Positions 1 through 64,000 of a DNA stretch of 64,000 nt are shown here, piece by piece. Under the pieces are notes generated by a model, which worked only from the letters and a program-made list of their open reading frames with translations, was not told where the DNA came from and made no database searches. The position numbers and the translations under genes are program-made. The stretch's first letter is position 1. Every line of letters begins with the position of its first letter. The DNA is taken from positions 186,001 to 250,000 of the forward strand of contig NZ_RBLJ01000001.1 in NCBI RefSeq assembly GCF_003634575.1, in the 5' to 3' direction. The DNA is from Photorhabdus asymbiotica. GTDB lineage: Bacteria > Pseudomonadota > Gammaproteobacteria > Enterobacterales > Enterobacteriaceae.

Positions 1-624
1 TTCCAGTTGAGCAACCGAGAGATGTGTTAAATGAGTTAGCTCTTTGAGACGGATCGTTTGATCAAAATGTTCACGAATATAATCATCAACAATCGCCAGT
101 TTTTGGTACACAGGATGGTTTTCCTTAATTTCCATCAGATCATGAGAAATTCCAGCCATACCAATAACTTGATTATGCTGATTATACAATGGCAATTTAT
201 ATGTCATGCACCAGCCTGTTTTACGCCCATGGTAAAAATGGAGTTCCAGCTGGTTTTGGATAATCACCCCTTGATGTAATACACGTAAATCTTGTTCGGT
301 GTAACAGCTACCCATTTTGGCCGGAAAGACTTCCGAGGAAGTTTTACCGAGTAGTGAAGAGATCGATTTAAATCCGCAGCGCGTAGCCAATGTAAGGTTA
401 GCAATGAGATAACGTGCTTTGATATCTTTAATAAAGAAAACCACACTGGGAATCGCATTTAGCAAAGGGGTAATTAAAGCAACCGTATTGAGAATATCTT
501 GCAAGTTATTGGGTTTGTGATTAACAAGCCCACTGCACAGTGTTGATAAAAACTCAATATTACAAACATCATAGCCGCTTTTTTCATTATTCTGGTATAG
601 GTTGTCATGGACTATATTCATCAT
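1..624 (-). CDS. PAS-domain AraC-family regulator (partial)
   Basis: The frame is open for 208 codons from an ATG at 624 to the left edge, so the 3' part lies outside the window. Residues about 45-155 read as a PAS-type sensor domain (SVVFFIKDIKARYLIAN, then TGWCMTYKLPLYN and VIGMAGISHDL). After a short linker the protein enters an AraC-type helix-turn-helix segment (DDYIREHFDQTIRLKELTHL). A GGAG sits six bases before the ATG at 624; an adjacent ATG at 621 is equally possible. It is divergent from the epimerase operon, so I infer that it controls that operon, as AraC-type regulators do for hydroxyproline genes in pseudomonads. The ligand is unknown. Confidence 0.85.
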   Translation of the reverse strand, partial: MMNIVHDNLYQNNEKSGYDVCNIEFLSTLCSGLVNHKPNNLQDILNTVALITPLLNAIPSVVFFIKDIKARYLIANLTLATRCGFKSISSLLGKTSSEVFPAKMGSCYTEQDLRVLHQGVIIQNQLELHFYHGRKTGWCMTYKLPLYNQHNQVIGMAGISHDLMEIKENHPVYQKLAIVDDYIREHFDQTIRLKELTHLTHLSVAQLE

Positions 625-747
625 CAATATCTCCAGGATATTATCACTAATATAAGATTATTAATCTTATATTTGATTATTTATCTTGGCTAAATAAATA
701 TCAGATTTAATATATACGCAATGTTCAAAAGCAATATATTATGTTCA

Positions 748-763
748 TGTGATAATTATCACA
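748..763. promoter_or_regulatory. CRP-like operator
   Basis: The sequence TGTGATAATTATCACA is a perfect 16-bp inverted repeat that fits the CRP consensus TGTGA-N6-TCACA. It lies 125 bp upstream of the regulator start and about 510 bp upstream of the epimerase start. The distance suggests that it acts mainly on the regulator gene or on both genes through looping; this is inference. Confidence 0.7.
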
Positions 764-900
764 GAAATTCGTTGCCATTATTTTCATTTATTTGATTTAT
801 TTGATTTATTTTTATATTGGGTATAATTTATAAATTGTTTTTTTAGTAAAGATAAAACTCAACGATTTATTTGTAATTTTTCATTTTATTAGAACGTCTC

Positions 901-1152
901 TATACCCAATAGATTTCGAGTTGCAGCGCGGCGGCAAGTGAACGAATCCCCAGGAGCATATACCCTATGGATTTCAAGATGCATCGCGACGGCCAGGGAG
1001 CGAATCCCCGGGAGCATAGATAACTATGTGACCGGGGTGAGTGAGTGCAGCCAACAAAGAGGCAACTTGAAAGATAACGGGTATAGATAACTCTGTGACT
1101 GGGGTGAGTGAAAGCAGCCAACAAAGCAGCAACTTGAAAGATGAAGGGTATA
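901..1152. repeat. ERIC element interrupted by another ERIC
   Basis: An outer 127-bp ERIC palindrome (901-960 plus 1086-1152) starts TATACCC and ends GGGTATA. It is split at its central TA by a second complete ERIC. Removing 961-1085 restores a normal 127-bp element with one copy of the TA target. Confidence 0.9.
959..1085. repeat. ERIC element nested in another ERIC
   Basis: This is a complete 127-bp ERIC, TATACCC to GGGTATA, inserted in the middle of the outer copy. Its sequence differs from the outer copy (for example the TTTCAAGATGCATCGCGACG left arm), so it belongs to a different subgroup and was not formed by local duplication. Confidence 0.9.
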
Positions 1153-1233
1153 TGATAATTCAGCAATCTTTTCACTATGCTGATTTCAACATGTTATGGT
1201 ATGAAACTCATCAAGCGACAAACAAAATATTAC

Positions 1234-1268
1234 GCCACCATCTGGTAAAAATGTACTAATTTGGTGGC
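1234..1268 (+). promoter_or_regulatory. Hairpin covering the epimerase ribosome-binding site
   Basis: GCCACCA at 1234-1240 pairs with TGGTGGC at 1262-1268. The right arm contains the only purine-rich stretch (GGTGG) before the ATG at 1272, so the stem could mask the ribosome-binding site. This is a reading from sequence only; no folding calculation was made. Confidence 0.4.
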
Positions 1269-1271
1269 CTT

Positions 1272-2222
1272 ATGGCAGAGAAAAACGCATATCAGATTAT
1301 TCACGTCATTGATTCACACACAGGTGGAGAACCCACACGCACGGTAATAGAGGGATTTCCATCTCTTGGCAAAGGAACCGTTGCCAAACAGCGGCAGCGC
1401 TTTGAAGCTGAATTTGATCACTGGCGCCAGGCTCTCATTCTTGAACCAAAAGGGAATGATGTATTAGTGGGTGCACTCTTATGTCCACCTGCTGCACCAG
1501 AAGCCGATATAGGGGCTATCTTCTTTAATAACGCAGGGTATTTGGGCATGTGCGGCCATGGTACCATGGGCCTTATTGCTTCACTCCATCATCTGGGCCG
1601 ATTAAAACCTGGCAAGTATAAAATTGAGACACCTGTTGGTCTTGTGGAAGCCGTGCTCCATGAAAATAGAGAGGTGTCTGTTCATAATGTCCCCTCTTAT
1701 CGTTATCAACAGAATATCACCGTAAATGTGCCTGATGTGGGTGATGTTAATGGCGATATTGCCTGGGGAGGAAATTGGTTTTTTCTGATTAGTCAACATG
1801 GTCAGTCGCTAACTCCCCGCCATATCGCTGAACTCACGCAATACAGTTGGGCCGTTAGGCAAGCATTGGAACAAACGGGGATCACGGGTGAAAATGGCGA
1901 GTGTATCGACCATATCGAATTGTTTGCTCCTGATAACCATGCGAATAGCCGCAATTTTGTGTTATGTCCGGGGAAAACCTATGACCGTTCACCCTGTGGC
2001 ACTGGAACAAGCGCTAAATTAGCCTGCTTAGCCGCAGATGGAAAATTGCAGCCTGGTGAGATTTGGCGACAATCGAGCATTATTGGCAGTGTTTTTGAAG
2101 CCCAATATCACTGGGTTGGTCAGAAAATTGCTCCCGTGATCCGGGGAACAGCGCATGTTTACGGTGATAATAAATTAATCATCGCTAAGAACGATCCTTT
2201 CGCTTGGGGAATTAACCTATGA
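1272..2222 (+). CDS. Hydroxyproline 2-epimerase / proline racemase family
   Basis: The 316-residue protein has the two-cysteine active site of the proline racemase family: Cys94 in [12 protein letters not shown] and Cys242 in [12 protein letters not shown]. The MCGHGT and SPCGTGTS contexts are typical of 4-hydroxyproline 2-epimerases rather than of trans-3-hydroxyproline dehydratases, which lack the first Cys. The family converts trans-4-hydroxy-L-proline to cis-4-hydroxy-D-proline in the cytoplasm. The stop overlaps the next start (ATGA), and the following three genes encode a D-hydroxyproline dehydrogenase-like enzyme, which supports hydroxyproline over proline as substrate. Proline racemization remains possible. 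Confidence 0.85.
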
Positions 2223-3337
2223 CCCCATCTCAAATATCGGATGTTATTATCGTTGGCGCTGGTATTGTTGGAGCCGCATGTGCTTATCAGTTAGTACAAG
2301 ACGGTTTGAGCGTTGCTGTCATTGATGATGGTGGTAAAGGGGCGACACAGGCAGGAATGGGCCATCTGGTGTGTATGGACGATAATCCTGCCGAATTGGC
2401 ATTGAGTAGTTACTCATTAGATATATGGCGAACATTCACCTCTCATATGCCAGAAAATTGTGCATGGCGTGGATGCGGTACACTTTGGCTGGCCGATGAA
2501 GAAGATGACATGGCACTTGCTGAGGAAAAAAGCGCACATTTTGCCAACTATGGAATTGAAAATATTCTGATGACAGCAACCCAGATTCATCAAATAGAAC
2601 CTATGGTGAAAGCTGGAATAGCCGGTGGTTTATGTGTTCCTGGAGATGGAATTGTCTATGCACCGAATGTCGTACACTGGTTTCTTGCTGCCTGTAATGA
2701 AAAGATTCACTTCATTAAGGGACAAGTCCATGCCTTAGAGCCTCAGTCTGTTGTGTTGAATGATGGAAAGAAATATTACGCACCGAGAATATTGTTGGCA
2801 AATGGGTTGTGGAGTACACATCTGTTACCTGAATTACCTATTTTCCCTAAAAAAGGGCAATTGGCGATTACCGATCGTTACCCTCCCTGCATCACCCATC
2901 AATTGGTGGAATTAGGGTATAGTGCCAGTGCGCATGATGATGGCACGTCAACGGCTTTTAACGTTCAAGCCCGGCCTACTGGTCAGCTCTTAATTGGATC
3001 TTCACGCCAGTTATATAACGAAAAACCCACAATTGATCTCACCCTACTCCGTTCTATGCTCCAACGCGCACTTCATTTTCTACCTCAGCTTGGTCAGATG
3101 AATATCTTACGTTGCTGGTCTGGTTTTCGTGCCACGACTCCGGATGGTTTGCCGCTATTGGGACAACATCCTGATTGTGAATGGCTATGGCTGGCTGTGG
3201 GCCATGAAGGATTAGGAGTGACGACAGCACCGGGCAGCGCCAGAATCATCGCTGCATTGATGCTGAACAGAAAAACAGAGATTGATCCATCACCTTACCA
3301 ACCTGCACGTTTCACCCCTAAGTCCGTCAAACAGTAG
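2219..3337 (+). CDS. FAD-dependent D-hydroxyproline/D-amino-acid dehydrogenase subunit
   Basis: This 372-residue protein belongs to the DAO/GlyDH flavoprotein family. The N-terminal FAD-binding loop is [20 protein letters not shown] (about residues 9-28), and the C-terminal FAD-contact segment is [14 protein letters not shown] followed by [16 protein letters not shown]. It overlaps the epimerase by 4 bp, so the two are translationally coupled. With the small ferredoxin-like subunit and the larger FAD/NAD oxidoreductase that follow, it resembles the heteromeric D-hydroxyproline dehydrogenase of pseudomonads and hydrogen-cyanide-synthase-like complexes. Its expected product is pyrroline-4-hydroxy-2-carboxylate. 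Confidence 0.8.
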
Positions 3338-3352
3338 CATGAAGAGGTTGCC

Positions 3353-3607
3353 ATGATACTCAAAAACCCACCGTTTATTACTTTGTTTATTGATAGCAAA
3401 CTGATCACCGTTCCTGCGGGGATTACTGTTGCGACTGCGCTGGCTTATACCGGTGATGAGCACTGCCGTATGTCGGTATCACAGCAATTGAGAGTACCTT
3501 TTTGTGGTATGGGGATCTGTCAGGAGTGCCGTTTGATGATTAATGGTCGCCGTCATTTAGCGTGCCAGACAATGTGTGAAATGGGTATGAAAGTTGAGAG
3601 GATCTGA
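3353..3607 (+). CDS. (2Fe-2S)-binding small subunit of the dehydrogenase
   Basis: The 84-residue protein is a minimal plant-ferredoxin-type domain with cysteines in the pattern C-x4-C-x2-C-x11-C (CGMGICQEC, then RRHLAC). This matches the small iron-sulfur subunits (HcnA-like) of heteromeric amino-acid dehydrogenases, which pass electrons between two flavin subunits. It starts 15 bp after the previous stop with an AGAGG ribosome-binding site, and ends 2 bp before the next gene. I infer that it is a structural part of the same complex. Confidence 0.8.
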   Translation: MILKNPPFITLFIDSKLITVPAGITVATALAYTGDEHCRMSVSQQLRVPFCGMGICQECRLMINGRRHLACQTMCEMGMKVERI

Positions 3608-3609
3608 AC

Positions 3610-4929
3610 ATGGCAACATCTTCTTCTACCGTATTGCACTGTGATGTGTTGGTTGTTGGCGCCGGACCTGCGGGATTAGCTAGCGCACAGGCCGCCTTAC
3701 AAGGACGGCAAATCGTTATCCTGCTTGACGACAATCCCAGAGCAGGCGGACAAATTTGGCGTCAAGGACCATTTCATGCATTACCCCCCATAGCGAAACA
3801 TTATCTATCGGTGCTATCAGAAGACACATTGACCTACTTACCGGGTTGTAAGGTAATTACTGTAGACAGCCAATGTGTCACTGTTGCAACAGCAAGTCAG
3901 TACCGAATTATCCACTATCAACGCATTATCCTTTGTACCGGGGCCAAAGAAAAATTACTGCCTTTTCCTGGATGGACATTGCCGGGTGTCACGGGCGCTG
4001 GAGGATTGCAAGCACTGATAAAAAATGGCCTACCCATGACTGATGAGCATGTTGTGATTGCTGGTAGCGGCCCGCTTTTGCTTGCGGTTGCAGAGACGGT
4101 GAACAAAGCGGGAGGGAATGTAGTCGGGATCATTGAACAAGCGCCTTTGTACCGCTTAGTAGCGTTCGGCTTGCGCTTAATCCGTTGGCCAGAAAAATTG
4201 CGTCAAGCCATCACGCTCATGCCACTTAAAAATTATTACAAAAACAGCATAGTGTTGGGTGTAGAAACCTCCATAGCAGGAAAGTTGACTGGCGTATATA
4301 TCAGGCATAAAGGGCGGAAACAAAAATTATCCTGTACACGTCTGGCATGTGGTTTTGGTTTAAGGCCCAATACGGAATTAGCACAACTATTTGGTTGCTT
4401 GTTGGATGAACAAGGAAACATTCAGGTAGATACGTGGCAACAGACAACCATACCCAGTGTATATGCAGCAGGAGAATGTACAGGTATTGGTGGCAGTGAA
4501 CTTGCCCTTTGTGAAGGGTTTATTGCCGGATTTGCAGCAAGTGATGAATACGCACTGGCTGAAGCATGGCAGCAGAAACGAATAAAATGGCGGCGTTTCA
4601 CCGCAGCGGTAGCACAAACATTTAAATTGAATGAAGAGATCACACAGTCTCTTCCACCCGATACGTTGATCTGCCGTTGTGAAGATGTGAGTTTAAAAGA
4701 GCTTGAATCATTTCAGAATTGGCATAGCGCAAAAATGGCGACACGGTGCGGTATGGGAGCTTGTCAGGGAAAAATCTGCTCTGCCATTCTCCACGATATC
4801 AAACATTGGGCGATACCCTCTCCTCGCATTCCACTATCGCCTGTGAGTCTTGAAACGCTGGCAGAAGAATTCCCCTTTCAAGAAGGACAAGAAGCAGAAC
4901 TCGGAAAAGAAAACCCCAGCCGTCGCTGA
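3610..4929 (+). CDS. FAD/NAD(P) oxidoreductase subunit with BFD-like iron-sulfur domain
   Basis: The 439-residue protein begins with a Rossmann FAD motif (VVGAGPAGLASAQAALQG, about residues 16-33) and has a second dinucleotide motif around VVIAGSGPLLLAVAE. Near the C-terminus, LICRCEDVS and TRCGMGACQGKIC give the four cysteines of a BFD-type [2Fe-2S] domain. The architecture is that of the HcnB-like large subunit in D-hydroxyproline dehydrogenases. It is the last gene of the four-gene operon. The downstream enzymes of hydroxyproline breakdown (deaminase, semialdehyde dehydrogenase) are not in the window. Confidence 0.8.
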   Translation: MATSSSTVLHCDVLVVGAGPAGLASAQAALQGRQIVILLDDNPRAGGQIWRQGPFHALPPIAKHYLSVLSEDTLTYLPGCKVITVDSQCVTVATASQYRIIHYQRIILCTGAKEKLLPFPGWTLPGVTGAGGLQALIKNGLPMTDEHVVIAGSGPLLLAVAETVNKAGGNVVGIIEQAPLYRLVAFGLRLIRWPEKLRQAITLMPLKNYYKNSIVLGVETSIAGKLTGVYIRHKGRKQKLSCTRLACGFGLRPNTELAQLFGCLLDEQGNIQVDTWQQTTIPSVYAAGECTGIGGSELALCEGFIAGFAASDEYALAEAWQQKRIKWRRFTAAVAQTFKLNEEITQSLPPDTLICRCEDVSLKELESFQNWHSAKMATRCGMGACQGKICSAILHDIKHWAIPSPRIPLSPVSLETLAEEFPFQEGQEAELGKENPSRR

Positions 4930-4968
4930 TCAATAAATGATGACACACTCAAATTTGTTTAATCGCCT

Positions 4969-4978
4969 TTGCTATAAT
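4969..4978 (+). promoter_or_regulatory. Extended -10 promoter for the P1 peptidase gene
   Basis: TTTGCTATAAT contains TGn followed by a perfect TATAAT at 4973-4978, about 60 bp before the start at 5040. No good -35 hexamer lies at standard spacing, as is usual for extended -10 promoters. Confidence 0.5.
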
Positions 4979-5039
4979 TCACCTCTTTACTCATTAAAAT
5001 ACATAATAAATTAATTTAAAGATTAAGGTGTGAGCATTT

Positions 5040-6011
5040 ATGTATAAAACAAATGGAACAATCCTGGATGTGCCAGGTATCAAGGTTGGACATGCTGAAG
5101 ATGAATTAAAACAAACCGGTTGCAGCGTCATTATTTTCAACGACGGCGCTGTTTGTGGTGTTGATGTCAGGGGTTCTGCACCGGGAACAAGGGAAACCGA
5201 GCTTTTAGATCCCATTAATATCATTCAAAAAGTCAACGCAGTGGTGCTAAGTGGCGGTAGTGCTTTTGGATTGGATTCCGCCTCTGGCGTCATGCGCTAT
5301 CTTGAAGAAAGAAAAAAAGGTCTTGATGTCGGTGTCACTGTCGTACCTATCGTTCCAGCCGCAATAATTTTTGATCTAAATTTTGGCGATCCTGCTGTTC
5401 GTCCTGATGCCAAGATGGGCTATATTGCAGCACAAAACGCTTCTACCAACGCTTTTCCATCGGGAAACATTGGTGCCGGTGCCGGGGCCATGATAGGTAA
5501 GATAGCTGGTTTTGACAAAGCCATGAAAGGTGGACTTGGAACAGCATCTGTTAAATTACCCGGGGGGCTAACAGTAGGCGCAATGGTTGTTGTAAATGCT
5601 GTTGGTGAAATCAGAGACCCTAAAAATGGCAAAACCATCGCAGGTGCATGTGATGAAAATGGTCATCTTATCGATCTCATTTCCTACATTTTAGAAAATT
5701 ATAAAGATCATCATTTCACTCAGGGAATAAATACGACGATTGGTATAATTTGCTGTAACGCAAATATGAATAAAAGCCAGATGAAAAAAGTTGCCCAGAT
5801 GGCTCATGATGGCCTTGCAAGGACAATATACCCGGTTCATACCATGAGTGACGGAGACACTATTTTTGCAGCGACAACAGGGGGAGTGGATTCATCGGTG
5901 AATATTGTTGGTATGCTTGCGGCTGAAGTCATGGCTGCCGCAATTTTAGATGCTGTAAAATCAGCTAAATCAAAATTTGGCGTTAGAGGTTATGCCGATT
6001 TAGCAAAATAA
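5040..6011 (+). CDS. P1 (DmpA/NylC-like) family peptidase
   Basis: The 323-residue protein has the hallmarks of the DmpA/P1 (S58) N-terminal nucleophile family: VVLSGGSAFGLDSASGVMRY, GNIGAGAGAMIGK and GGLGTASVKLPGGLTVGA. Such enzymes are made as precursors and cut themselves to expose the nucleophile. Asn231-Thr232 in INTTIGII aligns by pattern with the Asn-Thr cleavage site of 6-aminohexanoate oligomer hydrolase NylC; DmpA uses Gly-Ser. Members are aminopeptidases, beta-peptidases or amide hydrolases, so the substrate cannot be read from sequence. It has its own promoter and an AAGG ribosome-binding site. It may release amino acids for the preceding operon, but that is speculation. Confidence 0.85.
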   Translation: MYKTNGTILDVPGIKVGHAEDELKQTGCSVIIFNDGAVCGVDVRGSAPGTRETELLDPINIIQKVNAVVLSGGSAFGLDSASGVMRYLEERKKGLDVGVTVVPIVPAAIIFDLNFGDPAVRPDAKMGYIAAQNASTNAFPSGNIGAGAGAMIGKIAGFDKAMKGGLGTASVKLPGGLTVGAMVVVNAVGEIRDPKNGKTIAGACDENGHLIDLISYILENYKDHHFTQGINTTIGIICCNANMNKSQMKKVAQMAHDGLARTIYPVHTMSDGDTIFAATTGGVDSSVNIVGMLAAEVMAAAILDAVKSAKSKFGVRGYADLAK

Positions 6012-6065
6012 AAAATACTGGGTTACTTCTCGAAGCACGATGAAATTCATAATCCACAACGTTTT

Positions 6066-6099
6066 ATCACCCTTTTCACAAATGAGTAAAAAGGGTGAT
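6066..6099. terminator. Hairpin between convergent genes
   Basis: ATCACCCTTTT at 6066-6076 pairs with AAAAGGGTGAT at 6089-6099. It sits between the convergent peptidase and cyclase-like genes and could stop transcription from both sides, although neither side has a strong T run. Confidence 0.45.
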
Positions 6100-6133
6100 T
6101 TGGTCCTAATGGGTAATAAGATATCTCACAGTT

Positions 6134-7036
6134 TTATCTTTTCCGACTAAATCTAGCCATCCCCGGTTTTTCAGAATTAGGAACAAAACCTGGATTTCCA
6201 GCGCCCGGTTTCCAACTCACTTTCATTTTTGCGCCAACCTTGTTGTAAAACTTTTCTAATTCATAAATATCATTGGCTATTATCCATTTTCCTTTACAGA
6301 TAATAGCAACTGGAAACTCTCCAGGTTCGGCAACAACTTTAACAATCCCACCACGTTTCTTGACTTCTTCTCTCTCTTTATCCATAGCAAAAGCAGGATA
6401 ACTTACCTGAGGACCATGTCTGATAACATTATGTTCTTTATCTTCAAATGGCCGGTTTAAATCAGATTGAGCAATAAATCGGTTAATAAGATCAATAATT
6501 TTCTTTTCTTCTAATGAAGCAGATGGAACTGAATGTGGCTGTGTCGTGAAACTAATCATGTCATGCATATCATAGTCGCCAGTGAAAGGCAGCGCAGCCC
6601 AGTTCTCTTTTCCTTTCAAGGAAGAGAGACTTACTTCGAGATTATTTAAATCTATTGGATAAACTCTTTTCCTGACCAATCCATCTGATAACCCGTGGTT
6701 ACTACTCATATACATCCCTTTAAGATGACCACTTTGTCTATCCCAGTGACCAACATAACCCTCAATAGAGGCTTGCTGCACCTTATTTATGACATCTGAA
6801 GCTTCACCTTCAGAATAAGCTTTTCTAATTGAACCAGGTTTAATTGTTTTTTCTAGTATATCGTGTCCTTTCGCTGCGGCACCTTTACTCAGCGCCCTCA
6901 AAGTTGGTTCCCCTGCCGCACGAAAACTGACAGCAAAATTACCCACTTTAGACGCTTTTTCAATCGCCTTCATGTGCCCTTCCCAAATAAATTCTCTTTT
7001 AACTTGTTGGCGAACACCAACATCATTCTCGAACAT
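6134..7036 (-). CDS. ExoY/CyaA-like nucleotidyl cyclase toxin
   Basis: The 300-residue protein matches the class II adenylate cyclase toxins (CyaA, edema factor, ExoY, MARTX ExoY domains). Visible landmarks are Arg39 in VSFRAAG, Lys56 and Lys63 in GAAAKGHDILEK (CyaA Arg41, Lys58, Lys65), the metal-binding Asp pair Asp154/Asp156 in PFTGDYDMHDM, and EHNVIRHGPQ with His207 (CyaA His298). The Asn expected six residues after that His is Tyr213 here, so activity is not certain. Such enzymes make cAMP or cGMP inside host cells after activation by a host protein (actin for ExoY, calmodulin for CyaA). The ATG at 7036 has AGAGGA nine bases upstream; a TTG at 7045 abuts it. There is no signal peptide or PVC-type leader, so the export route is unknown. 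Confidence 0.75.
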   Translation of the reverse strand: MFENDVGVRQQVKREFIWEGHMKAIEKASKVGNFAVSFRAAGEPTLRALSKGAAAKGHDILEKTIKPGSIRKAYSEGEASDVINKVQQASIEGYVGHWDRQSGHLKGMYMSSNHGLSDGLVRKRVYPIDLNNLEVSLSSLKGKENWAALPFTGDYDMHDMISFTTQPHSVPSASLEEKKIIDLINRFIAQSDLNRPFEDKEHNVIRHGPQVSYPAFAMDKEREEVKKRGGIVKVVAEPGEFPVAIICKGKWIIANDIYELEKFYNKVGAKMKVSWKPGAGNPGFVPNSEKPGMARFSRKR

Positions 7037-7524
7037 ATTTATCAATCCTCTGAATAATTAAAAAGCAAAATAACCAAAATAAGATGAGCATTAACTTATT
7101 TAAATATTCTTCCATCTATGTGGTATATACAACAAACTCTAAACCAAATTAATCCATACATCACGATTAAATATTAATTTTATGACAAATCAGAAAATGC
7201 AAATCCAAAATCCAAAGTCCACTTCAGTAACTGGGTCACCCAACAGTATTAGACCTAAAAGCCCCGATCGGTTATTTTTCACTATGTGACGGGTTATGAT
7301 GGATTAGTCTAGAAACGCTGGCAGCGGAAGCTAATCAAGACAACTGATTAATCATAAAGAGACTGAAAATATCTTTATCAGTGATGTATAAAAAAGCATT
7401 ACGGGCGAAAGCAACCAACCTTAAATATAAAAAACTCAGGAATGGAGTTCCCATTCCTGATTATGATGATTTAATTCAGACTAAAACAAAATTAAATCAG
7501 ATACCAAGCTATCATTTATTTATC
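7037..7524. other. Gene-poor AT-rich stretch
   Basis: No supported gene lies in this 488-bp stretch. The segment from about 7340 to 7510 is an imperfect copy of 8945-9110: both contain GAAATATCTTTAT or GAAAATATCTTTAT followed by a hairpin and lie downstream of a MIY-family gene, so they belong to a duplicated unit. Confidence 0.55.
7436..7460 (-). terminator. Terminator of the first MIY-family gene
   Basis: TCAGGAATGG (7436-7445) pairs perfectly with CCATTCCTGA (7451-7460). On the minus strand the stem is followed by GTTTTTTATA. It lies 65 bp past the stop of the gene at 7525. Confidence 0.7.
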
Positions 7525-7794
7525 TTATGAAGAAATCAAATGATAAATATTATCACCACTATCTCTGACATGATCGTCAAAAATAATAACAAAACTGTTA
7601 TGTGAAGCAGAATATGATTTTTTTGCACCTCTCTGTATGACTGAAAATACGAAGCCATCCCCATCCGTATCGGATAGATCCCACACTTTTACATCTTCAC
7701 AATCAATATCCAGATATTCTTCTCTATCCTCCTCCCCACATTTACTAACCGAAACTTTAACCGGTTCACTTGAGAGGTTTTTAATATAAATCAT
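7525..7794 (-). CDS. MIY-family small protein, copy 1
   Basis: This 89-residue protein has no function I recognise. It is one of three paralogs here that begin MIYxKN and share the pattern V-V-x-I-S-K, then W-x-x-(S/T)-D-x-x-G-F-(V/L)-x-S-I and a late (I/V)(V/I)I. The regular alternation of hydrophobic residues suggests a small all-beta fold. I chose the ATG at 7794 because all three paralogs have a G-rich ribosome-binding site (GGGG) just before MIY; an in-frame ATG at 7806 overlaps that site. It has no signal peptide and is transcribed alone, with its own terminator. The protein is notably acidic. Confidence 0.65.
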   Translation of the reverse strand: MIYIKNLSSEPVKVSVSKCGEEDREEYLDIDCEDVKVWDLSDTDGDGFVFSVIQRGAKKSYSASHNSFVIIFDDHVRDSGDNIYHLISS

Positions 7795-7964
7795 ATAATT
7801 CCCCATTATATCAACAATATGGATTTACATTTAGTTCAAGAATATATTATATACACCACAATTAAATTAAGAAAACTGGTTCAAGATAAAAAATATTTTA
7901 GTGGACCAGTATCGAAATTTTATATCTAGAAATAAAGATATTTATAATAACTTTTAGTCTATAT

Positions 7965-8243
7965 TTAGACAGATGGTAAAGAATATAAAGGAGATATCCC
8001 TCTACCGTTATTTTCAACAGAGCTACTATAAATAATTATGTAGCCATCTAATCTCATTGAATACAATACTGGTTTATTATCCCCCCATATTATTGACATT
8101 AGAAAACCACGTTCATCCGATCTAAACCACTGCACCACCTCTCCTGGACCAATCTCAAGATATTCGTCATTAGCTTCTTCACCACTCCATTTACTAATTG
8201 CAACTTTAACCACTTTATCTGAAACATTTTTAGCATAAATCAT
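7965..8243 (-). CDS. MIY-family small protein, copy 2
   Basis: This 92-residue protein starts MIYAKNVSDKVVKVAISKW and keeps the family landmarks (EYLEIGPGEVVQWFRSDERG, FLMSIIWG). GGAGGGGG lies immediately upstream of the ATG at 8243; a longer reading from 8312 would run through that ribosome-binding site and is rejected. The promoter region 8244-8531 is nearly the same as that of copy 3, which shows a relatively recent duplication of gene plus upstream region. The function is unknown. A small secreted or surface beta-sandwich, or an antitoxin-like protein, are open possibilities without direct support. Confidence 0.65.
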   Translation of the reverse strand: MIYAKNVSDKVVKVAISKWSGEEANDEYLEIGPGEVVQWFRSDERGFLMSIIWGDNKPVLYSMRLDGYIIIYSSSVENNGRGISPLYSLPSV

Positions 8244-8531
8244 ATTACCCCCTCCATTATATCGACATAGATTTATATAGAACTGATTCAACAATACCCT
8301 AATATGTACCACAATGAAATTAAGTTAAGTATAGATGAAAAAAAACCAATACAACGATTATTTGTGTGGCTCTCATCAAATTTTTAGACCTAGAAAAGAA
8401 AACACCTAAAATATTAAATTACATTAATTGGATTAATGAAAATATTTTCAATCTAAATTTAGTAACTCAATATTATATTGTTGTAAATATAATAATTGTC
8501 ATTAATGTATATTTACAACAATTTCCTATCA
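8244..8531. repeat. Duplicated upstream region, unit 1
   Basis: The region upstream of MIY copy 2 is repeated almost base for base upstream of MIY copy 3 (9417-9444 plus 9572-9841). Unit 1 has two copies of the pentamer TTAAG (8320-8329) and no ERIC. It ends abruptly at an ERIC fragment. Confidence 0.85.
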
Positions 8532-8537
8532 TGGGTT

Positions 8538-8583
8538 TATATCTAATAGATTTCGAGTTGCGGCGCGGCGGTAAGTGAACGAT
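8538..8583. repeat. Truncated ERIC (left arm only)
   Basis: About 46 bp match the left arm of an ERIC (AATAGATTTCGAGTTG, then GGCGG-AAGTGAACGA) and then the similarity stops. It marks a deletion or rearrangement junction between the duplicated unit and the antitoxin gene. Confidence 0.8.
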
Positions 8584-8606
8584 ATTGGTATCTAACAGCA
8601 AATCCA

Positions 8607-8852
8607 TTAAGAGTATTTTCCTTCAAACATATCAATAACTTCGGTGCTGTTCATATCGTCAAAATTGGCTGGAACGCTACCTTTGCCTTTGAGAAAACCG
8701 AGCTTACGCTTAGGTTTATCTTCTCTGTATGCGATGACTTTAACCAATGCATGACCATTCTTGGCGATCACTATGGGCTCACCAGTGCGAACAACTTCCT
8801 GGATAATTCTGGACAAGTTAGTTTTCGCGTCGTAGATGTTAATCTTTTCCAT
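8607..8852 (-). CDS. Phd/YefM-type antitoxin, orphan
   Basis: The 81-residue protein starts MEKINIYDAKTNLSRIIQEV and continues RTGEPIVIAKNGHALVKVIAY, the classic prevent-host-death antitoxin fold that binds DNA as a dimer and autoregulates. The C-terminal tail (GFLKGKGSVPANFDD) resembles those paired with VapC-like PIN toxins. The start at 8852 is preceded by AAGAGGTC; a 19-residue longer reading is unlikely. The toxin gene would be expected directly downstream, but the sequence there is an ERIC fragment 24 bp past the stop. The toxin therefore appears to have been lost. Confidence 0.8.
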   Translation of the reverse strand: MEKINIYDAKTNLSRIIQEVVRTGEPIVIAKNGHALVKVIAYREDKPKRKLGFLKGKGSVPANFDDMNSTEVIDMFEGKYS

Positions 8853-9131
8853 AAAATGACCTCTTGTTGTATATATTTTAATCATAGCCATTTTTGTTGG
8901 TCTAGTCAATTTGGTTAGACTAATGATTTGCTTAAAACAGGCAGAGGCTGGAAATATCTTTATTAGCAGTGATGCAGAAAAATAATATTAAAAGTGAAAA
9001 CACAAATCGTTAAATATAATTAGCTCGGAAATGGAGTTCTCACTCCTGATTATAGTTATTATTTGGAATATAAAGTCCAATAAAATTAGATGCCAGACTG
9101 AATATCCAAACGATAAATTTATTCTCATGCT
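8853..9131. other. Intergenic copy of a MIY downstream region
   Basis: No gene is seen. The segment about 8945-9110 parallels 7340-7510 and includes a decayed version of the terminator hairpin (around GGAAATGGAGTTCTCACTCC), downstream of MIY copy 3. Confidence 0.5.
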
Positions 9132-9416
9132 TTATTTCAAAGGATATATCCAATGATCACTATCCTCAACATCTCTACCGTAACCAGTAATATCTTTATC
9201 ATGAATAACAATGTTGCTATTTGATAAAACAAAATACGGCTTTGGCTCTGCCTCACCTTCCCGTATTATTGACATTACAAAACCGCGACCATCAGTACGA
9301 TCCCAACCCTCTACCAATCCAGGATTAATATTAAAATACCCTGTACCACCTTTTTTCCCCCATTTATTAATTGCAACTAGAACCAGCTTATTTGAAGCAT
9401 TCTTGACATAAATCAT
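9132..9416 (-). CDS. MIY-family small protein, copy 3
   Basis: This 94-residue protein starts MIYVKNASNKLVLVAINKWG and has the family core YFNINPGLVEGWDRTDGRG and FVMSIIREG. GGGGGG lies just before the ATG at 9416. It is the closest paralog of copy 2, and their upstream DNA is shared. In this copy an ERIC has inserted 28 bp upstream of the start codon, between the gene and its ancestral promoter region, so its expression is probably altered. The function is unknown. Confidence 0.65.
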   Translation of the reverse strand: MIYVKNASNKLVLVAINKWGKKGGTGYFNINPGLVEGWDRTDGRGFVMSIIREGEAEPKPYFVLSNSNIVIHDKDITGYGRDVEDSDHWIYPLK

Positions 9417-9444
9417 ATTACCCCCCATTATATCGACGTAGATT

Positions 9445-9571
9445 TATACCCGTCATCTTTCAAGTTGCCTCTTTGTTGGCTGCACTCACTCACCCCGGTC
9501 ACAGAGTTATCTATGCTACCGGGGATTCGCTCCCTGGCCGTCGCGATGCATCTTGAAATCCATTGGGTATA
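9445..9571. repeat. ERIC element with reconstructable empty site
   Basis: This is a complete 127-bp ERIC (TATACCC to GGGTATA) upstream of MIY copy 3. The same region upstream of MIY copy 2 lacks it (GATTTATATAGAACTG at 8270-8284), which shows that the insertion used a TA and duplicated it. Confidence 0.92.
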
Positions 9572-9841
9572 TATAGAACTGATTCAACAACACCCTAATA
9601 TGTACCACAATGAAATTAAGTTAAGTTAAGTTAAGTTAAGTATAGATAAAAAAAAACCAACACAACGATTATTTGTGTGGTTCTCATCAAATTTTTAGAC
9701 CTAGAAAAGAAAACACCTAAAATATTAAATTACATTAATTGGATTAATGAAAATATTTTCGAGATAAATTTAGCAACTTAATATTATATTTTTGTAAATA
9801 TAATAATTGTCATTAATATATATTTACAACAATTTCCTATC
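9572..9841. repeat. Duplicated upstream region, unit 2
   Basis: This segment is nearly the same as 8275-8531. Here the TTAAG pentamer is present five times in a row (9616-9640) against two in unit 1. The similarity ends at CAATTTCCTATCA, where a truncated gene begins. Confidence 0.85.
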
Positions 9842-9846
9842 AACAG

Positions 9847-10017
9847 ATGCCATCCGCTTTTTCTGTTGAGATAAAATATGTAGATCAATCAGGGCTAAAA
9901 ACTATACACGCTACAGGTCCGGGTGATTGCATGATCCATGGAGGAGGAGCGGGAATAGACCAAATAAGATATAAAAGTTTCTCTACAGGACAAAATATTA
10001 TAGTTACTTGGGATTAA
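9847..10017 (+). pseudogene. Truncated copy of the small beta-rich protein gene
   Basis: The 56-codon frame starts MPSAFSVEIKY and ends FKSFSTGQ-like (RYKSFSTGQNIIVTWD). It matches the C-terminal half of the protein at 11247-11534 (APSAFGVEIEY, TGPGSHQI, RFKSYSIGQVIRITYNG). The N-terminal half is missing: the sequence upstream is the duplicated MIY region, so a recombination at about 9842 removed it. No ribosome-binding site is evident. It is probably not functional. Confidence 0.65.
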
Positions 10018-10023
10018 TAGTAA

Positions 10024-10150
10024 TATACCCAATAGATTTCAAGTTGCAGCGCGGCGGCAAGTGAACGAATCCCCAGGAGCATAGATAACTATGTGACTGG
10101 GGTGAGTGAAAGCAGCCAACAAAGCAGCAACTTGAAGGATGAAGGGTATA
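10024..10150. repeat. ERIC element
   Basis: This is a complete 127-bp ERIC, TATACCC to GGGTATA, located 74 bp upstream of the first lipoprotein gene. It starts 7 bp after the stop of the truncated gene. Confidence 0.92.
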
Positions 10151-10224
10151 TACTATTAACAGCCCTACTTGAATCTTAAGTGGGGCCCTATGCAACCGTT
10201 CAATCATGACAGGAGCAAAAAATT

Positions 10225-10626
10225 ATGAAAAATTTATTTGCTATTATGATACTTCTCTCTGCAATGGTAGGGTGTTCAGATAAAGGTAATCGAAATAAAC
10301 TAGTTCAAGCAGAAGAAGGGTTAAAATTTGAATTTTCATCCGGTGATAAATTTCTCTTAACCCAAGCATGTACCGATCAAATCGATTATTTAGGACCGCA
10401 CAATGGAATGAATAGTGTGTTATCAGTAGTAGTGAAAAAAGATGAACAATGTTTTCCCCAATTTAATGCTCTAATCAAGAAAAACATCGGAACCTCAATG
10501 ACAATATCATTCAGAGGTGTTCATGTGGTCACTGCGACTATTCAAACCGCTCTAATTCCTTCATTCAGAATGAGTACAAAAAATGAAAAACAAGCCATAA
10601 GTATTTTGAACACATTAAAAAATTAA
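10225..10626 (+). CDS. Small lipoprotein, paralog A
   Basis: The 133-residue protein starts MKNLFAIMILLSAMVGCSDK, a signal peptide with lipobox MVGC, so it should be lipid-anchored in the envelope. The mature part has two further cysteines (TQACTDQ and DEQCFPQ) and the pattern F-L-L-T-x-A-C and KKNIGTSMTISFRGVHV. The next gene encodes a paralog of nearly the same length and cysteine layout. AGGAG precedes the start. The function is unknown; small envelope lipoproteins of this kind can be immunity proteins, but nothing here shows that. Confidence 0.75.
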   Translation: MKNLFAIMILLSAMVGCSDKGNRNKLVQAEEGLKFEFSSGDKFLLTQACTDQIDYLGPHNGMNSVLSVVVKKDEQCFPQFNALIKKNIGTSMTISFRGVHVVTATIQTALIPSFRMSTKNEKQAISILNTLKN

Positions 10627-10785
10627 ATGGATTGCCTTAAGTAGTTTTTAAAATAGTAGAACACCAGGAGCCCAGTCCAATTTAAAAGATATATCCAATC
10701 TAAACATCACAATTGCTTGCGCAAAAGAACTTATTTTGGTAACTATAATTGAGAACACTAATGTCAAAAATGAGGGCAAACCGCT

Positions 10786-11178
10786 ATGACTAAGTTAATT
10801 CTTATACTATCTACTATTCTTGGTCTTACAGGGTGTGTTTCACAAAAAAAAACACTTTCCCTTGATTATATAGCAGGTAATGAAACATTCCATTTATCTA
10901 AGCCGTGTATAGAACAGGCTCTTTCCGCAAGAGAAACTGGTGATCAGTTATCTGTGAATTCCAATAATGTTTTTATTAAGGTTAAAAAAGGATTGAATTG
11001 TAATGATAGGTTCAAGCTTTTTTTAGAAAAAAACTTAGGGAAAGAGATGTTCATTTATTTTGACGGTAAGCCAGTAATAAAAACAAGAATTGTTTCTATG
11101 TTTTCTCCAGAAAAGGGGTTTTATCAAGCAGTTGAATCGAAAACATTATCAGATGAAATTCTTAAACATCTGAATTAA
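10786..11178 (+). CDS. Small lipoprotein, paralog B
   Basis: The 130-residue protein starts MTKLILILSTILGLTGCVSQ, with lipobox LTGC. It aligns with paralog A along its length: FHLSKPCIEQ against FLLTQACTDQ, GLNCNDRFKLFLEKNLGKEM against the equivalent KKNIGTSM segment, and a final amphipathic helix ending in LKHLN or LNTLKN. Both keep two mature cysteines, which could form a disulfide. GAGGG is 9 bases before the ATG. The 159-bp gap from paralog A contains no clear terminator, so they may be cotranscribed. Confidence 0.75.
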   Translation: MTKLILILSTILGLTGCVSQKKTLSLDYIAGNETFHLSKPCIEQALSARETGDQLSVNSNNVFIKVKKGLNCNDRFKLFLEKNLGKEMFIYFDGKPVIKTRIVSMFSPEKGFYQAVESKTLSDEILKHLN

Positions 11179-11183
11179 TAAAA

Positions 11184-11242
11184 AGCCTATAGTTGTTACC
11201 TTTTGGGTTTTATTCATCTTGAAAAAAGGTAAACCATAGGCT
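11184..11242. terminator. Bidirectional terminator with long stem
   Basis: AGCCTATAGTTGTTACCTTTT pairs, with few mismatches, with AAAAAGGTAAACCATAGGCT across a 20-nt loop. It lies between convergent genes, the lipoprotein (stop 11178) and the small protein (stop 11247), and can serve both. Confidence 0.65.
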
Positions 11243-11246
11243 CACT

Positions 11247-11534
11247 TTAACCGTTATAGGTAATCCTAATAACTTGGCCTATAGAATAGCTTTTAAACCT
11301 AATGCGATCTGTACCTGCACCATAATTATCTGTAATTTGATGTGAACCAGGTCCTGTTGTATTTACCCGTTTCACTCCAGACTGTATTGGATATTCAATT
11401 TCAACGCCAAAAGCTGATGGAGCCATTGATTCAGTATCAAAACTCACAGTATATACTGAACGTCCCGAATGAGGTAGAAGATCGACCCATGGACCCCATG
11501 TCAATGGTGGTGCCCAACCTTGTTTCACTGTCAT
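11247..11534 (-). CDS. Small beta-rich protein of unknown function
   Basis: The 95-residue protein begins MTVKQGWAPPLTWGPWVDLL and ends RFKSYSIGQVIRITYNG. It has no signal peptide, no cysteines and a high content of alternating hydrophobic residues, which suggests a beta-sandwich. I do not recognise the family. A strong ribosome-binding site (GGAAGGAGG) precedes the ATG, and a perfect 16-bp palindrome lies about 90 bp upstream, so the gene looks well expressed and regulated. A truncated paralog is at 9847-10017. It is the last gene before the island boundary. Confidence 0.7.
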   Translation of the reverse strand: MTVKQGWAPPLTWGPWVDLLPHSGRSVYTVSFDTESMAPSAFGVEIEYPIQSGVKRVNTTGPGSHQITDNYGAGTDRIRFKSYSIGQVIRITYNG

Positions 11535-11620
11535 AAAAACCTCCTTCCAAAACCGTTATTAATGGTCTTTATAAGAATAGACTATTACTATATATATGCA
11601 CGTTTTTTTATGTATTTTGT

Positions 11621-11636
11621 AGTGATATATATCACT
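11621..11636. promoter_or_regulatory. Perfect palindrome upstream of the small protein gene
   Basis: AGTGATATATATCACT is a perfect inverted repeat with the GTGA-N6-TCAC core of CRP/FNR-family sites, though the outer bases (A and T) differ from the CRP consensus. It lies 87 bp upstream of the start at 11534. Confidence 0.45.
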
Positions 11637-11722
11637 CCTTTGTGTTGTTTACATATTTTACACAGCTGTAAAACTGATGTATTCCTTCGATCTGATATAA
11701 AGTGCTTTGCCAACCATTTACA

Positions 11723-11761
11723 TATCTACTCCCGTTTTAACCTCTGCGCATAACGCTGCGC
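11723..11761. repeat. Left 39-bp direct repeat (att-like)
   Basis: These 39 bp are identical, in the same orientation, to 24611-24649, where they encode the last 11 codons and stop of yfeH. Sequence on either side of the two copies is unrelated. This is the pattern left by integration at a gene 3' end. Confidence 0.85.
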
Positions 11762-11888
11762 CTATACTTTCCAACCCAAAAACCGAGTCTTAATCATCTA
11801 ACACCCACTGAGATGAATTGTCTTATACAAATCTGAGGTTAGGTTATGTAAGCGATACCCACTTGGATTAAGATACTCATACTGAATT

Positions 11889-13232
11889 CTAAGACACATT
11901 AATAGTTCTCTGCCATTTTTCTCCAATCACTCGAAAGGTTGAAAGGACCGCTTTTACCATGTCTTCCACCATTGGTGCAGCGAAAGCCAAGAACAAAGGT
12001 AAATCTGTATAGAAAAGTACTATGTAACAAACAGGTATACCAAAGAACCATGCTGCTACCATATCTATAATGATAATAAAACGATTGTCTCCCCCACTCC
12101 TGAGGGCGCCAACGATATTTATCGTTGAAAGTGACTTGATAACAATAGTAACTAATACAATAATATAAGCATCATGAATAAAGTCGATAGACCTTTGTGA
12201 TAACTCAGGATAAAAGGATAAAATAAACCCATTTAGCAGATAGAGCAGGACTGCAAGTGGTAAAGCAAATGCCAAACCTAACACCATACACAAACGTGAT
12301 ATAACCGTGGCTCTTTCATACTCCTTTTTGCCTAACGCTTCACTTATTACGATCCCTCCGGCGATTGCAATCCCCCAATAAGAAATATGGGCTAGGTTAG
12401 TAATTGAGGAAATCACCGCAGCTGAAGCCACCAAGTCTTTGCCTTGAAAAGCAATTATTAAAGTGTATAGATTCATACTCGCCGCCCAAAGTAAAGCATT
12501 TATAGCTTGCGCACCTCCTATATTCAGCAACTCTCTAGAGGATTTGCACCTATAATTAAACTTGTAAAAGTCAAGGTACAATCCATTGTACTTTTTTAAT
12601 AGAAAGAATATGATTAGCCCTATTTCTACTAACTTTGAAAGAATTGAGCCCAATGCAGCTCCAATAAATCCAAGTCCATCCACATCAGCTATGCCAAAAA
12701 CCAAAAAATAGCTGAAAAAGATATTGGAAACAACACCACTTGCAGATATCAAAAACGCTAACGATGTGTTACCGAGCGCATTGAGAAGACCTATATAGAC
12801 TTGAATGATGGCAGACGCCAAAATTGTATATGAAATGACATCAAGGTAGTCTATTGCTTTAGAGGTGTAATCCTCCTCTCCCCAAAAAAACAAAATAACT
12901 TCTTCGTTAAACAGCTTAACAATAGAAAAAATGAAAAATGATAAAGTAAGACTAAGTACAAGCCCATTAGTCACAATCAATTTTAGAGTGTTTGGCAAGT
13001 GCTTATTTTGAGCAATTATAACTGATACTGAATTTGAGAAAGAGTAGACTACACTCAAAAAAACTAACACAATACTAGTTGCCAGTCCCATTCCAGCTAG
13101 CTCTTCTGTGCCTATATACCCAATCATTATTGTGTCGATAATTGACATCGAAGTAAACAATATCGACTGAGCCATAATCGGCAACGCAAGCTTAATTATT
13201 CGATAAGTATCAGTGGTTACGCGAGACGTCAT
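11889..13232 (-). CDS. MATE-family efflux transporter
   Basis: The 447-residue protein has about 12 hydrophobic segments in two similar halves and the MATE opening LALPIMAQSILFTSMSIIDTIMIGYIG. MATE proteins export drugs or metabolites using Na+ or H+ gradients across the inner membrane. It is the last gene of the island operon, overlaps the preceding glycosyltransferase by 4 bp (ATGA) and has GAGGCGGAA upstream. In this setting I infer that it exports the product made by the cluster and thereby also protects the producer. No modifying resistance enzyme is seen in the cluster. Confidence 0.85.
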   Translation of the reverse strand: MTSRVTTDTYRIIKLALPIMAQSILFTSMSIIDTIMIGYIGTEELAGMGLATSIVLVFLSVVYSFSNSVSVIIAQNKHLPNTLKLIVTNGLVLSLTLSFFIFSIVKLFNEEVILFFWGEEDYTSKAIDYLDVISYTILASAIIQVYIGLLNALGNTSLAFLISASGVVSNIFFSYFLVFGIADVDGLGFIGAALGSILSKLVEIGLIIFFLLKKYNGLYLDFYKFNYRCKSSRELLNIGGAQAINALLWAASMNLYTLIIAFQGKDLVASAAVISSITNLAHISYWGIAIAGGIVISEALGKKEYERATVISRLCMVLGLAFALPLAVLLYLLNGFILSFYPELSQRSIDFIHDAYIIVLVTIVIKSLSTINIVGALRSGGDNRFIIIIDMVAAWFFGIPVCYIVLFYTDLPLFLAFAAPMVEDMVKAVLSTFRVIGEKWQRTINVS

Positions 13233-14092
13233 TGGTTCCGCCTCAAAACTGATCTTTGACGAAGTACCTCTTCAATCCCCCAATATTCATGCTGTAATAA
13301 CAGGTATGTTTCATCTAGTAAATGCTTAGAGTGTATATATTCAAAGGCATTAAAGTTAGATTTCTTTTTACTGACAACGTCTTCTGATTGAGGGATATGC
13401 ATCGAAGCTGATTCAAAAACGAAACTAAATATTGCTCCCTCTTTCATAAGTCTAATACCCAACTCGATATCCTCTCCTCCCCAAGATCTGAACGACTCAT
13501 CAAATCCAGATATAGAGTTGAAGAGAGACTTGTGTATAGCTATTACCCCACCCCAGCAATACACCCATGGAGCACGTAAGTTCCGCATATCCATATCATG
13601 ATATGAAAGATGATAGATTCTAGGATCAAGAAAAGTGGAAGTTGAGATATATAGTTTTAATGCACCTTCGACTCCATAATTTTCAATATCGCTAAGAATG
13701 ATTTTCTTGTTGTCAGGGCAGTTAGTGATTCCGTAAATATTTCCTAGAGACACACAGCATTTATCACACAAAGAAGGTTCGATAATACTCGAAACAGCAT
13801 TTTTTTCTAGATATATTCCACAATCAACGAACAATAAAACTTCACCACTGGCAATCCTTGCTCCTCGGTTTCTAGCTAATGACACTTGAAATCCTTCATC
13901 CCTTTGAGAAACGACAATTATTTCATGCATGCAATTAATATTATTTACATTTATGGGCTCGTCTGAACCGTCATCAACTATCACCACCTCCAATTCAACC
14001 TTATTTGATAGTATTTGATTATCTAAAGATGCTATAGTCGATAGTAATTGAATCGTATTATTATAACAAGGAATGATAATACTGATAATCAT
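13229..14092 (-). CDS. Family 2 glycosyltransferase with galactosyltransferase-type C-terminus
   Basis: The 287-residue protein starts MIISIIIPCYNNTIQLL, followed by VVIVDDGSDEP (nucleotide-sugar binding), VSLARNRGARIASGEVLLFVD (the DxD-like region) and SWGGEDIELGIRL, the conserved motif of the glycosyltransferase 7 C-terminal domain. It is a cytoplasmic GT-A enzyme, and donor and acceptor cannot be read. It resembles the enzyme at 17689 in layout (APWVY/APWVF, then WGGEDI), so the two are paralogs that probably attach different sugars. It sits between the inositol-phosphatase and exporter genes. Confidence 0.85.
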   Translation of the reverse strand: MIISIIIPCYNNTIQLLSTIASLDNQILSNKVELEVVIVDDGSDEPINVNNINCMHEIIVVSQRDEGFQVSLARNRGARIASGEVLLFVDCGIYLEKNAVSSIIEPSLCDKCCVSLGNIYGITNCPDNKKIILSDIENYGVEGALKLYISTSTFLDPRIYHLSYHDMDMRNLRAPWVYCWGGVIAIHKSLFNSISGFDESFRSWGGEDIELGIRLMKEGAIFSFVFESASMHIPQSEDVVSKKKSNFNAFEYIHSKHLLDETYLLLQHEYWGIEEVLRQRSVLRRNQ

Positions 14093-14103
14093 AATAAGCC
14101 AGC

Positions 14104-14889
14104 CTAAAATATCTCACTTTTAATCATTTTTACAATATCATGCCTACCACATATTAATGCTTGAGCACTGCTTATATCACTAAAAGAATAATGTACCTGA
14201 AAGCCTGCCTCCTTTAATATAATATATCCCGCTGCGACATCCCATTGATACAAATTTAGCTCAAAGAACGCAAGCAGACGGTTTGCAGCAACGTATGACA
14301 TACAGAGAGCTGCGCTACCATTTCTATAGGGCAAGTAGCCAAACTCAAGTAAACTTGTTAATACTTTTGAAATTTTCCTCTTGTCATCACGATAAGACGT
14401 ACCAAACGCTAAGTAAGGCATAGGACTATGCTCCTGCTCTACAAACGGCTGGGCGCTTGCAGATAATCTTGTGGAATTTAAGAAAGCTCCTTGAGCATGG
14501 TAAGCACTAAAACATTCTTTACGAATTGGATCGTAAATTAAACCAAATAATATGCTGCCTTTCCTAAAGGCAGCAATAGATATACACCATCCAAACACAC
14601 CTGTGGAAAAGCTATGAGTTCCGTCAATTGGATCAATTAGCCAGATATATTCGCTTGTATCTGTAAAGTGATGAAAGGAAGACTCTTCAGAAACAATCGT
14701 ATCACTAGGAAATATATCTGAAATGGAGCTTTTTATATACTCATCTACAATCAGGTCAGCACTGGTAAGCACATCTCCTTCTTTTTTATGTTCACATATA
14801 AAAGCTAGGTTGTTGAACATTTCTAGTGCAATATTTCCTGCATCTGCAATAACTTGCTTGGCATGTACAAACCTTTCATCCTTTAGCAT
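14104..14889 (-). CDS. Inositol monophosphatase family protein
   Basis: The 261-residue protein has the metal-binding motifs of the family: EES (VSEESSFHH), LIDPIDGTHSFSTG (usual form DPxDGTxNF) and WDVAAGYIILKEAG. Members remove phosphate from inositol phosphates, 3'-phosphoadenosine compounds or fructose bisphosphate. With an inositol-phosphate synthase gene two genes upstream, the obvious role is hydrolysis of myo-inositol-1-phosphate to free myo-inositol. It could alternatively dephosphorylate a later phosphorylated intermediate, as known in some aminoglycoside routes. The length is normal for the family. Confidence 0.85.
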   Translation of the reverse strand: MLKDERFVHAKQVIADAGNIALEMFNNLAFICEHKKEGDVLTSADLIVDEYIKSSISDIFPSDTIVSEESSFHHFTDTSEYIWLIDPIDGTHSFSTGVFGWCISIAAFRKGSILFGLIYDPIRKECFSAYHAQGAFLNSTRLSASAQPFVEQEHSPMPYLAFGTSYRDDKRKISKVLTSLLEFGYLPYRNGSAALCMSYVAANRLLAFFELNLYQWDVAAGYIILKEAGFQVHYSFSDISSAQALICGRHDIVKMIKSEIF

Positions 14890-14895
14890 ACTTCT

Positions 14896-16587
14896 CTACT
14901 TCCTATGAATGAGATAGTTATCTATAATTAAAAAATCCAGCTTGCTTTCCCTATAGAAATTAATCGCATCTTCGGGAGTTTCTACAATGGGAGTGTCCTT
15001 GCCATTAAAGGAGGTATTCAGCAAAATTGGGACATCTGTAAGTTTGTAGAACTCATTAATAAGATTATAGTAGTTTCTGTTTAATTCTCTAGTCACTGTT
15101 TGAACGCGAGCAGTTCCATCGACATGTACTACCGCACCAATTTGCTCTGATTTCTCCGGTATTACTTGTGAAACCTTGATCATATAATCGCTATCTTCAT
15201 TGCCAGGCTTAAAGAAGTCTGAATACCTATCCTTTAAAATTGAAGGCGCGAATGGACGAAATTCTTCACGATTCTTGATTGCAATGTTGATATAATCAAG
15301 CATCTCTTTTCTTCTTGGATCAGCTAATATACTCCTGTTCCCCAAAGCCCGAGGTCCAAATTCAGATCCCTTTCTAAAACACCCGACTACCTTTCCCTCA
15401 CTAATATGCTTTGCGACAACTTCTTCCAAATTACCCGGCTTAGTTATTACATAGTTGTCATCCAAGTATTTGCATAGACTAGACTCAGAGGTATCATACT
15501 TTATGCCAAAATATGGGTTTCCATTAAATGGGACTTTTTCTTTATTAAGTACTTTCATCCAACCGTAATAACATGCTCCTATTGCAAGGCCATTATCACC
15601 AGCAGCTGGCTGAATATAAACATTCTTGAATGGCGTATTCTGCGTTATTTTACCATTAGCTACCGCGTTTAGTGCTAATCCACCCGCATAACATAAGTTA
15701 TCTGACGAGTACATTTCGTAGTATTCATTAAGCAGATAAAATAAAGCTTCTTCAGTTTGTTCTTGCACCCATTTAGCTAAATCAGCACAATACTGGAAAT
15801 TATCCTTGATGTTTGTATCTTTTAGGCCCAAGTTCTCAATTAGATCATAGTTTATCTTGACCCTGGCATCCTTCATCAGAAATAGTTCGCCCGAGAATCT
15901 TCCACTTTTACCATATGGTGCCAAGCCCATTAATTTGCCTTCGTTGAAGTCGTTACCGAATACAAACTTACTTGCACCTCCATATAGCCCACCTATGGAA
16001 TGTTCGATATCATAAGGCGCAATTTTATATCTATTTAGGTCATTAAAATTAAATCTTGAGTAATCTTTAAATACTGGTATTACATTATTATTAAAGAATT
16101 TATAGTAGCTCTCCTTTTCAAAATAGTCGATATAGTCCGATTTAGATAATTTTGCTATATCGCTGGGAACTAGTCTTATGTCATGATCTAGGCAACTATC
16201 AATACTTCCTCCCATGCCATCGCATACAATCACGGCAGACTCTGAAAATGGAGAAGTGCCAACTGCACTGTATGCGTGCGCAATATGGTGACCAATTCTA
16301 ACAATGGGGAGGTACTCAGGTATAATTCTACCTCGACGTTTGATTACATCATCAGGCTTGTGTTTTTCATTTACCGTATATTTCTCAACAAATAGATCTA
16401 CATCCTTAAAAGTGATTCCTGCTGCGTTTAAGCAATACCTTATAGCATCATTATCATTAAATCCATCATGCTTAATCTTCGTGAGCCTTTCTTTTTCAAT
16501 ACCAACGATGATCTTACCATTCTTCATTAAGCATGCTGATCCGTCATGTGATAACCCAGAACCTAAAACATAAATTGGCTTGTTCAT
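14896..16587 (-). CDS. O-carbamoyltransferase (NodU/CmcH/TobZ family), short form
   Basis: The 563-residue protein has the Kae1-like N-terminal domain (VLGSGLSHDGSACLMKNGK, then GIEKERLTKIKHDG; metal ligands in RIGHHIAHAYSA and VCDGMGG) and the YrdC-like C-terminal domain (EFGPRALGNRSILADPR, ILLNTSFNGKDTPIVETPEDA). The family makes carbamoyl adenylate from carbamoyl phosphate and ATP and transfers the carbamoyl group to a sugar hydroxyl. The start at 16587 follows GAGGGGAACT; a TTG at 16599 overlaps that site. It is the first of two different carbamoyltransferases in the operon. Confidence 0.88.
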   Translation of the reverse strand: MNKPIYVLGSGLSHDGSACLMKNGKIIVGIEKERLTKIKHDGFNDNDAIRYCLNAAGITFKDVDLFVEKYTVNEKHKPDDVIKRRGRIIPEYLPIVRIGHHIAHAYSAVGTSPFSESAVIVCDGMGGSIDSCLDHDIRLVPSDIAKLSKSDYIDYFEKESYYKFFNNNVIPVFKDYSRFNFNDLNRYKIAPYDIEHSIGGLYGGASKFVFGNDFNEGKLMGLAPYGKSGRFSGELFLMKDARVKINYDLIENLGLKDTNIKDNFQYCADLAKWVQEQTEEALFYLLNEYYEMYSSDNLCYAGGLALNAVANGKITQNTPFKNVYIQPAAGDNGLAIGACYYGWMKVLNKEKVPFNGNPYFGIKYDTSESSLCKYLDDNYVITKPGNLEEVVAKHISEGKVVGCFRKGSEFGPRALGNRSILADPRRKEMLDYINIAIKNREEFRPFAPSILKDRYSDFFKPGNEDSDYMIKVSQVIPEKSEQIGAVVHVDGTARVQTVTRELNRNYYNLINEFYKLTDVPILLNTSFNGKDTPIVETPEDAINFYRESKLDFLIIDNYLIHRK

Positions 16588-16601
16588 AGTTCCCCTCAAA
16601 C

Positions 16602-17687
16602 TTAAAGCATATGTTTTGGTACTTCAAAGGCAGCTAGCTTTTGACACTCAGAAATGGCCTCTTCGATTTTCAACTGCACAGGAGGCGTTTTTTGAGTCCA
16701 TGCTGAAGGACCTTTTAAGGCACCTTTTAGCCCCATGTCTCTAGCAATCTTCAAATAACGTATAGCATCAATCACAACACCAGCTGAATTCTCAGAATCT
16801 TGCACCGATAATTTAGTGTCAATTTCGACTTTGCTTCCGCCAAATCCGGTAAGTTCCAAACGTATATGCGCTACCTTGTTATCTTTCAAATAAGGTATAT
16901 AAGTCGATGGTCCGGCAAAAATAGAATCCTCGTGAACATCCACTCCGGCAATTTCATTTTGACTTCTAATAACGTTCTCTTTCGAGATTTTTTTGGATGT
17001 TAATCTCTCTTGAACCATCATATTATTGAAATCAGTGTTTCCTCCAATATTAATTTGCTGGTGATAGTCAACAGTTAGATTTCTTGAGAATGCTAATTCC
17101 TGGTATACTTGCGACAAGATTGACGCACCTAAATGACTTTTCATATCATCACCTATGATAGGGATGCCTTTATTGTAGAACTTTTTGTCCCACTCCGGAT
17201 CAGACGCTATGAAAACTGGAATACAATTAAGCAACGAAACACCAGACTCCAAACAACATTCGGCAAGGTACTCGGTAGCCTTTTGAGAGCCAACAGGCAA
17301 ATAGTTTATCAATATATCTATTTCGTTTTCTTTAAGGCTAGAAACCAAGTCAATTGGTTTTTGAGTGTTAGAAACGCGAAACCCGCGATCTTCAGGTTGA
17401 TTACTCATATACAGAGATACACCATCAAAAACTTCAATTTTCTCGACAATCGGACCTTCTGGCAAATCGGTACAGAATACCCTCGCACAATTGGGCTTTG
17501 CAAAAATTGCTTTTGATATTGGTAAGCCAACTTTCCTACAATCAACATCATATGCAGCTTTCACATTGATATCTTTGATTGAAACACCTAGATCATTAAT
17601 TATTGGATCGCTATCTAAATGAAAATAAATCCCTTGATAGAGAGACGAACAGCAATTTCCAACACCTGCAATAGCAACGTTAATCAT
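16602..17687 (-). CDS. myo-Inositol-1-phosphate synthase family protein
   Basis: The 361-residue protein starts INVAIAGVGNCCSSLYQGIY, the NAD-binding GxGNxxS loop of inositol-3-phosphate synthases. It has the family signatures INYLPVGSQKATEYLAE, VFIASDPEW, GDDMKSHLGASILSQVY and NIGGNTDFNN. It would cyclize glucose-6-phosphate to inositol phosphate in the cytosol. The length fits short bacterial forms. Such synthases are uncommon in enterobacteria, which supports transfer. It supplies the cyclitol ring for the pathway encoded by this operon. Confidence 0.88.
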   Translation of the reverse strand: MINVAIAGVGNCCSSLYQGIYFHLDSDPIINDLGVSIKDINVKAAYDVDCRKVGLPISKAIFAKPNCARVFCTDLPEGPIVEKIEVFDGVSLYMSNQPEDRGFRVSNTQKPIDLVSSLKENEIDILINYLPVGSQKATEYLAECCLESGVSLLNCIPVFIASDPEWDKKFYNKGIPIIGDDMKSHLGASILSQVYQELAFSRNLTVDYHQQINIGGNTDFNNMMVQERLTSKKISKENVIRSQNEIAGVDVHEDSIFAGPSTYIPYLKDNKVAHIRLELTGFGGSKVEIDTKLSVQDSENSAGVVIDAIRYLKIARDMGLKGALKGPSAWTQKTPPVQLKIEEAISECQKLAAFEVPKHML

Positions 17688-17688
17688 A

Positions 17689-18546
17689 TTAAAAATCCTT
17701 TTCGTTAGTATTTTTTGAAATTATTAAATCATTTAATTTAAATATATTCTCTTCTTTTATAAGCCAATCTGTCATTTCATGACTATACTTCTCAGAAATA
17801 TACTTTTTATTTTCTAAATTGGTCTTATAGTTTTCATCATCTTCTTCTGGATGAGACAGATGTACACCTTCTATCCCCTCAAACAAATGAAATTGAGAAT
17901 TAGCTTTGTGAAGCCGGAAACCAAGATCAATATCTTCACCACCCCATGATTTAAAGTGTTCATCAAAACAGCCCACTTTTTCAAAAAGTTCTTTTTCTAC
18001 ACTAAATATTGTTCCCCATAAGAAAACCCAGGGTGCTGGCATGGAACATAATTTATAGTTGAACCTCGCATACGAGCTTTGACGAATATCTTTGCCAACA
18101 CTCAGTTCTTCCATCCTTTTAATTGTGCTGTCTACATCATCTAGGTCAACTTTTAGATCCCATTTATTCTCAGAGTACAGACCGTACACATTTCCAATCG
18201 AAACTGATTGTGGATTAGAACTATGGAACTTGATCACGCTCTTCACAAAATAGCTTGGCAAAAGTACGTCAGCATCAACAAAAGCTAGTAGCTCCCCTTT
18301 TGCATTTTTAGCCCCAATATTTCTCGCTCGGGCTACACGGAAACCTTCGTCAGGTACATATATATACTTGAATTTATAGTTGTAAACTCGTTTAGTAACA
18401 GCGAGGCAAGTCTCATCGCTAGAACCATCATCTACAACTATTACTTCGAAGTCATTAAAGTCCGCACTTTGCTTGTCCAGTAAAGAAAGCAAAGACATTA
18501 AACTTTCTTTTTTGTTATAAGAAGGGATGATTATACTTAGGGTCAT
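17689..18546 (-). CDS. Family 2 glycosyltransferase with galactosyltransferase-type C-terminus
   Basis: The 285-residue protein starts MTLSIIIPSYNKKESLMSLL, with VIVVDDGSSDET, ARARNIGAKNAKGELLAFVD and SWGGEDIDLGFRL. It is a paralog of the enzyme at 13229, with the same domain order and a similar length. The final 40 residues are rich in Lys and Asn and look flexible. It starts after an AAGGAA ribosome-binding site, 11 bp from the previous gene, and ends 1 bp before the inositol-phosphate synthase start. The sugar donor is probably a housekeeping nucleotide sugar, because no NDP-sugar biosynthesis genes lie in the island. Confidence 0.85.
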   Translation of the reverse strand: MTLSIIIPSYNKKESLMSLLSLLDKQSADFNDFEVIVVDDGSSDETCLAVTKRVYNYKFKYIYVPDEGFRVARARNIGAKNAKGELLAFVDADVLLPSYFVKSVIKFHSSNPQSVSIGNVYGLYSENKWDLKVDLDDVDSTIKRMEELSVGKDIRQSSYARFNYKLCSMPAPWVFLWGTIFSVEKELFEKVGCFDEHFKSWGGEDIDLGFRLHKANSQFHLFEGIEGVHLSHPEEDDENYKTNLENKKYISEKYSHEMTDWLIKEENIFKLNDLIISKNTNEKDF

Positions 18547-18557
18547 AAATACGTTCC

Positions 18558-19499
18558 TTATTCCTTAATCTTACTTTTTATTTCAAGAAAAGAAGCTTTA
18601 AAATTATGCATATCTGATAGAATATAGCTCCCTTGTAGAGATAAACAATTATTTAATCTGTTTAGGAACTCTTCAATAACTTCATTAATATTGAAATAAG
18701 CACCAAATTTTTCAGTATATGAATTCATTGAGATTATAAATCCTTCAATATCGTTTTTATACTTTTCTTCCAAAAAGGTATTAGGACGATGCACAGAATT
18801 TCCTTTAAATCTATATTTAAATGGAATGTCTTCTAGTACTTTAATAAATGCTCCATCCGCAACCATATTCATCCAAGTGACATGATCTTCCGAAACTGAA
18901 AAGTCTGGGAATGGACATCTAAGTGCCAAGTCAACATTGACTGCCGTGCCTGATGTCGGAAATATGTACCCACAGTGCCTTATCATATCGAGGTATTTAT
19001 TGCTTCCTTCTGGAGTATACCGACTATGCTGGACAGCGACATCGAGCATATCACTCCTAAAGTTTTCGAGAGAAACCGGATTACCATTTCCATCAATTCC
19101 AGTAAAGGTTGTACTAATAATTAAATCTGATTGACTAATTTGTTCTGCAATACATAACGTTTTCTCTACACGATATGGATGCGCAATATCATCATCGTCC
19201 TGAAAAAAAATGATATTAGCACCGTGTTTGTAAGCATACTTGACGCCAATATTTCTTGCTGACGATACCCCTCCCCTCTTCTCATTAACTATAAAATGAA
19301 ATCTATTATCAATTATATCGTTCGGAAAATAGTCCTTTATTCTGACATTCAATCGATCATAGAAACTTGAATTATCATCCACTATTACAACACACCAATC
19401 TGGGGTTGACTGAGCATGTATTGAAAATAAGGTTTCAATCAGGTAATCATTACCTCGCTTACTCTTTGCATGATGAGGAATTACAAACCAACTTGACAT
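18558..19499 (-). CDS. Family 2 glycosyltransferase
   Basis: The 313-residue protein is a GT-A fold enzyme: SSWFVIPHHAKSKRGNDYLI, VVIVDDNSSFYDRLN, SSARNIGVKYAYKHGA and the acidic metal/nucleotide site FFQDDDDIAHPYRVEKTL. It lacks the WGGED C-terminal motif of the other two transferases and has VSEDHVTWMNMVADG in the acceptor region instead. It overlaps the 3' end of the aminotransferase gene by 19 bp. It is the third transferase of the operon, so a product with up to three glycosyl attachments is possible. Its specificity cannot be assigned. Confidence 0.83.
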   Translation of the reverse strand: MSSWFVIPHHAKSKRGNDYLIETLFSIHAQSTPDWCVVIVDDNSSFYDRLNVRIKDYFPNDIIDNRFHFIVNEKRGGVSSARNIGVKYAYKHGANIIFFQDDDDIAHPYRVEKTLCIAEQISQSDLIISTTFTGIDGNGNPVSLENFRSDMLDVAVQHSRYTPEGSNKYLDMIRHCGYIFPTSGTAVNVDLALRCPFPDFSVSEDHVTWMNMVADGAFIKVLEDIPFKYRFKGNSVHRPNTFLEEKYKNDIEGFIISMNSYTEKFGAYFNINEVIEEFLNRLNNCLSLQGSYILSDMHNFKASFLEIKSKIKE

Positions 19500-20710
19500 T
19501 TATGTGCAACCTTATTTATTTCTTTTGCAAAATCAACTATCCAATCTTCCGATTGAAGTAACACTTGATGAGGGAACGCCATTGTTCGATTGTAAAAATT
19601 CTCAGCACCTGGAAGCTTATAACTTATACTATTCAGTCTTTCGAAATGGCTATAATACTTGTTTCTATCAACTCGACTTGGTTGGTAGAGTGGATTGTTA
19701 TTTAAAGGTTTATCAAGCCTTTCAAAAGGTATTCGATATTTCTCTGAGAAATAGTTCGATATTGCTTGTGCTTGTTCATCTTTAACTTCACAATTGAAGT
19801 CAACGACACAACGCCAATATACTCTTTGATCAATATTTTCGTCTGCATCAAGGATATTACATATTTTATTTTTTCTAAGGCAGTCATCAAGAATCATGGC
19901 GTTTAAACGTCGCTTTTCGTTCTCGCCATCTAATCTTTTCAGACCGTTTAACAAAATGGCACACTGCATCTCAGTAATGTTGTAGTTCCTTCCTTGCACT
20001 TCTCCATTACCGGAAATAACCATAAGATTTCTTGGATTTACGCTATCAGTTTTAGCTCTCCCATCCATCATCAAATTTTGTATTATGGAATAGTAAACAT
20101 CCGAGCTAGTAGCAATAATCCCACCTTCTCCACTAGTAAGTAGTTTTGATTGCTGGGTAGAAAATACAGATATATCAAAAAAAGAGCCAGCCTTCTTTGA
20201 TTTCCACGTCGCCCCATGGCTTTGTGAACAATCTTCAATAACTTTTAAACCATATTTATTTGCAATAGCACCAATTTTTTTCACATCTACCATGCCGCAA
20301 TAAGCATGTACCAAAATAATGGCTTTGGTGTTCTGGGTAATATTCTCTCGTATTGCCTTCTCTGATATTTGTCCGGTTAAAGGATCAATATCAGTCAAAA
20401 CGGGAATAGCACCTAGATTATATACAACTTGGGCAACTGCAACCCAAGTCATACCTGGTACTATGACTTCATCTCCAGGCAAGATACCTATGGTTTCAAG
20501 AGCGATGGATAACGCCGCTGTTCCAGAAGTGCATGGAATAGCGTGTTTAATACCTATGTAGTCTGCCCATCTTCTTGAGAAAAGAGTACTAAAGTATGGC
20601 AATGTTTCAGACTGGCCTGACAACGTCCAACGCGTAGATCTAAGTGCTCCTTCTACATCAGTTAATAGGTCAACATCGCACACCGGCCAATTCATCTCAA
20701 AAGGTTTCAT
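19481..20710 (-). CDS. DegT/DnrJ/EryC1/StrS aminotransferase
   Basis: The 409-residue PLP enzyme has Lys189 as the Schiff-base lysine in STQQSKLLTSGEGG. Other motifs are PCTSGTAALSIALE, VIVPGMTWVAVAQ, VIEDCSQSHGA and NYNITEMQCAILL. The opening WTLSGQSETLPYF and the QQ-K-LTSGEGG context resemble aminotransferases that aminate scyllo-inosose or 2-deoxy-scyllo-inosose (StsC/BtrR type), which use glutamine as donor. With inositol-forming and inositol-oxidizing genes beside it, formation of scyllo-inosamine is the best guess. A strong AGGAGG precedes the start. Confidence 0.85.
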   Translation of the reverse strand: MKPFEMNWPVCDVDLLTDVEGALRSTRWTLSGQSETLPYFSTLFSRRWADYIGIKHAIPCTSGTAALSIALETIGILPGDEVIVPGMTWVAVAQVVYNLGAIPVLTDIDPLTGQISEKAIRENITQNTKAIILVHAYCGMVDVKKIGAIANKYGLKVIEDCSQSHGATWKSKKAGSFFDISVFSTQQSKLLTSGEGGIIATSSDVYYSIIQNLMMDGRAKTDSVNPRNLMVISGNGEVQGRNYNITEMQCAILLNGLKRLDGENEKRRLNAMILDDCLRKNKICNILDADENIDQRVYWRCVVDFNCEVKDEQAQAISNYFSEKYRIPFERLDKPLNNNPLYQPSRVDRNKYYSHFERLNSISYKLPGAENFYNRTMAFPHQVLLQSEDWIVDFAKEINKVAHKCQVGL

Positions 20711-20718
20711 ACATCCTC

Positions 20719-22674
20719 CTATAACACCAAATTTAATAGCCTTTTGCTTAACAACCGTTTGTAGGCACTTATGATATCGCCTTCTCGAATACGTCCATCA
20801 AGTAGAAGTTGACTAATTGTTTTAATGCCATCAGCGACATCAAAACAGGACAACTCTGTCTCTGTAACCCGCTCGCTGTATGTTGCTATATTGATGTAAT
20901 ATGAACAGGATTCACTTGTAGCTTTTTTGATAGTAGTTACAAACTCTTTTTTTATTGGTCGCAATAACTCGTATAGCTTATCACCACGAATTCTTTTCTT
21001 AATAATGAAATCGCCGACAACCAAATAGTCCAAGTCTGTAAGTAAAAAGCATTGTATAGCATCATACGCATCACATACAATTGGCTCCGCATTTACATTA
21101 AATGAGGTATTCAATAAAACAGGAACCCCTGTAATTTCTTTAAAATTCTTTATTAGCTGGTAGATGTCTTTATTATATTCTCCAACAGCTTGAACTCTCG
21201 CTGTATTGTCTATATGTGTTATAGCTGCAAGTTTTTGTTGGTTTTCTTTAACAACCGGGAGATTAAATACCATATACTCCAAGTTCACTTTACAATCTGG
21301 AACTAGGAACCAATCTGAAATTTCATCCACCAACACCATGGGTGCAAATGGGCGATAGGACTCTCTCTGCTTAATAATTCGATTAGTTCTATATTTTGAT
21401 TCAATAGGTCTGGGATCAGCTAGAATACTACGACCACCAAGAGCTCTTGGACCATATTCCATTCTACCTCTAGCCCATCCTATTATCTTGCCATTACTAA
21501 TTTCATTCGCAAGAAACTGAAACTCATCTTCAGCATTAATAACTTCTATGATATCTTGATTTCTATCTATTATTTCAAGCGCATGTTTACTATTTATATC
21601 GGGTCCTAAGTAAACATTGTCGAGTTTATTTCCATTAATCCTAGCGTCAGGATACATTGCGCACATAGCTGCACCGACAGCACTTCCACCATCGTGTGAG
21701 GCCGGATGAACAAAAATATTATCAAACAATTCGCTAAAGGCGAGCTTTCCGTTCAATGTACAGTTTAGAGCTACCCCACCACTGAGACATAGATTTCTTT
21801 GATTTAGCTTCTTTGACCAGAAAGATATTATATGAAATGCCATCTTTTCCAAGTATTTTTGTATGGAATGCGCAAAATTTTGATGACTTTTTGAAATATA
21901 TTCATTTTCTCTTCTTGGCAAGATACCTCTATCTAAAAAGTAAGCAAGTATATTTGTATGATTAAATGAAACCTTTCCACCTTTTTCAAAATTTATAAGT
22001 TCTTCGAAAAGTTCATCAAATTGATTTTGTTTGCCATAGGAAGCCAACCCCATTACCTTATACTCATCAAATCGTTCATATCCTAGTAAAGATATACAAT
22101 CGAGATAATATCTTCCCAGTGATGAAGAAACTGGATATCTATATATACTTCTAACAACCCCATCGATATATGAGTAGATTGATGTAGACTCATCTTCTCC
22201 ATTTCCATCTATTATGACAACTAATGAACTATCGAAGCCAGAGTTTTCAGCCGCCATGATCGCGTGGGTGTCATGATGACGTACATATTCAATTGGGATA
22301 TCTTTAACTTCTTCACCAAATTTACGCACAAGTATCTTGTTAATTAAACTTCTAGAAGTTTCGACCTCGAGACTTTTTCTTTCAATATATTGTAAGCCAA
22401 GTCCAGTATCTGTATTTAACTCTTCAAAATAAAATGCAATTTTGTCAACATCAGTTATTTCAACTTGTGCTATTTTTAAGCACTCAACAATGGCGTCAAT
22501 AGGAAACTGATTAGAGTGTTTAATCCTATCCAGACGCTCTTGTTCCACAGCCGCAACAACCTTACCATCTTTGATGATTGCAGCTGAGGCATCATGACCA
22601 AACCAATTTGGTATATCCCCAATAACAGGTATTTCAAATGTTTCGAAACTACCGCTAATCCCTAGAGTTATCAT
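20719..22674 (-). CDS. O-carbamoyltransferase (NodU/CmcH family), long form
   Basis: The 651-residue protein has the two-domain carbamoyltransferase fold: WFGHDASAAIIKDGKVVAAV and EQERLDRIKHSN, YVRHHDTHAIMAAENSG, VIIDGNGEDES, CLSGGVALNCTLNGKL, MEYGPRALGGRSILADPRP and PVLLNTSFNVNAEPIV. About 80 residues at the C-terminus (from around KKRIRGDKLYELL) extend past the usual end and are predicted helical; their role is unknown. It differs strongly from the 563-residue enzyme, so two distinct carbamoylation steps are likely. It overlaps the preceding dehydrogenase gene by 4 bp and has AAGGAG upstream. Confidence 0.88.
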   Translation of the reverse strand: MITLGISGSFETFEIPVIGDIPNWFGHDASAAIIKDGKVVAAVEQERLDRIKHSNQFPIDAIVECLKIAQVEITDVDKIAFYFEELNTDTGLGLQYIERKSLEVETSRSLINKILVRKFGEEVKDIPIEYVRHHDTHAIMAAENSGFDSSLVVIIDGNGEDESTSIYSYIDGVVRSIYRYPVSSSLGRYYLDCISLLGYERFDEYKVMGLASYGKQNQFDELFEELINFEKGGKVSFNHTNILAYFLDRGILPRRENEYISKSHQNFAHSIQKYLEKMAFHIISFWSKKLNQRNLCLSGGVALNCTLNGKLAFSELFDNIFVHPASHDGGSAVGAAMCAMYPDARINGNKLDNVYLGPDINSKHALEIIDRNQDIIEVINAEDEFQFLANEISNGKIIGWARGRMEYGPRALGGRSILADPRPIESKYRTNRIIKQRESYRPFAPMVLVDEISDWFLVPDCKVNLEYMVFNLPVVKENQQKLAAITHIDNTARVQAVGEYNKDIYQLIKNFKEITGVPVLLNTSFNVNAEPIVCDAYDAIQCFLLTDLDYLVVGDFIIKKRIRGDKLYELLRPIKKEFVTTIKKATSESCSYYINIATYSERVTETELSCFDVADGIKTISQLLLDGRIREGDIISAYKRLLSKRLLNLVL

Positions 22675-23810
22675 AAGAAGAATCTCCTTACCCTTGATGA
22701 AAATAATTCGATATCTAATAGCGTCTCATTCATTTTAGTAAGCGGCCTAAATTTACTATTCGTCATTATAGTTTCTATGATATTGATGGACTCCAAAGAC
22801 CGTTTAATATCAAGTAAAGGTTCTAATTTGTAATTTAGTGAAGTGGCTAAGTCTAAGACGCCAGTAGCTTGGTCAATAAAGTGAGTATCATCATATCTTC
22901 TGTCTATCTTGTGAGGGTGAAGCATTTTTCTTAGAGAAAAGTGTTCTGGTGGGCGGTCGATTTTATCTTCTTTATTCTTCCTTAAAATTATTGGAGAGTT
23001 CGCCATCCATAAATCTTCAACTATTATTTCACCTTCATCTCCAATTATCCGAAAGCTATGATTCTCACTTTCAACAATGCTGAGCTCAACTTTTGCTCTT
23101 CTACTATCACCATACTCCAAAGTAAGATCAATCCAATCAGGGGCAGGTGAATCTGTAACCTCTTTATCCGGGTAGATTAAGGCTGAGCTATAGCTCATGC
23201 TATCTGGCGTCCCCATTAAAGCCAGAATTAGGTCAATCACATAAGAGCCATGTTCAAAACCACAACCAACTTCAAATTCATTCTTTGCCGGCCAAGGTGC
23301 GCCTGAAGGACTAATCCAACTACCAAAATTCATTTTATGAACTGGCCCCTCATGAATAGCACTTTTAATTAAACGTATTTCTCCAATCTCGCCAGAACTC
23401 AATATCTCTATTACCTTGATGATTGGAGGATTTAATAATAAGGAAGGTGAGCTTGTTATAATACAGTTATTATTTTTGGCAACTTCTACCAATTTTCTTG
23501 ATTCTTTAATACTCATAGTAAATGGCTTTTCACTGTATACTGAAACTCCATTAGCTACGGCTTCCAGTGACACATTGTAGTGCTCTTCTGGATTCGTCAA
23601 GTTTAGCAATATATCAACATTTGCATTTTCTAACGCATCGCTTACCGAAGAGTAAGCACCGAAACTATGATAGTTTGAGAAATCTTCAAGCCGATTTCTA
23701 TCTCTATCAACACAGCCAACAATATTTAGGCATTCATAGTCATTAAGATTTGACACATAGAAATCTGCTGCATAACCACAACCAACAATTAGAATATTTG
23801 ACTTTTTCAC
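22671..23810 (-). CDS. Gfo/Idh/MocA-family dehydrogenase, likely inositol 2-dehydrogenase type
   Basis: The 379-residue protein starts KKSNILIVGCGYAADFYVSN (NAD-binding loop) and has the catalytic-region motif YSEKPFTMSIKESRKLVE (the family's EKP) and FEHGSYVIDLILALMG. Members oxidize inositols and related sugars. As the first gene of the operon, next to inositol-phosphate synthase, inositol phosphatase and an aminotransferase, it plausibly oxidizes myo-inositol to scyllo-inosose before transamination. A GGAGGTGAGG ribosome-binding region precedes the ATG. Sugar-nucleotide oxidation is an alternative activity in this family. Confidence 0.82.
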   Translation of the reverse strand: MKKSNILIVGCGYAADFYVSNLNDYECLNIVGCVDRDRNRLEDFSNYHSFGAYSSVSDALENANVDILLNLTNPEEHYNVSLEAVANGVSVYSEKPFTMSIKESRKLVEVAKNNNCIITSSPSLLLNPPIIKVIEILSSGEIGEIRLIKSAIHEGPVHKMNFGSWISPSGAPWPAKNEFEVGCGFEHGSYVIDLILALMGTPDSMSYSSALIYPDKEVTDSPAPDWIDLTLEYGDSRRAKVELSIVESENHSFRIIGDEGEIIVEDLWMANSPIILRKNKEDKIDRPPEHFSLRKMLHPHKIDRRYDDTHFIDQATGVLDLATSLNYKLEPLLDIKRSLESINIIETIMTNSKFRPLTKMNETLLDIELFSSRVRRFFL

Positions 23811-24368
23811 CTCACCTCCATTTTCAGACTAATGGGCACTAAATAACAGGTATCAAATTGACTACTGTATCGGCATTACGAAATGCTATTTAATATTTCT
23901 CAATATAATTGAGATGGAAAAACGCAAGTGTTTATTAGATCACTTAAAATTACAACGCGCCTTCATTATAGGTATAAAATTCAAAAAAACAATAAAATAT
24001 TTAAAATAAAAACCAAATTCATATATTAAACTCATTTTTTCTTATAAAGATATCTATCATTTAACATTATATCCTATCAATAATAAAACACCTATAAACA
24101 TTTATATAAAAGGATTATAAATTTTCTCTAATTAACACATGAAACTTTTCAATAAATATAAGTTCCAAACCGTGATAAAATTTTCATTAAAAACCAATTT
24201 CATAATTATATTAATTTACAATCCATATATTAAACTTACTTATTTTATGGTGTAAAATATCAAATATATTATTTTCTACCACAGTTCTCTATTAGGACAA
24301 AATTGCGGATATTTAAGTAAAAATCCACCTCTCCAAGAAATGGTTCAAGGATGACAAAAAAATCATAA
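23811..24368. other. AT-rich upstream region of the island operon
   Basis: About 560 bp without a supported gene. The sequence is extremely AT-rich, with many ATATT/AATAT runs, and must contain the operon promoter; several TATAAT-like hexamers make a single choice unsafe. Such DNA is a typical target for H-NS silencing, which is inference. Confidence 0.55.
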
Positions 24369-24610
24369 ATGATTTGCCACACGGAAACATATGACCTAAC
24401 GCTTCCTTTTACAGGAGACCGAATTATACTTACTGATGTATTTGCACATTATTTTAGCTGCATGCAAGATCCGAGACTGTTTGGCAAAGTCACTCATCTC
24501 CTCTTTGACGTTTTATTTTTAATTGTCTACACCACCATTACTGGTGTGACTAGGAGGAAACACATGGAGACTGATTTCGGTGGAACCAGTTTGATTTCCT
24601 ATCATAGATT
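24369..24610 (+). pseudogene. Truncated ISAs1-type transposase remnant
   Basis: The frame encodes FAHYFSCMQDPRLFGKVTHL and then LLFDVLFLIVYTTITG and ETDFG. This resembles the N-terminus of ISAs1/H-repeat transposases (DxR...K..H.L.DIL.L...A.I.G....E..E.FG). It stops being transposase-like at about 24590, directly before the right 39-bp repeat, and the rest of the gene is absent. It is a broken copy at the island edge and is not functional. Confidence 0.6.
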
Positions 24611-24649
24611 TATCTACTCCCGTTTTAACCTCTGCGCATAACGCTGCGC
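24611..24649. repeat. Right 39-bp direct repeat (att-like)
   Basis: This copy is identical to 11723-11761. It contains the yfeH stop codon (24614-24616) and the 11 codons before it (AQRYAQRLKRE). Confidence 0.85.
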
Positions 24650-25591
24650 TAATACCGCGCACACCATCAATTGAATTTGATGAAAAATCATTAATGGCAA
24701 TAACATGACACCAACCGTCACAGCCGGAAATAAAACATTCGCCATTGGCACACCATTAGCTAGACTCTTTTTCGAACCACAAAAGACAATGGTAATTTCA
24801 TCTTCTTTACTAAAACCCAACCGGCGAGCGGTATAAGTGTTAATAACCAACACAATCGCCAGCAAGATACAACAAATAACCCCAATCATCAGCAGTGAAT
24901 AACCATCAATCTTATGCCAGATACCTTCTACAACCGCCTCACTGAAAGCGACATAAACCACCAAAAGAATTGATGAGCGGTCAGTCATATTAACCAGCTT
25001 TTTATGCCGCTCTACCCAACGTGCAATCAATGGCCGTGATAAGTGTCCGATAATAAAGGGAACCATTAATTGAAGAATAATGGATTTTATTGCCTCCAGC
25101 GTATCAGCGCTACCTTCCCCCTGTGTATGGATCATTAATCCGACGAGTATTGGCGATAAAAATACCCCCAAAATACTGGATGCCGAAGCGCTACAAATAG
25201 CAGCAGCAACATTACCACCAGCAACAGAAGTGAAAGCAATAGCTGATTGAACCGTAGCTGGTAATGCACAAAGATAAAGAAATCCCCAATAAACCGTTGA
25301 TGTCATTATTTCAGGCACCAACAGATTCAGCCCTAACCCTATAATAGGAAACAAGACAAAAGTACTGAGAAAAACCACCAGATGAAGCCGCCAATGTCCT
25401 ATACCGGCAATAATGGCTTGACGGGATAATTTGGCACCATGCATAAAGAATAGCAGAGCAATAGCCGCTGTAGTTAACCGCTGAAACCAAACTTTAATCT
25501 CACCCTCGCAAGGAAAGAATGTTGCAATAACGACCACCGTCACTAATATCATTAAAAAAGGATCTATTTTTAATCTTTGCCACCAAGTCAT
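24614..25591 (-). CDS. yfeH: Bile acid:sodium symporter family protein YfeH
   Basis: The 325-residue inner-membrane protein closely follows E. coli YfeH: FFMHGAKLSRQAIIAGIGHWRLHL, LYLCALPATVQSAIAFTS, AGGNVAAAICSASASSILG, FCGSKKSLANGVPMANVLFP and LPLMIFHQIQLMVCAVLAQRY. It has about nine to ten membrane segments. The transported substrate is unknown. I chose the ATG at 25591, which has AAGGAA upstream; a TTG at 25612 precedes that site. Its C-terminus is encoded inside the 39-bp island repeat and is shorter than I remember for the E. coli protein, so integration may have replaced the original tail. Confidence 0.9.
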   Translation of the reverse strand: MTWWQRLKIDPFLMILVTVVVIATFFPCEGEIKVWFQRLTTAAIALLFFMHGAKLSRQAIIAGIGHWRLHLVVFLSTFVLFPIIGLGLNLLVPEIMTSTVYWGFLYLCALPATVQSAIAFTSVAGGNVAAAICSASASSILGVFLSPILVGLMIHTQGEGSADTLEAIKSIILQLMVPFIIGHLSRPLIARWVERHKKLVNMTDRSSILLVVYVAFSEAVVEGIWHKIDGYSLLMIGVICCILLAIVLVINTYTARRLGFSKEDEITIVFCGSKKSLANGVPMANVLFPAVTVGVMLLPLMIFHQIQLMVCAVLAQRYAQRLKRE

Positions 25592-25654
25592 TATATTTTC
25601 CTTGCTTTGCAAATAATTAGCCCGGCAAACCGGACTAATCGATAAAAGTCATGA

Positions 25655-26692
25655 TTAAACTGCCACTGTACTTTGTTGCTTTGCGGACTGAATACCGGCT
25701 TCAATTAATTTCATAATTTGAATAGCTTCACTTGCCGTTACTGGATTAGGTTTGCCTAGCGTAATCGCATCACGGATCGCCGCATAATAAGCGGTATAAT
25801 TACCGGGCAAAGTCGGCACATGTTCCGTCACTAATTCCTCTCCACATGACAACGTCACAATCCCATCACGAATATCATATCCCCAATCGGCATGCGGTGG
25901 CCTTTCCCCTGCTTTCAATCGTTCTTCTTGTGGATCAAGACCGTATTTTACATAACTGCCTGCCATACCATGCAGGGTATAAACAGCAGACTCGGCAGCT
26001 GCCACCGTTGTTGCATGAAGAACTACTTTAATATCCGGATAATTCAGCAATACATGGAAATAATCCAACGTTTCAGCTTGTGGACGTATCATGCCCAAAT
26101 CAGCCGTAATAGATTGCGGTTTACCAAATAGTTGAACCGCCTGATCAAGTAAATGAGGTCCTAAATCATACCAAATGCCACTTCCTTCTCCTGCAGCTTC
26201 ACGCCATCTTTGACGTATAGCCGGACGATAACGATCAAAATGGGATTCGAAATACTTTAATTTCCCCAGACGATTTTCTTTAATCAAAGATTTTATAGTC
26301 AAAAAACCGGAATCCCAACGGCGGTTATGAAATACAGAAAGGAGTAATCCAGCTTCTTCCGCTTGTTTCTTTAAAGATTCGGCTTGTTCAACAGTGATAG
26401 TAAAGGGTTTATCCACTACAACATGTTTACCCGCTGCCAGTGCCTTCTGAGCCAATGGGTAATGCGTATCATTAGGTGTCGGAATAACGATTAAATCAAT
26501 GTCAGGATCATGGAAAAGATCTTCAGGGCGAGATACCACCGGAATATTTGGCCAATCTAATTTCACTTTTTCAGCATCGCTACTGGAAATTGCTGCCAAT
26601 TTAACACCGGCAGTCCCGGCAATTAATGGTGCATGGAACGTTTTGCTGGCATAACCATAACCTACCAACCCAACCTTTAACAAATCACTCAT
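25655..26692 (-). CDS. Gfo/Idh/MocA-family oxidoreductase (YdgJ-like)
   Basis: The 345-residue protein starts LLKVGLVGYGYASKTFHAPL, with the EKP-type motif VVVDKPFTITVEQAESL and SHFDRYRPAIRQRWRE, GSGIWYDLGPHLLDQA and YVKYGLDPQEERLK. These are closely similar to E. coli YdgJ. It is an NAD(P)-dependent dehydrogenase of unknown physiological substrate, presumably a sugar or sugar alcohol. It lies 63 bp upstream of yfeH on the same strand. In enterobacteria ydgJ is also a neighbour of ydgK and rsx, so the order is ancestral. It is unrelated to the dehydrogenase in the island beyond the superfamily. Confidence 0.88.
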   Translation of the reverse strand: MSDLLKVGLVGYGYASKTFHAPLIAGTAGVKLAAISSSDAEKVKLDWPNIPVVSRPEDLFHDPDIDLIVIPTPNDTHYPLAQKALAAGKHVVVDKPFTITVEQAESLKKQAEEAGLLLSVFHNRRWDSGFLTIKSLIKENRLGKLKYFESHFDRYRPAIRQRWREAAGEGSGIWYDLGPHLLDQAVQLFGKPQSITADLGMIRPQAETLDYFHVLLNYPDIKVVLHATTVAAAESAVYTLHGMAGSYVKYGLDPQEERLKAGERPPHADWGYDIRDGIVTLSCGEELVTEHVPTLPGNYTAYYAAIRDAITLGKPNPVTASEAIQIMKLIEAGIQSAKQQSTVAV

Positions 26693-26878
26693 GACAGCCC
26701 CTCAACTTTATCCTTAAATAATAACTGCAATGTTATATCAGTAAAAAATATCACCACCGATAGCTGTTTCACAAATTATCTCTGAATCCAGCCGTGAAGA
26801 TCTTTCAATCAATCTATTTCCTAACCCAATAGAATCGCCTATTATCCTTCCTTCGCATCGCTTCAAATGGAATGATTT

Positions 26879-27319
26879 ATGTATCAAACCCATGACTACC
26901 ACAGAATTAATGGCTGGATTCTGGCTCCAGCGGCTTATCTGATCATGACATTTCTCAGCGCCAGTGTCATGTTGGGCTTATACATTATGGCTTTTTTCAG
27001 TCAAAACAATATGTTGGGTAGCACAACTAATCACTTTACGCTAATGTGGTTTCTTTCCGTCGCCATTACTGCGGCAATGTGGTGCTTTACCCTATGGGTA
27101 CTCAAACTGCTTTTTATTCGGTCAAAAAGATTCCCTCAAACTTTTATTATTTGGCTTATTGTTACCGTATTAATTGCATTGAAAACTTTCACCTTTTCCC
27201 CTATCCCCGATCAAATGGCTTTACGTGCATTAGCATGGCCATTACTGGCAGCCGCTATTTTTGTCCCCTACATTAAACGTTCTCATCGGGTCAAAATGAC
27301 TTTCACACAAGATCGATAA
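26879..27319 (+). CDS. ydgK: Inner-membrane protein YdgK (DUF2569)
   Basis: The 146-residue protein has four predicted membrane segments (for example ILAPAAYLIMTFLSASVMLG and ALAWPLLAAAIFVPYI) and the INGWILAPAAYL start typical of the YdgK/DUF2569 family. It lies directly upstream of rsxA, as in E. coli. Its function is unknown. It has no partners in the sequence that suggest more, and the gap of about 108 bp to rsxA contains a weak hairpin. Confidence 0.85.
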   Translation: MYQTHDYHRINGWILAPAAYLIMTFLSASVMLGLYIMAFFSQNNMLGSTTNHFTLMWFLSVAITAAMWCFTLWVLKLLFIRSKRFPQTFIIWLIVTVLIALKTFTFSPIPDQMALRALAWPLLAAAIFVPYIKRSHRVKMTFTQDR

Positions 27320-27356
27320 CCGCAACTTTCTTTGGTTGTTATCATAAATAATAGAT

Positions 27357-27379
27357 TGCCCTTCAGTAAGACGAGGGCA
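27357..27379 (+). terminator. Weak hairpin after ydgK
   Basis: TGCCCT (27357-27362) pairs with AGGGCA (27374-27379), followed by TGTTTATAATTTT. It may separate ydgK from the rsx operon. Confidence 0.35.
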
Positions 27380-27427
27380 TGTTTATAATTTTATAAAAAG
27401 TAAACAACTCCATTTTCAGGCACAGCA

Positions 27428-28009
27428 ATGACTGACTATTTTCTTTTATTTGTTGGAACCGTATTGGTTAACAATTTCGTCTTGGTGAAATTTCTCGGCT
27501 TATGTCCTTTTATGGGCGTCTCTAAAAAGCTGGAAACTGCCATCGGGATGGGATTTGCAACAACATTCGTTATGACACTAGCCTCAGTGTGTTCATGGCT
27601 GGTGAATACGTTTATTTTGTTACCACTGGATTTAATCTATTTGCGTACCCTGAGTTTTATTCTGGTCATTGCGGTTGTCGTGCAATTCACAGAACTTGTT
27701 GTACGCAAAACCAGCCCAACGTTATACCGGCTGTTGGGTATTTTCCTGCCGTTGATTACAACTAACTGTGCCGTACTCGGTGTCGCACTGCTGAATATCA
27801 ACCAATCACACGATTTTCTTCAATCTGCTATTTATGGATTTGGGGCTGCCGCAGGTTTCTCTTTGGTTATGGTACTGTTTGCCGCTATTCGTGAACGTCT
27901 GGCCGTTGCCGACGTGCCAGCTCCCTTCCGGGGTTCATCTATCGGTCTTATCACCGCGGGTTTAATGTCCCTGGCTTTTATGGGCTTTAGTGGTTTGGTG
28001 AAGTTCTGA
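27428..28009 (+). CDS. rsxA: Electron transport complex subunit RsxA
   Basis: The 193-residue protein has six membrane segments and the RsxA/RnfA opening [20 protein letters not shown], then [20 protein letters not shown] and [14 protein letters not shown]. It is an inner-membrane subunit of the Rsx (Rnf) complex, which moves electrons between NADH and low-potential acceptors and keeps SoxR reduced in E. coli. Its stop overlaps the start of rsxB by 1 bp. Length and sequence are canonical. Confidence 0.95.
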
Positions 28010-28626
28010 TGATATCGTTATGGATTGCTATTGGTGCGCTAAGTGCACTAGGGTTAATTTTTGGTTTAATCTTGGGTTTTGCTGCCCGCCGTTTTCAAGT
28101 AGAAGAAGACCCTATTGTTGAAAAAGTAGATAATATTCTGCCTCAAAGTCAGTGCGGCCAATGTGGTTATCCTGGCTGCCGACCTTACGCCGAAGCCGTG
28201 GCTAACAACGGTGAAATGATTAATAAATGTGCACCCGGCGGGGAACAAGCAATGCTGAAAATCTCAGAATTGCTGGGTGTCGATCCACAGCCACTGGAAG
28301 GAGATGAAAGCGTACAAAATCCTGTCCGTAAAGTCGCATTTATTGATGAAGAGAATTGTATTGGTTGTACCAAATGTATTCAGGCATGCCCTGTAGATGC
28401 TATCGTCGGCGCGACCCGTGCTATGCATACCGTCGTTGAAGATCTCTGTACCGGTTGTGACCTATGCGTTGCCCCTTGTCCTACAGACTGTATTGCGATG
28501 ATCCCGGTGGCAACGACCACTTCCAATTGGAAATGGGATTTGAAAACCATTCCAGTAAAAAATATTCCTGTTCAGCCATCTCATGCTGTTTCCGTTAAAA
28601 ATATTGAGGCTGAACACCATGTTTAA
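28009..28626 (+). CDS. rsxB: Electron transport complex subunit RsxB (iron-sulfur)
   Basis: The 205-residue protein has an N-terminal membrane anchor ([20 protein letters not shown]). A four-cysteine cluster site follows, CGQCGYPGC with a later Cys (INKCAPGG). Two ferredoxin-type 4Fe-4S sites are [16 protein letters not shown] and [16 protein letters not shown]. It carries electrons within the Rsx complex. The final codons overlap the rsxC start by 8 bp, so translation is coupled. Confidence 0.95.
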
Positions 28627-30739
28627 TTTGTTCAATTTACTCAACAAAAACAAAATCTGGGATTTCGACGGTGGAATTCATCCCCCAGAAATGAAGCTAC
28701 AATCCAGTCAAACACCATTGCGCATTGCACCACTGCCAGAAGAGTTAATCATCCCATTGCAACAACATTTGGGAACAGAAGGCGAATTACTGGTTAAAAC
28801 AGGTGATAAGGTGCTGAAAGGTCAGTCTCTGACATTTGGCTATGGTCGTAGCGTACCAGTCCATGCATCGACTTCCGGCACAATCATTGCTATTGAACCT
28901 TGCATTACAGCGCATCCGTCCGGATTGAAAGAATTATGTGTTCGCCTACGCCCTGATGGTGAAGATCAATGGTGTGAGCGCATTCAGACACCTGATTATC
29001 AATCCCTTGGCGCGGAGACAATTCTTAATCGAATCCATCAGGCAGGTATCGCTGGTTTAGGGGGCGCTGGTTTTCCGACTGCTTCTAAACTTCAAAGTGG
29101 CCGTTCTGGTATTAAAACACTGATCATTAACGCCGCAGAATGCGAACCTTATATTACCGCTGATGACCGTCTAATGCAGGAACACGCAGATGAACTGATT
29201 GAAGGAATTCGTATTCTGGAACATCTGCTTAAACCTGAGCAAATACTGATTGGTATCGAAGATAATAAACCCGAAGCAATAGCAGCTCTTAAAACCGCAT
29301 TAAAGGGCGATAAAACTATCATCGTTCGGGTTATCCCAACCAAATACCCTTCTGGTGGTGCAAAACAACTGACCAAGATCTTAACAGGTAAAGAAGTGCC
29401 ATCCGGTGGCCGTTCCTCCGCTATCGGTGTTCTGATGCAGAACGTCGGCACAGTAGTTGCGATTAAACGAGCCATTATTGATGGCGAACCCTTGATTCAG
29501 CGTGTGGTTACCGTCACTGGTGACAACGTAACTTCTCCCGGTAATTTCTGGGCACGACTCGGTACTCCAGTTCAATTTCTTCTCCAGTTAGCCGGTTTTG
29601 AACCCCAATCAGAGCAGATGGTCATTATGGGTGGTCCGCTAATGGGATTCACTCTACCTGACTTGAACGTACCTGTTGTCAAAATCAGTAACTGTATTCT
29701 GGTGCCATCTCACCAAGAAATGGATGCAAATACTGCGGAAGAAGCGTGTATCCGTTGTGGATTATGTGTGGAAGCTTGTCCCGCTAGTTTATTACCACAA
29801 CAACTTTACTGGTTCAGTCGTGGTCAAGAGCATGAAAAAGCTCGCAATCACAACTTATTCGACTGTATCGAATGTGGTGCCTGTGCTTATGTCTGTCCAA
29901 GTAACATTCCTCTAGTGCAATACTATCGCCAGGAAAAAGCTGAAATTAAAGCATTGGATCAGGAAAACCGCCGTTCAACAGAAGCCAAAATTCGTTTTGA
30001 AGCTAAGCAAGCGCGTATGGAACGGGAAAAACAGGCTCGTGAAGAAAGGCACAAAAAAGCAGCGATTCAAGTCGATAATAAAGATCAAAATACTGTACAA
30101 GCTGCGCTCTCCCGTGTGAGGGAAAAACAGGCTGACGCCGGCAAAATTGTTTCCATAGAACCGGGACAAGTGCCAGATAATTCAGCAGTAATCGCTGCCC
30201 GACAGGCGAGAAAAGAGCAACTTCGTGCTCGCCAGGCGGAAAAACAAACGGCTGAAAATATTCATACTGCTACATCTGAGCAAACAGGAGCAGAAGATCC
30301 ACGTAAAGCGGCATTAGCAGCAGCAATTGCCAGAGCTAAGGCTAAGAAAGCGGCTCAGAATCAAGAGGTGACAACGTCACCAGAAATAGCAGAACCTGAA
30401 TCTACAACCGGTGAAAAACCAGATCCCCGTAAAGATGCGGTGGTAGCGGCAATTGCCCGGGTTAAAGCCAAGAAAGCGGCTCAAACTCAGCAAACAGAGG
30501 AAACCCCGACAGAAGTTCCACCCGCCGAGGAAACTGATCCGCGCAAAGCGGCGGTCGCTGCCGCCATTGCCCGGGTTAAAGCCAAGAAAGCGGTTCAAAC
30601 TCAGCAAACAGTGGAAACCCCGGCAAACGCGCCACCAACCGAGGAAACTGATCCGCGCAAAACGGCGGTTGCTGCCGCAATCGCCAGAGTCAAAGCTAAG
30701 AAAGCGGCTCAGGAACAACAAAAAATTTCAACAGAATAG
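28619..30739 (+). CDS. rsxC: Electron transport complex subunit RsxC
   Basis: The 706-residue protein starts [20 protein letters not shown], matching E. coli RsxC ([17 protein letters not shown]), which fixes the start at 28619 rather than 28583. It has the flavin/NADH-binding region [13 protein letters not shown] and [14 protein letters not shown], two 4Fe-4S motifs ([30 protein letters not shown]) and a long Lys/Ala-rich tail. From residue about 560 the tail contains four DPRKxAxxAAIARxKAKKA repeats. It is the peripheral NADH-side subunit. Confidence 0.95.
30296..30720 (+). repeat. In-frame tandem repeats in the RsxC tail
   Basis: Repeat units of the [18 protein letters not shown] type begin at 30296, 30422, 30536 and 30650. 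The last two intervals are exactly 114 bp, while the first is 126 bp. The repeats form charged helices in the C-terminal tail. Confidence 0.85.
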
Positions 30740-30751
30740 TGATTGTTATAA

Positions 30752-31831
30752 ATGAAATTCAGGCCCGTTCATACTGACAATAAAAAGTTAAAAGTCGCAA
30801 GTTCGCCTTTTACACACAACCAGCAAAGCACCAGCCGCATTATGCTGTGGGTCGCGCTGGCAGCTATCCCCGGTATAGCTGTACAAACTTACTTCTTTAG
30901 TTATGGGACATTGTTCCAGCTTCTGCTTGCCATGATTACTGCCCTGCTTGCGGAATCACTTGCCCTGTCTCTACGTAAACAGGCAATTATGACGCGTTTG
31001 AAAGATAATTCTGCGCTGCTGACAGGCTTACTTTTAGGGATCAGCCTTCCGCCGCTGGCTCCTTGGTGGCTGATTGTATTGGGAACCATTTTTGCGGTAA
31101 TTATTGCCAAACACCTATATGGCGGTCTTGGACAAAACCCGTTCAACCCAGCAATGGTAGGCTATGTGGTGCTTCTTATATCTTTTCCTGTCCAAATGAC
31201 CAGTTGGTTGCCGCCCATGGACTTGCTGGCAACTCAAATTACACCACTAGACAGCCTGATGGTGATCTTCACCGGCCATACTCCCGATGGAGCGACATTA
31301 CAACAGTTGCAGCAGGGTTTCGACGGAATAAGCCAAGCCACCCCCCTCGATAGTTTCAAAACCGGCTTATTGACCCACAATATCGATGATGTTCTTCGCC
31401 AACCTATATTACAGGGATCTCTGGCTGGTATTGGCTGGCAATGGGTCAACATTGCTTATCTTGTTGGCGGGCTTATTCTGCTAAACAGAAAGGTTATCAG
31501 TTGGCAAATTCCTGTGGCATTTATCCTGACATTAAGTCTCTGCGCACTCGTAAGCTGGCTGATTGATCCAACCCGTTACTCTCCTCCATTACTGCAACTA
31601 CTTTCAGGCGCAACCATGTTGGGCGCATTCTTTATTGCTACTGATCCAGTGAGTGCAGCCACAACACCTAAAGGCCGTCTCATTTTTGGCGCCATTATTG
31701 GCTTGCTAGTTTGGGTCATCCGTGTTTATGGTGGTTATCCTGACGCAATCGCATTTGCCGTCTTGCTGGCGAACATCACCGTGCCACTCATTGACCATTA
31801 CACTCAACCTCGCGCTTACGGGCATAAATAA
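30752..31831 (+). CDS. rsxD: Electron transport complex subunit RsxD
   Basis: The 359-residue protein has about ten membrane segments and the flavinylation site in [22 protein letters not shown], where the Thr of SGAT carries FMN in the family. [20 protein letters not shown] is another family landmark. It is an inner-membrane subunit of the Rsx complex. It starts 12 bp after rsxC and ends 9 bp before rsxG, in the standard operon order. Confidence 0.95.
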
Positions 31832-31840
31832 GGAGCCGTT

Positions 31841-32470
31841 ATGTTAGAAACAATGCGACGTCACGGCATCACACTAGCTATTTTTGCTGCATTTACCACC
31901 GGACTGACCGCGATCGTGAACTCATTAACCCAAAACACTATCGCAGAGCAAGCCGCATTACAGCACAAGTCACTACTTGATCAGGTAATCCCTCCAGAGC
32001 TGTATGACAACGATATACAAAACGAATGCTATCTGGTCAGTGCTGATGCTCTGGGAAATAAGTCACCTCATCGTCTCTATCTGGCCCGCAAAAATGGTCA
32101 GCCCGTCGCTGCCGCGTTGGAAAGTACAGCACCGGATGGTTATTCAGGCGCTATTCAGTTATTAGTTGGTGCAGATTTCTCAGGAAAAGTGTTAGGTGTA
32201 CGCGTGACAGAACATCACGAAACCCCAGGCTTAGGTGATAAAATTGAAACCCGGATTTCAGACTGGATCAATGGGTTCTCAGGAAAAACCATAAAATCCG
32301 ATCATGACCGGGACTGGGCAGTGAAAAAAGATGGTGGTGAATTTGATCAATTTACCGGTGCCACTATTACCCCGCGAGCTGTGGTAAACTCGGTCAAATC
32401 GACCGCACTCTATTTACAAACCCTGCCCGAACATCTCTCTTCTTTAGAGTCCTGTGGAGAAAAATCATGA
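31841..32470 (+). CDS. rsxG: Electron transport complex subunit RsxG
   Basis: The 209-residue protein has one N-terminal membrane helix ([20 protein letters not shown]) and a periplasmic FMN-binding domain with the covalent flavin site [18 protein letters not shown] (Thr of TGAT). [12 protein letters not shown] is a further family motif. GGAG precedes the start. Its stop overlaps the rsxE start by 4 bp (ATGA). Confidence 0.95.
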
Positions 32471-33165
32471 GTGAAACCAAAAACTTATTTATCCAGGGAT
32501 TATGGAAAAATAACTCTGCTTTAGTGCAGTTACTGGGACTATGTCCACTACTGGCGGTATCTTCCACAGCAACCAATGCGCTTGGCTTAGGGTTAGCCAC
32601 CACATTAGTCCTGACCTGTACCAACATTGCAGTTTCCTGCTTGCGCCGTTGGGTACCTAATGAAATCCGTATCCCGATCTACGTAATGATCATCGCTTCG
32701 GTTGTCAGTACCGTACAAATGCTAATTAATGCCTATGCTTTTGGCTTGTATGAATCATTAGGGATTTTCATTCCACTGATTGTCACTAACTGTATTGTTA
32801 TTGGCCGCGCTGAAGCCTATGCCGCTAAAAATCCGGTCATACTTTCTGCTATTGATGGCTTAGCAATGGGATTAGGAGCCACTTTTGCTCTATTTGTTCT
32901 TGGTGCCATGAGGGAAATTCTCGGCAATGGAACCTTATTTGACGGCGCTGATCTACTGCTGGGCAATTGGGCTAAAGTATTACGGATAGAAATCATTCAT
33001 ATGGATTCCCCTTTCTTGCTAGCAATCCTACCGCCCGGTGCTTTTATTGGCCTTGGGCTCATGCTGGCCGCGAAATACCTTATTGATGAAAAAATGAAGA
33101 CCAGAGCAATAAAAGAAAAAAGCAATGCAGTGGCTATGTCACAAGGATCGGAGAGCACTTCCTAA
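32467..33165 (+). CDS. rsxE: Electron transport complex subunit RsxE
   Basis: The 232-residue protein has six membrane segments and is related to Rsx[41 protein letters not shown] and [19 protein letters not shown]. It is an integral membrane subunit of the Rsx complex. The last gene of the complex, it is followed after 2 bp by nth, as in E. coli. Nothing unusual is seen. Confidence 0.95.
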
Positions 33166-33167
33166 AT

Positions 33168-33806
33168 ATGAACACCCAAAAACGTATCGAGATTTTAACG
33201 CGCTTACGCGATAACAACCCAAAGCCAACAACTGAGTTGGTTTTCACAACACCGTTTGAGCTACTTATTTCAGTATTACTTTCAGCTCAAGCCACCGATG
33301 TGAGTGTTAACAAAGCCACAGCGAAACTCTATCCCGTTGCCAATACTCCTCAGGCAATCCTTAATCTGGGAGTGGATGGGCTGAAAGAATATATAAAAAC
33401 CATCGGTCTGTATAACACGAAAGCAGAAAACACAATTAAAACCTGTCGAATGCTGCTGGAACAACATGCTGGTGAAGTTCCCGAAGATCGCGCTGCGTTA
33501 GAGGCATTACCGGGTGTTGGCCGCAAAACGGCCAATGTGGTGTTAAACACCGCTTTTGGCTGGCCGACAATTGCTGTTGATACACATATCTTTCGGGTTT
33601 GTAATCGTACCCAATTCGCTCCCGGTAAGAATGTCGATGAAGTCGAAAATAAGTTACTGCGCGTTGTTCCCAGCGAATTTAAAGTTGATTGTCATCACTG
33701 GCTTATTTTGCATGGCCGTTATACTTGCATAGCGCGTAAACCTCGCTGTGGTTCTTGCATTATTGAAGATTTATGCGAATTTAAAGAAAAAATTTACCCT
33801 GAGTAA
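33168..33806 (+). CDS. nth: Endonuclease III
   Basis: The 212-residue protein is a base-excision DNA glycosylase/AP lyase that removes oxidized pyrimidines. It has the helix-hairpin-helix with the catalytic Lys in LPGVGRKTANVVLNTAFG, the catalytic Asp in AVDTHIFRVCNRT, and a C-terminal 4Fe-4S cluster with spacing C-x6-C-x2-C-x5-C (CIARKPRCGSCIIEDLC). It is cotranscribed with the rsx genes, 2 bp after rsxE. The sequence is canonical. Confidence 0.96.
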   Translation: MNTQKRIEILTRLRDNNPKPTTELVFTTPFELLISVLLSAQATDVSVNKATAKLYPVANTPQAILNLGVDGLKEYIKTIGLYNTKAENTIKTCRMLLEQHAGEVPEDRAALEALPGVGRKTANVVLNTAFGWPTIAVDTHIFRVCNRTQFAPGKNVDEVENKLLRVVPSEFKVDCHHWLILHGRYTCIARKPRCGSCIIEDLCEFKEKIYPE

Positions 33807-33941
33807 CTATTGTAATTTTTATTGCAATTTCCATGCTGTTTTATGCTATTTTGCAGATGTTGCTTGCTCGACACCGCCAATTCGCGTAAAACTGTTGTTC
33901 CAAAACTATCTGATAATAACTTCCAACTTTCTCCGGATATT

Positions 33942-35885
33942 ATGTTTCAAAACAACCCGCTGCTTGCGCAGCTAAAACAGCAACTTCATTCCCAGACTCT
34001 TCGTGTGGAAGGTTTGGTTAAAGGCACCGAAAAAGGTTTCGGCTTTCTGGAAGTCGACGGGCAAAAAAGCTATTTCATTCCTCCTCCACAAATGAAAAAA
34101 GTTATGCATGGCGATCGGATTACTGCCGCTATTCATACTGATAAAGAAAGAGAGATCGCCGAACCAGAATCATTGGTCGAACCTTTTCTAAATCGCTTCG
34201 TTGGCCGTATCCAGAAAAAAGAAAATGACAACCGCCTGTGGATTGTCCCTGATCACCCACTGCTAAGAGATGCTATTCCTTGCCGCCCTGCTAGTCATAT
34301 TACTCATCCATTTCAGCATGGTGACTGGGCTGTCGCTGAAATGCGCCATCACCCATTGAAAGGAAGTCGTGGTTTTCATGCAGAGATTACCGGCTACATT
34401 ACTGAAAGCAACGATCATTACGCGCCGTGGTGGGTAACACTCACTCGCCATAATCTGGAACGCAATGCCCCCGCCATGACTGCTGATTGCCAGATGAATG
34501 ATGGTGATCTTGAGCGTATAGACTTAACCTCTCTGGATTTTGTCACTATCGACAGTGCGACCACCGAAGATATGGATGATGCTTTACATGTCGCCAAACA
34601 AGATGACGGCAGCCTGAAACTTAGCATCGCTATCGCTGACCCAACAGCCTATATTGCTGTTGACAGCGAGCTAGATAAGATAGCCCACCAACGAGCTTTC
34701 ACCAACTATCTGCCAGGTTTCAACATCCCAATGTTACCACGCGATCTGTCAGAAAATTTATGTTCGTTACGCCCCAACCTTCGCCGCCCGGCACTGGTTT
34801 GCCAAGTTTCCATTCTCGAAGATGGACAACTTGGTGATGATATTGCGTTTTTCTCTACTTGGGTTGAATCAAAAGCGAAGCTGGTTTACGACGAAGTTTC
34901 CGACTGGTTAGAAGAAAAAGGTGACTGGAAGCCTTCTTCTGAGTCCATTGCCACGCAAATCTCTCTGCTGAAAGAAATAAGTGATCGCCGTAATCAATGG
35001 CGCCATCAGCATGCACTTATTTTCAAAGATCGCCCTGATTACCGTTTTGTCCTGGATGAAAATGGCTATGTACTGGATATCGTTGTAGAACAACGTCGCA
35101 CAGCAAACCGTATTGTCGAAGAAGCCATGATCACAGCCAACCTATGCGCTGCAAAAATGCTACGTGATAAGTTTGGTTTCGGTATCTACAATGTTCATAC
35201 GGGTTTTGAATCACTTCAGATTGAACAAGTAGTTGAATTACTGCAAGAAAATGGTATTGATGCAAATGCAGAAGAATTATTGACACTGGATGGCTTCTGT
35301 AAGTTACGCCGTGAATTAGATAAACAACCAACTCAATTCCTCGATAGCCGTATTCGCCGTTTCCAAACTTTTGCAGAAATTAAACCTGAAGCAGGTCCTC
35401 ATTTTGGCCTTGGCTTTGATGCTTACGCCACCTGGACATCACCCATCCGTAAGTACAGCGATATGATTAACCATCGCTTACTGAAAGCCATTATCCAAAA
35501 AACGGATGCAGGAAAACCAGCAGAAGAAACCTGTTTGCAACTCGCTGAACGCCGTCGATTGAACCGAATGGCTGAACGCGATGTGGGCGATTGGTTGTAT
35601 GCTCGTTTCCTGCAACCGCATGCAGGAACAGAGCAACAATTTACAGCGGAAGTCATCGATATTACCCGTGGCGGTTTACGTGTCCGCTTGGTAGATAACG
35701 GAGCAGTTGCCTTCATACCAGCCCCATTTCTACATGCCGTGCGTGATGAACTGCAATGTAGTCAAGAAACCGGTACCGTGCTTATCAAAGGTGAAGCTAT
35801 TTACCGATTAAATGACATTATTAGTGTCCGTATTGAAGAAGTAAGAATGGAAACCCGCAATATTGTCGCTCGCCCTGTTTCCTGA
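33942..35885 (+). CDS. rnb: Exoribonuclease II
   Basis: The 647-residue protein starts [20 protein letters not shown], matching E. coli RNase II, so the start is 33942 and not the upstream in-frame ATG at 33822. It has two N-terminal cold-shock domains, the RNB catalytic domain with the metal-binding aspartates ([16 protein letters not shown]) and a C-terminal S1 domain ([20 protein letters not shown]). It degrades single-stranded RNA from the 3' end. A gap of 135 bp separates it from nth and probably contains its promoter; a hairpin terminator follows the stop. Confidence 0.95.
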
Positions 35886-35918
35886 CTTCTATCACAGAAC
35901 CTTTGCGTTTTCTGAATC

Positions 35919-35950
35919 AAACTACAGCGCTCACGCTGTAGTTTGTCTTT
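35919..35950 (+). terminator. rnb terminator
   Basis: AAACTACAGCG (35919-35929) pairs perfectly with CGCTGTAGTTT (35934-35944) across a 4-nt loop, followed by GTCTTT. It lies 34 bp after the rnb stop. Confidence 0.8.
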
Positions 35951-35978
35951 AAAAGTCAGCAATTACACAATAATAAAA

Positions 35979-35999
35979 AGCCTCTAGAACTTAGAGGCT
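35979..35999 (-). terminator. Minus-oriented hairpin with no visible gene
   Basis: AGCCTCTA (35979-35986) pairs with TAGAGGCT (35992-35999). On the minus strand it is followed by TTTTTATTA, so it is a good terminator for leftward transcription. No minus-strand gene is seen to its right before pvc1. Confidence 0.6.
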
Positions 36000-36053
36000 A
36001 AACAGAAATAAATATGAAATCAGAACATTTACAAAAAATTATTTTAATTTATT

Positions 36054-36180
36054 TATACCCAATAGATTTCGAGTTGCAGCGCGGCGGCAAGTGAACGAAT
36101 CCCCAGGAGCATAGATAACTATGTGACTGGGGTGAGTGAAAGCAGCCAACAAAGCAGCAACTTGAAGGATGAAGGGTATA
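36054..36180. repeat. ERIC element
   Basis: This is a complete 127-bp ERIC, TATACCC to GGGTATA, between rnb and the PVC operon. Confidence 0.92.
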
Positions 36181-36440
36181 TACCAGTATGAATAACAAAA
36201 TTAGCCTCCATGCCTCATTATTAAAACCCAATAACCTGACATATTAAATCTGACAAAAAAAGTATACGTAACCTTCTGTTAACAAATCGCTTTGCTGAAA
36301 CTCGTCATCATTTATATATCAAAACTTATAACACACCATTTATTCATCCTTTTATAGAAAAATATAACAACGTGTTTATAAAATGATTTATATCGCAATG
36401 ATTTTATTGATTGATAATTTTAAGTATTAATAATTGATAT

Positions 36441-36467
36441 TTGAAATTAACGTGAGTTGACTATAAT
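36441..36467 (+). promoter_or_regulatory. Candidate PVC operon promoter
   Basis: TTGAAA (36441-36446) and a perfect TATAAT (36462-36467) are separated by 15 bp, which is shorter than ideal. Transcription from here would include the ops-like element about 100 nt downstream. Confidence 0.4.
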
Positions 36468-36516
36468 CCAACGTGATCATCAATGTGATCTTCAGTTCAC
36501 CTAGTCATGTTTCTAT

Positions 36517-36545
36517 AAGCAGCAACTTGAAAGATAACGGGTATA
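36517..36545. repeat. ERIC right-end fragment
   Basis: About 29 bp match the right end of an ERIC (AGCAGCAACTTGAAAGATAA, then CGGGTATA). The rest of the element is missing, which indicates a deletion in the PVC leader. Confidence 0.8.
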
Positions 36546-36570
36546 GAGTAACCAAAGCAAATCAGGTTAG

Positions 36571-36592
36571 TGCGGTAGCTATTGTCTATAGC
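36571..36592 (+). promoter_or_regulatory. ops-like antitermination element
   Basis: TGCGGTAGCTATTG contains GCGGTAGC, the core of the ops element (GGCGGTAGCGT) recognised by RfaH-family antiterminators. It lies in the leader 86 bp before pvc1 and is followed by a small inverted repeat (AGCTAT...ATAGCT). RfaH-like AnfA1 controls the related Serratia antifeeding prophage, which supports the reading. Two bases differ from the full ops consensus. Confidence 0.55.
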
Positions 36593-36664
36593 TCAGTACT
36601 CATAAAAACAAAACGTTAATCGCTCTTAACATGTAATACACATGAAAAAATAAAGGAAATAATT

Positions 36665-37102
36665 ATGGCCACAACCACAGTTGACTATCCAATACCGGCT
36701 TATCGATTTGTTGTCTCCGTTGGTGATGAACAAATCCCTTTTAACAGCGTTTCGGGGCTGGATATTACTTATGATGTCATCGAGTATAAAGATGGCACCG
36801 GTAATTATTATAAAATGCCGGGTCAACGTCAGTTAATCAATATTACACTGCGTAAAGGGGTATTCCCTGGCGACACTAAACTTTTTGATTGGCTTAATTC
36901 CATTCAGCTTAATCAGGTTGAGAAAAAAGATGTTTCAATTAGCTTGACCAACGAAGTTGGAACTGAAATTTTAATGACCTGGAGCGTAGCCAATGCATTC
37001 CCAACCTCATTAACATCTCCTTCTTTTGATGCCACCAGCAATGATATCGCTGTTCAAGAAATAAAACTGACTGCCGATCGAGTCACTATTCAGGCAGCTT
37101 AA
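36665..37102 (+). CDS. pvc1: PVC inner tube protein Pvc1
   Basis: The 145-residue protein belongs to the gp19/Hcp-like tube family of extracellular contractile injection systems: TVDYPIPAYRFVVSVGDEQI, FNSVSGLDITYDVIEYKDG and LINITLRKGVFPGDTKLFDW. It should stack as hexamers to form the inner tube that is driven into the target cell and carries payloads. AAAGGAA precedes the start. It is the first gene of the operon. Confidence 0.92.
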   Translation: MATTTVDYPIPAYRFVVSVGDEQIPFNSVSGLDITYDVIEYKDGTGNYYKMPGQRQLINITLRKGVFPGDTKLFDWLNSIQLNQVEKKDVSISLTNEVGTEILMTWSVANAFPTSLTSPSFDATSNDIAVQEIKLTADRVTIQAA

Positions 37103-37232
37103 AGCATCACGATGATTGATATATCAGACGGGACAAAATGATCCTCAAAATTTGGCACAACGGCTACCCGTCCAACTAAATTTACCCTCTTACAGTTCAC
37201 GCAAAATATCGCACAATACAATTGGAGGCAAT

Positions 37233-38282
37233 ATGCCAACAACAACTTATCCCGGCGTTTATATTGAAGAAGACGCCTCACTGTCACTTTCCGTTCGCTC
37301 AAGTGCAACGGCGGTGCCCGTTTTTACCGTTGAAGATGACAGTCAACTTCATACTCCTACCAGAGTGAATAGTTGGTTAGAATATCTGACAAAAAAAGCA
37401 GATAAAAAATTCAATTCTACCGACAAACTTGATATCGCATTGCGCGCTTATTTTATTAACGGCGGCGGATATGGTTATCTCGTCAAAGCGGGTGAATTAA
37501 CAAATCAAATTCCAAAACTTAACGATGTCACATTACTGGTCGCGGCTGGAGAAAATATCAAAGATGCTGTGAGTACACTTTGTCAACCGGGCAAAGGCTT
37601 ATTTGCCATTCTGGATGGCCCAACCGAAGAGTTAAAGTCTGATGGCAAATCCAGAGATCCGTATGATCAAAGCCCTTTTGCCGCCGTTTATTACCCCTGG
37701 CTAGTTGCTGATTGGGCAGACAATATTCCGCCAAGCGCGGCCATTGCCGGTATCTATTGTTCAGTTGACCGTACCCGCGGTGTCTGGAAAGCCCCAGCAA
37801 ATGTCATATTACAAGGCGGGGTGAAACCGAAGTTTAAAGTCACCGATGACTTACAAGGTATTTACAACACCGGTAAAGCCATCAATATGATCCGTGAATT
37901 TCCGAATACCGGTGTCACCATCTGGGGCGCCCGCACACTTAAGGACGAAGATAACTGGCGTTACATCCCAGTTCGCCGCCTGTTTAACAGTGCAGAGCGA
38001 GACATTAAAAATGCCATGAGTTTCGCGGTCTTTGAACCTAACAGCCAACCCACCTGGAAAGCTGTACACCGAGCTATTGATAATTATCTCTATGCCCTTT
38101 GGCAACAAGGAGGGCTAGCAGGAAACAAAGCTGAACAAGCTTACTTTGTGCAAATTGGTAAAGGGATAACCATGACCGATGATGATATCAAGCAAGGGAA
38201 AATGATTGTTAAAGTGGGTATGGCCGCAGTGCGCCCGGCTGAATTTATCATCCTTCAATTTTCACAAAATGTAGCACAGTAA
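37233..38282 (+). CDS. pvc2: PVC sheath protein Pvc2
   Basis: The 349-residue protein is a contractile-sheath subunit: TTTYPGVYIEEDASLSLSVR at the N-terminus and VRPAEFIILQFSQ at the C-terminus, with the conserved RGVWKAPANVILQGG and RYIPVRRLFNSAERDIKN. It should be the main sheath component. I set the start at 37233, where TTGGAGGC precedes MPTTTYPG; an upstream in-frame ATG (37116) would add 39 residues unlike any sheath start. Confidence 0.92.
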   Translation: MPTTTYPGVYIEEDASLSLSVRSSATAVPVFTVEDDSQLHTPTRVNSWLEYLTKKADKKFNSTDKLDIALRAYFINGGGYGYLVKAGELTNQIPKLNDVTLLVAAGENIKDAVSTLCQPGKGLFAILDGPTEELKSDGKSRDPYDQSPFAAVYYPWLVADWADNIPPSAAIAGIYCSVDRTRGVWKAPANVILQGGVKPKFKVTDDLQGIYNTGKAINMIREFPNTGVTIWGARTLKDEDNWRYIPVRRLFNSAERDIKNAMSFAVFEPNSQPTWKAVHRAIDNYLYALWQQGGLAGNKAEQAYFVQIGKGITMTDDDIKQGKMIVKVGMAAVRPAEFIILQFSQNVAQ

Positions 38283-38342
38283 CCGTACTGAGGCGCGGTT
38301 TAACACCGCGTCCATTCAGTCTATTGAATGGAGGAGACAATA

Positions 38343-39518
38343 ATGATAACGGAGATAAAACAGCCGGGCGTCACCATCACGGAAAATTCGATATCCCCGA
38401 AATCAGATAATGAATTTATCGGCGTCCCCGTTTTTATTGGCCATACCGAAAAAAATTCAAGCCATAAAACGGCTGTTAAACTAAATAGCCTGATGGACTT
38501 TACCCAAGCTTTCGGTGCATCAGGATTAACCTATTATTCAGTACGCCACTTTTTTGAAAATGGTGGACAGCAAGCTTATATCTTGTCACTGGGGATTAAT
38601 CAACAGCTAAAAGATTTTCAATCATTGATTACCGCCCTGCAATGGAACTGGGTAAAACAAGCCATTGCCGCAGAAAACGAAATCACATTGATTGTTGTGC
38701 CTGATATTACCCGTTTTAATGATCTCAGCGCTCAAAAAAGCCTTTGGCTACAACTCTGGCAATCAATACTTGAACTGTGTAAAAGTCGGCGTGGCATCAT
38801 GGGATTACTGGACGCGCCTGATGATCCAACATTAGCAACTGAGTGTTTAAAACAATTCTCTTCCACTGATCGCCAATGGGGCGCCGTATACTGGCCAAGG
38901 CTAAAAAGTACCTACCAAGAAAACGGTACATACATTGTACTTTCACCTACTGCTGCGGTCGCCGCCGTTATGCAACGCAATGACAGTCAGAAAGGCATAT
39001 GGACTGCTCCCGCCAATGTGGCTTTAGCCAACGTCATCGGTCCGGTACGTTCTTACATTGAAGCTGGAACCTTGCTGAATCAAGAAGGCACTTCGTTGAA
39101 TCTGGTGCGTAGCTTCCCCGGCAAAGGCATTAAAATCTGGGGCTGCCGCACTCTGGATAACATACCTCATTCTCCCTGGCGTTATATCCAAATTCGCCGT
39201 TTGGTTTCCTATATCGAAGCTCATATAACCCAACTTGGCCGCGCCTTTGTCTTTGAACCCAACAACGCCATCACCTGGATGAAATTTAAAGGTCAGGCCC
39301 ACAACTGGCTACGTCAATTATGGCTAAAAGGTGGATTACGGGGCACTCAGGAAGATCAAGCATTTGAGGTGTTACTGGGTGTTAATGAATCCATGAGTGA
39401 AACGGATATCTTGGCCGGAAAAATGATCATGAAAATCAGGCTGGCGCTGTTAATTCCGGCAGAATTTATTGAGCTGAGTCTGACGTTTGATATCCGTAAC
39501 AATACCGTACCTAGCTAA
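38343..39518 (+). CDS. PVC sheath protein (Pvc3/Pvc4 type)
   Basis: The 391-residue protein is a second sheath paralog: ITEIKQPGVTITENSISPKS, KGIWTAPANVALANVIGPV, WRYIQIRRLVSYIEAHI and LALLIPAEFIELSLTF. GGAGGAGAC precedes the ATG at 38343. PVC loci usually encode three sheath proteins (Pvc2, Pvc3, Pvc4); only two exist here. By size it is closer to Pvc4, but I cannot settle which one is missing. Minor sheath proteins are thought to form the end near the baseplate. Confidence 0.88.
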   Translation: MITEIKQPGVTITENSISPKSDNEFIGVPVFIGHTEKNSSHKTAVKLNSLMDFTQAFGASGLTYYSVRHFFENGGQQAYILSLGINQQLKDFQSLITALQWNWVKQAIAAENEITLIVVPDITRFNDLSAQKSLWLQLWQSILELCKSRRGIMGLLDAPDDPTLATECLKQFSSTDRQWGAVYWPRLKSTYQENGTYIVLSPTAAVAAVMQRNDSQKGIWTAPANVALANVIGPVRSYIEAGTLLNQEGTSLNLVRSFPGKGIKIWGCRTLDNIPHSPWRYIQIRRLVSYIEAHITQLGRAFVFEPNNAITWMKFKGQAHNWLRQLWLKGGLRGTQEDQAFEVLLGVNESMSETDILAGKMIMKIRLALLIPAEFIELSLTFDIRNNTVPS

Positions 39519-39536
39519 TCTAAACAGGGGAAAAAC

Positions 39537-39995
39537 ATGTACAACTTATACACCCCGTCAGTATCTCACCGTTTTATCGCCAGTTTTCTGTTTAACAACA
39601 TTCCCAGCCCACTTGATATCGCCTTTCAGCGTATATCTGGCCTGAGCCGAGAACTGCAAACCACCCAACATAGCCAAGGTGGAGAAAACGCCAGAAACGT
39701 CTGGTTATCCGAGAAGATCCAACATGGCAGCCTGGTGCTGGAGCGCGGTGTTATGACCATCACTCCCCTCACCTTGGTTTTTGATCGCGTGCTGCGCGGT
39801 GAAAAAGCCGTGTATGCCGATGTTGTCATCATGCTACTGAATGAAAATGCGTTACCCGTGGCGAGCTGGACAGTCAGTAACGCGCTACCGGTTCGTTGGT
39901 CCACCAGCGACTTTGATGCTAATAGCAACACCGTACTGGTGAGTTCTCTGGAATTACGTTATCAGGATATGCGCTGGTTAGGAGTAAAAGCATGA
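39537..39995 (+). CDS. pvc5: PVC tube-initiator protein Pvc5
   Basis: The 152-residue protein is a second gp19-type tube protein: [20 protein letters not shown], then [15 protein letters not shown] and [20 protein letters not shown]. In PVC/Afp particles the second tube protein connects the tube to the baseplate hub. It starts 18 bp after the sheath gene and overlaps the next small gene by 4 bp. Confidence 0.88.
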
Positions 39996-40168
39996 CGGTA
40001 GAAATTAAAGAACTGATTATTCAGGCTAAAGTCACCGATTCTACGAGTGATCAACTCGCCCCAAGAACATTAGCCCAAGAAAAGCTGGATAACGCCCGTT
40101 TGATTGACATAGTGAAACGGGAAGTGTTAGAGGCATTACGTGAAGGAGGCCATCATGAGTTTAATTGA
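39992..40168 (+). CDS. pvc6: PVC small protein Pvc6 (DUF5908-like)
   Basis: The 58-residue protein starts [18 protein letters not shown] and ends [19 protein letters not shown]. It occupies the pvc6 position and has the DUF5908-like pattern (IEIRELxIxAxV start and an acidic C-terminal helix). It overlaps pvc5 by 4 bp (ATGA) and pvc7 by 14 bp. Its role is uncertain; the family always lies between the tube initiator and the LysM-type baseplate protein. Confidence 0.82.
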
Positions 40169-40838
40169 ACGTGGTTTATCCAGACTCACCCTAACCGCTT
40201 TTAAAGACCGAGAAGGTAAAGTTTCCGTGGGTCGCTTACAAGCCATGTATAACCCCGATACGATCCAGCTTGACTACCAAACCCGCTACCAACAGGATGA
40301 AAGTGTTAATCGTGCCAGCCAAAGCAGCCGTTATGTATTATCCCAACCCGCCGGATTATCCTTAGTTCTGCTGTTTGATGCCTCGATGCCCGATAATAAC
40401 ATGCCGATAGAAACCCAGCTTGCGACCCTGAAATCCCTGTGTGCGATTGATGCCAGCACCAAAGTACCCCACTTCCTTAAAATCAAATGGGGCAAAATGC
40501 GCTGGGAAAACAAAGGTTATTTCGCCTGCCGAGCCAGTAGCCTGGCCGTCAACTATACCCTGTTTGACCGGGATGCCACACCATTGCGGGCCAGCGCCAC
40601 TCTATCTCTGGTAGCGGACGAAAGCTTTATTATTCAAGCTACCGAACGGCAGTTAAAATCACCGCCGGCCACTGCGGTTAGCGTAACTGATATGCTCTCC
40701 CTGCCTTTGATTGCTTTAGATGCTGGAGCGTCTCTGGCTGGTGGCATTGATTATCTCTCGCTGGCCTGGCAAAACGGTCTGGATAATCTTGATGACTTTA
40801 CCCCCGGACAAACACTGCAAGCGCGGGGGGATGCATGA
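40155..40838 (+). CDS. pvc7: PVC baseplate protein Pvc7
   Basis: The 227-residue protein starts [20 protein letters not shown] and has [20 protein letters not shown] and [20 protein letters not shown], typical of the LysM-linked gp53-like hub/baseplate component of contractile injection systems (CIS). GAAGGAGG precedes the ATG at 40155, inside the end of pvc6. It overlaps the spike gene by 4 bp. It should join the tube initiator to the spike. Confidence 0.87.
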
Positions 40839-42436
40839 AGATACCCATGATAACCCTCAAAATAGGTGGCAAAACGCTCAATCAATTGACTGTCATCAGT
40901 CTGACAATAAACCATCAAATCAATGGCATTCCCTCGACCAACATCACCTTGGGGATCGCTGGCGATGCGAGCCATATTTTCGACACCAAAGCCCAAGCTG
41001 AACTGGCAAGTTGTCGCCCCAATAATGAACTCACCCTACAGATCCAAAAAACCGTGGTGTTTAAAGGGAGCATCGTTCGACAAGCACTTGAACTGAAAGG
41101 TCAAGACAGCATCATTACCCTGACAGCAAAACATCCACTACAAAAGTTAACTCATAGCCTCCATTCACAATTATTCAGTCAACAGAGTGATGAAGCGATT
41201 ATCAGGAAATTATTCAATCAGGCGGGTATCCAAACAACGATAAAGCAGGCTCCTCAACTTAAAACCGTTCATGAACAAATGGTGCAATTTCGTTGCAATG
41301 ACTGGGCATTCCTAAAAAGCCGATTGATTGCCACTAATACCTGGCTGTTGCCCGGCAATGAATCGGTTACTTTGATAACACCTAAGGCCCTGAATCAATC
41401 GACAGTGCATACTCTTCATCGACAGGCCAGTGCTGAAGATATTGTGTTATTTGCAGCGGATCTCCAATGGAATAACCAATATAGCCCTAAAACGGTGAGT
41501 GTACGTGCCTGGGATATTGCTCAACAAAAGCTTTCCCCAGCAATTAATACCCAAAACAGTCAGCTTGGCAGTCATAAATTGGCCGTGGACAGTATCGCCG
41601 CACTGGCTGATAAAGAGTGGCAATGGGCTTACAGCTATCCATTAGATAATGAACAAGCCAAACACCTTGCTCAAGGCATTATGAATAACCTGCGAAGCCA
41701 TAATATATCTGGCAGTTTTGAAATCGAAGGTAATCACCGTTATCAACCGGGGGATGTCTTGGCGTTAAATGGTTTTGGTCAGGGGATGGACGGTCAAGGG
41801 ATTATCACCGGAGTCAGTCAGATAATTAATCAGCGGCAAGGCTGGCACACCCTATTAACCTTAGGCATGTTACCCGATGTAGAACCGCCGGTGCCTCAGG
41901 TGAAAGAGTTGCATATCGGTATCGTGGAAAAATACCAGCAAGACCGCCAATCACTAAGCCGTATCCCAGTCAGAATACCCGCATTAAACTTGACCAAAGG
42001 TGTCCTTTTTGCCCGGCTAGGTAAACCTTATGCCAGTCATGAAAGCGGATTTTGCTTTTATCCCGAACCGGGAGATGAAGTGATTATCGGATTCTTTGAA
42101 TGTGATCCTCGTTTTCCAGTGATATTAGGTTCCATGCATAATCCGAAAAATAAACCACCGTTAGAACCCAGTGAAAAAAATCCGGTGAAAACTTTAGTTA
42201 TCAAGCAAGGGGATAAACAACAAGCATTAATATTCGATAATAAAGAAAACACGGTGGCACTTAATAGCGGCGAAAATAAAGTCTCTCTGCAACAGGATAA
42301 AAACATTACGCTCAATTCAACTAAAAATCTCATCACTCAGGCCCAAGAAATTAATATACAAGCGGAAAAATCTCTGTCAGCCACAGGAAAATCTGGCGTC
42401 GATATTAAGGGCGCGAAAATTAACTTAACCCAGTAA
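40835..42436 (+). CDS. pvc8: PVC spike protein Pvc8 (VgrG-like)
   Basis: The 533-residue protein combines a gp27-like hub region (residues 1 to about 360, with GDVLALNGFGQGMDGQGIIT) and a gp5/OB-fold region (YQQDRQSLSRIPVRIPAL, then FYPEPGDEVIIGFFECDPRF and PVILGSMHNPKNKPP). A beta-helix tip region follows (NKENTVALNSGENKVSLQQD, KNITLNSTKN). It forms the central spike at the end of the tube. The lysozyme domain of phage gp5 is absent, as usual for PVC/Afp. Confidence 0.92.
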   Translation: MKIPMITLKIGGKTLNQLTVISLTINHQINGIPSTNITLGIAGDASHIFDTKAQAELASCRPNNELTLQIQKTVVFKGSIVRQALELKGQDSIITLTAKHPLQKLTHSLHSQLFSQQSDEAIIRKLFNQAGIQTTIKQAPQLKTVHEQMVQFRCNDWAFLKSRLIATNTWLLPGNESVTLITPKALNQSTVHTLHRQASAEDIVLFAADLQWNNQYSPKTVSVRAWDIAQQKLSPAINTQNSQLGSHKLAVDSIAALADKEWQWAYSYPLDNEQAKHLAQGIMNNLRSHNISGSFEIEGNHRYQPGDVLALNGFGQGMDGQGIITGVSQIINQRQGWHTLLTLGMLPDVEPPVPQVKELHIGIVEKYQQDRQSLSRIPVRIPALNLTKGVLFARLGKPYASHESGFCFYPEPGDEVIIGFFECDPRFPVILGSMHNPKNKPPLEPSEKNPVKTLVIKQGDKQQALIFDNKENTVALNSGENKVSLQQDKNITLNSTKNLITQAQEINIQAEKSLSATGKSGVDIKGAKINLTQ

Positions 42437-42448
42437 TGAGGTATTGAA

Positions 42449-42871
42449 ATGACAAGCCAAATATTAGCCAATATTTACGGTTGCGGCTGGAAATTTCCGC
42501 CACAGTTTTCTATTGAAACTGGCGTAGAAATGGCCGAAGGTGCCGAAAACGTTCGCCAAAGTATGAAAATCCTTTTTTTAACTGAACCCGGTGAACGAAT
42601 TATGCGTGAAGATTATGGTTGTGGTCTGAATGATTACATGTTTGAAAATATCAGTGATGAATTATTATCGGAGATTCAAACCCGCATTGAAGAACGAGTA
42701 TTGCGCTATGAACCCCGTGCTGAAATCACAGATATCCAAGTAACTCAGAAAACAGACTCACCGAATACTTTACATATTCAAGTGACCTATGCCCTGAGAG
42801 GCAGCCAAATCAGTCAACAGCTTGAAGGGGTTCTTGAGATCAACGAAGGTCAGGCAAAGGTGAGTCTATGA
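42449..42871 (+). CDS. pvc9: PVC baseplate protein Pvc9 (gp25 family)
   Basis: The 140-residue protein is a gp25/TssE-like baseplate component: GWKFPPQFSIETGVEMAEGA, NVRQSMKILFLTEPGERIMR and EDYGCGLNDYMFENISDELL. This family nucleates sheath assembly on the baseplate. Its final codons overlap the next gene by 4 bp. Confidence 0.92.
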   Translation: MTSQILANIYGCGWKFPPQFSIETGVEMAEGAENVRQSMKILFLTEPGERIMREDYGCGLNDYMFENISDELLSEIQTRIEERVLRYEPRAEITDIQVTQKTDSPNTLHIQVTYALRGSQISQQLEGVLEINEGQAKVSL

Positions 42872-43284
42872 GCAAACAACTCATTATTGATGGCGACAGC
42901 CTGCTATTCGAGCCATTATTCGGCAACCGGCAGGTCACTATTTTGATGCCAGCGACCATCAGAGGCAGCGGACACGCGCAAATCCAAGGCAGAAAGATAG
43001 CGATTGTCGGCGATGAAAAAAAGGTACAACTTCAAGCGCAATACATTACCCCAAGCCACCCGGTACCTGGCATAGGCACAGTTACCATTGCTCAATTAGA
43101 TACCAGCCAGCAAGTCAACTTTTGCCACAGCCCTGCCACAGTGATAGTTGTCGGGCAGCAATTTACCGCTCGATTTACCCCATCACAGCCGGCAATTAAT
43201 CCGTCAACCGGGCCAGATGTCACAACACCCAGTATGGGCAAAGGCCGTTTTATTGCCAGTCAACATACTATCAACGCCGGATAA
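42868..43284 (+). CDS. pvc10: PVC spike-tip protein Pvc10 (PAAR-like)
   Basis: The 138-residue protein occupies the pvc10 position, directly after the gp25 gene, and corresponds to the PAAR-like tip that sharpens the spike. MPATIRGSGHAQIQGRKIAI and TPSMGKGRFIASQHTINAG are consistent with the family, which contains short glycine-rich turns. It has few internal landmarks, so identification rests partly on gene order. Confidence 0.78.
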   Translation: MSKQLIIDGDSLLFEPLFGNRQVTILMPATIRGSGHAQIQGRKIAIVGDEKKVQLQAQYITPSHPVPGIGTVTIAQLDTSQQVNFCHSPATVIVVGQQFTARFTPSQPAINPSTGPDVTTPSMGKGRFIASQHTINAG

Positions 43285-43367
43285 ATAACTCTGCAAAATC
43301 ATTATTCAATAACGTTCCTATTCTGCAATAGCTATCAGCAATATATTCAAATAACAGGTGGTATAAT

Positions 43368-46300
43368 ATGGGACTCACCGAATTAAAAAATAAACTCTCT
43401 GCTATCGTACTCGATACGGATTTTAAACTTGATGAAAGAAGTACACTGGATATTTTAAACTGGCTACAAGAATATGCTAAAAAAATCCCTTTCAATCAAG
43501 AGAAAAAACAGTTCTGGGATAGTTTCTATTTTATTCAGGAAAATAGTCCTGAGAAATTAGCCGATCTTTACCAAAACGTTAATAAAACGAATGGCCATTT
43601 ACCGGCCCATCAAGCTTTTGTTTTAGCCTTTTTAAAACTTTTAGAAACCACCAAAGTATTATTTAATACTTTTCCGGCACGACATCGTGATCTTTATTAC
43701 CGGGAATTATTAGGTCTAAAACCCAGAAATGCCCAAGCAGATAGTGTTGCTTTAGGCATTACCTTAAATACAGATAACACAGAACATCTTATTCCTAAAG
43801 GAACCTTGTTCGATGCCGGGCAGGACAGGGCCGGAAATCCGCTACAATACGCATCAAATGCAGATTTACTGGCGAATCAAGGAAAATTGAGCGATCTGCG
43901 TTGGTGTCGAAAAGATAATGATAGCTGGCAATCTGCAATACTACTGAACCACTCAGATAATATTGAATTACCTGAAAACAGTATTCGACTTTTTAGTCCA
44001 ACGCCGGATGATATTCCCGTTTTATCCGGTTATTTGATAACTTCGTCTTTATTTGCTATGCCAACGGGGGAACGCAGTATTACATTGACTTTAGCAGATA
44101 ATTGGCATGGTGATATTAAGCACATCACCGCTAAAATCAGTTCGGGAGATCACTGGCTTTCACTATCAGTAAAAAAAGAACAAGACAATAGTATTCACTA
44201 TCTTAAACTTTATTTATCAACCAATGATGACCCCATCGGTCCTCCTGATGCTTTGGATAATATAGCGTTTGATGTACCGGTATTAAAGCTGGGCACTGTT
44301 CAGGGACCTATACTACCCAAGATTACGGGTATTGAAATTAGCATTAACGGCAACAGTAATGTACATTATTCCTCTGATAACGGTATTGAAAAAATAGATG
44401 CAGCTAGTTTTCCCTTTGGACAATCACCGTCACCAGGTTCCGGTTTTAATCTGATTGCCCCTGAATGGTATGGTACAGAAAGCGCCAAAATTACTCTTAC
44501 TCCTCAATGGACTGGATTACCCAAAGAGGGGTTTAAAGAGTGGTATCAAGGATATAGTTCTACCCCCGAAAATAATGCATTTAAAGTACAGGCTTATTTA
44601 ATCACACCTCAAAAGAGAGAAAAATTTAATGAAGCTCAGTCATTATTTAATGAAAGTAAAGACAAGAAACCACAAGGAAAAAGCCTAACTTTTACCTTAC
44701 CTGCAATGGATTATTCCTTTGCAAACAGCCCATCATCTAATAACTGGCCCGCATCAATACGCATAGAACTAACCGAACAGGATTTTATGCATGCCCAATA
44801 TTGGCAAAATCCTACGGGTAAAAAACAGCCCTATACCCCCAAAATGAACACATTACAAATTCAGTTCAGTGCCAAAGTTAAACCCGAACAATTTTCCGTT
44901 TATTCTCTCACGCCTTTTGGTTGGGGAAAAACAGGAGAAAATAGAACATCATTAACCCATGATACATTCTATTTAGGTTTTACCGATGTATTACCAGGAC
45001 AAACTTTATCCCTGTACTGGCAGTTAGAAGGTATTAAAAAGCTCCCTTTATCCTGGTCTTATCTGAATCAAGAAAATACCTGGAGTCCATTGGATAATCA
45101 GGTGCATGACCAAACCCACAACCTATTTGATCGAGGAATCTGGCGTACCTCATTGCCACATGATGCTTCAAACCAAGCCTCTCAAATGCCAAAAGGACAA
45201 TATTGGGTGAAGGCACACATTTTACAAACGAATCAAGCAACCCTGACTGATCTGTATTGGTATCGAAAAGATAATGATGTCTGGAAATCCGCAACACCTC
45301 TTAGCCTTTCAAATAACATGAAATTACCCGCAAACGGTATTCAGATTTTTAGCCCAACATCTCATGATGTTCCAGTTCGATACGGCTACCTAATTACTTC
45401 ATCTTTATTCTCATTCCTCAAGAAAGGACGCAATATCACATTAATTTTAGCAGGAGATAGCTGGGAGGGTAATCCTGAAAACATCACCGCTAAAATCAGT
45501 TCAGGAAATCACTGGTTAACACTATCCGTCGAATATCTGAGTAATACTAATAGTCTTAAGTTGCAATTATCAGATAATAATAATGATCCCATCAGCCCCC
45601 CTAATGCTCTGGATAATATGACGTTTGACACGCCATTGTTAAAACTAGAAGCCACTCAGGATTTCACTTTGCCCTGGATTTATAAGGTATGCGTTAATAG
45701 CAACAATATACTCTCTACCTCTGACAGCTCAGATGCAGCGATTACTCGTTTCCCCTTTGGCCAATCACCATCGTTGGGTTCCAGCTTTAGTCCGAAAATC
45801 GTTTTCCCGGAATGGTTTGAATCTGAATACGCATCAGACACCACGATCACGATTACCCCTCAATGGGTTAACCTGCCCACAGAAAACTTTTCATCGTGGT
45901 ATGACGGATATATTAATAAACCTGCCGATAATAGCGTATTTAAAATAGAGGGTTATTTACTTACTCATTATCAGGGAAAAATCAAACTCACAGAAGCTGA
46001 GACAGGAAGCGAAACCCAAGCATTATTCAATGGAAACAATGCACCACAAGGAAAAAGCCTGACTTTCACTTTACCTAATAGGTATAACTTCTATCCGCGC
46101 AACCATCAGTCAATGAAGATAGAAATAAAACTCGTTAAACAAGACTTTATGCACACTCAACATAAGAGCAATCCCACAGGCAAAAAACCACCCTATACCC
46201 CGCAAATCAGTGCCTTACAGGTGGAATTCAATGCTACAGCTTTCCATCGAAAATTCTCCGTTTATCCTCTCACGCCTTTTGGCTGGGGCAAAACAGGAGA

Positions 46301-47423
46301 AAATAGCACACCATTAATTCATGATACATTTTATTTAGGCTTGACCGATATATCACCAGAGCAAACTTTTTCTCTGTATTGGCAGCTAAAGGGCCTTAAA
46401 GAGCTACCTTTGTCTTGGTTTTATCTAAGTGAAGAAAATAGCTGGAAATCATTAAATAGATCAACTTACAACCAAACCCACAACCTGTTTGAATCAGCAG
46501 AACAAAGTATCCTATTACCACGGGATGCTTCAAACCAAGCCTCTCAAATGCCATTAGGACGGTATTGGCTGAAAGCACAGATAGAACAGGAGAAAAAACA
46601 GATAAAGATAGCGCTTCCTGATTATTATCCAAGAATCAGGGGGCTGTTGTATAACGCTACCATCGCCACTTTAATCAACGCTGAAGCTGTTGAGCAATCT
46701 CACCTTATCAACGGATTGGCTGCTAACAACATTAAACAACCGGTTAACTCATCCGTTGCCATCAACGAAGTTATTCAACCCTGGACATCCTGGAACGGTC
46801 GCCCAAAAGAAACCGAGTCAGCATTCCTGGCACGAGTTCCTGCCCGGCTCTCTCATCGTAACCGAGTGCTAAGCTGGGGTAACATTGCCACTTTATTAAA
46901 AGAGAATTTTAGTAGCTTATTCGATGTCAAATACCCTTCTGTCAGTGAATTAACCAAAATTCCAGCGCCAGAAAAGCGACAATTAACCATCATCCCCGAC
47001 AACCGCTATAAAGATAATGATGATTCACTACGCCCAGTATTGAACCAAGCCAGACTGACCGAGATGGTCGAATGGTTAGATCGATTAAGTAGCCCTTGGA
47101 CAACTATTGAAATTAAAAATCCCACATATGTTAACGTTCTGATCCACTATGAACTGATATTTACCTCGGATGTTAACCCCGATTATGGCCTCCATCAGCT
47201 ACAACAAGAACTCAGTCGAAAATATATGCCGTGGGGAGAAAATGCAGCTATTGGCGTAACACCCGGTAATCGTATTGACTACTTCCAGTTATTAGCCTCA
47301 ATTCAACAATCACCGCTGGTTGAACGGGTCACCAACTTAACGTTAAAAAAAGGCAGCCAGCCTACCGTAAGTGAAAGTATAGAAGCCGCCGATGATGAAG
47401 TACTGATTTTAGTCTGGTCATAA
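43368..47423 (+). CDS. pvc11: PVC baseplate protein Pvc11 (gp6/J-like) with internal duplication
   Basis: The 1351-residue protein is the baseplate wedge protein. The N-terminus (LLETTKVLFNTFPARHRDLY and YRELLGLKPRNAQADSVALG) and the J-type C-terminus (LTEMVEWLDRLSSPWTTIEI, then TPGNRIDYFQLLASIQQSPL) are conventional. Between them a block of about 452 residues occurs twice, at residues 176-627 and 628 to about 1070. Both copies share RKDND-W, GYLITSSLF, FPFGQSP, PQGKSLTF, LTPFGWGKTGEN and HDASNQASQMP-type segments. One block would give a protein near 900 residues, which is what I remember for Pvc11/Afp11. Confidence 0.88.
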   Translation: MGLTELKNKLSAIVLDTDFKLDERSTLDILNWLQEYAKKIPFNQEKKQFWDSFYFIQENSPEKLADLYQNVNKTNGHLPAHQAFVLAFLKLLETTKVLFNTFPARHRDLYYRELLGLKPRNAQADSVALGITLNTDNTEHLIPKGTLFDAGQDRAGNPLQYASNADLLANQGKLSDLRWCRKDNDSWQSAILLNHSDNIELPENSIRLFSPTPDDIPVLSGYLITSSLFAMPTGERSITLTLADNWHGDIKHITAKISSGDHWLSLSVKKEQDNSIHYLKLYLSTNDDPIGPPDALDNIAFDVPVLKLGTVQGPILPKITGIEISINGNSNVHYSSDNGIEKIDAASFPFGQSPSPGSGFNLIAPEWYGTESAKITLTPQWTGLPKEGFKEWYQGYSSTPENNAFKVQAYLITPQKREKFNEAQSLFNESKDKKPQGKSLTFTLPAMDYSFANSPSSNNWPASIRIELTEQDFMHAQYWQNPTGKKQPYTPKMNTLQIQFSAKVKPEQFSVYSLTPFGWGKTGENRTSLTHDTFYLGFTDVLPGQTLSLYWQLEGIKKLPLSWSYLNQENTWSPLDNQVHDQTHNLFDRGIWRTSLPHDASNQASQMPKGQYWVKAHILQTNQATLTDLYWYRKDNDVWKSATPLSLSNNMKLPANGIQIFSPTSHDVPVRYGYLITSSLFSFLKKGRNITLILAGDSWEGNPENITAKISSGNHWLTLSVEYLSNTNSLKLQLSDNNNDPISPPNALDNMTFDTPLLKLEATQDFTLPWIYKVCVNSNNILSTSDSSDAAITRFPFGQSPSLGSSFSPKIVFPEWFESEYASDTTITITPQWVNLPTENFSSWYDGYINKPADNSVFKIEGYLLTHYQGKIKLTEAETGSETQALFNGNNAPQGKSLTFTLPNRYNFYPRNHQSMKIEIKLVKQDFMHTQHKSNPTGKKPPYTPQISALQVEFNATAFHRKFSVYPLTPFGWGKTGENSTPLIHDTFYLGLTDISPEQTFSLYWQLKGLKELPLSWFYLSEENSWKSLNRSTYNQTHNLFESAEQSILLPRDASNQASQMPLGRYWLKAQIEQEKKQIKIALPDYYPRIRGLLYNATIATLINAEAVEQSHLINGLAANNIKQPVNSSVAINEVIQPWTSWNGRPKETESAFLARVPARLSHRNRVLSWGNIATLLKENFSSLFDVKYPSVSELTKIPAPEKRQLTIIPDNRYKDNDDSLRPVLNQARLTEMVEWLDRLSSPWTTIEIKNPTYVNVLIHYELIFTSDVNPDYGLHQLQQELSRKYMPWGENAAIGVTPGNRIDYFQLLASIQQSPLVERVTNLTLKKGSQPTVSESIEAADDEVLILVWS
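43893..46604 (+). repeat. Two 1.36-kb tandem modules inside pvc11
   Basis: Module 1 starts at codon 176 (43893) and module 2 at codon 628 (45249), giving a 1356-bp period. Similarity is clear at protein level but the copies have diverged, so the duplication is old. Confidence 0.88.
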
Positions 47424-47451
47424 AAACTTCCCCAACCTAAGGAATTAACAA

Positions 47452-50400
47452 ATGAATAATCGAGATATGCTATTTCCTATCATTAAAGACGATATTACCT
47501 TTGATTCTTTATTCGCCCAGGCAAAAGCCGTTATTGAACAACAATCGGGGCAGCTCTGGAATAATACAGGTGAAAATGATCCCGGCATTACTTTATTAGA
47601 AGCCTGTTGTTATGGCGCATCCGATCTGGCCTATCGCCACACATTGCCACTGCGAGATTTGCTTACTCCTCAAGAAAATGAACGAATAGATGATGGCATT
47701 TTTCCCAAAGAATTTGGTCCACAACAAATACTGACCTGCGGCCCAATTACCGCGGAAGATTACCGTCGAGCTTTGTTAGATTTGCGTAGTGATAACACCG
47801 TTGAAGGTTATTTTTTCTTTAATGATGCACAGCTCATTCGTGAACCGGAAAATCAACGCTATTCATATTGGTATAACAAAGAAAAACGCGAATACAGTTT
47901 TACTCAAGACCAATACAGCGAACAATTACAGTTAACACTGAGAGGAAACTATTGGCTCTATTTACTTCCCAGTCGGAAAACCCAGCTCGATAACACCCTG
48001 GCTGAAGAAAGACTCAACATTTTTCTGAAAGATAACCGAAACTTAGGAGAATCGGTCAGTAAAATTATTTGGCTAGAACCCATTAAACTGTCATTGAAAA
48101 TTGATATTCAGCTTGATGATGACGCCAAAGATATTGCTGATATATTTGCTAAAGTTTATATGATTGCAGAACAAATGGTGCTTGAAAAACCATTACGTTA
48201 TACCACTCAAGCGATGAAAGAACTGGGTTACAGTCAGGAACAAATATTTGAAGGCCCTTATTTACACCACGGTTGGATACCGAAATTACCTCAAACCAAA
48301 GATTATACTCACCCTACCGTATTAAATCTCAGTCCTTTAATTAATCAGTTACTGGCTATCAAAGGGGTGAAACATATTACCCAATTTACATTGGATAAGC
48401 CTGATAAAAAAATTTCTAAGTTACCAAATGATAATTGGTCTTGGGAAATCGCTCCGGGATATTACCCAAAACTATGGGGAGATACTCCATTAGAATTAAT
48501 TACCTCACCAACAAGCCCACTCACCATCACGGCAAAAGGGGGAATTAAAATTGCTATTACTAAACAACAGATAGAAAAAAACATAATGACAGAACCACTA
48601 ATTAATACACAGCCAGAATTATTGAACTGGGGTAAACATCGCAAAGTCCTGGATTACTATCCGATAAGCAATAAATTACCCGCTTGCTATGGATTACAAA
48701 CTAATACCCAACAACAGCTACAGTTGCATCAATTTATGCTGCCTTTTGAACAAATGCTAGCGAATAACTGCGCTGAACTTGCTTTATTGCCAAGACTATT
48801 AGCTTTTAAACAACGAGGAAATACGGTACATGGCATTCAATGGCCTTTTAAAGAAAATACGGTTGGTCAACATGTTCATAAGGACATAGTATCTAATTTA
48901 AACAATAATGCTACGAAAATCGATAATAATGCCGATGACTACGACAAGGAACTCGTTATTCTAGATTATTTGTTAAGATATTTTGGGGCTCAATGTGCAA
49001 TCCCACGACTATCACCAGACCCACCACAATCATCATTAACAGAACCTCAGACTAAAAAAGATTTTCTATCTACTCAGCGCGAATATCTGGCTCAACAGCC
49101 AAAACTGACTTATCAGCGTAACAATATTCGGATTGATAAAGTATCAGCACTGCAAAAACGTATCGCTGCCCGATTAGGTCTGGGAGGAGAATGTTTCAAA
49201 GCAGAGCCTGACTTAGCTCACCTTCCTTTCTACCTCATTGAACATCGTAGGCTCTTACCAGTAAAACCTGATATAAAATTCTATATTGAGCAACAACCTA
49301 ATTCTCTGGAAATTGAAAATGATAAATTAAAAATCACACAGAAAGATTCAGCGGGTCGGTTACTGCAAGGTCAAGTTATTAACCTGGAATTTCGTGAGGG
49401 CTATGATGAATTTACATTGCTAAACTTAATGATAACTGAAGTGACAAGAGATACATTCACCATTAGCATTAATAATAGCCGTGATCTCAGAGACAATCTG
49501 GACAAAGTGCAACACGCGTTTGAACAAACGAATAATCTGAGCTGGCACAATAGCTTAATATGGATGGAAGATATGGATTATCAATTGGTTTATGCCAATG
49601 GAGAACAACTGGAAAAAGCGGAAAATGAACGATGGATTACCATTAACAATCAAAGTGCTTTCCCTGCTATGATCGGAGAGAATGATGAAATCACACTAAA
49701 AATTCAATCCGATTATGAACTTAAAACCAAAGTCGTGCGGCTTGATTATAACAACAAAAAAATTCTGATTATAAAAGATGCGACATCAATAAATAATTTT
49801 CCGCCAAAAAGAGAAGCATCATATTATTCTTGCTCTTCTCTAAAAGACAATGGGTACGGATATTCGGATGAATATAAATATGAACTTACTTATATTGATA
49901 CAGATTCTACAAAAGAAAATGAGTGCTGGATTACTATCAGCGATCCAAATAATTTGTTTTCTCCTGATATCATCGCAGAGAATGACGAAATTATATTGAA
50001 AGCTAACCCTAATTATGAGTTTAAAACGCACGTAGTAAAATTTGATCGTATTAATAGACAAATATTACTTAGGAAAAATACAGACCTGGAAAATAATTTT
50101 CCATCAGAAAACAACACATCGCACTATCGCTGGCATTTCTCTGGTGAAAAATATGCCCAAACTGACCATTTTTCATTTGTTGTCAGTGCAGTACTGAATC
50201 GAGAATTAATTGAGAGGGGCACAGTCGATCTCTATAAATTAGAGTCTTGGGTAAAAACTGAGATTTTATCTGAATTACCCGCGCATATCTCACTCGTTAT
50301 TCATTGGCTATCATCGGAAGAATTCGAAAAATTTGCCAGTACTTATAAAGTTTGGCAAAATAATGGCGCTCCTTTAGGTGATCACGCATATAAAATTCTA

Positions 50401-50472
50401 GAAACATTAACACTTGGGAAAAAACCTTCTACTTCAGCAAGAAGGTCCAGCAGCTATATAGAAGCACAGTAA
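47452..50472 (+). CDS. pvc12: PVC baseplate protein Pvc12 (gp7-like)
   Basis: The 1006-residue protein has the Pvc12/Afp12 opening FPIIKDDITFDSLFAQAKAV, IEQQSGQLWNNTGENDPGIT and LLEACCYGASDLAYRHTLPL, and ends LPAHISLVIHWLSSEEFEKF. It is the second large wedge protein of the baseplate. Residues about 724-800 and 822-900 are related repeats (NERWITIN/NECWITIS, ENDEITLK/ENDEIILK, NNFP). The expected fibre gene pvc13 does not follow; the next 133 bp are noncoding. Confidence 0.9.
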   Translation: MNNRDMLFPIIKDDITFDSLFAQAKAVIEQQSGQLWNNTGENDPGITLLEACCYGASDLAYRHTLPLRDLLTPQENERIDDGIFPKEFGPQQILTCGPITAEDYRRALLDLRSDNTVEGYFFFNDAQLIREPENQRYSYWYNKEKREYSFTQDQYSEQLQLTLRGNYWLYLLPSRKTQLDNTLAEERLNIFLKDNRNLGESVSKIIWLEPIKLSLKIDIQLDDDAKDIADIFAKVYMIAEQMVLEKPLRYTTQAMKELGYSQEQIFEGPYLHHGWIPKLPQTKDYTHPTVLNLSPLINQLLAIKGVKHITQFTLDKPDKKISKLPNDNWSWEIAPGYYPKLWGDTPLELITSPTSPLTITAKGGIKIAITKQQIEKNIMTEPLINTQPELLNWGKHRKVLDYYPISNKLPACYGLQTNTQQQLQLHQFMLPFEQMLANNCAELALLPRLLAFKQRGNTVHGIQWPFKENTVGQHVHKDIVSNLNNNATKIDNNADDYDKELVILDYLLRYFGAQCAIPRLSPDPPQSSLTEPQTKKDFLSTQREYLAQQPKLTYQRNNIRIDKVSALQKRIAARLGLGGECFKAEPDLAHLPFYLIEHRRLLPVKPDIKFYIEQQPNSLEIENDKLKITQKDSAGRLLQGQVINLEFREGYDEFTLLNLMITEVTRDTFTISINNSRDLRDNLDKVQHAFEQTNNLSWHNSLIWMEDMDYQLVYANGEQLEKAENERWITINNQSAFPAMIGENDEITLKIQSDYELKTKVVRLDYNNKKILIIKDATSINNFPPKREASYYSCSSLKDNGYGYSDEYKYELTYIDTDSTKENECWITISDPNNLFSPDIIAENDEIILKANPNYEFKTHVVKFDRINRQILLRKNTDLENNFPSENNTSHYRWHFSGEKYAQTDHFSFVVSAVLNRELIERGTVDLYKLESWVKTEILSELPAHISLVIHWLSSEEFEKFASTYKVWQNNGAPLGDHAYKILETLTLGKKPSTSARRSSSYIEAQ
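49621..50130 (+). repeat. Internal repeat in pvc12
   Basis: Two units with a period of 98 codons (294 bp) begin at 49621 (GAAAATGAACGATGG) and 49915 (GAAAATGAGTGCTGG). Each encodes WITI, then ENDEI, YE-KT-VV and NNFP landmarks. Confidence 0.75.
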
Positions 50473-50605
50473 TAATTCTTACAGAACATTAACCCATATT
50501 TATCTTATAATATCAAACATCATAAAAACAATCTTCAGCTCATTATAATGACATATTTCATACTCAGGTTTCTTCATATCTGTTAATTACAAAGAGAATA
50601 TTAAT
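50473..50605. other. Gap at the expected fibre-gene position
   Basis: These 133 bp between pvc12 and pvc14 show no coding remnant of a tail fibre. They are AT-rich, with two TATAAT hexamers (in CTTATAATATC and CATTATAATGA) that could give an internal promoter. Confidence 0.6.
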
Positions 50606-52027
50606 ATGATCTCAGCACCAAATCTGTTAAATCGGATTATCATTACTATTGAAGCGAATAACGCACAGGCAGCTAAAAAAGTATTGCATGGCTCCCTGCT
50701 TAATCAATCCAGTATAAACAAACTCTTTGATTCATACTTTAACCAATATGTTGTTAATCAGACTATCTACCTGAAGACACTCACCCTGAATCTTGGCGAA
50801 ATACGATTAAATAGTTTTAATTCACAGTTTGTTATTCGGCTTAATACTATTCTGAGTCAAGCATTGAGCCAATATCAGGTAAATAATCAAACTGATATTG
50901 AGAAATTTATTTATTACTTATATCGAAAAGATTCTATATTAAACCCAATAGAGGAAATCAATAATCGTGAAATTACTGACATCAATATTAAGCAATTAAT
51001 TAACCAATTACCCCAGATACAAAACAATTGGACACTATTATTGGCAAAAAGCTGTTTATCCACACATAGCCTGAAAAAACTCCTGGCTATCAAAAAAACA
51101 GCTTTATTAACCGCCATTAATCGTAAATTATCTGAAAAGATCAATATATCACCCTATCAGCAGGAATCGGTTTCCACCTGGCAATTGATACTGAATGCGC
51201 TGAAATATATACAGCGACATAATACACAGGAAATACCTGAACCCGATGCGAAAGTCATATCACTCATTACAACGGAACTCAATGACAATGCCATTAATAC
51301 AGCACCAATTATTGCATTATTTCGCCAAGTTATAACCAACCATTCCCCACTGAATAAGTGGCTGGAACAACTGTGGCAAACAAAGCGAATTTCACAGTTA
51401 TGTAAAAAACAGCTGTCAATTGAAGAATACCAACATCTATCGGAGCGCTTTATTGCCAAACACGGGAATAAAAATAAATCTGATAAAAAATCATCCATGA
51501 CTTCCGAACCGCTGTTATTACCTGAACACCCTCCACCACGTCAGGTCAATAATGCTGGAATATTAGTTCTGTGGCCGATGTTACCTACTCTATTTAACCA
51601 ATTCGGCCTGTTTGAAAAACAAAAATTTATTCATCGTCAAGCTCAATTTAGGGCTGTTAATCTACTTGATTATCTCATTTGGGGAAACGAAGAAACACAG
51701 ACAGAACGAAAAATATTGAATTGCGTTCTGTGTGGGTTAATTGCCGATGAGGACACGGAATCAATCCCTATTGAGCCAGAAAAACAACAGGTAATAGAAC
51801 AATGGTTAGATGCAGTTATCAGTCAACTTCCTGCCTGGAAAAAATTAAGCCGCAATGATAGCCGCCAATTGTTTTTACAACGCCCGGGGGAATTGCTGAC
51901 AAATGAGCAGGAAATCAAAATTACGGTACAACCTCAACCATTCGATGCACTGTTAAATAACTGGCCCTGGCCGTTAAATATCGCCAAACTTCCCTGGCTG
52001 GATCGCCCTTTATTAATCAACTGGTAA
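50606..52027 (+). CDS. pvc14: PVC tape-measure protein Pvc14
   Basis: The 473-residue protein matches the contractile injection system tape-measure family in its C-terminal half: NAGILVLWPMLPTLFNQFGL, AVNLLDYLIWGNEE, LNCVLCGLIADED, FLQRPGELL and the ending LPWLDRPLLINW. Members set particle length. The N-terminal 300 residues are mostly helical (NRIIITIEANNAQAAKKVLH). The order pvc14-pvc15-pvc16 is conserved after it. Confidence 0.87.
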   Translation: MISAPNLLNRIIITIEANNAQAAKKVLHGSLLNQSSINKLFDSYFNQYVVNQTIYLKTLTLNLGEIRLNSFNSQFVIRLNTILSQALSQYQVNNQTDIEKFIYYLYRKDSILNPIEEINNREITDINIKQLINQLPQIQNNWTLLLAKSCLSTHSLKKLLAIKKTALLTAINRKLSEKINISPYQQESVSTWQLILNALKYIQRHNTQEIPEPDAKVISLITTELNDNAINTAPIIALFRQVITNHSPLNKWLEQLWQTKRISQLCKKQLSIEEYQHLSERFIAKHGNKNKSDKKSSMTSEPLLLPEHPPPRQVNNAGILVLWPMLPTLFNQFGLFEKQKFIHRQAQFRAVNLLDYLIWGNEETQTERKILNCVLCGLIADEDTESIPIEPEKQQVIEQWLDAVISQLPAWKKLSRNDSRQLFLQRPGELLTNEQEIKITVQPQPFDALLNNWPWPLNIAKLPWLDRPLLINW

Positions 52028-52045
52028 AACATTGACAAGGTTTAT

Positions 52046-54115
52046 ATGAAAGAACATCAATATAGAATAGTCGATCTACGCTGGATTTATTCCCATTTGG
52101 AGCGCATCGATCTGCTGTTACAACGTCACTATTACCAAAAGAGAGACAAATACGATTCATTGCCAGAAAGTTTTTTGCTTGAAGAAGATGAATTAGAACA
52201 ACGTCTAGCAAAACCGTTGGGTATTCCTCATTGGCTAACAGCAAATACCGGCGCTGGTGATACAGAAACAGAAAATCATTCTGCTTCCGGCACATTATCA
52301 CTGCTAGTCACGCGTTTTAAACTCACTGAATTTGAACGTGATGTGTTATTGCTAGGTTTATTACCGCATTTTGACAACCGCTATCATGCGTTATTTGCTA
52401 CTCTGCACGGTAACAGTAAAAAACAGTGGCCCAGTTTTGATTTAGCGATTGAATTATTTAGCCAACATCAAAGTAACTGGCAATTATTTCAACACCACTT
52501 TTTACCGCAAGCTCCATTAATCAATCACCATTTATTACGACTCAATAACCAAGAGGAACCCATTTGGCTACAAACTCAATTTTTAACTCACAATGCAGTC
52601 TGGTCTTTTTTATCCGGTCAGCGCGTCATTTTACCTCCCTTAATATCCTGCGCTTACTGGCATATTCCAACCTCACAGACTTGGTATCCACCAATCCTTG
52701 GTCATGCATTTGAAAAAATATTGCTGAATGAAACGGACGAAATACGCCCGCTGGTGGTTCTTAAAGGAAAACAGGACAGCGCCAGAGAACTGGCAGTCAG
52801 TAATATTATGGGAATTCACGGCATTAACACTTTAACGTTCGATTTATTTCACCTGCCAGATGAAGAGTGCACCACCTCAATACTCAATCTGCTAATAGAT
52901 GCAATACGAGAAACCCGGCTACATAATGCCTGTTTATTAATCCGTAACTTTTCTTTGCTGGCAGAGGAAAAGAGAATATCGCATAGAGAATTATCAGCTC
53001 TACTGAATCAACCCAAATTACGTGTGGTTTGTCTGGCAGAGTCAGAAGAATCATTAGCATGGGTTAAACACCTGCCGATAGTGCAAATTAATATGCCACC
53101 GGCGACGCTGGCAGATAAAAAAACGATGCTGGAAGCCAGTTTGCCAGATAATGTCACTAAAGGAATTAATATAACTCAATTATGTCAACGTTTTTCATTT
53201 ACAGCAGAAACATTACCGTTAATTATCAAGGAAGCTCATCAATACCAAATCCTCCGACAACCGGAAGATCAATTGAAAGAATCTGATCTACGTAAGGCAT
53301 TAAATTGCCGCGCCCAACAAAATTTCGGTAAATTAGCCCAGCGTATGACACCAAAACGAAGTTTTAATGATTTGGTTATTTCCGCTGACTTAACTCAACA
53401 GTTGAAAGAAATCATCGCAGCAATTAATTACCGTGACCAAATTCTGGGCGCAGGTTTTCGGGAAAAAATCAGCTATGGTACTGGTATTAGCGCCCTATTT
53501 TACGGTGAATCCGGGACGGGGAAAACCATGGCCGCAGAAGTGATTGCCAGCTATCTTGGTGTTGATCTGATTAAGGTAGATCTTTCTACCGTGGTGAATA
53601 AATACATCGGTGAAACCGAAAAAAATATCTCCCGTATTTTCGATCTGGCCGAAGCGGATTCCGGGGTGCTGTTTTTCGATGAAGCCGATGCCTTATTCGG
53701 TAAACGCAGTGAAACCAAAGATGCCCAAGATAGACATGCCAATATTGAAGTTTCTTATTTATTACAGCGACTAGAAAATTATCCGGGATTAGTGATTTTA
53801 GCGACTAACAATCGCAACCATTTGGATAGTGCGTTTAATCGCCGCTTTACCTTTATTACCCGCTTTACTTATCCCGATGAAGCATTACGCAAAGCAATGT
53901 GGCAGGCAATTTGGCCTGAACAACTTAAGTTATCAGATCAACTTGATTTTGAGCATTTGGCTAAACAGGCAAATCTGACCGGTGCTAATATCAGAAATAT
54001 TGCCTTATTATCATCAATATTAGCTACAGATAATAATAGTGATCAAATTGAAAATAAACATATAGCGCGAGCATTGATACTTGAATTAAATAAAACGGGC
54101 CGATTGATTTTTTAA
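52046..54115 (+). CDS. pvc15: PVC AAA+ ATPase Pvc15
   Basis: The 689-residue protein has a C-terminal AAA+ domain with Walker A GESGTGKT (residues 487-494), Walker B VLFFDEADALFG (Asp545, Glu546), sensor-1 ILATNNRNHLDSAF and an arginine-finger region NRRFTFI. The N-terminal 400 residues contain a degenerate second ATPase-like region. In PVC/Afp this ATPase is needed for loading payload proteins into the particle and is not part of the final structure. It ends 5 bp before an ERIC. Confidence 0.93.
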   Translation: MKEHQYRIVDLRWIYSHLERIDLLLQRHYYQKRDKYDSLPESFLLEEDELEQRLAKPLGIPHWLTANTGAGDTETENHSASGTLSLLVTRFKLTEFERDVLLLGLLPHFDNRYHALFATLHGNSKKQWPSFDLAIELFSQHQSNWQLFQHHFLPQAPLINHHLLRLNNQEEPIWLQTQFLTHNAVWSFLSGQRVILPPLISCAYWHIPTSQTWYPPILGHAFEKILLNETDEIRPLVVLKGKQDSARELAVSNIMGIHGINTLTFDLFHLPDEECTTSILNLLIDAIRETRLHNACLLIRNFSLLAEEKRISHRELSALLNQPKLRVVCLAESEESLAWVKHLPIVQINMPPATLADKKTMLEASLPDNVTKGINITQLCQRFSFTAETLPLIIKEAHQYQILRQPEDQLKESDLRKALNCRAQQNFGKLAQRMTPKRSFNDLVISADLTQQLKEIIAAINYRDQILGAGFREKISYGTGISALFYGESGTGKTMAAEVIASYLGVDLIKVDLSTVVNKYIGETEKNISRIFDLAEADSGVLFFDEADALFGKRSETKDAQDRHANIEVSYLLQRLENYPGLVILATNNRNHLDSAFNRRFTFITRFTYPDEALRKAMWQAIWPEQLKLSDQLDFEHLAKQANLTGANIRNIALLSSILATDNNSDQIENKHIARALILELNKTGRLIF

Positions 54116-54120
54116 TCATT

Positions 54121-54247
54121 TATACCCAATAAATTTCGAGTTGCAGCGCGGCGGCAAGTGAACGAATCCCCAGGAGCATAGATAACTATGTGACTGGGGT
54201 GAGTGAAAGCAGCCAACAAAGCAGCAACTTGAAGGATGAAGGGTATA
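54121..54247. repeat. ERIC element inside the PVC operon
   Basis: This complete 127-bp ERIC sits between pvc15 and pvc16, 6 bp after the pvc15 stop and 16 bp before the pvc16 start. It will be transcribed as a long hairpin within the operon mRNA. Confidence 0.92.
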
Positions 54248-54263
54248 TAGAATTGGAGTGAAT

Positions 54264-55154
54264 ATGACAAATATAATTAACCCTAATAATGCGATTCTTG
54301 AAGTTAATAACGCATTAAATGATATTTTATCTCAGTATTTAACTAATATTGATATCCGCTTTGATCTACCAGAAATAAATTCAATCCCATCAACCCCTAC
54401 AGTGAGTATATTTCTTTATGATATACATGAAGACCTACAATTACGTTCTGCTGAACCAAGAAGTTATCATCCTACCACCAGCTCATTATTGCCGGGATGG
54501 GTAAATATTAATTATAACTATTTAATTACTTACTGGCATTCAAGTAATCCATCAAGCGACAGTTCTACCCCTGATAGTCAACCCAATAATCAAGCGGCAC
54601 AAGTCATGACTGCTATTTTAAATGCATTGGTTAACAACCGACAATTACCTAAAATTCCTGGCGCATATACCAGAGTCATTCCACCTCAAGAAAATCTAAA
54701 TAGCTTAGGTAACTTTTGGCAAGCGCTTGGCAATCGCCCTCGCCTTTCTTTATTATATTCAATTACCGCACCGGTAAAACTGCAAAATATTAAAGATGTC
54801 ATAAAGCCCATTAGCCAAATTTCCACTTCTGTGGATCAAAAATCAAATCTGGATAATTCGCAAATCAACCAAGCCTTATTTAGCAAATTGGGTGCCGATT
54901 TAGGTGGCACACAAGATGTTCGTCTTGCTCTTGCGAAAGTGAATCTGACAACCAAACCTGCTAAAGAAAATAATGAAAATCAAAATAATAAAAATGTAAT
55001 TATTGAAGTTTCTGGCATTACCCATTTGGATTATTTACCCAGAATAAAAGGTATTCTTTCAACATGGGTAAATAGTCATAGTGCTGTTGTTAGGATAAAT
55101 GATATTGGTATTATTGTTTCAGAATATAAATATGATAAATTAACAGGCGTTTAA
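54264..55154 (+). CDS. pvc16: PVC cap/terminator protein Pvc16
   Basis: The 296-residue protein starts TNIINPNNAILEVNNALNDI and has FDLPEINSIPSTPTVSIFLY and LLPGWVNINYNYLITYWHSS, the DUF4255 domain of Pvc16/Afp16 that caps the tube and sheath. The ATG at 54264 follows TTGGAG by five bases; a GTG at 54258 directly abuts that site. An ERIC lies just upstream. A run rich in Asn, Glu and Lys (about residues 232-248) looks like a flexible loop. Confidence 0.87.
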   Translation: MTNIINPNNAILEVNNALNDILSQYLTNIDIRFDLPEINSIPSTPTVSIFLYDIHEDLQLRSAEPRSYHPTTSSLLPGWVNINYNYLITYWHSSNPSSDSSTPDSQPNNQAAQVMTAILNALVNNRQLPKIPGAYTRVIPPQENLNSLGNFWQALGNRPRLSLLYSITAPVKLQNIKDVIKPISQISTSVDQKSNLDNSQINQALFSKLGADLGGTQDVRLALAKVNLTTKPAKENNENQNNKNVIIEVSGITHLDYLPRIKGILSTWVNSHSAVVRINDIGIIVSEYKYDKLTGV

Positions 55155-55326
55155 AATCTCTATTGATAAAAAACCATTTCAGTACTAATTAATGTTTTTT
55201 ATAAAATCACTTTATTTATATATTAAAATACACTTAACTTTATTTTTAAAAAATAAAATGACAAGAATCAATCCATATAGTATTTATTTCCAACATGCCT
55301 CTTACTGAAAATTCACAGGTGATAAT
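55155..55326. other. AT-rich gap between structural and payload genes
   Basis: No gene is seen in these 172 bp. The stretch is rich in TTTATA/TATTAA and could hold a promoter for the payload genes. Confidence 0.5.
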
Positions 55327-56955
55327 ATGGTATTTGAGCACGATAAAACCGTCGAAAGAAAAAGAAAACCGTCGATACAATTAGGCAATGATAAAGAGAA
55401 ATCATCTGAACAGGCACTCGAATTGCCTCAAAGTAAGCAGAATAATCCATTACTCCATGACCTCATCACCAGCAATAATTTACGTAAAGAGGCTGCGGTC
55501 TTTGCCAAACAAATTGGTCCCTCCTATCAGGGAATTCTGGATGGACTTGAGCATCTCCATAATCTAAGTGGGAATGAGCAATTGACGGCAGGTTTCGAAT
55601 TGCATCGACGCATTACCCGCTACCTTGAAGAACATCCTGATTCTAAACGTAATGCTGCCCTGAGAAGAACACAGACGCAATTGGGGGATTTGATGTTTAC
55701 CGGAACGTTGCAGGAAGTACGCCACCCATTATTGGAAATGGCGGAAACCCGTCCTGCAATGGCATCACAGATCTACCAGATTGCCCGTGATGAAGCCAAA
55801 GGTAATACACCTGGGCTGACCGATCTGATGGTACGCTGGGTGAAAGAAGATCCCTATCTTGCGGCCAAATCAGGCTATCAGGGGAAAATTCCTAACGATC
55901 TACCTTTTGAACCTAAATTCCATGTCGAGCTAGGCGATCAATTTGGTGAATTCAAAACGTGGTTGGATACTGCCCAAAATCAAGGGTTACTGACTCATAC
56001 CCGGCTTGATGAACAGAATAAACAGGTCCATCTTGGCTACAGCTATAACGAACTGCTAGATATGACCGGAGGAGTTGAAAGCGTGAAGATGGCGGTCTAT
56101 TTCCTTAAAGAGGCAGCCAAACAAGCCGAACCCGGTTCTGCCAAATCACAAGAGGCAATTTTACTCAACCGATTCGCTAATCCTGCCTATCTGACCCAAC
56201 TGGAACAAGGCAGATTGGCACAAATGGAAGCAATATATCACAGCTCGCATAACACGGATGTGGCTGCCTGGGATCAGCAATTTTCCCCGGATGCGCTGAC
56301 GCAATTTAATCATCAACTGGACAACAGCGTGGATCTGAACAGCCAGTTGTCTTTTTTACTTAAAGATCGTCAAGGATTACTGATCGGTGAAAGTCATGGC
56401 TCAGATCTGAACGGATTACGTTTTGTCGAAGAGCAGATGGATGCATTAAAAGCGCATGGCGTGACAGTCATTGGTCTGGAGCACTTACGCTCAGATTTAG
56501 CTCAACCATTGATAGATAAATTCCTGACAAGTGAGAATGAACCCATGCCGGCTGAATTGGCCGCAATGCTTAAGACCAAACATTTATCTGTGAATTTGTT
56601 TGAACAAGCCAGAAGTAAGCAGATGAAAATCATTGCCCTAGATAACAACAGTACAACGCGTCCAGCCGAAGGCGAACACAGCCTGATGTATCGTGCTGGT
56701 GCCGCGAATAACGTGGCGGTTGAGCGTTTACAACAATTGCCTGCGGAAGAGAAGTTTGTTGCCATTTATGGTAATGCTCATCTGCAATCCCATGAAGGTA
56801 TTGATCACTTTTTACCAGGCATTACCCATCGTCTTGGTTTACCGGCTCTCAAGGTAGACGAAAATAATCGCTTTACCGCTCAGGCTGACAATATTAATCA
56901 ACGCAAATGTTATGATGATGTGGTTGAAGTATCCCGTATTCAATTAACATCTTAG
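55327..56955 (+). CDS. PVC payload 1: GESH-motif (EreA/ChaN-like) effector
   Basis: The 542-residue protein starts MVFEHDKTVERKRKPSIQL, a basic leader shared with the next two genes and of the kind that targets proteins into PVC particles. Residues about 340-520 contain LLIGESHGSDLNGLRFVEEQ (Glu355, His357), GVTVIGLEHL, KIIALDNN and VAIYGNAHLQSH. These are landmarks of the TIKI/erythromycin-esterase/ChaN-like fold, which uses Glu and His residues for hydrolysis or metal binding. The same C-terminal module occurs in large toxins annotated as membrane-targeted effectors. The middle region (60-330) is helical and unrecognised. The target is unknown. Confidence 0.68.
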   Translation: MVFEHDKTVERKRKPSIQLGNDKEKSSEQALELPQSKQNNPLLHDLITSNNLRKEAAVFAKQIGPSYQGILDGLEHLHNLSGNEQLTAGFELHRRITRYLEEHPDSKRNAALRRTQTQLGDLMFTGTLQEVRHPLLEMAETRPAMASQIYQIARDEAKGNTPGLTDLMVRWVKEDPYLAAKSGYQGKIPNDLPFEPKFHVELGDQFGEFKTWLDTAQNQGLLTHTRLDEQNKQVHLGYSYNELLDMTGGVESVKMAVYFLKEAAKQAEPGSAKSQEAILLNRFANPAYLTQLEQGRLAQMEAIYHSSHNTDVAAWDQQFSPDALTQFNHQLDNSVDLNSQLSFLLKDRQGLLIGESHGSDLNGLRFVEEQMDALKAHGVTVIGLEHLRSDLAQPLIDKFLTSENEPMPAELAAMLKTKHLSVNLFEQARSKQMKIIALDNNSTTRPAEGEHSLMYRAGAANNVAVERLQQLPAEEKFVAIYGNAHLQSHEGIDHFLPGITHRLGLPALKVDENNRFTAQADNINQRKCYDDVVEVSRIQLTS

Positions 56956-57026
56956 CTACCGTGCAATCGCTAATATAACAAGACCCAAGATGAATACTTC
57001 TCACTAAAAACTTATAGGTGCTAATT

Positions 57027-57941
57027 ATGGTGTATGAATACGCTAAAACCAATGATAGAAAAAGAAAACTCTCAACACAGTCAGATAATTATGAAGAAAA
57101 ATCATTTTCTCCCGTATTAGATTTATCCAGAAACAATCAAAATACGCCTAATATGGAAGATGAATATGAAACACCGCAGAATTTTATTAATAGAACTGGT
57201 CGAGAAAAACTATTCCGTGCAATCCGTATGGTAGCCTCGAATAAACGCGATCCCATTACAAAAGATCAAGTATCCGTGCCACCTGATGGTAATCTATTTA
57301 CCGAACTTAAAGATAAACATCTGGATAGAGCCGCGGAATATAAAAAATTAAAAACATGGCCAACACATGCTTCAATTATAGCAACCTCTCCCAGTGCTAA
57401 TACCCCTATTGCACAACATGTTTCCGGTGATGATGCATTAAGCCCTTATATCTCTACAGGTGACAAACCAGGGGCCGTGCAAAATACGGTAAGGAATTGG
57501 AATGGGATTGGACCCGCATCAGAAAGAAGACTGAGACCAGAAAAAACATGGTCTCCAATAATAGAGATCGACGTTAATAAGCTGCCTGACACCACTAAAA
57601 TCTTCGATCTGAATAAACCAAATAATACCTTCTTTAGTACCACCAATAGCGACATTGCTCAAAACGCCTTTGCAGACAAAGAAGTGCTAATTTCACCAGA
57701 AATTCCAGGCCTCGCTATTACACGTGTAATTAATGATCCAGAAGAGATCAAACAGATTGCTAATCTTAATCCAAGCCAATCGCTTATAGAGAAAAAGAAC
57801 ACCATACCAGAAGAAAAAATAATCTTTGAAGAAAAAAAATCGGTGCCAATACACGACAGTGACGCCGATATACCGTCATCATCATTTGTTTTTCCAAAAC
57901 GCAAGAAACCAAGAAATATAAGATCTCGTACTGATAGTTGA
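57027..57941 (+). CDS. PVC payload 2: ADP-ribosyltransferase-like effector
   Basis: The 304-residue protein starts MVYEYAKTNDRKRKLSTQS, the shared PVC leader. The core has AQHVSGDDALSPYISTGDKP, which resembles the H...SPFIST motif of bacterial ADP-ribosyltransferases. About 90 residues later, AFADKEVLISPEIPGLAITR could be the catalytic-Glu segment. This order fits an ART fold, but I cannot confirm the NAD-binding Arg. The last 50 residues are charged and rich in Lys and Pro (KRKKPRNIRSRTDS). The start is the ATG at 57027; a GTG at 57018 overlaps the AGGTG site. The lower confidence concerns function, not coding status. Confidence 0.55.
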   Translation: MVYEYAKTNDRKRKLSTQSDNYEEKSFSPVLDLSRNNQNTPNMEDEYETPQNFINRTGREKLFRAIRMVASNKRDPITKDQVSVPPDGNLFTELKDKHLDRAAEYKKLKTWPTHASIIATSPSANTPIAQHVSGDDALSPYISTGDKPGAVQNTVRNWNGIGPASERRLRPEKTWSPIIEIDVNKLPDTTKIFDLNKPNNTFFSTTNSDIAQNAFADKEVLISPEIPGLAITRVINDPEEIKQIANLNPSQSLIEKKNTIPEEKIIFEEKKSVPIHDSDADIPSSSFVFPKRKKPRNIRSRTDS

Positions 57942-58036
57942 TAATATACTTAAAAGATATTTTTTAACTATCATAATCACATTCAACAATTGGAAAATTA
58001 AACTTAATTTTCCAATTATAATCTAAAGGTAATAAT

Positions 58037-59011
58037 ATGGAACGTGAATATAATAAGAAAGAAAAACAGAAAAAGTCAGCAATTAAGTTGGATGATGCTG
58101 TTGGAAATAATGAGGAAAACATGGATATGACTAGCCCATTGGAACTTAATTCTCAATACACTAATAGAAAAAGGCCGGGGTTACGCGAGCGTTTTTCGGC
58201 CACTCTGCAACGTAACCTACCAGGCCATTCTATGCTCGATCGGGAGCTAACCACCGATGGTCAAAAAAACCAAGAGAGTCGATTCTCCCCTGGCATGATA
58301 ATGGATAGGATCATGCATCTCGGGGTCAGGACCCGATTAGGGAAAGTTCGAAATTCGGCAAGTAAATACGGGGGTCAAGTCACCTTCAAATTTGCCCAAA
58401 CCAAAGGTACCTTCCTGGACCAAATCATGAAACACAAAGACACCTCAGGCGGTGTCTGTGAGTCTATATCTGCTCACTGGATAAGCGCCCATGCCAAAGG
58501 TGAAAGCATCTTCGATCAACTCTATGTCGGGGGCCAAAAAGGAAAATTTCATATCGACACGTTGTTTTCCATTAAGCAGTTACAGATGGACGGCTATCTG
58601 GATGATGAACAAAGTACAATGACAGAGTACTGGCTTGGTACACAAGGCATTCAACCAAACAGGCAAAAAAATGACAACATGAACGAACACTCATCCAAGA
58701 TAGTGGGTGAAACCGGTACCAGAGGTACAAAAGACCTATTACGCGCTATTCTGGATACGGGTGATAAAGGATCAGGCTACAAGAAGATCAGTTTTCTCGG
58801 AAAAATGGCTGGACATACTGTCGCTGCCTATGTAGATGACCAGAAAGGTGTCACTTTTTTTGATCCCAACTTCGGTGAATTCAACTTTCCGGATAAAGTC
58901 TCATTTTCTCACTGGTTTACTGACGATTTTTGGCCAAAATCTTGGTACAGCCTGGAAATCGGTCTGGGGCAAGAATTTGAAGTCTTCAACTATGAGCCTA
59001 AAGAACCCTAA
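58037..59011 (+). CDS. PVC payload 3: YopT/LopT-type cysteine protease
   Basis: The 324-residue protein starts MEREYNKKEKQKKSAIKL, a basic leader like those of the two upstream genes. It then reads as a peptidase C58 (YopT/AvrPphB) enzyme with catalytic Cys141 in GGVCESISAHW, His260 in MAGHTVAAYVDD and Asp276 in TFFDPNFGEFNF. YopT itself is 322 residues with Cys139, His258 and Asp274, so the layout is nearly superimposable. YopT cleaves prenylated Rho GTPases from host membranes; the same role is inferred. Its place after the PVC structural genes defines the locus as a lopT-type PVC. AAAGGT precedes the start. Confidence 0.88.
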   Translation: MEREYNKKEKQKKSAIKLDDAVGNNEENMDMTSPLELNSQYTNRKRPGLRERFSATLQRNLPGHSMLDRELTTDGQKNQESRFSPGMIMDRIMHLGVRTRLGKVRNSASKYGGQVTFKFAQTKGTFLDQIMKHKDTSGGVCESISAHWISAHAKGESIFDQLYVGGQKGKFHIDTLFSIKQLQMDGYLDDEQSTMTEYWLGTQGIQPNRQKNDNMNEHSSKIVGETGTRGTKDLLRAILDTGDKGSGYKKISFLGKMAGHTVAAYVDDQKGVTFFDPNFGEFNFPDKVSFSHWFTDDFWPKSWYSLEIGLGQEFEVFNYEPKEP

Positions 59012-59110
59012 TTCACAACTATCCCTAACAACTTCATCGATAGAAATTCGGTCCTGCAAATTCAACATTTCCACTTCTTTTAGGACAATCATCAAATTAA
59101 GGAGAATAAA

Positions 59111-61891
59111 ATGATATCCACTTTCGACCCGGCCATATGTGCTGGCACTCCCACCGTCACGGTATTGGATAACCGGAACCTGACTGTGCGGGAGATAGTC
59201 TTCCACCGAGCCAAAGCAGGTGGCGATACCGACACACTTATTACCCGTCATCAGTATGATTTACGCGGAAATCTAACCCAAAGCCTTGATCCGCGCCTCT
59301 ATGACCTGATGCAGAAAGATAATACTGTGCAACCTAATTTCTACTGGCAGCACGATCTGTTAGGCAGAGTGTTGCATACGGTAAGTATCGATGCTGGCGG
59401 TACGGTGACACTCAGCGATATTGAAGATCGTCCCGCTTTGAACGTAAACGCCATGGGCGTAGTGAAAACCTGGCAATATGAAGCCAACTCATTGCCTGGC
59501 CGCTTGCTATCAGTCAGTGAGCAATCTGCTAATGAAGCAGTACCACGAGTTATCGAGCATTTCATCTGGGCCGGTAATTCTCAAGCGGAGAAAGACCTTA
59601 ACCTGGCTGGTCAGTATATGCGTCACTACGATACAGCTGGGCTGGATCAGCTCAACAGTTTGTCTCTGACCGGTGCACACTTATCTCAGTCATTGCAATT
59701 GCTAAAGGATGATCAAATGCCAGATTGGGCCGGTGATAACGAGTCAGTCTGGCAAAATAAACTAAAAAACGAGGTTCACACTACACAAAGTACAACAGAT
59801 GCCACCGGTGCACCTCTGACCCAAACCGACGCTAAAGAAAATATGCAGCGTCTGGCATACAACGTAACCGGGCAACTGAAAAGCAGTTGGTTGACACTGA
59901 ATGGGCAATTGGAACAGATCATCGTCAAATCCCTAGCCTATTCGGAATCAGGTCAAAAGATACGCGAAGAGCATGGTAACGGCGTCGTCACAAAATACTC
60001 TTATGAGCCTGATACCCAGCGATTAATCAATATCACTACCCAACGTTCCAAAGGACACGTTTTTAGTGAGAAATTACTCCAAGATTTACTCTATGAATAT
60101 GATCCGGTAGGTAACATAGTCAGTATTCTCAATCGTGCAGAAGCAACCCATTTCTGGCGCAATCAGAAAGTGTCTCCCAGGAACACTTACACCTATGACT
60201 CTCTATATCAACTTATTCAGTCTACCGGTCGCGAAATGGCTGATATTGGTCAACAAAACAACAAAATGCCTACACCACTTGTTCCTCTTTCCTCTGATGA
60301 CAAGGTATATACCACATACACCCGTACTTACAGTTATGACCGGGGCAATAATCTGACGAAAATTCAGCATCGTGCACCAGCAAGCCACAATATTTACACG
60401 ACAGAAATAACAGTATCCAACCGCAGTAATCGGGCGGTACTGAGCCATAACGGACTGACGCCAAGAGAAGTGGATGCTCAGTTTGATGCAAGTGGGCATC
60501 AGATATCGTTGCCGACAGGACAAAATCTAAGCTGGAATCAGAGAGGCGAGCTACAGCAAGCAACGACAATCAATCGTGATAATAGCGCAACAGACCGGGA
60601 ATGGTACCGCTACAATGCGGGTTCAGCGCGCATCCTGAAAGTCAGTGAACAGCAGACGGGTAACAGTACGCAGCAGCAGCAAGTCACTTATCTACCTGGG
60701 TTGGAACTGCGGACAACGAAATCAGGCACCAACACAACTGAAGATCTGCAAGTTATCACCATGGTGGAAACCGAGCGAACACAAGTGCGAATATTGCATT
60801 GGTCGGCAGGAAAACCCAATGACATAGCTAATAATCAAGTACGTTACAGTTACGACAATCTGATTGAGAGTAACGTTATGGAGCTAGACACCAAAGGTAA
60901 AATCATCAGTCAGGAAGAATATTATCCATACGGAGGTACCGCAATATGGACCGCAAGAAACCAAATTGAAGCCAGTTACAAAACCGTCAGATATTCAGGT
61001 AAAGAACGAGATAAAACGGGGTTGTATTACTACCGACACCGTTACTATCAGCCTTGGTTAGGTAGATGGCTAAGCGCCGATCCAGCGGGAACCGTGGACG
61101 GATTGAACTTGTACCGAATGGTCAAGAATAACCCAATTCGTTATCAGGATGAGTCGGGAACCAATGCAAACGATAAAGCTCAAGCAATCTTTAAGGAAGG
61201 TAAAAAAATAGCGATTAATCAACTCAAAATAGCCAGTAACTTTTTAAAAGATAGCAAAAATAGTGAAAACGCCCTTGAAATCTACAGAATATTTTTTGGG
61301 GGCCACCAAGATATTGAACAACTGCCACAATGGAAAAAACGTATCGACAGCGTTATTTATGGGCTAGACAAGTTGAAAACCACCAAACATGTTCATTATC
61401 AACAGGATAAATCAGGTTCATCCAGCACCGTTGCCGATTTAAATGTTGATGAGTATAAAAAATGGTCAGAAGGAAATAAAAGTATCTACGTGAATGTGTA
61501 TGCTGATGCGCTGAAAAGAGTGTATGAAGATCCCCTATTAGGTCGCGAGCATGTCGCCCATATTGCCATTCACGAATTATCTCATGGCGTATTGCGTACT
61601 CAAGATCATAAATATATTGGTGTTTTATCCAGCCCAGGCTCACACGACTTAACCGACTTGCTGAGTATACTTATGCCACCGGCCAATGAGCAGGATAGAA
61701 CAGAAAAACAGCGCCGTGCCACTGGCGCCAGAAAAGCGCTGGAAAATGCAGATTCATTTACCCTATCAGCACGATATTTGTACTACACTGCACAAGATCC
61801 AAATTTCTTATCATCCCTTCGCAAAGCACACAGAGACTTCAATAACAAAAAAACTGATCGGTTGATTATCAGGCCCCCTGAAAGACGGTAG
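59111..61891 (+). CDS. tccC: TccC-type toxin with metalloprotease C-terminus
   Basis: The 926-residue protein has the conserved Rhs/YD-repeat shell of insecticidal Tc toxin C subunits (residues 1 to about 675): TPTVTVLDNRNLTVREIVFH, DTDTLITRHQYDLRGNLTQS, EEYYPYGGTAIW, YSGKERDKTGLYYYRHRYYQ and the cleavage-region DPAGTVDGLNLYRMVKNNP (657-675). The variable toxin part (about 676-926) contains HIAIHELSHGVL with HELSH at 821-825 and Asp832 in RTQDHKY. That is the HExxH plus Asp pattern of deuterolysin-like M35 (aspzincin) metalloproteases. No tcA or tcB gene is nearby. AAGGAG precedes the start. It has no PVC leader. Confidence 0.85.
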   Translation: MISTFDPAICAGTPTVTVLDNRNLTVREIVFHRAKAGGDTDTLITRHQYDLRGNLTQSLDPRLYDLMQKDNTVQPNFYWQHDLLGRVLHTVSIDAGGTVTLSDIEDRPALNVNAMGVVKTWQYEANSLPGRLLSVSEQSANEAVPRVIEHFIWAGNSQAEKDLNLAGQYMRHYDTAGLDQLNSLSLTGAHLSQSLQLLKDDQMPDWAGDNESVWQNKLKNEVHTTQSTTDATGAPLTQTDAKENMQRLAYNVTGQLKSSWLTLNGQLEQIIVKSLAYSESGQKIREEHGNGVVTKYSYEPDTQRLINITTQRSKGHVFSEKLLQDLLYEYDPVGNIVSILNRAEATHFWRNQKVSPRNTYTYDSLYQLIQSTGREMADIGQQNNKMPTPLVPLSSDDKVYTTYTRTYSYDRGNNLTKIQHRAPASHNIYTTEITVSNRSNRAVLSHNGLTPREVDAQFDASGHQISLPTGQNLSWNQRGELQQATTINRDNSATDREWYRYNAGSARILKVSEQQTGNSTQQQQVTYLPGLELRTTKSGTNTTEDLQVITMVETERTQVRILHWSAGKPNDIANNQVRYSYDNLIESNVMELDTKGKIISQEEYYPYGGTAIWTARNQIEASYKTVRYSGKERDKTGLYYYRHRYYQPWLGRWLSADPAGTVDGLNLYRMVKNNPIRYQDESGTNANDKAQAIFKEGKKIAINQLKIASNFLKDSKNSENALEIYRIFFGGHQDIEQLPQWKKRIDSVIYGLDKLKTTKHVHYQQDKSGSSSTVADLNVDEYKKWSEGNKSIYVNVYADALKRVYEDPLLGREHVAHIAIHELSHGVLRTQDHKYIGVLSSPGSHDLTDLLSILMPPANEQDRTEKQRRATGARKALENADSFTLSARYLYYTAQDPNFLSSLRKAHRDFNNKKTDRLIIRPPERR

Positions 61892-61914
61892 CATTCCTGC
61901 GGCACCGGCACTAT

Positions 61915-61951
61915 AAGCGTTCGCTGCTATATCCTTGGTCAGTGAACGCTT
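61915..61951 (+). terminator. tccC terminator
   Basis: AAGCGTTCGCTG (61915-61926) pairs with CAGTGAACGCTT (61940-61951) with one mismatch, followed by TTCGTTTTC. It lies 24 bp after the tccC stop. Confidence 0.7.
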
Positions 61952-62034
61952 TTCGTTTTCTGCCCTGGCAAGAAGGTACGCATCCGGGTGGTTAAATCGG
62001 CTCTTTGCAGGCGTAATTCGAGTAGTTTTTTCAT
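61939..62034 (-). pseudogene. Possible remnant of a phage-capsid-type N-terminus
   Basis: A 31-codon minus-strand frame reads MKKLLELRLQRADLTTRM and ends before the terminator. The MKKLLELR-x-x-RA start resembles the N-terminus of HK97-type capsid proteins, but it is too short to be sure. Confidence 0.25.
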
Positions 62035-62100
62035 GGTGTTTTGTAGTTGTAGTTATATGTAAATACTATTTAACATCATAAAAAATAATAAAAAAGCCTC

Positions 62101-63200
62101 TATACCTGTGCTCATTGAAACTGCTTGATTTTCGCCCAAATGAGGTTCAGGGTATCCGTCATGAAAATATTCATTACCGATGAATAAAAAGCCGAACTTG
62201 AGCACCTCCATCACACCTGCCATGATAAGAGGGAGTGTGACCGCATCAAAGCGGTCCTTCTGGCCTCTGAGGGCTGGAGTTCTGTCATGATCGCTCAGGC
62301 CCTGCGCCTGCATGAAACGACCGTTAATCGTCATATCAGCGATTACCTTAATCACCGCAAACTGAAGCCCGAAAATGGCGGCTCTCAGAGCCACCTCAGC
62401 GAAACACAGACGCAGGAACTTATCGCTTATCTGACCGCAAATCTTCTGCCCACCACACAGGCGGTTATCCGCCTTGTCAAAGAAGCGTGGAATATCCGTT
62501 ACACCGTTCCCGGCATGAATAAATGGCTGCACCACAAGGGATTCAGTTATAAAAAACCGACCGGCGTGCCACACAAGTTCAACGCGGAACAGCAGCGGGC
62601 CTTTATAGAAACCTACGGGAAACTCAAGCAGGAAGCCGGAAACCATGAACCCATCCTGTTCATTGATGGCGTCCATCCCACGCAGGGGACGAAACTGGCT
62701 TATGGCTGGATGCGTAAAGGCCAGAAAATATAGTGAAAACCACGGGAAGCCGTCCCCGTCTGAACCTGATGGGGGCCCTTAATCTGGCTGATATTAGTCA
62801 AACGGTAGTACGCGAGTATGACCGTATCGACAGTTATCACATCGCCGAGTTTTTCATTGCTCTGCGTGAAACCTATCCGGTCAGTCAGAAGGTTCATATT
62901 ATCCTTGACGGAGCCGGTTACCACCGAAGCAGGCTGGTGAAAGACTGGGCTTATGTGATGAATATTGAGCTTCATTACCTGCCACCGTACAGCCCGAATC
63001 TGAACCCGATAGAAAGGCTGTGGAAGGTGATGAATGAACAAGTCAGGAATAACCATTATTTCGCCTCGACGACCTTGTTCAAGCAGGCAATACATCGCTT
63101 TTTTACGGAAATATTACCGGAACTGGCCGGGAACCTGTCGTGCCGTATTAATGACAACTTCCAGGTTATGAATCCTGCATCTTCAAGTTAAGCGGGTATA
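62101..63200 (+). mobile_element. IS630-family insertion sequence, decayed
   Basis: The 1100-bp element begins TATACCTG and ends CGGGTATA, with imperfect terminal repeats of about 24 bp. Both ends lie at TA, the target of this family. It contains a transposase gene broken by a stop codon and a frameshift. Confidence 0.78.
62161..63191 (+). pseudogene. IS630-family transposase with nonsense codon and frameshift
   Basis: The reading frame starts MKIFITDE at 62161 but meets TAA at 62185 where the related proteins would have Gln. It continues AQALRLHETTVNRHISDYLN (helix-turn-helix) and then FIDGVHPTQGTKLAYGW with the first catalytic Asp. At about 62730 it shifts by one base into a second frame carrying VHIILDGAGYHRS (second Asp) and SPNLNPIERLWKVMNEQ (Glu), which completes the DDE triad. 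The early stop and frameshift make an active product unlikely unless recoding occurs. Confidence 0.85.
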
Positions 63201-63472
63201 TCTTTTGGCAAAGGAGAAACCCATAAAACATCTGAAAATACAATAAAATCTCCTCCTTTATTGTATTTTCTTTGCCATTCTCTAAAATTTACATTATATA
63301 CAGGGACGTATTTTGAATATTCTCCTGTCGCCAACTCTCTCCACATATTATCTTTATAAAAACCCAGGTATACAACTGTTTTCACTTTACTTAAAACTCC
63401 ATCTCTACTCCAAACTCCAAGAAATTCATCAGGGTTAACAAAGTCATAGCTATCTTTTAAGTAAATCCCCAA
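63188..63472 (-). pseudogene. Gene fragment truncated at both ends
   Basis: The open frame of 94 codons (YLKDSYDFVNPDEFLGVWSR, then VVYLGFYKDNMWRELATGEY and FIVFSDVLWVSP) begins only with a TTG and has no convincing ribosome-binding site. Its last codons and stop (DIPA, TAA) are made of the IS630 right end. On its other side it meets a tccC fragment at 63485. It therefore looks like the middle of a lost gene; I do not recognise the family. Confidence 0.5.
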
Positions 63473-63484
63473 ACTCTCTGTAAG

Positions 63485-63619
63485 TTAGGCAGATGGTTAA
63501 GCGCTGATCCAACGGGAATCGTGGACGAATTGAACTTGTACCAAATGGTCAAGAATAAGCAATGGATTCATGAACTCAGAAAGCAAGAACGAATATCCAT
63601 TAATCAAACACAAAAATAG
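63485..63619 (+). pseudogene. tccC: tccC core fragment
   Basis: A 44-codon stretch reads LGRWLSADPTGIVDELNLYQ and MVKNKQW, ending IHELRKQERISINQTQK and TAG. It matches the tccC core at 61064-61135 (LGRWLSADPAGTVDGLNLYRM). The N-terminal shell and the toxin domain are missing, so this is debris of a second tccC gene. Confidence 0.82.
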
Positions 63620-63953
63620 TATTTTATAAAAAAATCTCTGGCAAATATTGTCAGGGATTTTTTTGATCTCAATGAGCATAAAAACATCATCGCAATCCCG
63701 GTTCAGTTCGATATGCGATCGATATCAAATTAACACCATCAGATCGATCTGTTAAATTTCACATGTCAATAAGTTTTTTATATGAATAAATGACAAATAT
63801 TTCACAGAAAAATAGCACAATATAAAAAAGGTATTTTTTACTAAAAAAATGTGGCCACAGTTATATATTCTAAAATAAAGCGCAAATTCTATACCATTTG
63901 GTTTAAAATCCACATTATGATAGTTGTCCCTACACCAAAGAGAAAAACTAATC
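63620..63953. other. Intergenic region before the nitrilase gene
   Basis: No gene is supported. It contains the tccC-fragment terminator, a perfect palindrome CAGATCGATCTG at 63740-63751 that could be an operator, and AT-rich DNA suitable for a promoter. Confidence 0.5.
63633..63664 (+). terminator. Terminator after the tccC fragment
   Basis: AATCTCTGGCAA pairs, with two mismatches, with TTGTCAGGGATT, followed by a run of T (GATTTTTTTGA). Confidence 0.65.
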
Positions 63954-64000
63954 ATGTCAACAAATACAACATATCGTGTTGCCGCCGTTCAAGCAGCACC
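63954..64000 (+). CDS. Nitrilase/carbon-nitrogen hydrolase (partial start)
   Basis: Only the first 15 codons are in the window: MSTNTTYRVAAVQAAP. The segment RVAAVQAAP is the characteristic first beta-strand of nitrilases, which contains the start of the catalytic-domain fold. AAAGAGAAA lies before the ATG. The rest of the gene is past the right edge, so substrate and catalytic residues cannot be seen. Confidence 0.6.
   Translation, partial: MSTNTTYRVAAVQAA

Follow-up and report, generated by a model that had tools for sequence, protein, structure and literature searches.

Some ribosome-binding antibiotics and glycosidase inhibitors are aminocyclitol glycosides, compounds produced mostly by actinomycetes. 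The inositol-derived aminoglycosides (fortimicin/istamycin, streptomycin, and spectinomycin) share a ketocyclitol aminotransferase and glycosylation with the gene content predicted for the operon described here. They are made by actinomycete pathways which, unlike this operon, have further tailoring and resistance genes, and to our knowledge none of these pathways includes two carbamoyltransferases. The aglycone of fortimicin is scyllo-inosamine, as given in the available text of PMC11405602.

The operon was found in a 64,000-nucleotide stretch of the Photorhabdus asymbiotica genome, referred to as the window. It is probable, with considerable room for doubt, that this operon was acquired horizontally and that it makes and exports a carbamoylated glycosyl-inosamine, an aminoglycoside-like secondary metabolite. 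No account of the operon was found in the literature searched (Photorhabdus/Xenorhabdus, pathway names, and product names).

Operon layout and genomic setting

In the ORF list of the window, ten minus-strand ORFs are arranged nearly end to end from 11889 to 23810 (Table 1). Neighbors overlap at three junctions (by 4, 19, and 4 bases) and are 1 to 11 bases apart at the other six. All ten ORFs are open, and all ten proteins were assigned with Pfam above curated cut-offs. The exporter also passes the MATE model TIGR00797 (180.5, cut-off 147.4). The ten-gene set of the original prediction is therefore real and lies where it was placed.

Table 1. Genes of the operon in their order on the minus strand, with coordinates in the window.
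Gene	Assignment	Coordinates	Strand	Evidence
DH	Gfo/Idh/MocA-family dehydrogenase, first gene	22671..23810	-	Pfam GFO_IDH_MocA 70 bits
CT_B	O-carbamoyltransferase, 651 aa, NolO-position type	20719..22674	-	Pfam; GdmN 457 bits; tree 99/96; motifs
AT	DegT-family ketocyclitol aminotransferase (StsC/BtrR type), predicted	19481..20710	-	Pfam DegT 256 bits; tree 100/99
GTa	GT2-family glycosyltransferase	18558..19499	-	Pfam Glycos_transf_2; single plasmid match, Streptomyces BB1-1-1
GTb	GT2/GT7C-type glycosyltransferase	17689..18546	-	Pfam Glycos_transf_2; chondroitin synthase 97 bits
MIPS	Inositol-3-phosphate synthase	16602..17687	-	Pfam Inos-1-P_synth 84 bits; 1gr0 272.7 bits
CT_A	O-carbamoyltransferase, 567 aa	14896..16599	-	Pfam; motifs; tree
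IMP	Inositol-monophosphatase-family phosphatase	14104..14889	-	Pfam Inositol_P 151 bits; SuhB-aligned motifs
GTc	GT2/GT7C-type glycosyltransferase, GTb paralogue	13229..14092	-	Pfam Glycos_transf_2; 33% to GTb
MATE	MATE-family exporter, last gene	11889..13232	-	Pfam MatE 131 bits; TIGR00797 above cut-off

The operon is AT-rich, with a GC content of 0.366 versus 0.452 in the rnf flank. A promoter scan did no better than shuffles (44 found versus a mean of 50.7), and a DNA-level search of plasmids gave zero matches. A second cluster with an inositol synthase, a carbamoyltransferase, and a DegT protein is present in the same genome.

Cluster-borne self-resistance is usual, not universal, in aminocyclitol-aminoglycoside clusters. 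Among the ten genes, Pfam revealed an exporter only, with no kinase, acetyltransferase, or 16S rRNA methylase for self-resistance, and this counts against the main reading unless MATE serves that role. A deacetylase, which would be needed if GlcNAc is used, is likewise absent from the ten genes by Pfam, which also counts against this reading.

Enzyme assignments and the proposed pathway

A carbocycle-making enzyme acting from glucose-6-phosphate (MIPS or 2-DOI synthase) is a trait of aminoglycoside clusters, and it is present here as MIPS. This protein is nearer to the inositol-3-phosphate synthase 1gr0 (272.7 bits) than to the five-membered-cyclitol synthase 6k96 (166.3 bits), and on these scores an assignment as the latter was rejected. 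An inositol-phosphate synthase was found in 1 of the 149 sampled genomes of the family, namely the window's own, and thus the operon brings its own inositol supply. Both family motifs are kept in IMP when aligned with SuhB. The predicted inositol-phosphate synthase and inositol phosphatase are thereby supported.

In a 13-row tree, AT is placed inside the ketocyclitol-aminotransferase clade (support 100/99), on a branch flagged as long, and apart from the other DegT proteins of the genome. It shares this clade with BtrR, with an enzyme encoded at a 2-DOI-synthase locus of Sodalis, and with an enzyme of Streptomyces whose gene adjoins one for an inosamine-phosphate amidinotransferase. The score of AT is 231 bits against 2-deoxy-scyllo-inosose aminotransferases and 88 against NtdA, and its lysine is aligned with that of BtrR. 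Its identity to the clade-mates is only 32-36%, which, like the long branch, counts against the main reading. The clade position and the 231-bit score are consistent with the StsC-like aminotransferase originally proposed, and the separation from the genome's other DegT proteins would argue against an enzyme that uses only nucleotide sugars.

The Gfo/Idh/MocA protein, proposed earlier as the inositol dehydrogenase, could not be upheld in that role. DH resembles inositol dehydrogenases only remotely (its TIGR04380 score is 38.7 bits, against a cut-off of 355) and shares 18% identity over 140 residues with the IolG of the genome. Those relatives of DH whose surroundings were inspected lie near glycosyltransferases, and one of them (genome G828) is in a polysaccharide-like locus. 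The SGAPWP and EH columns are invariant in the DH clade. A profile built from the DH alignment was run against the PDB, and among the best 60 of 76 matches the leading ones were all general Gfo/Idh enzymes. The substrate of DH is probably a sugar and possibly inositol, as judged from sequence. The dissimilarity to inositol dehydrogenases and the relative in a polysaccharide-like locus count against the main reading. A true IolG, identified by model score, is encoded elsewhere in the genome, and scyllo-inosose may therefore derive from it.

TobZ, which produces carbamoyltobramycin, and NodU/NolO of nodulation factors belong to the same enzyme family as CT_A and CT_B. The TobZ scaffold differs from the present setting in being 2-deoxystreptamine, and Nod factors are lipo-chitooligomers. 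CT_A and CT_B both keep the HHxxHA, DG, GPRALG, and NTSFN motifs and both carbamoyltransferase domains (N/C domain scores of 136/221 and 156/208 bits with Pfam), in agreement with the two carbamoyltransferases expected from the original prediction. In the tree, CT_B clusters (support 99/96) with enzymes encoded on two rhizobial symbiotic plasmids; one of these is in the NolO position, and the enzymes are inferred from position to be NolO. In nodulation factors, NodU acts at C-6 and NolO at C-3 of GlcNAc, according to the available text of PMC5080398.

The three expected glycosyltransferases were recovered as GT2-family proteins, with Glycos_transf_2 scores of 55.5, 85.1, and 61.3 bits with Pfam. 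GTb and GTc are paralogues with about 33% identity. The D-x-G of GTc was considered as a sign of a dead active site, and since D-x-G is common to five of six relatives from other organisms, this idea was abandoned. The MatE and TIGR00797 matches support the predicted MATE exporter.

Families, clade positions, motifs, and selection were computed; the substrates, the step order, the number of carbamoyl groups, and the product itself are inferred from them. MIPS would convert glucose-6-phosphate to myo-inositol-3-phosphate, from which IMP would remove the phosphate. The 2-hydroxyl would then be oxidized by the genome's IolG or by DH to yield scyllo-inosose, and AT would transfer nitrogen from glutamine to form scyllo-inosamine. 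GTa, GTb, and GTc could attach as many as three hexoses or hexosamines, with nucleotide sugars as donors, and DH may instead oxidize a sugar ring. CT_A and CT_B would each carbamoylate one hydroxyl, CT_B probably on a sugar, and MATE would export the product. Thus, for the carbamoylated glycosyl-aminocyclitol originally put forward, the synthase, phosphatase, AT, glycosylation, carbamoyltransferases, and MATE would remain in place; DH as inositol dehydrogenase is not supported.

Carriers, selection, and alternative readings

Over 12 kb, identity to P. luminescens DSM 3368 is 94%, in keeping with the genus Photorhabdus; the copy in that strain is frame-broken at two places. Phase variation through homopolymer slippage was considered for these two breaks and rejected, as no run of at least six bases was found in the stretches inspected. 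The Xenorhabdus stockiae copy is interrupted by an insertion and has additional breaks, and a third Photorhabdus (G155) has only fragments of the operon. The operon is thus broken or fragmentary in three of the four carriers seen, which counts against the main reading. It is very improbable, however, that the operon is a decaying remnant, without a product here today as in these relatives: the ten ORFs are open here, motifs are kept, and dN/dS is well below 1, at 0.05-0.27 versus DSM 3368 (10/10 genes) and 0.06-0.30 versus X. stockiae (9/9 genes present). The operon is under purifying selection.

The aglycone could also be plain inositol, with DH and AT aminating a sugar attached to it, as GenD2/GenS2 do in gentamicin, to give a carbamoylated amino-sugar inositol glycoside. 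The surroundings of the DH relatives agree with this, and no gene of the cluster is clearly an inositol dehydrogenase. In gentamicin A2, a glycoside, C3'' is the position aminated by GenD2 and GenS2, as stated in the available text of PMC5461906. We regard this pathway as unlikely, given that AT is placed among ketocyclitol aminotransferases and that the genome's IolG could provide inosose. Still less likely is a locus for the decoration of a surface polysaccharide or glycolipid with inositol and carbamoyl groups. The likeness of GTb to a polymerase, chondroitin synthase, and the DH relative of G828 both point in that direction, but Pfam revealed no Wzy-type polymerase, Wzx flippase, or initiating sugar-phosphate transferase among the ten genes. 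The exporter fits the MATE model, AT does not fall with the remaining DegT proteins of the genome, and the operon matches a natural-product-like cluster of an actinomycete; no close match to a characterized surface-polysaccharide locus appeared in the searches made. We give hardly any credence to a kanosamine-type (NtdABC) or azasugar pathway. A dehydrogenase, an aminotransferase, and a phosphatase would there act on a sugar phosphate, and the operon has the same three reaction types, but AT is far nearer to the ketocyclitol enzymes than to NtdA. The aminotransferase and dehydrogenase of azasugar pathways belong to other families than those of the operon, and we know of no use of MIPS in either pathway, both of which count against this reading. 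Three-gene azasugar clusters in Photorhabdus and a consensus of their aminotransferase are reported in the available text of PMC8382821.

Comparison with known clusters and compounds

DH, GTa, AT, and CT_A have counterparts lying within about 15 kb in an uncharacterized aminoglycoside-like cluster on a plasmid of Streptomyces sp. BB1-1-1 (NZ_CP134205.1, about 324-368 kb), where GTb and GTc have weaker matches. This cluster also encodes a kinase annotated as a member of the aminoglycoside phosphotransferase family, and a dehydrogenase that scores 116 bits with the IolG model, which is below the cut-off. It differs in being far larger, with condensation, carrier, and AMP-binding proteins, an argininosuccinate-synthase-like gene, and ABC exporters, and no MIPS is annotated within the stretch inspected. 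The support from this likeness is limited by the Streptomyces cluster being itself uncharacterized. The BB1-1-1 record was not among the matches of the initial CT_A database search at E 1e-60, which also counts against the main reading. Across 296 genomes from the phylum to which G527 belongs, GTa had no match at E 1e-20, a result that is uninformative without a positive control.

For DSM 3368, antiSMASH 5.1.2 counted zero 'amglyccycl' clusters according to the available text of PMC9491552. This strain carries the operon with two frame breaks, yet no such cluster was counted, and thus the rules of that version seem to miss this type. A broader scenario is tentative and rather doubtful as a whole: a portable pathway with its own MIPS and two position-specific carbamoyltransferases would have moved from an actinomycete-like source to insect-associated Photorhabdus/Xenorhabdus, where it would make an undescribed dicarbamoylated glycosyl-inosamine, and the second cluster of the genome would supply part of this compound or yield a relative of it.

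The operon bears on the compounds that Photorhabdus uses within the insect. Its compact ten-gene form in an enterobacterial insect symbiont makes deletion or expression of the whole feasible, and the predicted mass signature is that of a pseudo-oligosaccharide carrying one or two carbamoyl groups. Boholmycin and myomycin are carbamoylated pseudo-oligosaccharides with inosamine, in which they are similar to the predicted product; they bear guanidino groups or amino acid side chains, for which the operon has no genes. Neither name was met in a relevant paper in the literature search on product names. Taken as a whole, the operon resembles a stand-alone pathway for an aminoglycoside-like small molecule, an amino-inositol decorated with sugars and carbamoyl groups; such molecules are known chiefly from actinomycetes.

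Operon composition and proposed product

Ten minus-strand ORFs fill the operon; at three junctions the neighbours overlap, by 4, 19, and 4 bases, and the other six junctions leave gaps of 1 to 11 bases. All ten proteins passed a Pfam cut-off. ARAGORN detected no tRNA in the 64-kb window. The operon probably directs the synthesis of a carbamoylated glycosyl-inosamine, with the dehydrogenase step reassigned. The aminocyclitol reading of the original prediction is retained for the inositol-3-phosphate synthase (MIPS), the inositol-monophosphatase-family phosphatase (IMP) and the DegT-family aminotransferase (AT), and the O-carbamoyltransferases (CT_A and CT_B) keep their family motifs; the part given to the Gfo/Idh/MocA dehydrogenase (DH) is not supported.

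Operon, GC comparison stretches and other clusters (GTa, GTb, GTc: GT2-family glycosyltransferases; IMP: inositol-monophosphatase-family phosphatase; MATE: exporter)
Feature	Position	Strand	GC	Content
Operon	11889-23810	minus	0.366	In transcription order: DH, CT_B, AT, GTa, GTb, MIPS, CT_A, IMP, GTc, MATE
Comparison stretch	26879-36000		0.452	
Comparison stretch	1272-6011		0.455	
Contractile-injection-system set	36665-61891			Tail tube, sheath, baseplate, tape measure, AAA ATPase, Pvc16
Genes after this set				Toxin-/effector-like domain genes; protein with Tc-toxin and RHS repeats
Second MIPS cluster, same genome	G000:C4 about 738900-750300 (L044:8920-19217 and L051:7-807)			MIPS, SurE-type phosphatase, carbamoyltransferase, DegT aminotransferase, PF01941-type S-adenosylmethionine synthetase, NUDIX, SDR, unassigned genes

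Proposed formation of the aminocyclitol

MIPS scores 272.7 bits to the inositol-3-phosphate synthase 1gr0, versus 166.3 to the five-membered-cyclitol synthase 6k96. Only the genome under study, among 149 family genomes sampled, has a MIPS match, and therefore the operon supplies an enzyme rare in the family. IMP aligns with SuhB-type inositol monophosphatases and retains both motifs; its predicted substrate is an inositol phosphate. The MIPS of the second cluster is 40% identical to that of the operon; the DegT aminotransferase there groups with the second aminotransferase of Streptomyces sp. BB1-1-1 (100/99), and a search with the window MIPS did not detect this cluster in any of the 11 remaining genomes of the genus.

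Against the three PDB sequences of 2-deoxy-scyllo-inosose aminotransferases, AT reaches about 231 bits, compared with 147 for the next family. In a small tree of 13 proteins, where the program flagged the AT branch as long, AT falls into a ketocyclitol clade (100/99) with BtrR and the Sodalis, Streptomyces, BB1-1-1, and G190 enzymes, separate from the six further DegT proteins included from its own genome and from the second BB1-1-1 DegT protein. The Sodalis locus contains a 2-deoxy-scyllo-inosose synthase, and the Streptomyces gene adjoins an annotated inosamine-phosphate amidinotransferase gene. The identity to these clade-mates is 32-36%, and therefore the ketone substrate could differ. Among 369 genomes from the class, only two, its own and G190, contain an AT match at E 1e-60. 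In G190, the ketocyclitol-type aminotransferase (L041) adjoins SDR, ATP-grasp-like, and lysine-2,3-aminomutase-like proteins, named by eye.

DH had been proposed as the source of scyllo-inosose. This role is not supported: DH scores weakly against the inositol 2-dehydrogenase model (38.7 bits; cut-off 355), is distant from the IolG of its own genome (18% over 140 residues), and has relatives near glycosyltransferases. Eight plasmid records match DH at E 1e-30, and the surroundings were read for three: the relative adjoins a GTa relative in BB1-1-1 and a glycosyltransferase gene in Ruegeria, and lies two genes from a family-25 glycosyltransferase in Komagataeibacter. These three relatives and DH share invariant columns including S-G-A-P-W-P and E-H. 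At E 1e-40, DH matches 2 of 295 genomes of the order, its own and G828, where the relative sits within an apparent polysaccharide locus (judged by eye from translations). Among the best 60 of 76 PDB matches of the DH profile, general Gfo/Idh enzymes are on top, and scyllo-inositol dehydrogenases and sugar 3-ketoreductases score alike at a middling level of about 50 bits. A sugar is the more likely substrate of DH. The scyllo-inosose could be supplied by the genome's own IolG, which scores 456.7 bits, above the curated cut-off.

Carbamoyltransferases and glycosyltransferases

CT_B scores 457 bits to GdmN and 433 to the novobiocin enzyme, versus just 220 to TobZ. In a 10-row tree with long branches flagged, CT_B falls into a group (99/96) whose other members are encoded on two symbiotic plasmids of rhizobia and one plasmid of Agrobacterium, and CT_A clusters loosely with BB1-1-1 and Piscinibacter enzymes (90/89, 86/88). 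The gene of one rhizobial enzyme grouped with CT_B has a nodI/permease pair on one side and nodZ on the other and is distinct from nodU, and this position suggests that the grouped plasmid enzymes are NolO. PMC5080398 places GlcNAc carbamoylation at C-6 by NodU and at C-3 by NolO. GTb and GTc are paralogues of the GT2/GT7C type, and GTb is similar to chondroitin synthase. Plasmids of Serratia, Agrobacterium, Rhizobium, and Martelella also carry relatives of these two, and therefore GTb and GTc are not aminoglycoside-specific. On the Agrobacterium salinitolerans plasmid pDG3-1c (L040), a glycosyltransferase lies between carbamoyltransferases of 566 and 661 aa, adjacent to an ABC transporter gene, forming another small double-carbamoylation locus.

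Distribution and relation to known clusters

Among 12 Photorhabdus-genus genomes, full-length orthologues of the window MIPS occur in two (its own and G154, apparently P. luminescens DSM 3368, at 97%) and fragments in one (G155), and no match was found in nine. A scan of genome contigs revealed 30 loci: DSM 3368, Xenorhabdus stockiae DSM 17904 (94%), and a further 28 whose best segments are 57-72% identical; distant copies were possibly missed because the scan requires exact short peptides. The 28 loci (L008-L035), 16 of them labelled Candidatus Saccharibacteria and the rest actinobacterial, patescibacterial, or other bacterial bins, carry a MIPS closer to that of the window than the second MIPS of the window's own genome is. 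In the DNA examined for these 28, tblastn detected MIPS but no other operon gene, except that L016 and L025 gave weak matches to glycosyltransferases.

In the DSM 3368 draft, DH and CT_A are each split into two reading frames, possibly by sequencing error, and the remaining eight genes are open. The X. stockiae comparison covers nine genes, the expected DH position falling outside the contig start: a transposase-like ORF (named by eye) interrupts CT_A, AT and IMP have frame breaks, GTa is 8 residues short at its end, and five genes are open. In the 19.9 kb of G155 examined, GTb is open, GTa and MIPS remain as pieces, and the remnant lies next to symporter, ydgJ, and rnf genes that the window also has. 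The dN/dS ratios are 0.054 to 0.271 against DSM 3368 (all ten genes) and 0.064 to 0.297 against X. stockiae (the nine present). The operon has been under past selection, yet repeatedly lost.

A search of the Photorhabdus and Xenorhabdus literature, weak as subscription journals lay mostly outside it, found no published account of the operon. For Photorhabdus, PMC9491552 lists a total of five 'amglyccycl' clusters, distributed over P. thracensis, P. tasmaniensis, P. australis, and P. cinerea, with zero for DSM 3368.

The closest cluster elsewhere is the uncharacterised aminoglycoside-like cluster on the BB1-1-1 plasmid NZ_CP134205.1, which holds counterparts of DH, GTa, and AT together with a carbamoyltransferase within about 15 kb. 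This is the only one of 72,556 plasmids matching GTa at E 1e-15 and the sole DH plasmid match with coverage over 80%. Among the best 30 of 219 plasmid matches of AT, it ranks first by coverage x identity and second by bits (233; Sodalis 260). CT_A is the weakest link, at 34% over 596 residues by direct comparison, and BB1-1-1 is absent from its plasmid matches at E 1e-60, where two other records matched. The annotation of the BB1-1-1 cluster suggests a glycoside bearing amino acid parts. The reactions proposed for the Photorhabdus operon are known ones; what is unusual is its compact make-up, built-in inositol supply, pair of carbamoyltransferases, and host.
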